Part shown: positions 1 through 32,717 of the stretch, one piece after another | Numbering within the stretch: position 1 is the first letter of the stretch | Layout: each line of letters starts with the position of its first letter | From: Cryomorphaceae bacterium | Lineage (GTDB): Bacteria > Bacteroidota > Bacteroidia > Flavobacteriales_D > Cryomorphaceae | DNA: 32,717 bases | Assembly (NCBI GenBank): GCA_003565555.1 | Contig: PXBH01000069.1 | Location: 1-32,717 of the forward strand | Direction of reading: 5' to 3' | The notes under the pieces: generated by a model | Seen by the model: the letters and a program-made list of their open reading frames with translations, nothing else | Database searches by the model: none | What the model was told of the DNA's origin: nothing | Translations under genes and position numbers: made by a program

Positions 1-742
1 CACCCGCCACAGTGACATAGCCGGGAGTGATGACGAGCGCGGTGGATTCATCGATCCCCGCGGCAGCCGGATATTCCGTATCGGCGAGGGCGCTGATCAA
101 TCGATTGTAGCGGCTGCGCACTACAAAATGTTGATCTATGATCAGACTGTCCGTCAATCCGAGACCACGCGCATATACCCCGTTTCCGTGTGTCAACCGG
201 CTGTATGTGGACTCGTAAAGCAGCTCTTCCCGCTGATCCCCCGTGATCATTACGCCGCTCATCAACGCAGCCCCCGCACTCGTTCCGCCCACCGTGGCTC
301 CCCGGAAATACGCGTCTCTGATCGCTCCGCTCACGTCGGGGTGCACATCGCGCAGAAAACGGTTCTGATCGCCTCCGGTAATGAAAATCAGCTTTGCCGC
401 ACTTACCGAATCGATCAGCGCTTGCCGCCCGTCGGCATTTTTAACACGAATCACGGGGAGGTCGGTATGCGCTGCCAATTCTTCGCTGATGTAGCGGAAA
501 GAGGTGTCGGGTTCAGCACTCGATTGGGCGAAAACCAAAGCATATCCCTCATCCGTCCCGGCCAAATCGGTGAAGGCTTTCATCAGGGTCGGCGTGCGCT
601 TGCCTCCGCCTATGATGAAAAGATTACCTTCCGGTGCCGGATGCGCGATGGCAGGCACCGTGGCGGTTTCCGCTTCGGGAGCGGGCTCCGTGCAGCTCAG
701 CCACATAAGGGCGAGGAAAGTGAAAATTGCGGTGCTTCTCAT
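1..742 (-). CDS. Cyanophycinase-like peptidase S51 lipoprotein, 3' end cut by window edge
   Basis: Serine peptidase of family S51, most like cyanophycinase, which cuts cyanophycin (poly-Asp with beta-linked Arg) into beta-Asp-Arg dipeptides. 247 residues are visible and the C-terminus lies outside the window. The N-terminus is a lipoprotein signal with lipobox WLSC (Cys17) followed by Glu-rich residues, so the protein is probably membrane anchored, possibly on the cell surface. Visible family motifs: ITGGDQ (121-126), the nucleophile elbow GGTSAGAA (Ser155), IDQHF (His205) and GIDES (Glu232). The His-to-Glu spacing of 27 equals that in Synechocystis CphB as I recall it (H174/E201). Arg209, Arg211 and Arg214 sit where the CphB substrate-pocket arginines fall. 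The ATG overlaps the SusD stop by one base (TGATG), so the gene is the third of a SusC-SusD operon. An alternative is another S51 peptidase such as aspartyl dipeptidase E, but the DQH and Arg cluster favours cyanophycinase. Confidence 0.85.
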   Translation of the reverse strand, partial: MRSTAIFTFLALMWLSCTEPAPEAETATVPAIAHPAPEGNLFIIGGGKRTPTLMKAFTDLAGTDEGYALVFAQSSAEPDTSFRYISEELAAHTDLPVIRVKNADGRQALIDSVSAAKLIFITGGDQNRFLRDVHPDVSGAIRDAYFRGATVGGTSAGAALMSGVMITGDQREELLYESTYSRLTHGNGVYARGLGLTDSLIIDQHFVVRSRYNRLISALADTEYPAAAGIDESTALVITPGYVTVAG

Positions 743-2109
743 CAGTCTTGATCCCACCAAAAGCGGGTTTGCATGTTGGGAGCGGGTTGCGGAAAATTGT
801 TGTTGCGCAATCGCTCAGATTGCGGGTAGATCAGCCGGCGGGGAATCTCGCCGTTGGGATTCGCAGAGGTAGGGCCGTTGGGGTTCGGCGTAAGCTCGGG
901 GTAGCCGGTTCTCCTGAAATCTGTCCATGGCTCAATGGTGGTAAACATGGCGATGTACTTCTGGGTGAGGAGGGTATTGAGGTTTTCGCTTTCAGAACCG
1001 TCCAGCCGCACATGGGAATCAAGATACGCATCCGCCTCGGCACTTTCGATGGCTCCGTCGGAGATTTCAGCCATAGAGGTCAGCACTGCACCGCGAAGTA
1101 CATCTTCGGCCCCTGCGGGGTCGCCGGTTCGGAGCAGGGCTTCAGCACGGATAAATTCTTGTTCCGTATAGGATATCAACCGCACCGGAGCAGCAGCTCC
1201 TGCAAAATAATCTCCCGGCCTCCGGTTTCCTCCCGAGAAAGGGATTGTGCGGAAAATTGAGGATTGGCGCGGGTCGTTCAAATCACTCAGCAGGTCTCTG
1301 AATGACTGGCTCACAAAGGCGAGTGGCGTAATATTGTAAAAACCGCCGATGGGGTTCGTATCGTCTCCCTGCCCGAGGTAAGGATAGGCCAAATCATCTC
1401 CCGGCGACTGAAACCGCATGCCGTTCAGCGCTTCCAAAGCTTCCGCCGGGGCATTGGCATTGCGTTTCAGGGTGCGCATGATGTACCGGGCACGCAATAC
1501 ATTGGCCGCAACCTTCCAACGATTCAGGTCACCGCCGTACATCAAGTCATCCGCCCCGGGTGAGAATGCGCTGTTCTCCTGTTCCAAATCGCTCACTGCA
1601 CGATCGAGCAAGGCAAAGACGGCCGCGTAAATTTCCTCTTGGGGGTCGTACACAGGATGGGGAAATTCCGACCCGCGCAGCGCCTGACTGTAAGGAACAT
1701 CTCCCCAGATATCGGTACACATCCCAATGCCTTGAGCCATAAGAATGCGCGCGATGCCGGCGTAATGCGGTGATTCCTCCGATGCCCGGTCAATAATGAT
1801 CCTGAGATTGAGCAATGCTCCCGTGTACAAATCGCTCCAGGCATTGCCGACGAAAAGTTCATCGGGCTGATAATTTTGGATCAACAACTCCTGACCCTCA
1901 TCACCTGTCAACTGATTTCCGAATATACCCGTGTAGCGATAAATCCGACCTCCCTGCACATCCGCGAGCTGCTTCTGTGAAGGGGGAAGCAAGGTACTCA
2001 GGGGCGCGTCAGACGGCACATTGGGGTTCTCATTGATCTCCTCGAGGTTGCATCCCAAAAGCGAGGAAGCAGCAATTAAAAATACCGATATGTTTCTCAT
2101 GGCGATCAT
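742..2109 (-). CDS. SusD/RagB-like outer-membrane nutrient-binding lipoprotein
   Basis: Surface lipoprotein that forms the lid and ligand-binding partner of a SusC TonB-dependent transporter. 455 residues. The N-terminus has a lipoprotein signal ending in SSLLGC (Cys20) followed by acidic residues, then the ENPNVPSDAP segment typical of the shorter SusD-like_2 type (PF12771). Its length fits that type rather than the longer glycan-binding SusD proteins. The start lies one base after the SusC stop. A second in-frame ATG at 2100, giving MRNISVF, is an equally good start. The stop overlaps the ATG of the S51 lipoprotein, so the three are almost certainly co-transcribed. The ligand cannot be read from sequence. 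The downstream cyanophycinase-like gene suggests peptides or polyamide fragments rather than glycans (inference). Confidence 0.93.
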   Translation of the reverse strand: MIAMRNISVFLIAASSLLGCNLEEINENPNVPSDAPLSTLLPPSQKQLADVQGGRIYRYTGIFGNQLTGDEGQELLIQNYQPDELFVGNAWSDLYTGALLNLRIIIDRASEESPHYAGIARILMAQGIGMCTDIWGDVPYSQALRGSEFPHPVYDPQEEIYAAVFALLDRAVSDLEQENSAFSPGADDLMYGGDLNRWKVAANVLRARYIMRTLKRNANAPAEALEALNGMRFQSPGDDLAYPYLGQGDDTNPIGGFYNITPLAFVSQSFRDLLSDLNDPRQSSIFRTIPFSGGNRRPGDYFAGAAAPVRLISYTEQEFIRAEALLRTGDPAGAEDVLRGAVLTSMAEISDGAIESAEADAYLDSHVRLDGSESENLNTLLTQKYIAMFTTIEPWTDFRRTGYPELTPNPNGPTSANPNGEIPRRLIYPQSERLRNNNFPQPAPNMQTRFWWDQD

Positions 2110-2110
2110 C

Positions 2111-5100
2111 TTAAAAGGTTACTGACACGTTGAACCCGTAGCTCTTTGTATTCGGATTGTTAAAATAGTCGCGCCCGAATGCATTGGTTGCCCCGCCCAA
2201 TGATGTTTCGGGATCAATACCCGTGTAGTTGGTGATTAAAAACAGATTGCGCGCCGTGAATGCAAACGAAACAGCAGCCACGCCGATTTTTTTGCAGGTT
2301 GTGGGTGGCAGCGCATAACTCAGGCTGATGTCGCGCATGCGAAACCAGTTTACGGTTTCGATATTGTCCTCCGTCACTCCGGTGAGTCCGTAGCGCGAAT
2401 AGAAGTTCTCGTCCATCCGAATTTCTTGCGTGTTGATCTCGTCTGTGATGACCAACTCTCCCTCCTCGATTCTCGTGACCACTCCGTCCCAAACGACGGT
2501 TTCATCCCTTGAAGCCGTTTCTTCAGCTGTTCCGAGGCGACGCATTACTGCGCGTGTACCGTTCCACATATCACCGCCCACACGGATATCGAGGAGGAAG
2601 CTCAAGGTCCAGTTTTTCATTCGAAACCTGTTGCGCCAACCCATCAGAAAATCCGGGTTGGGATCACCGACCACGCCGTTCTCTGAATCCACGATGGGAT
2701 AGCCCTGTTCGTTTACCAAAACCCGGCCCGCTTCGTCCCGAGCCCACCGCGACCCGAAGATGACGCCGTACTGCTGTCCTTCCACCACCCGTGACTGAGT
2801 ACTGGCCACGCCTACACTCGGCAATGCGATATCGTTGAGCTCATCGGTGAGGCTGATCACCTCGCTGCGCGGCCGGGTGATGTTCAGGCTTGTAGTCCAA
2901 GAGAGCTTCTCCGGGCTGCGCCGGCTAAACGGTATCACGTCGTATTCTACCAAGGCTTCCCAGCCCCAATTTCTGATTTCACCGATGTTTGTGATAAAGG
3001 TGGCGAAGCCCGTGCTGTTGGCGATGGGGATTTCGACAATTTGATCCGTAGATCGGTTGTCGTAATAGGTGATATCCGCGCGCACACGGTTGTTTCGCGA
3101 ACGCAGGTCTACACCCACCTCCACAGAATTGTTAAACTCCGGCGTGAGCGTATTGCTCCCGATCAGCGTATTGGGGGCATAAGAGAGTTGCCCTTGCGTA
3201 GATCCGCTGCTCACGAAATAATTCGTGGTGAGGTAATTCGCAAAGGCCCCGTTTCCTGTGACCGCATAGCTCGACCTGAACTTCCCGTACTCGATCGGCC
3301 CGAAGTCAGCCAATTCGGTAAAAACAAATCCGAAACTTGCCGACGGGTAGAAGAAGGAATTGTTCTGCGGAGGCAGGTTACTGATCCAATCCTGCCTTCC
3401 GGTAAAGGTGAGGTAATAGGTGCGTTTGTAATCAAAGGAGAGATCTCCGAAGGCCCCGACAAGACGAGATTGATCAATGCTGTCATCCGCTTCCACATTC
3501 ACCGAATTAATGTTTGAAATATCGTAAAATCCGTCAATGACAAATCCGAAACCATCCGCAAAAAGCGTGTTTCGATTGAAGGTCTGGTAGGCATGGCCTG
3601 CAATGAAGGTCATATTGAAGTCTTCACTGAAGCTGTAATCGGCCGTCAGGATAAGGTCATTGGTGACGTTGAACTGACTGATGCTCTGATTGAATATGGC
3701 CCCTCCGCGATCGGCCCACTCATTGGAGCGGCGGTCCCAGTAGGACACCCGCTCTTCAGAATAGGTGTCGACTCCTGCACGCTCGGTGATGCTTAACCAG
3801 TCAAAGGGCTTCCAGATGAATTCCGTGAATCCGATGAAGCGGCCGAGGGTTTCCTCGTTCCTGTTTCGATTTACCGACCAATACGGATTGTCGTAGGCAG
3901 CGTGGTAGGTACGTTGGGATCCGTTCGGAAATGACCATGCCGTTTCATCATTGACCGGATCGTCCGATCCGTTGGTCAGATCAAAGGAAGACGGCGCCCG
4001 CATCAACCCGAGCATTACGCCGGAGAGGTTGCTCCCGCGCTGCGGACGGTCTGCGTTGCTGCGCACATAATTTGCACTCGCTTTTACCGTCAGGTTGTGG
4101 CGAAGCTCGGTATTTCCCGTAAGGCGAATGCTGGAGCGGTTAAACGAACTTGTGGGAATAACACCCGATTGCCGCAGGTCACTCAGCGAAAGGTAGAAGC
4201 CTGACTTTTGGTTGCCTCCCGTGATGCTGAGGTTGTTGTTTACGGTCACCCCGGTTTGAAAAAAATCGGAGACATTATCGAAGGGTGCGGCCGGCCCTAA
4301 ATTGGGATCAAAGGGCACCAATAGGCCGCCCGGACTGTAGGACATGGTGTCCATCCTCGGTCCCCAAGTGAGGTTGCTGCCCTCCACAAATTGACCGCCC
4401 GTGCCCTGCCCCCATGTACGCTGCTTCTTCGGGAGGCGGTTTACCCGATCAAAGGTGGTGGTGTTAGAAAAGGTGACTTCGCTTCTGCCTTCCTTTCCCT
4501 GTTTGGTATTGATGATCACCGCACCGTTGGCGGCGCGAACGCCGTAAAGCGCGGAAGCAGCCCCGCCTTTCAGCACTGTCATGCTTTCAATATCGTCCGG
4601 ATTGATGTCGAGCGCCCGATTGGCCTGATCGGTAAAATTCGATCCCCGGTAGGAATTGTCGATCGGAATTCCGTCCACCACAAAAAGAGGGTCGTTGGTA
4701 CCGTTGATCGAAGTATTTCCGCGTATGCGTATGGATGAGGAAGCGCCCGGCGCACCCGAAGAAGAAGTGACCTGTACACCGGCCACTTTGGCGTTGAGGC
4801 TGTTTACCACATTGACCTCGCGCGACTCTCTGATCTCATCTCCGTCCACCTCACTTACACTGTAGCCCACCTTACGTTTGTCCTTTTCAATACCGATAGC
4901 GGTGATGACCACCTCCTCCAGTAATTTGTTGTCGGGTTGCAGTGCAATGTTGATCTCATTTCGACCGGAGATCTCAACAGTCTCCCTCCGATAACTTAAG
5001 AATGAAAACCTGATACTCCCCTCGGCAAACTGTTCATCGCTCAGGCGCAGCAGGTACGCGCCGGTCATCCCGGTAGAAGTTCCGGTAGTGGTGCCCTTCA

Positions 5101-5236
5101 GGACTACAGATACTCCGGGCAGGGGCTCACCCGTTTCCGCATCAGTCACGGTACCCTTCACCTCATTTTGCGCTGAGGTATTTTCAGAAAAAACAAGAAA
5201 AACTGCACATGCAAGGACTGCTGTAACCTTATTCAT
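2111..5236 (-). CDS. SusC/RagA-family TonB-linked outer-membrane transporter
   Basis: TonB-dependent importer of the SusC family, 1041 residues, the usual length. A signal peptide ends near ENTSAQ (about residue 22). Then come a carboxypeptidase-like regulatory domain (about 26-100, with VKGTVTDAETGEPLPGVSV), a TonB-box-like stretch (LEEVVITAIGIEK), the plug with the SusC hallmarks IRIRGNTSINGTNDPLFVVD and SALYGVRAANGAVIINTKQG, and a beta-barrel ending in an aromatic strand (GFNVSVTF). First gene of a leftward operon with SusD and the S51 lipoprotein. A TATTTTTG box lies about 75 nt upstream. No dedicated regulator (hybrid two-component system or sigma/anti-sigma pair) lies beside it. The partner enzyme suggests import of oligopeptides, perhaps beta-Asp-Arg (inference). 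Confidence 0.96.
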   Translation of the reverse strand: MNKVTAVLACAVFLVFSENTSAQNEVKGTVTDAETGEPLPGVSVVLKGTTTGTSTGMTGAYLLRLSDEQFAEGSIRFSFLSYRRETVEISGRNEINIALQPDNKLLEEVVITAIGIEKDKRKVGYSVSEVDGDEIRESREVNVVNSLNAKVAGVQVTSSSGAPGASSSIRIRGNTSINGTNDPLFVVDGIPIDNSYRGSNFTDQANRALDINPDDIESMTVLKGGAASALYGVRAANGAVIINTKQGKEGRSEVTFSNTTTFDRVNRLPKKQRTWGQGTGGQFVEGSNLTWGPRMDTMSYSPGGLLVPFDPNLGPAAPFDNVSDFFQTGVTVNNNLSITGGNQKSGFYLSLSDLRQSGVIPTSSFNRSSIRLTGNTELRHNLTVKASANYVRSNADRPQRGSNLSGVMLGLMRAPSSFDLTNGSDDPVNDETAWSFPNGSQRTYHAAYDNPYWSVNRNRNEETLGRFIGFTEFIWKPFDWLSITERAGVDTYSEERVSYWDRRSNEWADRGGAIFNQSISQFNVTNDLILTADYSFSEDFNMTFIAGHAYQTFNRNTLFADGFGFVIDGFYDISNINSVNVEADDSIDQSRLVGAFGDLSFDYKRTYYLTFTGRQDWISNLPPQNNSFFYPSASFGFVFTELADFGPIEYGKFRSSYAVTGNGAFANYLTTNYFVSSGSTQGQLSYAPNTLIGSNTLTPEFNNSVEVGVDLRSRNNRVRADITYYDNRSTDQIVEIPIANSTGFATFITNIGEIRNWGWEALVEYDVIPFSRRSPEKLSWTTSLNITRPRSEVISLTDELNDIALPSVGVASTQSRVVEGQQYGVIFGSRWARDEAGRVLVNEQGYPIVDSENGVVGDPNPDFLMGWRNRFRMKNWTLSFLLDIRVGGDMWNGTRAVMRRLGTAEETASRDETVVWDGVVTRIEEGELVITDEINTQEIRMDENFYSRYGLTGVTEDNIETVNWFRMRDISLSYALPPTTCKKIGVAAVSFAFTARNLFLITNYTGIDPETSLGGATNAFGRDYFNNPNTKSYGFNVSVTF

Positions 5237-5663
5237 AACCTGTAAAATTGATTGGAGAGAAGAGGGTGCCTTTCGGCAAAAAAGGGGTATCAGATTAACC
5301 CCTAGCAGTCAAAAATAGGCTGTAAATTGCGCAAAGACACAGCCTTGGTGCGGTAATGCGTGATATGTAGCAAAGGTTTGCGCATGGCCTTTCGATCGCC
5401 AATATTAATTTTTTCTCACAAAAAAACCAAGCGAATGAAGGTAATTTGAACTTTTTTCGTCCGGAGGATGGGTGTGATGAAAATTTCTCTATTTTTGGAG
5501 TGATGTTCTTTACGACACATACCCCCTTTAAGCCGGTTCACCTCTTGAACCTGCAACCCATTTTCGACTGCTAGTCGACACTTAGCGCCGTTCCCCCTTT
5601 GCGGAGCGCCCCGCCTCCTTTTAGTTTTTCTTTTTTCTTTTCCAACCTTTTAATTCGTTTATC
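5237..5663. other. 427-bp divergent intergenic region between SusC operon and T9SS gene
   Basis: No credible ORF. It holds regulatory signals for both directions. Leftward boxes are at 5310-5317 (TATTTTTG on the minus strand) and, as a weaker option, 5371-5378 (AACCTTTG on the minus strand, with TTG 21 nt further upstream at 5400-5402). A rightward TATTTTTG lies at 5490-5497 without a clear -33 TTG. Two small perfect inverted repeats follow at 5535-5551 (GGTTCA/TGAACC) and 5564-5578 (TCGACT/AGTCGA). A pyrimidine-rich stretch (5620-5660) leads into the rightward ATG. Confidence 0.6.
5310..5317 (-). promoter_or_regulatory. Candidate -7 box for the SusC operon
   Basis: The minus strand reads TATTTTTG, an exact match to the Bacteroidota TAnnTTTG box, about 75 nt upstream of the SusC ATG. 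The nearest upstream TTG leaves a spacer of only 14 nt, shorter than the usual 17-23, so this is a moderate candidate. Confidence 0.4.
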
Positions 5664-6575
5664 ATGCGTAAAATTTACCTTTTTGCGGCAGCCGCAACAT
5701 TTGCGCTCTCTGCCGAAGCACAAACCGAAGTCTACTTCGACGACTTCGAAAGCAACAGCCTCGAAGGCTACACACTCTACAATCTGGACGGTCTGGTTCC
5801 CGACGATCCCGGTTTGGCCACGATGGCTGACAGCGCTTGGACCATTCGATTTATTCAGGCACAAGGCTGGCCCCACGGAAGGTCTGCATTCTCTGTATCT
5901 TGGTATGAAAATGATGAAGGGCCTTCCGACGACTGGCTGGTGACTCCCGCCATCAATATCGAGGGCGAAGCCGTGCTCACTTGGGATGCGATGGCCATTA
6001 CTTCCAGCGGTAATTTTCGCGACCGGTACATGGTATTCATCAGTCCTTCACCCGACATTGATGTCATTGCCGACGAGGCCGTCATGGTCTTCGATACGGG
6101 CGCCATCGGTGAGGAAACAGATCCCACTCCGCGCGAAGTCGATTTGGCCGCCGAAGGGTTCGAGAACCAAACCATCTACATTTGCTTCAGAAACAATACG
6201 CAGGGATATGACCCCTCCCTTCCTACGGGCAACGGGAACGGAGGCAACGAGCTTGTCATAGACAACATTCGTGTGACGGACAACAGTGAGCCCCTCTCCG
6301 TAAGCGATACGGAGGTGTTCGGAAATGCAGGCATTCGCCCCAACCCGGTGGCGGGAAGCGAAGCCGAAATCAGCTTCAGTCTGGAGCAGCCCGAACAGGT
6401 ATTCATTGACATTACAGACATTTCCGGAAAGGTGATTTCCTCACAAAACCGCGGCATCATGGCCTCAGGCAGCCACATTGTGCGGTTCAACAGAAACGGT
6501 ACGGCCGCGGGTATCTACCTCGTGCGGTTGCGCACTCCCCGGGGCGCCGAGGTCATGAAGGTGGTCTTCGAATAA
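5664..6575 (+). CDS. Secreted protein with choice-of-anchor J/cleaved-adhesin domain and T9SS type A sorting domain
   Basis: 303 residues. The signal peptide (MRKIYLFAAAATFALSAEAQ) is followed by a jelly-roll domain of the cleaved-adhesin/choice-of-anchor J type: it begins YFDDFES and has the characteristic SVSWYENDEGPSDDWLVTPA segment near residues 77-96. The last ~80 residues form a T9SS type A sorting domain (IRPNPV, then VFIDITDISGKVI, then AAGIYLVRLRT). The protein should therefore cross the outer membrane through T9SS and be attached or released at the surface. No catalytic motif is visible, so it may bind a substrate or a partner protein. It lies divergent from the SusC operon and just upstream of the isoaspartyl peptidase, so a role in the same surface process is possible but unproven. 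Confidence 0.9.
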   Translation: MRKIYLFAAAATFALSAEAQTEVYFDDFESNSLEGYTLYNLDGLVPDDPGLATMADSAWTIRFIQAQGWPHGRSAFSVSWYENDEGPSDDWLVTPAINIEGEAVLTWDAMAITSSGNFRDRYMVFISPSPDIDVIADEAVMVFDTGAIGEETDPTPREVDLAAEGFENQTIYICFRNNTQGYDPSLPTGNGNGGNELVIDNIRVTDNSEPLSVSDTEVFGNAGIRPNPVAGSEAEISFSLEQPEQVFIDITDISGKVISSQNRGIMASGSHIVRFNRNGTAAGIYLVRLRTPRGAEVMKVVFE

Positions 6576-6583
6576 TTTTCAAA

Positions 6584-6591
6584 TACTTTTG
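6584..6591 (+). promoter_or_regulatory. Candidate -7 box for the isoaspartyl peptidase
   Basis: TACTTTTG matches TAnnTTTG exactly and lies 8 nt after the T9SS gene stop. No good TTG is seen 17-23 nt upstream. Transcription would start near 6598, at the base of the hairpin 6597-6624. Confidence 0.5.
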
Positions 6592-6596
6592 CAACC

Positions 6597-6624
6597 GGCA
6601 GCGCATCCCCGAGGATGCGCTGCC
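6597..6624 (+). other. Perfect 12-bp stem-loop at the predicted 5' end of the isoaspartyl peptidase mRNA
   Basis: GGCAGCGCATCC and GGATGCGCTGCC pair perfectly around the loop CCGA. No U-run follows, so it is a poor intrinsic terminator for the upstream gene. Its position right after the -7 box suggests a 5'-terminal stem-loop in the downstream mRNA. An in-frame ATG at 6615 lies inside the stem, which argues for the start at 6645 instead. Confidence 0.6.
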
Positions 6625-6644
6625 TCTATATCCGTAAGGATTCT

Positions 6645-7580
6645 ATGAAAGATACATACGCTCTGGTCATCCACGGAGGAGCGGGTACCATTACCCGCAA
6701 GTCGATGAGTTCCGAAAAAGAAGCGGCCTACCGTACCGCATTAAATACGGCACTCACCGCGGGTGAGCAGCTCCTGAAAAAGGGCGCGAAGGCCATCGAC
6801 GCCGCTGAGGCCGCGGTTCGTGTGATGGAAGATTCAGACCTTTTCAATGCGGGTAAAGGCGCTGTATTCACGCATGATGGAACCCATGAGATGGATGCCT
6901 CCGTCATGGACGGAAACGGCCGCCGCGCGGGAGCAGTGGCGGGCATTACTTCCGTAAAAAATCCCGTCTGTCTGGCCCGTGCCGTCATGGAGCAGAGCGA
7001 GCACGTATTCCTGATCGGAAAAGGAGCGGAAGAATACGCCCGCACCCTGGACCTTGAGCACGCTGCTCCCGAATATTTCTCTACAGAATTCAGAAAGGCG
7101 CAGCTGATGAGAATTCGGGATACCGGACGCACGCAGCTGGACCACACCGAAGAAGACCATAAGAAATACGGCACCGTAGGTGCCGTAGCTCTGGACACCT
7201 CGGGAAATCTCGCTGCAGCCACATCTACGGGGGGCATTACCAACAAGCGCTTCGGACGCGTGGGCGACACTGCCGTGATCGGATCCGGAACCTATGCAGA
7301 AAACGGCGTATGCGCCGTAAGCAGCACGGGCTGGGGCGAATACTACCTGCGGGCGGTAGCTGCATATGACATCGCCGCATTGATGAAATACGGAGGCCGC
7401 AGCCTGGATGAGGCCTGTGCGGAGGTTCTGAACGGGCACATCGCGGAGATGGGCGGCGACGGCGGATTCATTGCCGTGGACAGCCTCGGATGCATCGCCA
7501 TGCCGTTCAATACAGAAGGAATGTACCGCGGCTATGCGAAAAGCACGGGAGAGCGGGAGATTGCCGTATACCGGAAATAA
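6645..7580 (+). CDS. Isoaspartyl peptidase / type-2 (plant-type) L-asparaginase
   Basis: N-terminal nucleophile hydrolase that splits beta-aspartyl (isoaspartyl) dipeptides and can hydrolyse asparagine. 311 residues from the ATG at 6645, which is preceded by TAAGGA and gives the family-typical opening YALVIHGGAG. An in-frame ATG at 6615 would add ten residues but lies in a hairpin. The autoprocessing site and nucleophile are visible in KKYGTVGAVA (Thr177, comparable to Thr179 of E. coli IaaA). The substrate loop follows (STGGITNKRFGRVGDTAVIG), then GTYAENG and the GGDGGFIAVD tail. There is no signal peptide, so it acts in the cytoplasm. Beta-Asp-Arg, the product of cyanophycinase, is a known substrate class for this family. 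With the SusCD/S51 operon next door it could complete a cyanophycin-use pathway (inference). Confidence 0.95.
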   Translation: MKDTYALVIHGGAGTITRKSMSSEKEAAYRTALNTALTAGEQLLKKGAKAIDAAEAAVRVMEDSDLFNAGKGAVFTHDGTHEMDASVMDGNGRRAGAVAGITSVKNPVCLARAVMEQSEHVFLIGKGAEEYARTLDLEHAAPEYFSTEFRKAQLMRIRDTGRTQLDHTEEDHKKYGTVGAVALDTSGNLAAATSTGGITNKRFGRVGDTAVIGSGTYAENGVCAVSSTGWGEYYLRAVAAYDIAALMKYGGRSLDEACAEVLNGHIAEMGGDGGFIAVDSLGCIAMPFNTEGMYRGYAKSTGEREIAVYRK

Positions 7581-7604
7581 TAAAACACAGACGCGAAAAG
7601 CCTG

Positions 7605-9080
7605 TCAGAGCATAGGCTCGCCTCCCGGGGCCTCATCGTTCGACTTTCGTCCGAAGGTGAGGTTGAGGCCGAAATGAATGCGAATATCATTCGGATTTCT
7701 CGGAAGAATGATACTGTTCTCTTTATCGGGATCGTTTTCGTCTGTAAAGGTGTACCTGCTGAAGCGTGCAATATTTAAGTTTTCGACCATTGCGAAGACC
7801 TGCAGCGGACCCGCATTGGCTGTAAGGCCGGCTCCGAGAAAGCCGCCGTCACCGCGCTGCCGAGAATAATGAACCCCGCCCTGAAAGAACTTCCATAAGC
7901 GCTGGCTGTAGCCCACTGCCAGCCTTCCGGGCAAATTTCGGTGGCCCACTGCGTGCATGTAGTTGGCCCAAAGACGCCCGGAGGTTTTCTCTGTTTCGTA
8001 AAGGTCATAAGATGCGGCGTAACGAAACATGCCGAACATGGCAGACCGAAAAGCACGGTGAGAGGCCTCAAAATTGTAAGCCTCCTCGGCGCGGTCGGCA
8101 ATCTGATCAATCTCATTCTGCAAACCGTCATCGAAAGCGCTTCCCGTTTCGAATACAAATTCTGAAAAATCAACACCGTCGTAAGCAAACTCGGCATTTG
8201 AGGTCCCGAAATTGGCCACGTCCTCTCGCCAACTGATAAAACCGAAATCGAAGGCGGAAAATTCCACAGTGAGCTTATCCAGCGGGCGGTATACGGCACC
8301 GATGTCACCGCCGATTCCGGAATTGTTCAGGCCGAAAAGGTACCGGCCGATGTCGTCGCGGATATCCCCCTCTTCCTCACCGAGCCCGGCACCCGACGTG
8401 TTTATCCTCAGGGCGCCCGTGGTGCTCATCTCATAGGTGAGCGGGTCTGTGCGCAATTGAAGCGAAGACTCCGCGGTGCGCAAGGCTTCCATGCCGTAGA
8501 GGTATTTCAGGGTGATGCCTGCCGTGAGCTTCTCACTGAAAGCATAGCTGTAGCCCAGTGCGTATTCACGGAAGTGCATAAAGTCGATTCTGAGATTGCT
8601 CAAATCGGCAGTATGGTCGGAAAAACCGTTGTTGCCGACGTTTCCGTAGAGTCCCAGCGCCATCATATCCCGAGGCAGTGCAAAAGCACCCTGAAAACGC
8701 TCCGACACCCGCACGTTAAAATAATGGTCGCCCTTGCGAATACCTACATGAAGCAACTCCAGAGAAGTGCCGAACCCGGTGAACACCTCGCGATCAATAC
8801 CGTTGAGCACCGCGGCATTGTCGATGGTCACCACTCCCGCGGCATCAGCCGAAAGAAAGTTTGAAGGTCGGAACCAATTGTTGGAATGCTCCAGGTATAC
8901 ATTGCTGAGAAACGGAATGCCCACATTGACTTTACCCGCAGGGCGCAGGGCAGGGTTGGCATTGACCCTTTGCGGCAAAAAATCATAAGCCCCGATCTGC
9001 CCGCTGAATTGCGCGGCAAGGTCTGTCGCAGCAGCAACCGCAAGGAACAGAACCAACAGTATACGCAGCAATTTATTCAT
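7605..9080 (-). CDS. DUF5723-type outer-membrane protein
   Basis: 491 residues with a signal peptide (MNKLLRILLVLFLAVAAATD, ending LAAQ). The opening FSGQIGAYDFLPQRVNANPA, with its Asn-Pro-Ala, resembles Bacteroidota DUF5723 proteins. The rest shows alternating short strands rich in Gly and aromatic residues and a final strand NDIRIHFGLNLTFG, which suggests an outer-membrane beta-barrel. Function unknown. It overlaps the preceding lipoprotein gene by 8 bp, so the two should be translated from one mRNA and may act together in the outer membrane. It converges on the isoaspartyl peptidase with only 24 bp between them and no obvious terminator there. Confidence 0.8.
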   Translation of the reverse strand: MNKLLRILLVLFLAVAAATDLAAQFSGQIGAYDFLPQRVNANPALRPAGKVNVGIPFLSNVYLEHSNNWFRPSNFLSADAAGVVTIDNAAVLNGIDREVFTGFGTSLELLHVGIRKGDHYFNVRVSERFQGAFALPRDMMALGLYGNVGNNGFSDHTADLSNLRIDFMHFREYALGYSYAFSEKLTAGITLKYLYGMEALRTAESSLQLRTDPLTYEMSTTGALRINTSGAGLGEEEGDIRDDIGRYLFGLNNSGIGGDIGAVYRPLDKLTVEFSAFDFGFISWREDVANFGTSNAEFAYDGVDFSEFVFETGSAFDDGLQNEIDQIADRAEEAYNFEASHRAFRSAMFGMFRYAASYDLYETEKTSGRLWANYMHAVGHRNLPGRLAVGYSQRLWKFFQGGVHYSRQRGDGGFLGAGLTANAGPLQVFAMVENLNIARFSRYTFTDENDPDKENSIILPRNPNDIRIHFGLNLTFGRKSNDEAPGGEPML

Positions 9081-10707
9081 CGAACCGAAGTTTTACGCGT
9101 GCTGCCGCACGCACGCTGAATGCATCCTGATGGAAGAGGCGAATGGGATGATCGCCGTTGCTTGTGGTATTGCCGACGATGCGAAAAATCATTTTGGTTA
9201 CCTCATCCATGGCTTCCAAACGCTCACGCGCTACGGTAACGGTGATTACAGAGCGTGTAGTTCCCAGAGATCGGCCGTAATGCGGATGCGTCTCCGGAAC
9301 ACTCAACTCCAAAGGCGCAGACGGAAGCACTTCCGTAAATCCCGAAAAAAGCGAGTCCACCGGCTGATAAAGCGAGTCTGTAAATACGATCTGCAGCCCC
9401 GCTTCAAGCGGTAGGCCGTTGTCGATAATCAATCGAATTTCAGCTTCCTGCACAGGTTCAGCCTCCTCGAGCCCTTCGATGACGTCGGTGAGGTTGATAT
9501 CTGCCGTATCGCGCATATTGAAATCGGCGATGGATCCGTACACGGGAATTTCAGCCTCATAAGACAATCTCAGCGATGCGTCGCGGGAAATAAAAGAGCT
9601 TTCATCTTCTCCCGGGTTGATGCGCAGTGCGAAGTTTCCCGAAACAAAGTTCGGGTAGAAGGCGAGGAAGTCGGTCACGCTCGGCGTCATCAGATCGTTA
9701 TTGATCTCGATTTGGGTCAAGACAGAGGTGCCCGGAACAGGTGCAGGCGCCAAGACCGGAAGCTCGGTAATGTTTGACCCGGGCACGGTCAATAGCTCTC
9801 CTGCTGCATTTGTACCGATGATCTCATCAATAAGCAACTGAGATCCGATCCCGAACCCGTTGTCGAAGTAGAAGTTGATGCGCGGATCCTCTATGCGCAC
9901 CTGCGTTGTGCCGAGGTCATTGAACATCGTCACAAAAAGACCTTCGTCCTCTAATTCCAGATCGCGTGGCACGATGAAGCCTCCCGCGGCACGAATCTGC
10001 AAATCGGAAAAGGAAAAATCAATCGATATATCGGCATCGCTTCCGGCCCCGGCATAGTTCAGGTCAAAGTCATAGCTCACCTTCAGCAAGTTTTCTTCGT
10101 CTGAGGTATTGTCGAAAGTGAGCAATACATTTTCCATGGAAGCGGTTTCATCGACAAGCACCGGCGGTTCAAAATCATTAAATTGGTAGGTATAGCGCGG
10201 CTCGTCCGTCTCGGGGTCAAGCAGGGAGACCGTACCGCTGATTTGGACATTCATTGCCGTTTGCACCAAAATCTCAAAAATTCCGCTTTCAAAACGGACG
10301 GAGTCTAAGCGGTCGCCGTCTTGGGCGGGATAGGCATAGGTCCGCGTTTCGGAAACGGAAACCGAGCCCTCAACCTGCAGCTGCTCAAAGGCAGCTGCTC
10401 CGAGGGCAAAAGAAGCGTCGAAGGACTGATCGGGCAGGACCAAAAAATCATCGGCTCGGATGGGATCGAGGGTGTCCGTATATACGATTCTGACCAATCC
10501 GTCCTCGCCGCTGAGCACAATGCCTTCCTTGTCAAAATTGTCGATAACGCGCTCTGCAGTGAGATGAACCTGCGCGAGGGGGATCCCCCATTCAGCATCG
10601 GCCGAAAAGGTCACACTTCGAATCTCAGGCTCATCTTTGATGCAAGATGAAAAAAGCAGACCGAAGACAATGAAAAGGAAAGAAGCTGCGCGGGCGGTTG
10701 TTTTCAT
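9073..10707 (-). CDS. Large uncharacterised lipoprotein, first gene of a two-gene operon
   Basis: 544 residues from the ATG at 10707. The reading frame is open further upstream to 10776, but the shorter form gives a clean lipoprotein signal (MKTTARAASFLF to FSSC, Cys22). The residues after the Cys, IKDEPE, contain K-D-E, resembling the lipoprotein export signal described in Capnocytophaga, so the protein may face outwards. The mature part is acidic and rich in predicted beta strands with repeated Ile/Leu-Thr patterns. No enzymatic motif or named domain is recognised. Its 3' end overlaps the DUF5723 gene by 8 bp. A TACCTTGCA sequence on the minus strand near 10756-10762 resembles a promoter box but is one base short. 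Confidence 0.8.
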   Translation of the reverse strand: MKTTARAASFLFIVFGLLFSSCIKDEPEIRSVTFSADAEWGIPLAQVHLTAERVIDNFDKEGIVLSGEDGLVRIVYTDTLDPIRADDFLVLPDQSFDASFALGAAAFEQLQVEGSVSVSETRTYAYPAQDGDRLDSVRFESGIFEILVQTAMNVQISGTVSLLDPETDEPRYTYQFNDFEPPVLVDETASMENVLLTFDNTSDEENLLKVSYDFDLNYAGAGSDADISIDFSFSDLQIRAAGGFIVPRDLELEDEGLFVTMFNDLGTTQVRIEDPRINFYFDNGFGIGSQLLIDEIIGTNAAGELLTVPGSNITELPVLAPAPVPGTSVLTQIEINNDLMTPSVTDFLAFYPNFVSGNFALRINPGEDESSFISRDASLRLSYEAEIPVYGSIADFNMRDTADINLTDVIEGLEEAEPVQEAEIRLIIDNGLPLEAGLQIVFTDSLYQPVDSLFSGFTEVLPSAPLELSVPETHPHYGRSLGTTRSVITVTVARERLEAMDEVTKMIFRIVGNTTSNGDHPIRLFHQDAFSVRAAARVKLRFDE

Positions 10708-10900
10708 AAATCCCGATAATCGATTTTCGCTTACGCTGAAAATCAAATACGGTTGCAAGGTAAAAATTCGGTGCATACGCGAAGACTTGTGCCCTATCGA
10801 AGTTATTCACCGCCGTATATCAGAAACCAACGCCGCGGTATGGATAAATCCGCACCCGACGGCACCCGGCACCTGATGCGTCGGTTTAACTTCGCGAGTT
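10708..10900. other. 193-bp divergent intergenic region
   Basis: Separates the leftward lipoprotein operon from the rightward amidohydrolase pair. On the plus strand TAACTTCG at 10887-10894 is a one-mismatch TAnnTTTG box only 6 nt before the ATG at 10901, so that transcript might be nearly leaderless. Nothing else is recognised. Confidence 0.3.
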
Positions 10901-13900
10901 ATGGTTAAAGTTTTCTACGCCGCACTGACGGCCTGGCTCGTCACCGGCGGTTTTGCACAGCTTTGGGGGCAAGGCGTATTTCCCGAGTACGGAATCAAAT
11001 CCAAAGACGCGGTGTACACCCTTTACAAAGACGGAATTGTGCATTTCCCGGACGGCAGCGTCGAGACTGCTGATATTTTGACCTATAAAGGTAAAATCCG
11101 GGATGTAGGCCCGGCAGAAAATTTCGATTACGATGCCGACACCCGAACGGTCTCACTGAGCGGGCTGCACGTGTACCCCTCTTTTATCGATATGAAGAGC
11201 AGCTACGGGCTGAAACCATATGAGAAGCCGGAACGCAGCGAAAAGCCGCAATACGAAAGGCAGAAAAACAGAGCGACTTACCCCTACGAAAGCGTCCGCC
11301 CGGAAGCCAATGCCGCAGACCGCTTCGAACCGGACGAGGAGGCCGCCGAGAAACTCAGGGCCCTCGGAGTAGGCGCAGTACTCACTGTGCTCCCCGACGG
11401 CATTGCCCGAGGCCGCTCCGCCCTCGTGCGCACCGGCGCCGGAAGGGCGAATAAACAAACTTTGGAAACCCGTGCCGCCGCTCATTTCTCTTTTGAAAAA
11501 GGAACCTCCGCCCAGGCCTATCCCAATAGCCTGATGGGAGCGGTGGCCCTCTTCAGGCAGGCCTTTCTCGATGCCGAATGGTATGCGCGCGCCGAAAATG
11601 CCGATACAGATTACAGCCTCGAAGCGCTGGCCGCACAACGCGACGCACTAAAAATATTCGAAGGGCGGGACAAATTTGATCTTTACCGATTGGGGCGCGT
11701 CGCCGAAGAGCTCAAACTCGACTTTTTGGCCTATGAGCCGGGGCACGCCTACGAATCCGTTGCGCACATCTCGCCGCGCATCAGGGGGTTGATCATCCCG
11801 CTGAAAATGCCCTTGCCCTTTGACACCGATGATCCCGACATGCTGCGCTTTGTGGATCAGAGCGATATGCTCCACTGGGAGCGGGCTCCTTTTAATGCAA
11901 GGGTGCTGCACAACGCCGGGATCCCCTTCGCCATGACTACGGATGGCATAAAGAGCAGCGATGAACTCCTGAAAAATTTGCGCAAGCTTCACGAGGCGGG
12001 AACCCCCGAGGTCGTAATGCTCCGTGCATTGACAGCGGCACCCGCTGAATTTTTAGGCAAATCAGACCAAATCGGAAACATCGCCAAAGGCGCCGATGTG
12101 CAGTTCTTTACCGCATCGGGCAACATATTCACAGACCCCGAAGCCGAACTGCGTACGCACTACATCGGTGAGAGGGAGTATACGATCAAAGAAACACCCG
12201 AAGCAGCCCTCAACGGCATCTATGATCTCAACGTGGACGGGACGTATATGGAGCTTCGCATCAAAGGAAAACACCCCAAATACAAAGCCCGGGTGCGCCA
12301 CACGGAGCAACCCGACACCGCTTACCGCGAGGCCGCCGTTTCCCTCTTAGGCCGTGAAATTTCGCTTTCTTTCGAAGCTGCCGATGCGACCGGCCGCTAC
12401 CGGCTTTCCGCCAGTGCGCGGAGCAACAACCGGATTTGGGACGGTACGGGCGCGGATTCGAAAGGAAAAGCGGTGAAATGGAGCGCCATTTACAAGGCCG
12501 AGAAGCCCGACAAAAGTGCTTTGGATACCGTGATTAAAGTGGTCCCGCCCATCCCTGCCTTGCGGTATCCGCTTGCCGCTTACGGGTATGACACACTGCC
12601 CGAAGCGGAAACCCTCTGGATTACCAATGCCGTGGTATGGACCAACGAAGATGCGGGCATTATTAAAAACGGGGAGATCCTGATCCGTGACGGGAAGATA
12701 ATGGCGGTAGGCAAAAACCTGATCCCCGCCGAGCACCTGCCGAAAGGCGCTGCGAAAAACCTGACGGAGTACAATGCCGGCGGAAAGCACGTCACCCCGG
12801 GAATCATAGACGAGCACAGCCACATTGCCATCAGCCGCGGGGTGAATGAGGGCACGGAAGCCTCCACGGCAGAAGTGCGCATTGAGGATGCCTTGAATCC
12901 TGACGACATTAACATCTACCGTCAGTTGGCGGGCGGAGTGACCGTTTCGCAACTCCTGCACGGATCTGCCAACCCGATCGGCGGGCAGTCCGCGATAGTA
13001 AAGTTGCGTCGGGGTGAAGGGTACGAGAAAATGATTTTTGCGGAAGCGCCCGGCTTCATCAAATTTGCGCTGGGCGAAAATGTAAAGCAAACCAATTGGG
13101 GCGACCGCTACACCGAGCGCTATCCGCAGACCCGAATGGGCGTGGAGCAGTTTTTTTACGACTACTTCTACCGGGCCGAGGAATACGACGAGCGGCGCCG
13201 ACTGCACGAAGCTTCAACCGAAGGGCGCCGCAAGCTCTTTCACAAAAAAGACGACGAAAAGCCTGCATTCCGGCGCGATCTCGAGCTTGAAGCCCTGGCC
13301 GAAATCCTTCGCGGCGATCGCCACATCACCTGCCACTCATACGTGCAAAGCGAAATCAATATGCTGATGCACGTTGCCGACAGTATGGGATTTAAGGTGA
13401 ACACTTTCACCCATATTCTGGAGGGATATAAGCTGGCCGATCGCATGCGGCGCCACGGAGCTGCGGGCAGCACCTTCAGCGACTGGTGGGCCTACAAATA
13501 TGAAGTGATCGATGCGATCCCCTACAATGCGGCTGCCATGCACAATGCAGGGGTGCTGACGGGCATCAACTCAGACGATGCGGAAATGGGAAGGCGGCTC
13601 AATCAGGAAGCTGCCAAAGCCGTGAAATACGGCGGCATGAGCGAGGAAGACGCCCTGAAAACCGTGACCTTAAACCCTGCAAAGATGCTCCGGATCGACC
13701 ACCGTACGGGGAGTCTGAAAAAGGGAAAAGACGCGGACATCGTGATTTGGAGCGGGCATCCGCTTTCGGTGTACTCGCGGGCGGAAATCACCTTTACAGA
13801 CGGAAGGCGCTATTTTGACCGTGCGCAAAGCATCGCCCTGTCCGAACGTGATAAAGCCGACCGGGCAAGAATCGCCGACCTGATGCGCAGGGAAAAAGAA

Positions 13901-13975
13901 AACGGAAGCCCCGCCAAAAAGCCCGAACGAAAAATGGAAAGATACTACCACTGTGACGACATTGAAGAACAATAA
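10901..13975 (+). CDS. Exported two-module amidohydrolase, C-terminal module with intact metal site
   Basis: 1024 residues with a signal peptide (MVKVFYAALTAWLVTGGFAQ), so periplasmic or surface. Two amidohydrolase-superfamily modules are seen. The first (about 40-410) has the family frame (LHVYPSFIDMKSSYG, then AAPAEFLG) but MKS where the first His pair should be. After a beta-rich linker (about 425-550), the second (about 570-975) carries HVTPGIIDEHSHIA (His639 and His641), HITCHSY (His near 812), FTHILEG (His near 838) and TGINSDDAE (Asp near 892), then the closing LNPAKMLRIDHRTGSLKKGK. It resembles imidazolonepropionase-like, TolB-free exported amidohydrolases common in Bacteroidota. The substrate is unknown. 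The downstream amidohydrolase overlaps its last 23 bp. The pair may form a complex. Confidence 0.9.
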   Translation: MVKVFYAALTAWLVTGGFAQLWGQGVFPEYGIKSKDAVYTLYKDGIVHFPDGSVETADILTYKGKIRDVGPAENFDYDADTRTVSLSGLHVYPSFIDMKSSYGLKPYEKPERSEKPQYERQKNRATYPYESVRPEANAADRFEPDEEAAEKLRALGVGAVLTVLPDGIARGRSALVRTGAGRANKQTLETRAAAHFSFEKGTSAQAYPNSLMGAVALFRQAFLDAEWYARAENADTDYSLEALAAQRDALKIFEGRDKFDLYRLGRVAEELKLDFLAYEPGHAYESVAHISPRIRGLIIPLKMPLPFDTDDPDMLRFVDQSDMLHWERAPFNARVLHNAGIPFAMTTDGIKSSDELLKNLRKLHEAGTPEVVMLRALTAAPAEFLGKSDQIGNIAKGADVQFFTASGNIFTDPEAELRTHYIGEREYTIKETPEAALNGIYDLNVDGTYMELRIKGKHPKYKARVRHTEQPDTAYREAAVSLLGREISLSFEAADATGRYRLSASARSNNRIWDGTGADSKGKAVKWSAIYKAEKPDKSALDTVIKVVPPIPALRYPLAAYGYDTLPEAETLWITNAVVWTNEDAGIIKNGEILIRDGKIMAVGKNLIPAEHLPKGAAKNLTEYNAGGKHVTPGIIDEHSHIAISRGVNEGTEASTAEVRIEDALNPDDINIYRQLAGGVTVSQLLHGSANPIGGQSAIVKLRRGEGYEKMIFAEAPGFIKFALGENVKQTNWGDRYTERYPQTRMGVEQFFYDYFYRAEEYDERRRLHEASTEGRRKLFHKKDDEKPAFRRDLELEALAEILRGDRHITCHSYVQSEINMLMHVADSMGFKVNTFTHILEGYKLADRMRRHGAAGSTFSDWWAYKYEVIDAIPYNAAAMHNAGVLTGINSDDAEMGRRLNQEAAKAVKYGGMSEEDALKTVTLNPAKMLRIDHRTGSLKKGKDADIVIWSGHPLSVYSRAEITFTDGRRYFDRAQSIALSERDKADRARIADLMRREKENGSPAKKPERKMERYYHCDDIEEQ

Positions 13976-15257
13976 GGCCCTCCTCCCCATCATGATCGCA
14001 ATCACCGCCCTCGCGTCAGTTTCGGCAGTGGGGCAAGACAGTGCAGCGGTACTCTTCACGAATTGCATTTTGCATACGGGAACCGGCACCACCTACAGTG
14101 AGGGCGCCATCGGGATGAAAAACGGAAAGATCACCTATGCAGGACGCGCCGTAGCCGCTCCCAAAACGGGCTTCACTAAAACCACGGACCTGAAGGGAAA
14201 ACACGTGTATCCCGGACTGATTGCCATGAATACCACGCTGGGGCTGACGGAAATTTTTGCCGTAAGGGCCACCAACGACTACAAAGAGGCCGGACGCATG
14301 AACCCCAATGTGCGCGCCTTGAGCGCCTACAATGCAGAAAGCGAGATAACCGCCACCGTGAAGGCAAACGGGGTGCTCTTCGCTCAAATATGTCCGCGCG
14401 GAGGCGTAATGAGCGGTACGAGTTCCGTTGTTGTACTCGAGGGAAACAATTGGGAGGACGCCGCATACCGGGCAGACGAGGGCATCCACCTGAACTGGCC
14501 GCGGATGTACAAATATTCGGGAGATGAAGAAGACCCGGAAGCCTATATCCCCGATGAAGATTACGGGAAAAACATGCAGGAGCTCCGCACTTTCTTTGAG
14601 AAGGCAAAGGCCTATGCAAAGCGGAGTTTCCCTCTTGAGCGGGATTTGCGCTTCGAGGCATTGCGGGGTGTTTTTGAAGGTGAAAAACGCCTTTACGTGC
14701 ATGCAGATTTTATCAAAGCACTGCGGGAAATCACGCTGTTCAAAAAAGATTTTGAGATTGAAAAACTTACCGTCGCGGGAGGTGAAGACGCTTGGATGGC
14801 GGCCGATCTGCTGCGCGAAAACGGTGTAAGCGTGCTGGTAAAACGGGTAAACAGTCTGCCGCGCTTTGCGGAAGATGACATTGACGGGTCTTTTACCTTG
14901 CCTGCAAAGCTGGCGGCCGCAGGCGTTGACTTCTGCTTCCAAACGGGCGGCAGTATGGAACCGATGCAAAACAGGAATATCGCATTCAACGCAGGTACTG
15001 CCGTGGGCTACGGACTGGACCGCGAAGCAGCCATCAAAGCGCTGACCCTCACTCCGGCCGAGGTGTTGGGAATCGACAGCCGTACCGGCAGCCTGGAACC
15101 GGGCAAAGAAGCCAACTTTATCATCACCTCCGGAGACCTCCTCGACATGAGGCAAAGCCATGTAGAAGCGATGTACTTCAGAGGGCAGTCACTCCCGCTG
15201 AAAACCCGACAGGAAGAACTGTTCGAAAAGTACACCGCCCCTGCAAATGTCCGTTGA
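13953..15257 (+). CDS. Exported amidohydrolase-like protein lacking the HxH motif
   Basis: 434 residues from a GTG at 13953, which gives a good signal peptide (basic N-region, then LPIMIAITALASVSAVGQ). An internal ATG at 13992 would remove the basic region. The fold signature is clear: LKGKHVYPGLIAMNTTLGLT where active members read D-x-H-x-H, and the terminal LTPAEVLGIDSRTGSLEPGK. The metal-binding His pair is replaced by MNT and no later His/Asp ligand set is obvious, so it is probably a non-catalytic partner. It overlaps the preceding two-module amidohydrolase by 23 bp in another frame, which points to coupled translation and joint function. The inactive N-terminal module of that neighbour has the same defect. 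Confidence 0.88.
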   Translation: MTTLKNNKALLPIMIAITALASVSAVGQDSAAVLFTNCILHTGTGTTYSEGAIGMKNGKITYAGRAVAAPKTGFTKTTDLKGKHVYPGLIAMNTTLGLTEIFAVRATNDYKEAGRMNPNVRALSAYNAESEITATVKANGVLFAQICPRGGVMSGTSSVVVLEGNNWEDAAYRADEGIHLNWPRMYKYSGDEEDPEAYIPDEDYGKNMQELRTFFEKAKAYAKRSFPLERDLRFEALRGVFEGEKRLYVHADFIKALREITLFKKDFEIEKLTVAGGEDAWMAADLLRENGVSVLVKRVNSLPRFAEDDIDGSFTLPAKLAAAGVDFCFQTGGSMEPMQNRNIAFNAGTAVGYGLDREAAIKALTLTPAEVLGIDSRTGSLEPGKEANFIITSGDLLDMRQSHVEAMYFRGQSLPLKTRQEELFEKYTAPANVR

Positions 15258-15303
15258 TCCGTATGAAATGCCTATCTTCACAATCCTAAAGAACGGCTGA
15301 ACT

Positions 15304-15798
15304 ATGGCAAAGAAGGGACAAACGGAAAAATGGGTGCTGATGACCGAACTCAACGGCGAACCCCTGCTGCACCACTTCAAACTCTCGAATATGGGCCATG
15401 TGGTCCGCATGAAAAAAGGCACGGGACCGGAAGAAATCTTCGAGCCGAAAGAAATAGGCGGTTATAAATACATCAGCTTTACCACCAGGAACGGCACCCG
15501 CGAAACGATCTACGTGCACCGATTGGTAGCGGAATTTTTTGTGAAAAATGACAATGAGGACGCCACCTATGTCATCCACAAGGACTACGACCGCAGCAAC
15601 AACAAGCACGATAACCTCAGCTGGGTGACGCAGGAAGTCCTCTACAAACACCGGGCGCAAAAGGCCGGAAGAATTCCCGGCCGAACGAACAGCCGCAAAA
15701 AGCTGATCAGGCCCGAACGCACTGCAAATGAAGCTGCAGCCGCAGAACGCGCAAAGCGGGAGCATCATCTCGCAGAATTCGCGGGCATCCGCTACTGA
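15304..15798 (+). CDS. NUMOD4/HNH-type small protein
   Basis: 164 residues. The N-terminal half (about 10-60) fits a NUMOD4-like DNA-binding module (KLSNMGHVVRMKKG, GYKYISF). The middle fits an HNH_3-type core: YVHRLVAEFFVKN, VIHKDYDRSNNKHDNLSWVT. The His and Asn of the core are present. The C-terminal ~40 residues are basic and Ala/Arg/Glu rich. Such proteins occur as homing-type endonucleases, but here there is no intron, intein or phage context, and the gene stands alone, 46 bp after the amidohydrolase pair. A domesticated DNA-binding or nicking role is possible. Its stop codon overlaps the convergent ligase gene by 7 bp. Confidence 0.75.
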   Translation: MAKKGQTEKWVLMTELNGEPLLHHFKLSNMGHVVRMKKGTGPEEIFEPKEIGGYKYISFTTRNGTRETIYVHRLVAEFFVKNDNEDATYVIHKDYDRSNNKHDNLSWVTQEVLYKHRAQKAGRIPGRTNSRKKLIRPERTANEAAAAERAKREHHLAEFAGIRY

Positions 15799-17381
15799 AA
15801 CTCTTCTAAAAGTTTCCGGACATTTTCTAAGGTGTCTGCGTCCTCGGGCTTTTTGTCGGTGCGCTGTCTCAACATTCTGGGAAAGCGCAATGCGATCCCG
15901 CTTTTGTGACGGGTGCTGGGAGCGATGCCTTCGAAGCCGATTTCGAAGACCAATTCCGGCTTCACGCTGCGCACGGGCCCGAAGCGCTCGATGGTGTGCT
16001 GCTTTACGAAGCGGTCGGTTTCCTGCATCTCGCGGTCCGTGAGTCCGCTGTACGCCTTCGCCACCGGTACCAGTTCCGCCCCGTCCCACACGGCAAAAGT
16101 GTAATCAGAAAAAAGATTGGCCCGTCGCCCGTGTCCGCGCATCGCATAAATCAGCACTGCATCGATGGTCATGGGATCGGTTTTCCACTTCCACCACTCC
16201 CCCTTTTTCCGACCGATCTTGTAGGTGCCGCTCCTTCTTTTGATCATGAGCCCTTCTGCCATGGCAGCCCTGCTCTCCGCCCGGAGTCGGCCGGCCTCAT
16301 CCGGAGTGGCGGGCCTCAACAGGGGGGAAATTTTCAATGCATCGGTTTCGGCTTCCGCAATGAGCGCCTCCAGTCTGCGCCGCCGTTCATCAAGCGGCAT
16401 ATCCCGCAGGTCTTTGCCCGATTCTTCGAGAAGGTCATATGCCATCAGAACCGCAGGAGAGTCGTCGAGAATCTTTTTCCCCGGCTTCTTTCGGCCAATC
16501 CTTTTTTGAAGGTGATTGAAGGTAAGCGGGCTCCCGTCTTTGTAAGCCAAAATCTCCCCGTCGATCACAGCATCGCGCGGAAGGTTCAGGGCCGGAACGG
16601 CAATGTCCGGAAAGCGCTCCGTGATGAGCTCCTCTCCCCGACTCCAGAGAAATACTGCCCCCTTGCGGAAAATTAGCTGGCCCCGGATGCCGTCCCACTT
16701 GTACTCAAATTGCCACTCCTCCACCGGTCCGAGCTGCTCCGTACCTCCCTCTGCGGGATAGGCCAGATAAAAGGGATAGGGGCGTGAAAGATCCTCGTCG
16801 GGGTCGGGATCGGCAAGGAGAGATTGAAAATTTGCCGTGCGCGGATCCCAATTTCCCATCAGGCGATGTGCCACGGCATTCTCATCTTCACCGAGGTGAC
16901 GGGCCAAGGCGCGGGTCATGAGTTTTGTGCTCACCCCGATTCGAAATCCGCCCGTCATTAGCTTGTTAAAAACAAAGCGCTCCGCCTTGTTCGCTCCCCG
17001 CCAAATGTGGCGAATGGCGGCTTCTTTTTCTTCGTCAGATTTCTTTCGTAAGCCTTCCAAAGTCTCCATCCTTTCCGTGAGGCTCGCGTCGTCTTCGCGC
17101 TCGGGCGGCGGAAGCACGAGGGCTACGGTTTCCGCCAAATCGCCGGCCACGTAATAACTCTCCTCGAAGAGCCACAGCGGGATGCCCGCTTCCGAGGCCG
17201 CCCACTCACGCAGTAGTGCGGTTTTTACGGGGCGCTTGGGCCTGTTGCCCGAAAGCAGGGCCACACACCACAATTTATCCGCGTCCGAGGCCTCTTCCAA
17301 ATACCTGACCAGCGCATCGGTCTTCTCATTGGTTCGGGTGGTGGCGTCAATCGCCGTAATGAGGGCGGCAAATTTCTTCAT
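15792..17381 (-). CDS. ATP-dependent DNA ligase of the Lhr/Exo/MPE-associated type
   Basis: 529 residues, the usual length of the bacterial ligase family found with Lhr helicase, MBL exonuclease and PdeM (TIGR04120-like). The N-terminal ~200 residues are the helical DNA-binding domain. The nucleotidyl-transfer motifs follow: motif I EYKWDGIRGQ (adenylated Lys228), VIDGEILAY (motif III), EGLMIKR (motif IV) and WWKWKTDPMTIDAV (motif V). An OB-fold domain completes it, including FEIGFEGIAPS and the end motif SGIALRFPR. It seals nicks in DNA by the ATP-dependent route. The start ATG overlaps the stop of the upstream exonuclease (ATGA), so the two are co-translated. The helicase and phosphoesterase of the set are 8-9 kb away on the other strand. 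Confidence 0.95.
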   Translation of the reverse strand: MKKFAALITAIDATTRTNEKTDALVRYLEEASDADKLWCVALLSGNRPKRPVKTALLREWAASEAGIPLWLFEESYYVAGDLAETVALVLPPPEREDDASLTERMETLEGLRKKSDEEKEAAIRHIWRGANKAERFVFNKLMTGGFRIGVSTKLMTRALARHLGEDENAVAHRLMGNWDPRTANFQSLLADPDPDEDLSRPYPFYLAYPAEGGTEQLGPVEEWQFEYKWDGIRGQLIFRKGAVFLWSRGEELITERFPDIAVPALNLPRDAVIDGEILAYKDGSPLTFNHLQKRIGRKKPGKKILDDSPAVLMAYDLLEESGKDLRDMPLDERRRRLEALIAEAETDALKISPLLRPATPDEAGRLRAESRAAMAEGLMIKRRSGTYKIGRKKGEWWKWKTDPMTIDAVLIYAMRGHGRRANLFSDYTFAVWDGAELVPVAKAYSGLTDREMQETDRFVKQHTIERFGPVRSVKPELVFEIGFEGIAPSTRHKSGIALRFPRMLRQRTDKKPEDADTLENVRKLLEEFQ

Positions 17382-18430
17382 TCGCTGTCGTTTTCCCCGT
17401 TTCGGGCCGGCTTCATCTCGGCAGATTCGCCCTCAAAGGCCGTTTTTACCGTATCCGCGCGGAGGCCTTTAGCGCGAAGCCAATCGGAAAATACGTCAGA
17501 ATAACCGTGGGTGACGAATATGTGCTCGGCTCCCGTGGCTTCAACCGCGCTGTTCAGAGATTCCCAATCCGCGTGATCGGAAAGCACGAAGCCGCGGTCT
17601 GCATTGCGTCTGCGCCGGTTACCGCGCAGGGCCATCCACCCCGATGCGGATGCCGTACGGTAGGGCTTGAGCCGATTCACCCAAGGAGACCCCAAGGCCG
17701 AAGGCGGAGCGAGAACCAGAGCGCCCCGCAACCGGGATTTATCGATTTCAGAGGTGAGGTACCGGGCATGCGGAAAGCTGTATCCGGCGTGTTCAAGTGC
17801 CAGATTGGTTTGGTGTACGGCTCCGTGTACGAAGACCTCACCGATGCCGGCATCAATACTGCTGAGAATGCGCTGCGCCTTGCCCAAGGCGTAAGTAAGC
17901 ACGAGAGAGCAGAGCCCGTAATCACGGTTTGCCGCCCACCAACCGTTGAGGTCACTCATTACTTCATGCTGTGGCTGCCATCGATAAATCGGCAGTCCGA
18001 AAGTAGATTCTGTCACGAAGTGTGTACACTTCACCGGTGCAAAAGGCTCGGCCAGGCCGTCGTCCTCGAGTTTGTAATCGCCCGAGATGACCCAAATTTC
18101 TTTTCCGAACTTCAGCCTGATTTGTGCAGAGCCGGGAATGTGGCCGGCGGGATGAAAAGAAACATCGACCCCGTTTACGCGCAATTTCTCTCCGTAATCG
18201 ACCCCCACCGCTTCAATAGAACCCAGCCTGTGACGCATCACGGGAATGCTGTGCCGGTGGGCGGCGTATACGCCCATTCCCCACCGGGAGTGGTCGGCGT
18301 GGGCATGGGTAATCAGGGCACGCCTCACAGGTCTCCAAGGGTCGATGTAAAGGTCTGCGGGCGGGCAATAAAGCCCCTTTTCGGTAAACTCGATCAATGC
18401 CACAGAGGAACAACAAGGCCGAAAGACCAA
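17378..18430 (-). CDS. Ligase-associated MBL-fold (beta-CASP-like) DNA exonuclease
   Basis: Metallo-beta-lactamase-fold nuclease that travels with the bacterial ATP ligase (TIGR04122-like). 350 residues from the ATG at 18430. The metal motif THAHADHS (His42, His44, Asp46, His47) is intact. Further ligands lie in FHPAGHIPGSAQI and ISGDYKLED, with the later VLSDHADWESL and IFVTHGYS typical of beta-CASP enzymes. A GTG at 18403 would give VALIEFTEKGL, which matches the usual start of this family better, so the first nine residues are doubtful. The stop overlaps the ligase start by 4 bp. It lies divergent from the RidA gene. Its expected role is resection of damaged DNA ends before ligation (family knowledge). 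Confidence 0.93.
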   Translation of the reverse strand: MVFRPCCSSVALIEFTEKGLYCPPADLYIDPWRPVRRALITHAHADHSRWGMGVYAAHRHSIPVMRHRLGSIEAVGVDYGEKLRVNGVDVSFHPAGHIPGSAQIRLKFGKEIWVISGDYKLEDDGLAEPFAPVKCTHFVTESTFGLPIYRWQPQHEVMSDLNGWWAANRDYGLCSLVLTYALGKAQRILSSIDAGIGEVFVHGAVHQTNLALEHAGYSFPHARYLTSEIDKSRLRGALVLAPPSALGSPWVNRLKPYRTASASGWMALRGNRRRRNADRGFVLSDHADWESLNSAVEATGAEHIFVTHGYSDVFSDWLRAKGLRADTVKTAFEGESAEMKPARNGENDSE

Positions 18431-18486
18431 GGTTCAAGCGAAGCCCGATAGGAATGCAATGCTTAAATTCGCTGAAAAATGAAGCC

Positions 18487-18912
18487 ATGAGTGAAGCTAC
18501 AGGAATTGTGAATTCAGAAGAAGCCCCGGAACCGGTAGGCCTGTATCCCCACGCCAGAAAAGTAGGCAATCTGCTTTTTTTGAGCGGTGTGGGACCGAGA
18601 ACGCGGGGTACTTCAGAGATACCAGGGGTAGAGCTGAACGCCGACGGAACCGTGGCCGATTACGATATTGAGGCCCAATGCCACAGCGTATTTAAGAATG
18701 TGAGGCTCGTTTTAGAGGCTTCGGGGTCCTCCTGGGATAAGCTGGTCGACGTGACCGTATTTTTGACCAATATGAAAGATGATTTTGAGACCTACAACCG
18801 GATTTACGCCGAGTATTTTAAGGACAACAGACCGTGCCGAACCACCGTTGAAATCAACTGCCTTCCCACACCGATCGCCATCGAATTGAAGTGCATAGCC
18901 GTAATTGATTGA
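18487..18912 (+). CDS. RidA-family protein, 2-aminomuconate-deaminase-like
   Basis: 141 residues from the ATG at 18487. The frame is open to 18397 but that extension is low-complexity basic and overlaps the divergent exonuclease start. RidA fold signatures are GNLLFLSGVGPRT, QCHSVFKNVRLVLEASG, VTVFLTNMKDDFETYNRIYA and NRPCRTTVEI. The catalytic-type Arg (Arg118) is present, so imine/enamine deaminase activity is likely. The GLYPHARKVG opening and overall pattern are closer to 2-aminomuconate deaminase of kynurenine or aminophenol degradation than to canonical RidA. No other gene of that pathway is in the window. It is followed after 2 nt by an acryloyl-CoA-reductase-like gene and is probably in operon with it. 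A weak TAAATTCG box lies at 18464-18471. Confidence 0.9.
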   Translation: MSEATGIVNSEEAPEPVGLYPHARKVGNLLFLSGVGPRTRGTSEIPGVELNADGTVADYDIEAQCHSVFKNVRLVLEASGSSWDKLVDVTVFLTNMKDDFETYNRIYAEYFKDNRPCRTTVEINCLPTPIAIELKCIAVID

Positions 18913-18914
18913 CC

Positions 18915-19922
18915 ATGGAAATCCCGAAAACCTACCGCGCTTTAGTGGTGCGTGAGAACGACGACGGCACTTTCGTGAAAAGCACGGAAGAAGTCGGATT
19001 TGAATTTCTTCCCGACAATGACGTAGTGATCAAGGTGCATTATGCAGCATTGAATTACAAAGATGCGCTCTCGGCGAGCGGGCACAGAGGCATCACGAAA
19101 AAATACCCCCATACGCCCGGCGTGGATGCATCGGGCGTGGTAGTGCGCAGCCGTGATGACCGTTATGCCCCCGGCGATGCGGTGATCGTAACCTCGTACG
19201 ACCTCGGCATGAACACCAAAGGCGGATTTGCCGAGTATATTTCCGTTCCGGGAGATTGGGTGATTGCCCTACCGGCAGGCTTGAGCCTGCGCGAGGCAAT
19301 GGTGATCGGTACGGGCGGATTTACCGCTGCGCTTGCCCTGCACAAAATGGAGGCGGGAGGCCAGCATCCCGACATGGGTGAGATTGTGGTGACCGGTGCC
19401 GGCGGAGGTGTGGGCTCCATGGCAGTGGCCGTTTTTAAAGCGGCAGGATATAAGGTCATCGCCTCAAGCGGAAAAACCGAACACTACCCTTGGCTGAAGA
19501 AGATCGGTGCCAAGCACTGCGTAAACCGGGAGGAAGTAAGGGACGAATCGGAGAAGCCTTTGCTCAGACCTCGGTGGGCGGGCGCCGTGGATACTGTGGG
19601 AGGGAAGACCCTGACCACACTCCTCAAAGCCTGCGGAAGAAACGGAAATGTGGCCGCCTGCGGACTGGTGGCCTCCCCAAAGTTTGACACAACCGTGTAC
19701 CCTTTTATACTCAACGGTGTGAATCTGCTCGGCATCGAATCCGCCGAAACGCCTCGGAAGGTAAGACAAGAAATTTGGAAACGGCTTGCGGGCGATCTCA
19801 AACCGCCCCTGATCGAGGAGATGCAACACATCACCACCTTGGAAAAAATACCGGATTACATGGACGATATCCTCGAGGGGGAAACCTCAGGGCGGGTAGT
19901 TGCGCACATCGCGGATGCATGA
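18915..19922 (+). CDS. YhdH/YhfP-family quinone oxidoreductase (acryloyl-CoA reductase-like)
   Basis: Zinc-independent medium-chain dehydrogenase/reductase, 335 residues from the ATG at 18915 (a TTG at 18909 is in frame but overlaps the RidA stop). The GroES-like half has NYKDALSASGHRGITKKYPH and TPGVDASGVV. The Rossmann half has IVVTGAGGGVGSMAVAVFKA, which binds NADPH, and SAETPRKVRQEIW, typical of the YhdH/AcuI group. E. coli AcuI (YhdH) reduces acryloyl-CoA to propionyl-CoA. Whether this one does so, or reduces another enoyl compound or quinone, cannot be told. It is co-transcribed with the RidA gene, and a set of hairpins follows. Confidence 0.92.
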   Translation: MEIPKTYRALVVRENDDGTFVKSTEEVGFEFLPDNDVVIKVHYAALNYKDALSASGHRGITKKYPHTPGVDASGVVVRSRDDRYAPGDAVIVTSYDLGMNTKGGFAEYISVPGDWVIALPAGLSLREAMVIGTGGFTAALALHKMEAGGQHPDMGEIVVTGAGGGVGSMAVAVFKAAGYKVIASSGKTEHYPWLKKIGAKHCVNREEVRDESEKPLLRPRWAGAVDTVGGKTLTTLLKACGRNGNVAACGLVASPKFDTTVYPFILNGVNLLGIESAETPRKVRQEIWKRLAGDLKPPLIEEMQHITTLEKIPDYMDDILEGETSGRVVAHIADA

Positions 19923-19950
19923 TGAGTTTGCATCATGACAGCTCCTGCAA

Positions 19951-19998
19951 GATACCATGAAGCCCGTCAATTCCCGACCGGGATAAATGCATGGTATC
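19951..19998 (+). repeat. 9-bp inverted repeat with inner hairpin
   Basis: GATACCATG (19951-19959) and CATGGTATC (19990-19998) are perfect complements across a 30-nt loop. Inside the loop TCCCG/CGGGA (19972-19983) forms a second stem. It could be a structured 3' end or small RNA element. No U-run follows. Confidence 0.5.
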
Positions 19999-20030
19999 CG
20001 AAAGAAGCGGGAGCCGCCTTAAAGTGCAAA

Positions 20031-20049
20031 ACCCGGCCAAAAGCCGGGT
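20031..20049 (+). other. GC-rich hairpin
   Basis: ACCCGGC (20031-20037) pairs with GCCGGGT (20043-20049) around a CAAAA loop. It lacks a downstream U-tract, so it is either a weak terminator for the rightward operon or part of a structured leader. Confidence 0.45.
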
Positions 20050-20162
20050 CTCGCATCAACCGTTTAACACTAAAACTACTATGAAAATGTTTGCGGAATC
20101 TCTCCCGCGCTCAGTTTACATAGTTAAATACCGACTTCTTCCGAAATACCCTACCTCAATAA

Positions 20163-20192
20163 AAAAGGGTGCCCATAGCGCGGCACCCTTTT
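20163..20192 (-). terminator. Strong intrinsic terminator of the sigma/FecR/TonB operon, probably bidirectional
   Basis: AAAAGGGTGCC and GGCACCCTTTT form a perfect 11-bp stem around an 8-nt loop. Read leftward, the stem is followed by TTTTTTATT, giving a textbook U-run after the small 51-aa gene. Read rightward the stem ends in TTTT, so it may also stop transcripts from the reductase side. Confidence 0.85.
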
Positions 20193-20245
20193 CAACTTAA
20201 ACCCAACCAATCTCTGTTCTTTCATCCGAGCGAGAAGGTACGCCT

Positions 20246-20401
20246 TCAGCGCCCCTTGTTTCCCGCCTTTATTTTGTCCCACTTATTTTTGAACTTCTTG
20301 TTTTGGGCCTTCACGTAGTATTCGTCCCACAAGGGGGTCATTCCTCCGTAAACTTTATTGGCTTTCAGCTCCATACGTGTCTTGTTGAGGTCTTTCAGCA
20401 T
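20246..20401 (-). CDS. Basic 51-aa small protein at the end of the FecR operon
   Basis: ATG at 20401, 4 nt after the FecR stop, running 51 codons to TGA at 20246-20248. The operon terminator follows about 50 nt later. The product is Lys-rich (begins MLKDLNKTRMELKANKVYGG, ends in KWDKIKAGNKGR), with a central TPLWDEYYVKAQNKK segment. No signal peptide or membrane segment is visible. Tight spacing, a clean start, a position inside the transcribed unit and protein-like composition favour a real gene. No family is recognised. It may interact with the FecR cytoplasmic end, the sigma factor or nucleic acid. These are guesses. Confidence 0.65.
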   Translation of the reverse strand: MLKDLNKTRMELKANKVYGGMTPLWDEYYVKAQNKKFKNKWDKIKAGNKGR

Positions 20402-20405
20402 AATA

Positions 20406-21296
20406 TCAATTGTTTAGGATGGTGATTGTTCGTTTTTCTTCGTCTATGCGGTAATCGAAACCCAAAGGCTTACACACTATGTCAAGCAGATCTTCCGTGC
20501 TTTGCGCTCCGGAAAACTCACCGGAATAGCGCGCGTTCGTTTCGAAACCGCAAATAATTTCGAACCCGATGTTGTCTGCGAGGGATTTGAATACCTCCTT
20601 TACGGGAACGTCGTTGAAAGAGTAATAGGGAAAGGACCAATATCCGATTTCCGCTGCGGGCATTTCGCTGATGTGCACATTTCTCGCATTTGCTGTAAGG
20701 AGCCCGCCGGGGGTGAGTTCAAACCGCTTGCCCGAGGGAACATTTACCGCAACACGCCCGGTCTTGCAGCCTACTTCCAGGGCCTCGTCGACATAGCGTA
20801 CATTGAAAGAAGTTCCCAGCACGCGCACATCTCCTCCTTCGGTGTAAACGGTAAAAGAAGATCCGCGGTTAACTTCGAAGAAGGTTTCTCCTGCGGCACG
20901 GACCTTTCTGTTGAGGAAGAAGGTATGGGCATTGAAGTCAATTTCAGCCCCTCGATTCAGCGAAACTTTTGATCCGTCGGGCAGATGTGTCACAATGATT
21001 TCGGCGGAGGCGTTGGTCAGGGTTGTTTTTCCCGAAAGGTAGAGACCCGCCAGTGCTCCGATCACCAGAATCGCCGCTGCTGCGGCATACCTGAGCACGG
21101 CTCGGGAGCGGGGTTCAGGCATCGCGATCACACGTCCCGTATTTATTCGCGCTCGGATCGCCCTCAGAGCATCATCTTGTGAGCGTTTGAAAGGAAGCCG
21201 GTCTTTTCTCAGGCAGGCACTGATTTTTTCTTCTGTACTTTTTTTCACCTCGTCCGTTTCTGTCGCGGTTACGGTGCATATACAGCCTGCTTTCAA
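20406..21296 (-). CDS. Second FecR-family anti-sigma protein (FecR + DUF4974)
   Basis: About 296 residues. A short cytoplasmic N-terminus is followed by one membrane helix (VLRYAAAAAILVIGALAGLY, about 67-86). A FecR domain (about 100-195; TFFEVNRGSSFTVYTEG, VRVLGTSFNVR) and a C-terminal DUF4974 domain (about 215-296; PYYSFNDVPVKEVFKSLADN) lie in the periplasm. The start is uncertain: the outermost start is a TTG at 21296, a GTG at 21248 gives VKKSTEEKISACL, and the nearest ATG (21279) is in another frame. It lies 73 bp downstream of the TonB receptor gene and after another FecR gene and one sigma gene, so this operon has two anti-sigma proteins for one visible sigma. It may sense the same receptor or regulate a sigma factor encoded elsewhere. 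Confidence 0.9.
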   Translation of the reverse strand: MKAGCICTVTATETDEVKKSTEEKISACLRKDRLPFKRSQDDALRAIRARINTGRVIAMPEPRSRAVLRYAAAAAILVIGALAGLYLSGKTTLTNASAEIIVTHLPDGSKVSLNRGAEIDFNAHTFFLNRKVRAAGETFFEVNRGSSFTVYTEGGDVRVLGTSFNVRYVDEALEVGCKTGRVAVNVPSGKRFELTPGGLLTANARNVHISEMPAAEIGYWSFPYYSFNDVPVKEVFKSLADNIGFEIICGFETNARYSGEFSGAQSTEDLLDIVCKPLGFDYRIDEEKRTITILNN

Positions 21297-21333
21297 AACA
21301 CCCTACCCCATCGAAAATTTTTTTTTCGGTTCA

Positions 21334-21367
21334 GCCTGCAAAGCCTCCCCCGAGGGCGAAAGCAGGC
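21334..21367 (-). other. Intergenic hairpin between the TonB receptor and second FecR
   Basis: GCCTGC and GCAGGC pair, with an inner CCTC/GAGG stem, in the 73-bp gap. Downstream on the minus strand is an A-run, not a U-run, so a processing or mRNA-stability element is likelier than a terminator. Confidence 0.4.
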
Positions 21368-21369
21368 AT

Positions 21370-24009
21370 TTAAATTTTGAGCCTGATAAAGGCGGAAGGC
21401 AGGATACCGAGACCGATAATGTCTCGGCGACCCACGTCAAGAAGGGCACCATCCGCTCTCGGAAGAGGGAAATAATCAACGAAGCGCATGTTGTCCCTGT
21501 TGTACACATTGTACACAGACACACCGAACTTCAGTGCTCCCGTGCGCAGAGGAACGGTATATCCCGCTGCCACATCCAGGCGGTGCACGGCATCGGTTCG
21601 GGCAGCGTTGAGCCTGCCGAGGCTGAGGAACTGAACAGGTTCGCCGTCATCGGCAATCACCGAATAGGTCCCGGATACGGCGGTGTAAGGCAGCCCCGAG
21701 GCCAAAGTGAAAGATGCCGAAAAATCCCAGCGTTTCACATCGACCATATACACCAAACCCGCCTCTGTAGCGGCGATGCCCCCGCTGCGAAAGAAGTTTC
21801 CGCCGTTCACCCCTTCATACCGAGAGCGGGCGCTTACGGCAGTAAATGAAGCCATGAGCCTGTGCATACCGAAAGACTGCTTCACGAGTACCTCGGCGCC
21901 GAAAATCCTGCGCTCGCCCCCCGTGGCGAGTTCTTCGAGGCTGCCGGCGGGAATGCCCAGAGCGGGAAAGAGAAACTCGGCAGCACCCCGCTCCGCGCGG
22001 TGGTAGAGCTCAATATCGATTTCGGTACTTTTCTTATTGTAATTGAATCCCAAAACATAATGGTCACTTCTCAACACATCGATTCCGCCCTCTCGGGAGA
22101 GGGTCCACGTTTCCGGAATGCTGAAGTAAAGGCTCCTTTCATTCAGCCGGCGAATCATTTGGTTGTAACGTCCCGCAGCTGCTTTCAGACCCACCGCGCT
22201 GCTGAGTTCATACACTACGGAAGCACGCGGCTCGGCATACAAACGGTCATCACCGGTGTAGTGAGATGCACGAAGCCCTCCGTTCAGGGTAAATTTGCCC
22301 AAACGGTATGTATAATCTGCGTAAAATGCGCGAAGCGATGCCGCTTCTGAGGAATCCGTAAACAGAATATCCTGATCGCGTGCACGGGTCTCTATTCCGT
22401 ATTCCGTAAGCCACATGCCGAACTCGAGCTTGCTCAGATCTGAGACCGAGTAGGTATTGTCAAGCCTTAAGGTGCGGTCATTCAGTGTGGTGCGGCGATC
22501 AAAAAACCTGCGGCTTAAAAGTTCGTCATCATCGATGAAAAGAGACTCCTCAGCGCGCAAACGGCTGTCGTAATCCGAAATTCCCAATACGGCATAGGTC
22601 GAAAATCGCTTGTTCCATTTTCGCGACCACATCAGGCTTGCTCCCGTATTGCCCCATGACGACGCATCTTCGGAAGTGCGACGCACACCGTCACTTGCGC
22701 CCGTAAAGGCAATGTCAAGATCATCGCTTCCGCGGTAAAAACTGAGCGAGACATTGTCTCTGTCCGTAGGCCTGAAGTGCACCTTGGCATTGAGGTCGAA
22801 GAAGCCGAAATCGGGGGTGCTCTCGCCCCGAAACACATCTGTGCTTCCCGAAGACGGCCCGGGGACACTCGAATTGTACAGATTATTAAACATGTCCCGA
22901 AATGCCCCTGTCTGCAATATGTCCGTGTAGGCCCGTCTGTATGCAAATACGAGTGATGCCTTGTCCTCGACCAGAGGGAGCTCCGCAAGTACACTCGTGC
23001 TGAGCAGTCCGGCCTCCACGGTGAGTCCGGGCTTCTTCTTGTTTCCTTCCAAACCCGTAATGTTCACCAATCCGGAGGCCCGACCTCCGTACCGCGGGCC
23101 GTAGCCGCCTCGGCTGAGCTGTACATTCTTCACCACATTGGGATTGAAGGCGCTCAGGTATCCGAAGAAATGGTCGATGTGGTACACGGTAAATCCGTCG
23201 AAAAGGACGAGGCTCTCGTCAGCATTTCCTCCCCGAATGCGAAGCCCCGAGCGGGGCTCACCACTGCCGGATACTCCCGGCAGAAGGCGCAGCCCGGCAA
23301 AGAGATCATTTTCGCCGAGGTTGGGCAATTTGTAAATCTCCGAAGGGTTGAAAACCAAGGCTCCCGCTTTACTTCCCGTTTCCGTCATTTCCGGTCGGCC
23401 CGCGGAAATCTCCACCGAAGGGAGGACACGCTCACTCGGACGCATATCTATTTGGATCACGCCTGAAGCGGAAAGCGGAGTAAGCCTGAATCTCCCCGGC
23501 GCATAGCCCAGGTATTGCACTTCAATGAGGGCTGTATCAGATGGCACATTGAAGAGGGTAAACTTACCGTCTGTGGCAGTCACGGTACCGACTGTGCTTC
23601 CCGACACACCCACGGCGGCAAAGGGCAGGGCCTCGCCCGTAGAAGCATCCCTGACTACACCCGGGAGCGAAAACCCCCTGCGCGAAACTGCTGCACCGCC
23701 CTCTTCCCTGCGGGAAAAAATCACATATGTGCCCCCGATCACATCGAAAGACAGAGGAGTATCGAGCAGCGCTTCAAAAAGAAAACCGTACACGGTAGAT
23801 ACGGTGTCCGAAAGCACCGGGACCTCAATATTATCAATGCTCCCCGTACCGAAGGAAAAGGGCACGGCATGTTTCTTCCGAAGTTTTTTGACCGCAACGG
23901 ATAGCGGCTTGCCTTCAAAACGATGAAGTACGCGTTTGTCTGCTGACGGCTGAGCAAAAAGCGGCGTCAGCAGCAGAAAAGAAAAGAGGAATAAAATCCC
24001 TGCCCGCAT
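21370..24009 (-). CDS. TonB-dependent outer-membrane receptor with STN signalling domain
   Basis: 879 residues. A signal peptide (MRAGILFLFSFLLLTPLFAQ) is followed by an STN domain (about 28-90; FEGKPLSVAVKKLRKKHAVP) that in this family contacts the FecR periplasmic part. Next are a carboxypeptidase-like regulatory domain (about 115-190; VRDASTGEALPFAAVGV), a plug (about 215-320; SGLRIRGGNADESLVLFDGF, RYGGRASGLVNITG) and a beta-barrel ending AFIRLKI. It is not a SusC type and has no SusD partner nearby. Its start overlaps the first FecR stop by one base (TGATG). The layout sigma-FecR-receptor is that of a trans-envelope cell-surface signalling system: ligand on the receptor is reported through FecR to the ECF sigma. 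The ligand is unknown. Iron chelates or organic polymers are both seen in the family. Confidence 0.94.
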   Translation of the reverse strand: MRAGILFLFSFLLLTPLFAQPSADKRVLHRFEGKPLSVAVKKLRKKHAVPFSFGTGSIDNIEVPVLSDTVSTVYGFLFEALLDTPLSFDVIGGTYVIFSRREEGGAAVSRRGFSLPGVVRDASTGEALPFAAVGVSGSTVGTVTATDGKFTLFNVPSDTALIEVQYLGYAPGRFRLTPLSASGVIQIDMRPSERVLPSVEISAGRPEMTETGSKAGALVFNPSEIYKLPNLGENDLFAGLRLLPGVSGSGEPRSGLRIRGGNADESLVLFDGFTVYHIDHFFGYLSAFNPNVVKNVQLSRGGYGPRYGGRASGLVNITGLEGNKKKPGLTVEAGLLSTSVLAELPLVEDKASLVFAYRRAYTDILQTGAFRDMFNNLYNSSVPGPSSGSTDVFRGESTPDFGFFDLNAKVHFRPTDRDNVSLSFYRGSDDLDIAFTGASDGVRRTSEDASSWGNTGASLMWSRKWNKRFSTYAVLGISDYDSRLRAEESLFIDDDELLSRRFFDRRTTLNDRTLRLDNTYSVSDLSKLEFGMWLTEYGIETRARDQDILFTDSSEAASLRAFYADYTYRLGKFTLNGGLRASHYTGDDRLYAEPRASVVYELSSAVGLKAAAGRYNQMIRRLNERSLYFSIPETWTLSREGGIDVLRSDHYVLGFNYNKKSTEIDIELYHRAERGAAEFLFPALGIPAGSLEELATGGERRIFGAEVLVKQSFGMHRLMASFTAVSARSRYEGVNGGNFFRSGGIAATEAGLVYMVDVKRWDFSASFTLASGLPYTAVSGTYSVIADDGEPVQFLSLGRLNAARTDAVHRLDVAAGYTVPLRTGALKFGVSVYNVYNRDNMRFVDYFPLPRADGALLDVGRRDIIGLGILPSAFIRLKI

Positions 24010-24866
24010 CAGGGCATTAAGATAATGCTTTCATCGCTGAACCGGAGGGAGAGGCTAAACGTACGTGCCAAAATATCGAGACATTCATCGCGCGATTTTC
24101 CCGTAAGGTCACCGGAGTAGAGAAGTTCAGGGGCGACTTCCGAGACGATATGCGTATCAAAAACCTGCTCCAGCACACTGACCACGACACATAGCGGCAC
24201 TTCATCAAAATTGAGGTCAGACGGGGCGGGAAGGAAAGGCCCCTTGTGGGCAAATTCCACAGCGAACAGCGCCGCCACTCCCGCGTCAGCGCGCACGGCA
24301 GTGCCCGGCATTAATGCAGCAGAGGTATTGCCGCGGCGCACCTCCACCTTTCCCGAAAGGCAATGCACAAAAGTGCGCGAAGGCGCAGCCCAAACCGAAA
24401 ATGAGGTGCCCTTTACGGCCACCTCCGCTCCGTCGGTGACTACCTTAAACGGCCGGCCCGGCATCACCTCAAAAAAGGCCTCACCCGAAAGCCTCAACTG
24501 CCTGCTTACGGGCCAAAGCCAAGCGTTGAAGCTCAAATTTGCCCCGGGAGCCATTGTCACCGCGCTCCCTCCCGGGAGGGAGCGGCTCAGCACGGTTTCC
24601 GAAGCATTCTCGATACGCTCTTGTCCCGCAAACCACACGAAAAAAGGAAGGCCTGTGAGAAAGAGCAAAATTGCCGCAGCAAGCGGGGTGCTCAGCCGCC
24701 GCCGGAGGCGAATCACTTCCGCTGAAGGAGATTCAGGCCGGTGATTAATTCTCGAAAGTACAGCACGCTTCGCCCTTTCCTCCGCATCCTCGGCAAAGGG
24801 TGGCCGCCACAATTTCATGCGGGCATTCATCTTTTTCTCAAATTCGTCCTGTCCCGATGCTTTCAT
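24009..24866 (-). CDS. FecR-family anti-sigma protein
   Basis: 285 residues from the ATG at 24866, 1 nt after the sigma stop. An in-frame ATG at 24890 would overlap the sigma gene by 23 bp. The cytoplasmic N-terminal part (about 1-65) is basic. One membrane helix follows (LAAAILLFLTGLPFFVWFAG, about 63-82). Then come the FecR domain (about 90-200; EAFFEVMPGRPFKVVTDG, VAVKGTSFSVW) and a DUF4974-like C-terminus (LNFDEVPLCVVVSVLEQVFD). It should hold the upstream ECF sigma factor at the inner membrane and release it on a signal from the STN receptor encoded next. Its N-terminus aligns loosely with the second FecR of the operon (ERAKRAVLSRI versus DDALRAIRARI). Confidence 0.92.
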   Translation of the reverse strand: MKASGQDEFEKKMNARMKLWRPPFAEDAEERAKRAVLSRINHRPESPSAEVIRLRRRLSTPLAAAILLFLTGLPFFVWFAGQERIENASETVLSRSLPGGSAVTMAPGANLSFNAWLWPVSRQLRLSGEAFFEVMPGRPFKVVTDGAEVAVKGTSFSVWAAPSRTFVHCLSGKVEVRRGNTSAALMPGTAVRADAGVAALFAVEFAHKGPFLPAPSDLNFDEVPLCVVVSVLEQVFDTHIVSEVAPELLYSGDLTGKSRDECLDILARTFSLSLRFSDESIILMP

Positions 24867-24867
24867 G

Positions 24868-25398
24868 CTAAAGGTTTTTATCCAACTCATCGCGCAAAAC
24901 GGCCAGCGCCCTTGACATTCTTTTTTCTACGGCCTTCATACCGATCCCCAGGCGTTCGGAAATTTCCCTGTATTTCAGGTCATCAATACGGTTCATCAGA
25001 AAGACTTCCCGCGCGCCCTCGGGTATCTTTGCCAGGGCGTCCTGAAGTTTTTGATCAAATTCACGCATCTCCATCAGGTACTCCGGGTTCTTTTGCTCTG
25101 AACGGTCCGTCTGCAAGTTCAGGAATTTAAATTTCAGCAACTCCCGCTTCTTTTTGTTGATCAGTAGATTCCCCGCTATGGTGTACAGATATGATTTGAG
25201 CGAGGTCTTGTCAATTTTATTGCGGTGCTCCCAGAGCTTGACAAAGGCATCCTGGGCGATATCCTCACTGAGCTCTGCGTTGCCGCACTTATAGTAGATG
25301 TAGTTCCGCACATAGGTGTAGTACGCATCGAAAACCTGCTCAAACTCGCGGTGCGAGAGCACTTCTTTTTTCGATTCCGATTTGCCGAACAATCCCAA
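24868..25398 (-). CDS. ECF RNA polymerase sigma factor
   Basis: 176 residues. Region 2 is visible as VFDAYYTYVRNYIYYKCGNA, then SEDIAQDAFVKLWEH. Region 4 is visible as ALAKIPEGAREVFLMNRID, then YREISERLGIGMKAVEKRMS, a helix-turn-helix typical of FecI-like sigmas of Bacteroidota. The start is a TTG at 25398, supported by AAAGGAG just upstream on the minus strand, a rather strong Shine-Dalgarno for this phylum. No in-frame ATG gives a complete region 2. It is the first gene of the leftward operon with two FecR genes, the STN receptor and the 51-aa gene. It probably directs transcription of that operon and other targets, though no TAnnTTTG box is visible just upstream, consistent with an alternative promoter. 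Confidence 0.93.
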   Translation of the reverse strand: MGLFGKSESKKEVLSHREFEQVFDAYYTYVRNYIYYKCGNAELSEDIAQDAFVKLWEHRNKIDKTSLKSYLYTIAGNLLINKKKRELLKFKFLNLQTDRSEQKNPEYLMEMREFDQKLQDALAKIPEGAREVFLMNRIDDLKYREISERLGIGMKAVEKRMSRALAVLRDELDKNL

Positions 25399-25564
25399 TG
25401 CTCTCCTTTGCTTTAATTTACGTGATGCAACAACTTCGGCCGCAGGGTGTAAATATCACAAGTTTTTCGAAAACCCCTCGCAGGTCGGCGCGCATTTATG
25501 ATATTTGAACCTCACCCCCGTCGGGGATGTTCTGCTTATACCCGACCGTAAAAAACCCTCCCTC

Positions 25565-26548
25565 ATGAACTACCGCAGACTCGGAAAAAGCGGCCTTCAG
25601 GTCAGCGAACTCTCTTTCGGATCTTGGATCACTTTCGGAAACCAAATCGATGACGGCACTTCCGAAGCCCTGATGAAAACCGCCTACGATGCGGGCATCA
25701 ATTTCTTCGACAATGCCGAGGCCTATGCGGCCGGCACTTCGGAACGCGTGATGGGAAAGATCCTGAAAAAATTCGGGTGGGCACGGGACACCTACATCCT
25801 CTCGAGCAAGGTGTATTTCGGTGCGGGCGGAAAGCGGCCCACGCAGCGCGGACTTCATCGAAAGCACATCCATGAGGCCTGCCACGATGCCCTCAAGCGA
25901 ATGCAAACAGATTATCTGGACCTCTTCTTTTGCCACCGCCCCGATAAGGAAACGCCGATCGAGGAAACCGTGTGGAGCATGCACAACCTGATCACTCAGG
26001 GTAAAATCATGTACTGGGGCACCAGTGAATGGAGCGCACAGGAAATCATGGAAGCACATATGGCGGCGCGGCAGTATAACCTGATCGGCCCGACGATGGA
26101 GCAACCCCAGTACAACATGCTGGTGCGCAAAAAGGTGGAACGGGATTACAAACAGATTTATAAGACAGTAGGTTTGGGCACAACCATTTGGAGCCCGCTG
26201 GCCTCGGGAATACTCACCGGGAAGTACAACGACGGCAAAGAAGGAGAAACCCGCCTGAAACGCAAGGAACTCTCTTGGCTCAAGGACAAGATACTCGTGG
26301 CCGAGACCCTTGAAAAGGTGAAAAAATTGACAGCGCTGGCCGCGGATTCAGGTATCTCAATGACCCATATGGCCCTGGCATGGTGCCTGAAAAACGAAGA
26401 CGTCAGCACCGTAATCTTGGGCGCGAGCAATACGGGGCAACTTGAAGAGAACCTTCGGGTGACGCAACACCTCGACAAACTGAATCCCGACCTGCTCGAA
26501 GCCATCGAAGGCATACTGGACAATAAGCCCGAACAGCCCGCATTTTAA
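25565..26548 (+). CDS. Aldo/keto reductase of the Kv-beta / YghZ type
   Basis: 327 residues from the ATG at 25565 (the frame is open to 25505, but MNYRRLGKSGLQVSELSFGS is the standard opening). The catalytic tetrad is present: Asp49 (FFDNAEAYA), Tyr54, Lys82 (SSKVYFG) and His124 (FFCHRPDKETP). NADPH-binding features include WSPLASGILTGKYN and the C-terminal VILGASNTGQLEENL. It resembles the AKR6/AKR14 group (KCNAB, YghZ), which reduces aldehydes such as methylglyoxal. Cytoplasmic. The repair helicase gene starts 3 nt after its stop, so the two are probably co-transcribed, which could link detoxification of reactive aldehydes to DNA repair (inference). A GATATTTG sequence at 25500-25507 is a one-mismatch promoter box. 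Confidence 0.93.
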   Translation: MNYRRLGKSGLQVSELSFGSWITFGNQIDDGTSEALMKTAYDAGINFFDNAEAYAAGTSERVMGKILKKFGWARDTYILSSKVYFGAGGKRPTQRGLHRKHIHEACHDALKRMQTDYLDLFFCHRPDKETPIEETVWSMHNLITQGKIMYWGTSEWSAQEIMEAHMAARQYNLIGPTMEQPQYNMLVRKKVERDYKQIYKTVGLGTTIWSPLASGILTGKYNDGKEGETRLKRKELSWLKDKILVAETLEKVKKLTALAADSGISMTHMALAWCLKNEDVSTVILGASNTGQLEENLRVTQHLDKLNPDLLEAIEGILDNKPEQPAF

Positions 26549-26551
26549 GCC

Positions 26552-29002
26552 ATGGCCGACGTCGGTTTAGCACGTGCCCGGTCTTGGTTTGCAAAGCGGG
26601 GTTGGAAACCTTTTCCCTTTCAGGAAGAAACCTGGAAAGCCTGCCTTTCCGGCAAATCAGGGATGCTCAACGCACCTACCGGGAGCGGCAAAACCTATGC
26701 AGCATTTATCGGAGCGGCCGAAGCCGTACGCGAAGAGCTGACCGCAGCAACCGATACGGGCCGACGGAAGCTTCGCATTCTCTGGATTACCCCGGTCAGG
26801 GCCCTCACAAAAGACATCAGGCGGGCTTGCGCCGCTTACTGCCTCGAGACGGGTGCCGACTGGACCGTGGCCGTGCGGACAGGGGACACCCCGACTGCCG
26901 AGCGCAACCGTTTGAAAAAAACCCCTCCCGAGGTACTGATCACCACCCCGGAAAGTCTCCACCTCATTTTAGCCTCCAAAGATGCCGAGGCCTACCTGAA
27001 GCACGTGCGTTTTGTGGTGGCGGACGAGTGGCACGAATTGATGGGGTCCAAGCGTGCGGTTCTTTTCGAGCTGGCCCTGTCTCGCCTGAAAACGTGGGCA
27101 AAGGTTCAGGTGTGGGGAATCTCGGCGACCGTCGGCAATATGGAGGAGGCAACCGAAGTACTTCTGGGCGCAGATGCGGAGAAAAATGACCATGCCTTCA
27201 TCAAGGCGAATATCGAAAAGAAGGTCAAAATCGTACCGATCATTCCGCCGGAAATCGAGAACTACCCGCAGGCCGGGCACTTGGGCACCAAACTCGGAGC
27301 GCAATTATTGCCGGTTATCGAAAAGAGTAAAACGACCCTCATTTTCACCAATACGCGCTCCCAATGTGAAATTTGGTACCGCAGGCTTCTCGAGTTGAAT
27401 CCGGACCTCGCGGGGCTGATCGCCATGCACCACGGATCTATCGATCGGGAACTGCGTGACTGGGTGGAAGACGCCCTGCACGAAGAGCGGCTCAAATGCG
27501 TGGTGTGCACGAGCAGCTTAGACCTCGGCGTAGATTTCAGGCCGGTGGAGACCATTGTGCAGGTGGGCAGTCCGAAAGGCGTGGCTCGTTTTCTGCAAAG
27601 GGCGGGAAGAAGCGGGCACAGCCCCGGAGCGGTCAGCACCATCTGCTTCCTGCCCACCAATTCTCTCCAGCTGATCGAGTGCGCCGCGCTGCGACGCGCC
27701 GTTGACAGAAGGGATGTCGAAGACCGCATTCCTTACATTCGGAGTTTTGACGTGCTGGTGCAGTATCTGGTCACGCTGGCCGTGGGCGACGGGTTTTATC
27801 CGGAAAAAATTTATCCCGAGGTAAAGGGGACCTACTCCTTTGCTTCACTCAGTGAATCCGAGTGGATCGAGGTTCTCACATTTATCACCAAAGGCGGACG
27901 CTCTCTCGAAGCCTATGATGAGTTCAGGAAGGTAGATGTGCTTCCCGACGGGCTTTACAAAGTTACGTCGCGGCGCACGGCCATGCGACACCGCATGTCC
28001 GTAGGCGCCATCGTAAGCGATCCGATGCTCAAGGTGAAGTTTCAAAAAGGCGGGTACCTCGGTACCGTCGAAGAATGGTTCATCTCCAAGCTGACCCCCG
28101 GTGACAGCTTTTGGTTTGCCGGTCGGTCACTGGAGCTGGTGCGCATCCGGGAGATGACCGTTCAGGTCAAGGTGAGCAAAAAAAAGACCGGCATTGTGCC
28201 CTCCTGGCAGGGCGGACGGATGCCCCTCTCAGCCATGCTGTCGAAAAATTTGCGCATAAAGATCTCCGAACTCGCAACCGATGAGGCGAGGGAAGCGGAA
28301 GTGACCGCGCTGGCTCCCGTGGTTACTACCCAACGCAAGTTATCTCACATCCCGAAAGATGACGAATTCCTGATGGAGAAAATTCGTACCCGAGAGGGAA
28401 CCCATCTTTTCATGTACCCCTTTGAAGGAAGGCATGTGCACGAAGGGATGGCCGCAGTGATTGCCCTGCGCATTTCTCGACTCACCCCTATCAGCTTCAG
28501 CATCGCGGTAAATGACTACGGATTCGAATTGCTCTCTGATGCAGAGATCCCGATTGAAGCGGCCCTCAAAACGGACCTTTTCTCCGCTGAAAACCTCACT
28601 ACAGACATACAGGCAGGCCTCAACAAAACCGAAATGGCTCGGCGCCGGTTCAGAGACATCGCAGGCATTGCAGGTCTTGTTTTCAAAGGGTTCCCGGGAA
28701 GTCAGCAAACGGAAAAACACCTTCAATCCTCTGCTCAGCTCTTCTTCGATGTTTTTCGCGATTACGAAGCAGATCATTTTCTGTTCAGACAAGCTTTTGA
28801 TGAAATCATGACCTTTCAGGTGGAAGAGGTACGGCTGCGCAACTCACTGGCGAAAATTCGGGCACAGAAGAAAGTTTTGACCTGCCCCGACCGACCCACA
28901 CCCTTCTGCTTCCCTATACTTACTGATCGGCTCCGCGAAAAGCTCACCTCCGAAAAACTTGAAGACCGCATCAGGAAAATGACCTTAGCACTCGAAAAAT
29001 GA
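26552..29002 (+). CDS. Lhr-type DEXH-box DNA helicase, ligase-associated
   Basis: 816 residues, the usual size of the Lhr-core type helicase linked to bacterial ATP ligase (TIGR04121-like). Walker A is APTGSGKT (41-48), the DEXH box is ADEWHELMG (Asp158 to His161), motif III is SAT (191-193), and domain 2 has the Lhr pattern TSSLDLGVDF, VGSPKGVARFLQRAGRSGHS. The remaining ~400 residues form the winged-helix and beta-barrel Lhr-core parts. It is expected to be a 3'-5' ssDNA translocase that opens damaged DNA together with the phosphoesterase, exonuclease and ligase. It is 3 nt downstream of the aldo/keto reductase and overlaps the PdeM gene by 4 bp (ATGA). The ligase and exonuclease are in a separate leftward operon about 8 kb away. 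Confidence 0.96.
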   Translation: MADVGLARARSWFAKRGWKPFPFQEETWKACLSGKSGMLNAPTGSGKTYAAFIGAAEAVREELTAATDTGRRKLRILWITPVRALTKDIRRACAAYCLETGADWTVAVRTGDTPTAERNRLKKTPPEVLITTPESLHLILASKDAEAYLKHVRFVVADEWHELMGSKRAVLFELALSRLKTWAKVQVWGISATVGNMEEATEVLLGADAEKNDHAFIKANIEKKVKIVPIIPPEIENYPQAGHLGTKLGAQLLPVIEKSKTTLIFTNTRSQCEIWYRRLLELNPDLAGLIAMHHGSIDRELRDWVEDALHEERLKCVVCTSSLDLGVDFRPVETIVQVGSPKGVARFLQRAGRSGHSPGAVSTICFLPTNSLQLIECAALRRAVDRRDVEDRIPYIRSFDVLVQYLVTLAVGDGFYPEKIYPEVKGTYSFASLSESEWIEVLTFITKGGRSLEAYDEFRKVDVLPDGLYKVTSRRTAMRHRMSVGAIVSDPMLKVKFQKGGYLGTVEEWFISKLTPGDSFWFAGRSLELVRIREMTVQVKVSKKKTGIVPSWQGGRMPLSAMLSKNLRIKISELATDEAREAEVTALAPVVTTQRKLSHIPKDDEFLMEKIRTREGTHLFMYPFEGRHVHEGMAAVIALRISRLTPISFSIAVNDYGFELLSDAEIPIEAALKTDLFSAENLTTDIQAGLNKTEMARRRFRDIAGIAGLVFKGFPGSQQTEKHLQSSAQLFFDVFRDYEADHFLFRQAFDEIMTFQVEEVRLRNSLAKIRAQKKVLTCPDRPTPFCFPILTDRLREKLTSEKLEDRIRKMTLALEK

Positions 29003-29652
29003 ATGCCGCCGAAATAAAAATCTCCCTCAACGGAACCACTGCATTTCTGCTGCCGGAGCGCGCCGTATTTTTGCCCCGGAGCGGTGCACTTTTGATTGCA
29101 GACGTGCACATCGGCAAGGCCCACCACTTTCGTAAAAACGGAATACCCGTGCCCTCTGCGGGCGACGCAGACAATATCAGCAGACTCGAGGCACTTATCG
29201 CGAGAAAAGAGGCCCGCGAAGTTTACTTTTTGGGCGACCTTTTCCACAGCGCGCCGAACGCGGCAGACCGGAGTTTTACCGAATTTCTGGAAAAGCACAG
29301 ACACATCGGTTTCACCCTCATTTTGGGCAACCACGACATCAATCCGCTGAGGGATTTTTCGGGAGCCAGCCTTCGTGCAGTGGCCTCGGAAGAGAAGGAA
29401 GGCTGCTTGCTCACGCATTTTCGCACCGAGCATCCGCGCTTGTTCAACCTGTCGGGGCACGTGCACCCCGCAGTGCGCTTGCGCGGAGCGGGAAAGCAAT
29501 ACATGAAGGTGCCCTGTTTTCGCTTCGATTTTAAGCAGCGGTTCGGGATCTTGCCTTCTTTCGGCAACTTCACGGGTTCACACGTCATCACGCCCGAGAA
29601 AGGGACAGGGGTTTTCGTGGTGGCCGGCAACGAAGTAATTCAGGTAAGTTAA
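28999..29652 (+). CDS. pdeM: PdeM-type ligase-associated metallophosphoesterase
   Basis: 217 residues. All metallophosphoesterase motifs are intact: IADVHIGK (Asp35, His37), FLGDLFHS (Asp80, His83), LGNHD (Asn111, His112), LLTH (His140) and SGHVHP (His154, His156). The GKAHHFRKNGIPVP stretch is characteristic of the DNA-ligase-associated group (TIGR04123-like; MPE in Pseudomonas). Family members are Mn-dependent phosphodiesterases and endonucleases acting on ssDNA or stem-loops. Cytoplasmic. Translationally coupled to the helicase by an ATGA overlap, and ends 6 nt before the convergent kinase gene. Confidence 0.95.
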   Translation: MNAAEIKISLNGTTAFLLPERAVFLPRSGALLIADVHIGKAHHFRKNGIPVPSAGDADNISRLEALIARKEAREVYFLGDLFHSAPNAADRSFTEFLEKHRHIGFTLILGNHDINPLRDFSGASLRAVASEEKEGCLLTHFRTEHPRLFNLSGHVHPAVRLRGAGKQYMKVPCFRFDFKQRFGILPSFGNFTGSHVITPEKGTGVFVVAGNEVIQVS

Positions 29653-29658
29653 GGCAAA

Positions 29659-30543
29659 TCAGGCATACTTGCGGAGTGCGCTGCGTACCTGCTGCACATA
29701 GCCGCCGCCGAAAAGGTTTACGTGCACCAAAAGAGGATAAATATTGGCCACCTCTGTTCCCTCCTCCGCGTTCGGCTCAGCCGGATATGCATCAAAATAG
29801 GCATTGTAAAATCCGGCGGGGAAACCGCCGAAAAGCTTCGTCATACCCAAATCCATGTAGCGGTGCCCGAAGTACACCGCCGGGTCAAAAACTGCCGGCT
29901 TTCCCGCACTGTCCGTGATGAAGTTTCCCGACCAAAGATCACCGTGGAGCGGTGAGGGGTTTTCCTGCGGGAAAAAATCAGACAGCTTCTTTTTGAGCGC
30001 GTCAAATGCCCGCACATCTGCGGGAGAAATCAGACCGGAATCACGGGCCCGCTTAAGCTGCGGAGAGATGCGCATTTCCGCAAAAAAGTCAGGCCAACTG
30101 TCCGTGCGGGTATTGGTCTGCGGCAAGCTGCCGATGTAATTGTCCTCTTCCAATCCGAAAAAAGGACCCGTGACCCTGTGCATCTCGGCAAGTTTGCGTC
30201 CGAACTCCGTCGCGAAACCGGGCTTTTCGGGTGAGGAACGGAGGAACTCTGTCAGCAGCCATGCATTCTCGCCCGTAAGTCCCGTACCGATCACACGCGG
30301 AACGGTCAAACTGCTGTTGCGGGAAAGGAACTCCAGTCCCCGCGCTTCTTTTTCAAAAAGACCGGGCAGGCTGTCTGCCTGATTTACTTTCGCAAAAAAA
30401 CTTCCGGCTGAGGTGTCGATTCGATAGGCGGAATTGATGCTGCCGCCGTGCACCGCACTTACTGAATTGATCAAAGCATTACCGAAACCCGCAGCGGTCA
30501 GCGCATCTTCAAGGTCACGACGTATCGGAACGGGCAAGGGCAT
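29659..30543 (-). CDS. Fructosamine/ketosamine-3-kinase family protein
   Basis: 294 residues from the ATG at 30543 (the frame is open to 30588, but that 15-residue extension covers the promoter box). The kinase-like fold has VHGGSINSAYRIDT, FFAKVN (ATP-binding Lys) and FEKEARGLEFL. The catalytic loop is LHGDLWSGNF, with PAVFDPAVYFGHRYMDLGMT as the DFG-equivalent region. The family phosphorylates sugars attached to protein lysines, which destabilises the adduct and deglycates proteins. Bacterial members can also act on low-molecular-weight ketosamines or ribulosamines. Cytoplasmic, single-gene unit, convergent with PdeM and divergent from the tRNA. With the aldo/keto reductase nearby it could belong to carbonyl-damage control (inference). 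Confidence 0.92.
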   Translation of the reverse strand: MPLPVPIRRDLEDALTAAGFGNALINSVSAVHGGSINSAYRIDTSAGSFFAKVNQADSLPGLFEKEARGLEFLSRNSSLTVPRVIGTGLTGENAWLLTEFLRSSPEKPGFATEFGRKLAEMHRVTGPFFGLEEDNYIGSLPQTNTRTDSWPDFFAEMRISPQLKRARDSGLISPADVRAFDALKKKLSDFFPQENPSPLHGDLWSGNFITDSAGKPAVFDPAVYFGHRYMDLGMTKLFGGFPAGFYNAYFDAYPAEPNAEEGTEVANIYPLLVHVNLFGGGYVQQVRSALRKYA

Positions 30544-30585
30544 AAAAGTACAGGGGATTTTGATGTGGATGTATCCGTTGCAGAT

Positions 30586-30593
30586 CAAAAGTA
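30586..30593 (-). promoter_or_regulatory. -7 box for the fructosamine-kinase gene
   Basis: The minus strand reads TACTTTTG, an exact TAnnTTTG match 43 nt upstream of the ATG. The only nearby upstream TTG gives an 11-nt spacer, so the -33 element is weak or absent. Confidence 0.5.
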
Positions 30594-30613
30594 AAGGATG
30601 TTCGCAAAACCCC

Positions 30614-30644
30614 TTGCCGAACTACGGGCGAATCGCTACTTTTG
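30614..30644 (+). promoter_or_regulatory. Promoter of the tRNA-Met gene
   Basis: TTG (30614-30616), a 20-nt spacer and TACTTTTG (30637-30644) match the Bacteroidota consensus. The predicted start is only a few nt before the mature tRNA 5' end at 30656. Confidence 0.8.
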
Positions 30645-30655
30645 CCAAAATTTCG

Positions 30656-30729
30656 GGGCCCGTAGCTCAGTCGGTTAGAGCAGCAGACTCATAATCTGAA
30701 GGTCGAAGGTTCAATCCCTTCCGGGCCCA
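30656..30729 (+). tRNA. tRNA-Met (anticodon CAT), elongator type
   Basis: Full cloverleaf of 74 nt. Acceptor GGGCCCG/CGGGCCC with discriminator A; D-stem GCTC/GAGC; anticodon loop CTCATAA giving CAT; T-arm GAAGG-TTCAATC-CCTTC. CCA is not encoded. The acceptor starts with a G-C pair and the anticodon stem lacks the three G-C pairs of initiator tRNA, so it is an elongator Met tRNA or, less likely, a lysidine-modified Ile tRNA. Confidence 0.93.
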
Positions 30730-30819
30730 CTTCTTTCCTCCCCGCCACTTCCTGAAAAGCCACCTGAGGGTGCCGGCAGACGCAGACTTTTGCTGAAGAC
30801 GTGCAGTATTCGCGCATTG

Positions 30820-30837
30820 CCTTAAAAAAAATTAAGG
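30820..30837 (+). other. Small A/T hairpin after the tRNA
   Basis: CCTTAA and TTAAGG pair across six A residues. It might end the tRNA transcript, though the stem is short and no long U-run follows. The rest of 30730-30991 shows only the candidate promoter box below. Confidence 0.3.
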
Positions 30838-30866
30838 TGCATCTGGTGCTTCCGATCATTTTATCC

Positions 30867-30874
30867 TACATTTG
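30867..30874 (+). promoter_or_regulatory. Candidate -7 box for the adhesin gene
   Basis: TACATTTG matches TAnnTTTG exactly, 117 nt upstream of the adhesin ATG. The -33 region has only TGG where TTG is expected. AGGAGGAGAAA at 30882-30894 is SD-like but too far from the ATG. Confidence 0.5.
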
Positions 30875-30991
30875 TGACTGTTAGGAGGAGAAATAGGCGC
30901 TTTAATCGGAAGAAATCCACAACAACCGACATTCCGATTGCCGAACCGGTTCTCCCTTGACATTGACTACCAATCAAAAACCAAATTAAGT

Positions 30992-32717
30992 ATGCTACCC
31001 AACCAAAACGTACCGCACGGCGAGGCTTTTCCTCGTCGTTTCCGCAATTTCATTACGCGCTTTGTCGCTGTTTGTTCAGGGCTTTTCAGCGCCTTGGCGA
31101 TTTACGCCGGCCCGACTCCCGGGCTTTCTGTGACCGAAACCGAGGTTTTCTATGAAAAAACTTACGGCTTCGCTGAAGATTTCGAGCAGCCGGGCATTGA
31201 AAAAATCTGCACTTTCGAAGCCTACGGTACAGCCGCGAACAACCATGCACTGGTATTAAGCCTGCCCGGTATTTCAAACAACCGTTATGACTTCGCTCCC
31301 GGCGAGCAGGGCACCATTGCTTTTTTCAGCGACGGAACGGCCCGCCTGACGGGACGTGTTCAGAACAAAGGAGATGCTTCATTAAAATGGGACATCGATT
31401 TTTATTTTTCGGACCAAATGGATTGGAGCAGCTGGTCCGGAATGGGCAGAGATTGGAAGAACGAAGGACAAGGCGCCTCCGGCCAACATGAAGATTGGGA
31501 TTATTTCATTTTCGATCCGAACAAAACCAGCAGCCTGACGGGGGCAGACGGTTTGGCAGGATCTTTCCTCACCATTACACATATGCCGACCGATTACAAT
31601 TACGGTTTTCAAGTCGGAGAATACGCCAATTGCAAAAACGGCAATGACGGCGCTGCGGTATGGTTTTTCGCCACAGGTGAAGTAGACGGCACACAGGTAA
31701 CAAATAACCACGGTGACATCAACGTCAATACTTCCTGCAAGGATGTAAACAAGCAATGTCCCCTGGAGACTTATTCATCAAGCGGACATCTGGTATGGTT
31801 AAATCAGATCGGTGTCGGAACAGACTGGGTAAACGTACCGGGTCAAAATCTGCTTTTTCTTGAACTAGACAATGACGAAGCAGCCATTTACGGAAAGGTT
31901 CAAAACAAAAACAACAATGACCTGAAAATCAATGTGAGTTTTTGGTTCAGTGACAAAGCTGACTGGGATACTTGGTCCGGATTAGGGCGGGATTGGAAAG
32001 GCAATTCCTCTAACGTCGGGAACAATTTTGAAAACTGGGATTTCTACACATTTAATCCGAATTTGGCCAGCACCCTGCTCGGTTGCGGACCGAATACCGA
32101 AGAGTCCTATCTCATTGCCACACATATGCCTGCAGACTTCAATTACGGTCTTCAGGTAGGTTTGGGTGCAAATGACAAGAATGCAAACGAGGGTCTCTCC
32201 ACTTGGTTTTTCCTGAACGGAACCTTCTTGGGCGCGCCTGTAAGCAATAAGCAAGGTGACGTAAATGCTACGACCGAATGCCCCGAACCTTTCGAACTTT
32301 GCATTGACCCCCCGCCTACCCTCGAATGTCCGGAAGATATCACGATAAATTGCGACGAAAGTACCGATCCTGAAAATACGGGGACGGCTACGTCAAACCG
32401 GCCCGACGGCGACTGCCCTGCTGAGGTAATTATCAGCTTCAGCGATGAGGTTCTTGCCGAAGACGGCTGCGTGGGTTCCATCGTCCGAACATGGCAATTA
32501 AACGATTCCTACGGAAATGAACTCACTTGTGAACAGACCATTACCGTGACTGATACCACCGCTCCCCTTGCGCCCGAAGCGCCCGAGGACATCACTGTGT
32601 CTTGTGAAGACGGTGCGCCCGAAGCGGCCGTGCTGACCGCCATCGATGACTGCCAAGGCGAGATCATCGGTGTACCTTCAGATGAGATCATCGAAGGGGA
32701 CTGCGCCGGTAACTTTA
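30992..32717 (+). CDS. Large secreted adhesin-like protein with Trp-rich tandem domains and HYR-like repeats, 3' end cut
   Basis: Open from the ATG at 30992 to the window end, 575 residues visible. The N-terminus has a basic region (PRRFRNFITR) and a hydrophobic core (FVAVCSGLFSALAIYAG), a plausible signal peptide. Two copies of a ~130-residue domain follow: copy 1 about 118-249 (VQNKGD, DWSSWSGMGRDWK, HMPTDYNYGFQVG, WFFATG), copy 2 about 299-430 (VQNKNN, DWDTWSGLGRDWK, HMPADFNYGLQVG, WFFLNG). From about 440 begins a chain of HYR/Ig-like repeats with paired cysteines (LECPEDITINC, VRTWQLNDSYGNELTCEQTI, PEDITVSC). This layout is typical of very long surface adhesins of gliding or biofilm-forming Bacteroidota that end in a T9SS sorting domain. 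That end is outside the window. The Trp-rich domain is not one I can name. Confidence 0.88.
   Translation, partial: MLPNQNVPHGEAFPRRFRNFITRFVAVCSGLFSALAIYAGPTPGLSVTETEVFYEKTYGFAEDFEQPGIEKICTFEAYGTAANNHALVLSLPGISNNRYDFAPGEQGTIAFFSDGTARLTGRVQNKGDASLKWDIDFYFSDQMDWSSWSGMGRDWKNEGQGASGQHEDWDYFIFDPNKTSSLTGADGLAGSFLTITHMPTDYNYGFQVGEYANCKNGNDGAAVWFFATGEVDGTQVTNNHGDINVNTSCKDVNKQCPLETYSSSGHLVWLNQIGVGTDWVNVPGQNLLFLELDNDEAAIYGKVQNKNNNDLKINVSFWFSDKADWDTWSGLGRDWKGNSSNVGNNFENWDFYTFNPNLASTLLGCGPNTEESYLIATHMPADFNYGLQVGLGANDKNANEGLSTWFFLNGTFLGAPVSNKQGDVNATTECPEPFELCIDPPPTLECPEDITINCDESTDPENTGTATSNRPDGDCPAEVIISFSDEVLAEDGCVGSIVRTWQLNDSYGNELTCEQTITVTDTTAPLAPEAPEDITVSCEDGAPEAAVLTAIDDCQGEIIGVPSDEIIEGDCAGNF
31343..32281 (+). 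repeat. Tandem duplication of a Trp-rich domain inside the adhesin
   Basis: Two diverged copies, about 31343-31738 and 31886-32281, share the order VQNK, FSDxxDWxxWSGxGRDWK, ENWD/EDWD, THMPxDxNYGxQVG, WFF and a closing G-D-[IV]-N. The period is about 543 bp. Confidence 0.8.

Follow-up and report, generated by a model that had tools for sequence, protein, structure and literature searches.

Can an outer-membrane importer of the SusC/SusD (SusCD) type serve the uptake of cyanophycin, the nitrogen-rich, cyanobacterial nitrogen-storage polymer that is set free when cyanobacteria lyse? The question is raised by the 32,717-nucleotide stretch of Cryomorphaceae DNA analysed here ("the window"), which is one contig (PXBH01000069.1; C65) of a 237-contig, 3.72 Mb genome that is 97% complete. 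The window opens in a minus-strand operon consisting of, in the order of transcription, (i) a SusC/RagA TonB-dependent transporter (2111–5236; TIGR04056 629 bits, cut-off 368; TIGR04057 55 bits), (ii) a SusD/RagB-type lipoprotein lid (742–2109; PF12771 216 bits, cut-off 27), and (iii) an exported, cyanophycinase-like S51 enzyme (S51a; 1–742). The S51a gene starts with the ATG at 742 and runs out of the contig at base 1 without reaching a stop codon, so that its 3' end is missing. The SusD stop codon overlaps the S51a start codon (gacTGATGAga). With overlapping minus-strand genes and profile matches above the cut-offs, the SusC-SusD-S51 operon proposed in the first-pass annotation stands, and a SusC-type TonB transporter adjoining a SusD lipoprotein is the arrangement of SusCD/RagAB importers.

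On the other side of a divergent intergenic region (5237–5663), two genes lie on the plus strand: a T9SS-exported choice-of-anchor-J protein (5664–6575; NF038128 48 bits, TIGR04183 36 bits) and an IaaA-type isoaspartyl peptidase without a signal peptide (6615–7580, probable start 6645; PF01112 373 bits). From inspection of its sequence, the intergenic region presumably holds the promoters for both transcripts, whose co-regulation we infer; a scan of it for sigma-70-type promoters gave no match, a result that says little in Bacteroidota. The first-pass annotation had set a cytoplasmic isoaspartyl peptidase next to the operon. The enzyme is indeed present and predicted to be cytosolic; it nevertheless lies outside the SusCD operon, on the divergent strand and behind the choice-of-anchor-J gene, which the annotation did not mention.

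Is S51a a cyanophycinase? The protein matches PF03575 (46 bits, cut-off 23.9), carries the motifs GGTSAGAA, IDQHFVVRSRYNR and GIDES, and has an N-terminal signal with a cysteine, Cys17, that is invariant across 10 aligned relatives. These features agree with the earlier description of a lipidated, cyanophycinase-like enzyme, and make S51a a probable lipoprotein (a lipobox count of 38 among 98 homologues was set aside; the pattern misses Bacteroidota-type lipoboxes). Eight residues are known to be critical in CphB of Synechocystis PCC 6803—Gln101, Ser132, Asp172, Gln173, His174, Arg178, Arg180 and Arg183 (PMC3235067)—to which the catalytic Glu201 was added by alignment. All nine catalytic and binding residues are found in S51a, and they are kept in 95–98 of 98 S51a homologues. 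An AlphaFold model of S51a (pLDDT 90.6) superposes on the cyanophycinase structure 7uqv with a TM-score of 0.74 (2.3 Å), and also fits the CphB structures 3en0 and 7uqw, the latter with bound substrate. PepE structures score lower (0.55–0.64), and a fold search of the PDB with the model returned cyanophycinases as the top nine matches, ahead of any PepE.

The comparison with PepE matters, as family S51 also includes PepE and MccG (PMC9239234). Conceivably, the locus scavenges peptides containing Asp or isoAsp: S51a would be an aspartyl peptidase of the PepE kind, acting after export, and SusCD would import ordinary oligopeptides in the manner of RagAB. The promiscuity of IaaA and IadA enzymes (PMC10206079) would suit such a locus, as would the score of S51a against the cyanophycinase equivalog model TIGR02069: 105 bits (200 of 250 positions covered) for the protein as truncated by the contig end, below the cut-off of 126.6. 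Two full-length relatives from the same family also fall below this value (L025, 117 bits; L026, 108 bits), while it is passed by other members with the operon (L041, 145 bits; L028, 130 bits) and by a Flammeovirga homologue (L091, 170 bits). We consider peptide scavenging improbable: the cyanophycin-pocket residues are all retained, the fold is nearest to that of cyanophycinases, and, for each of the homologues tested, PepE models give much lower scores than TIGR02069. Among characterized cyanophycinases, CphB is intracellular, unlike the exported S51a, while CphE of Pseudomonas is extracellular and, like S51a, exported; CphE shares the catalytic and binding residues, with Thr in place of Gln173 (PMC3235067). 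No SusCD partner has been described for either enzyme.

The missing end of S51a was located on another contig of this genome, C103. The last 110 bases of C103 encode ILTRPERTVDRNGKIGLKEMKINIYLQGDTFKIKP followed by a stop codon, which is the S51 C-terminus predicted from relatives, and this C-terminus overlaps the start of the following gene. From the alignment, we estimate the gap between the two contigs at about 13 bases. The gene that follows on C103 encodes a second S51 protein (S51b) with a T9SS sorting domain, and the next a DcuC/YfcC-family carrier, the best NCBIfam match of which is PRK11588 (putative basic amino acid antiporter YfcC; 360 of 500 bits, below the cut-off). S51b keeps the catalytic Ser, His and Glu; the full arginine set of CphB is not kept in most of its relatives, which lack the counterpart of Arg178, and the substrate of S51b is therefore less certain. 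Of the two enzymes, the T9SS-exported S51b is the clearer surface enzyme, whereas the S51a lipoprotein may sit on either face of the outer membrane. The first-pass annotation had seen no inner-membrane dipeptide transporter; a DcuC/YfcC-family carrier is encoded on the abutting contig.

How widely is this arrangement kept? The order SusC-SusD-S51a-S51b recurs in seven relatives from the same order, with the DcuC-type carrier next in three of the seven (the locus of one, L027, stops at a contig end); in gene lengths, S51a is followed by about 430 aa and then, in three of seven, about 460 aa. In three members of the order (L028, L041 and L042), IaaA lies away from S51a, which, like its divergent orientation in the window, counts against a joint role. 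Beyond the order, S51a homologues were collected from 80 database loci, 62 of which have more than 6 kb of upstream sequence. SusC and SusD are both near S51a in 41 of these 62, and in 21 they belong to one unbroken gene run; a rough chance expectation, derived from the 15–47 SusC genes per genome in three member genomes, is 10–20% within 10 kb. Other partners among the 80 loci are IaaA (23), S51b (23), ornithine aminotransferase (19; adjoining S51a in Flavobacterium and Flammeovirga loci) and the DcuC-type carrier (17). The linkage recurs both in order relatives and, via other SusCD lineages, across Bacteroidota. Some of the collected loci show further features: in Flavobacterium (L072, L073 and others), S51a is preceded by ornithine aminotransferase and an Lrp/AsnC regulator, and followed by a PF01804 penicillin-amidase-like protein, a DLH hydrolase and an M28 peptidase. 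One SusC-SusD-S51a contig comes from a Halorubrum-labelled MAG (L123), and is probably misbinned Bacteroidota.

The partner SusCs of S51a form at least three clades in a tree, with unlinked SusCs between them (two sequences labelled as background in this tree, L190 and L198, are actually linked), and the SusDs at S51a loci are of two Pfam types. Together, the clades and the two types indicate that SusCD joined an exported cyanophycinase repeatedly. In the Cryomorphaceae genome itself, the SusC of the window is the sole full-length SusC above the cut-off, besides one fragment at a contig end. A single further SusCD pair was found in the genome, on contig C45 (L217, 1–2477); its SusC is interrupted by the end of the contig, and its SusD belongs to another type.

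The IaaA-type enzyme bears on a further reading, in which the locus would be used for glycans or glycoproteins, with the Ntn hydrolase and the S51 peptidase trimming asparagine-linked or peptide material. Glycans are the usual SusCD cargo, and glycosylasparaginases belong to PF01112. The best PDB match of the window enzyme is, however, E. coli IaaA (2zak; 330 bits), rather than a glycosylasparaginase, and no glycoside hydrolase or other CAZyme is present among the annotated genes adjoining the locus; use for glycans is very unlikely. The enzyme retains the autocleavage Gly-Thr of Ntn hydrolases (beta-subunit chains align from residue 187, the Thr in YGTVGAVALD), and falls below the PRK10226 equivalog cut-off (364 versus 567). 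It is unexported, while the two other PF01112 proteins of the genome carry signal peptides. Its choice-of-anchor-J neighbour has counterparts in the equivalent position in L025, L027 and L044, and is a candidate surface protein for cyanophycin binding. In more distant genomes, anchor-J-like proteins (23 to 142 bits) adjoin S51a in L103, L106, L121 and L123.

Export of IaaA varies with the presence of the carrier. IaaA is unexported in all 11 carrier-bearing loci, and exported in 18 of 19 loci without a carrier (counting the lipoprotein signal of L036; 17 of 19 in a first count). Over loci, Fisher's test gives p = 1.4e-6. On the tree, however, export of IaaA arose only about twice, too few times for a comparison of independent pairs to be significant, and the pattern is suggestive only. 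From its pairing with unexported IaaA, the DcuC/YfcC-family carrier is predicted to import beta-aspartyl-arginine across the inner membrane. Tentatively, at somewhat below even probability, we propose a picture in which the dipeptide would be split in the periplasm or, where the carrier is present, in the cytosol, and in which exported cyanophycinases would have acquired a SusCD partner on at least three occasions.

Cyanophycinases also act on internal stores, and CphA-CphB-IaaA storage clusters exist in Bacteroidota; might the locus then turn over a cyanophycin store of the cell's own? A search of the genome for the synthetase, CphA, gave 111 bits for the best match (cut-off 850), in an assembly that is, as above, nearly complete, and both S51 proteins carry export signals. 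Turnover of an own store is contradicted by these results unless CphA lies in the 3% of the genome that the assembly lacks, and we give it the lowest probability of all the readings weighed here. Across genomes, CphA is above the cut-off in none of nine with the same SusCD operon (this one and eight relatives), and in 6 of 13 with S51a but without that operon, a modest contrast (one-sided Fisher test about 0.02, calculated by hand and ignoring kinship); G015, one of the six, has a different SusC near S51a. The S51 proteins that are linked to CphA in Bacteroidota form a separate group without signal peptides, while the window S51a belongs to the exported group. In the unexported group, TIGR02069 scores are 219–242 bits in the three proteins tested, and the genes adjoin others of about 880 aa and, mostly, also IaaA; three of these long genes were scored, and all are CphA (1140–1266 bits). 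A reading frame of 878 aa near S51a in Dyadobacter (L115) was considered as CphA and ruled out; its only match is a weak one to a TonB receptor. In the genome under study, then, SusCD and a DcuC-type carrier are linked to the putative cyanophycinase and CphA was not found. Outside the locus, the genome also encodes RocD (627 bits) and an enzyme of the arginase family.

The first-pass annotation regarded a SusCD system directed at a polyamide as notable. Such a direction is supported, and is less notable than stated, because a cyanophycin locus in Bacteroidetes, TonB-cyanophycinase neighbours and the peptide-importing RagAB have already been published. A "cyanophycin utilization locus", reported in 2017 from the cyanobacteria-scavenging Bacteroidetes strain L21-Spi-D4, is cited in PMC10206079, where such loci are defined by a cyanophycinase and an isoaspartyl dipeptidase within 5 kb. 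In the window, 5.9 kb (742 to 6615) separate S51a from IaaA, a distance that includes SusCD and one further gene. As described in PMC10206079 and PMC6243061, the locus of L21-Spi-D4 (Salinivirga cyanobacteriivorans) resembles ours in having cyanophycinases, an isoaspartyl dipeptidase, a transporter and two S51 types, one with a Por (T9SS) domain (PMC6243061). In those descriptions, the dipeptidase gene is iadA, whereas the window has iaaA. The L21-Spi-D4 transport complex is reportedly called homologous to polysaccharide utilisation loci in the Ben Hania 2017 abstract.

A cyanophycin-scavenging cluster is also cited for Flammeovirga pacifica WPAGA1 (PMC10206079). Its locus (L091) has the same parts—S51b, SusC, SusD, S51a (43% identical), IaaA (52%) and the DcuC carrier (48%)—and differs in lying all on one strand, in including RocD, and in having a PF07980-type SusD (cluster 1) and a SusC of another lineage. 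RagAB of Porphyromonas gingivalis is, like the SusCD of the window, a SusCD-type importer, and takes up peptides rather than glycans; its cargo is ordinary oligopeptides, and no linked cyanophycinase is reported for it (PMC11817032). In Citromicrobium JLT1363, which is not a member of the Bacteroidota, a TonB-dependent transporter lies beside a cyanophycinase, and cyanophycin was proposed from gene proximity in 2012 as its substrate; SusD does not feature in the part of PMC3400609 that deals with this pair. Against this background, our analysis suggests two new elements: (i) the repeated recruitment of SusCD, and (ii) the co-occurrence of the carrier and an unexported IaaA, which points to a possible importer of beta-Asp-Arg.

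The remainder of the window contains several other gene groups. Adjoining the locus are two tandem amidohydrolase-family proteins (10901–15257; 1024 and 434 aa) with weak matches to many amidohydrolase models, in the same order in L027. Further along are genes for a cisplatin-response-type ATP-dependent DNA ligase (15792–17381), an Lhr-type helicase (26552–29002) and a metallophosphoesterase (28999–29652), which look like a ligase-associated repair set. Between them (20406–25398) are two genes for FecR, one for a TonB-dependent receptor and, upstream, a small reading frame that may encode a sigma factor; together they make up a putative cell-surface signalling cluster of the iron type.

Taken together, the active-site residues, the fold, the conserved linkage, the lack of a CphA match above the cut-off and the downstream carrier support the scavenging interpretation of the first-pass annotation: the locus, spanning the window and C103, very probably serves the scavenging of external cyanophycin. 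In the proposed pathway, the T9SS-exported S51b and the S51a lipoprotein would cut external cyanophycin into oligomers and beta-Asp-Arg, and SusC/SusD would import the products across the outer membrane, driven by TonB. The DcuC/YfcC-family carrier would then take dipeptides across the inner membrane, and cytosolic IaaA would split them, yielding Asp and Arg, the latter of which may be passed on via the arginase-family enzyme and ornithine aminotransferase.

Surface enzymes, an outer-membrane importer, an inner-membrane carrier and a dipeptidase can thus all be placed in one putative pathway in this bacterium. The DcuC/YfcC-family carrier provides a named transporter whose substrate is directly testable. 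A conserved import pathway that is distinct from the CphA storage clusters of Bacteroidota would provide a gene signature for the consumers of cyanophycin.
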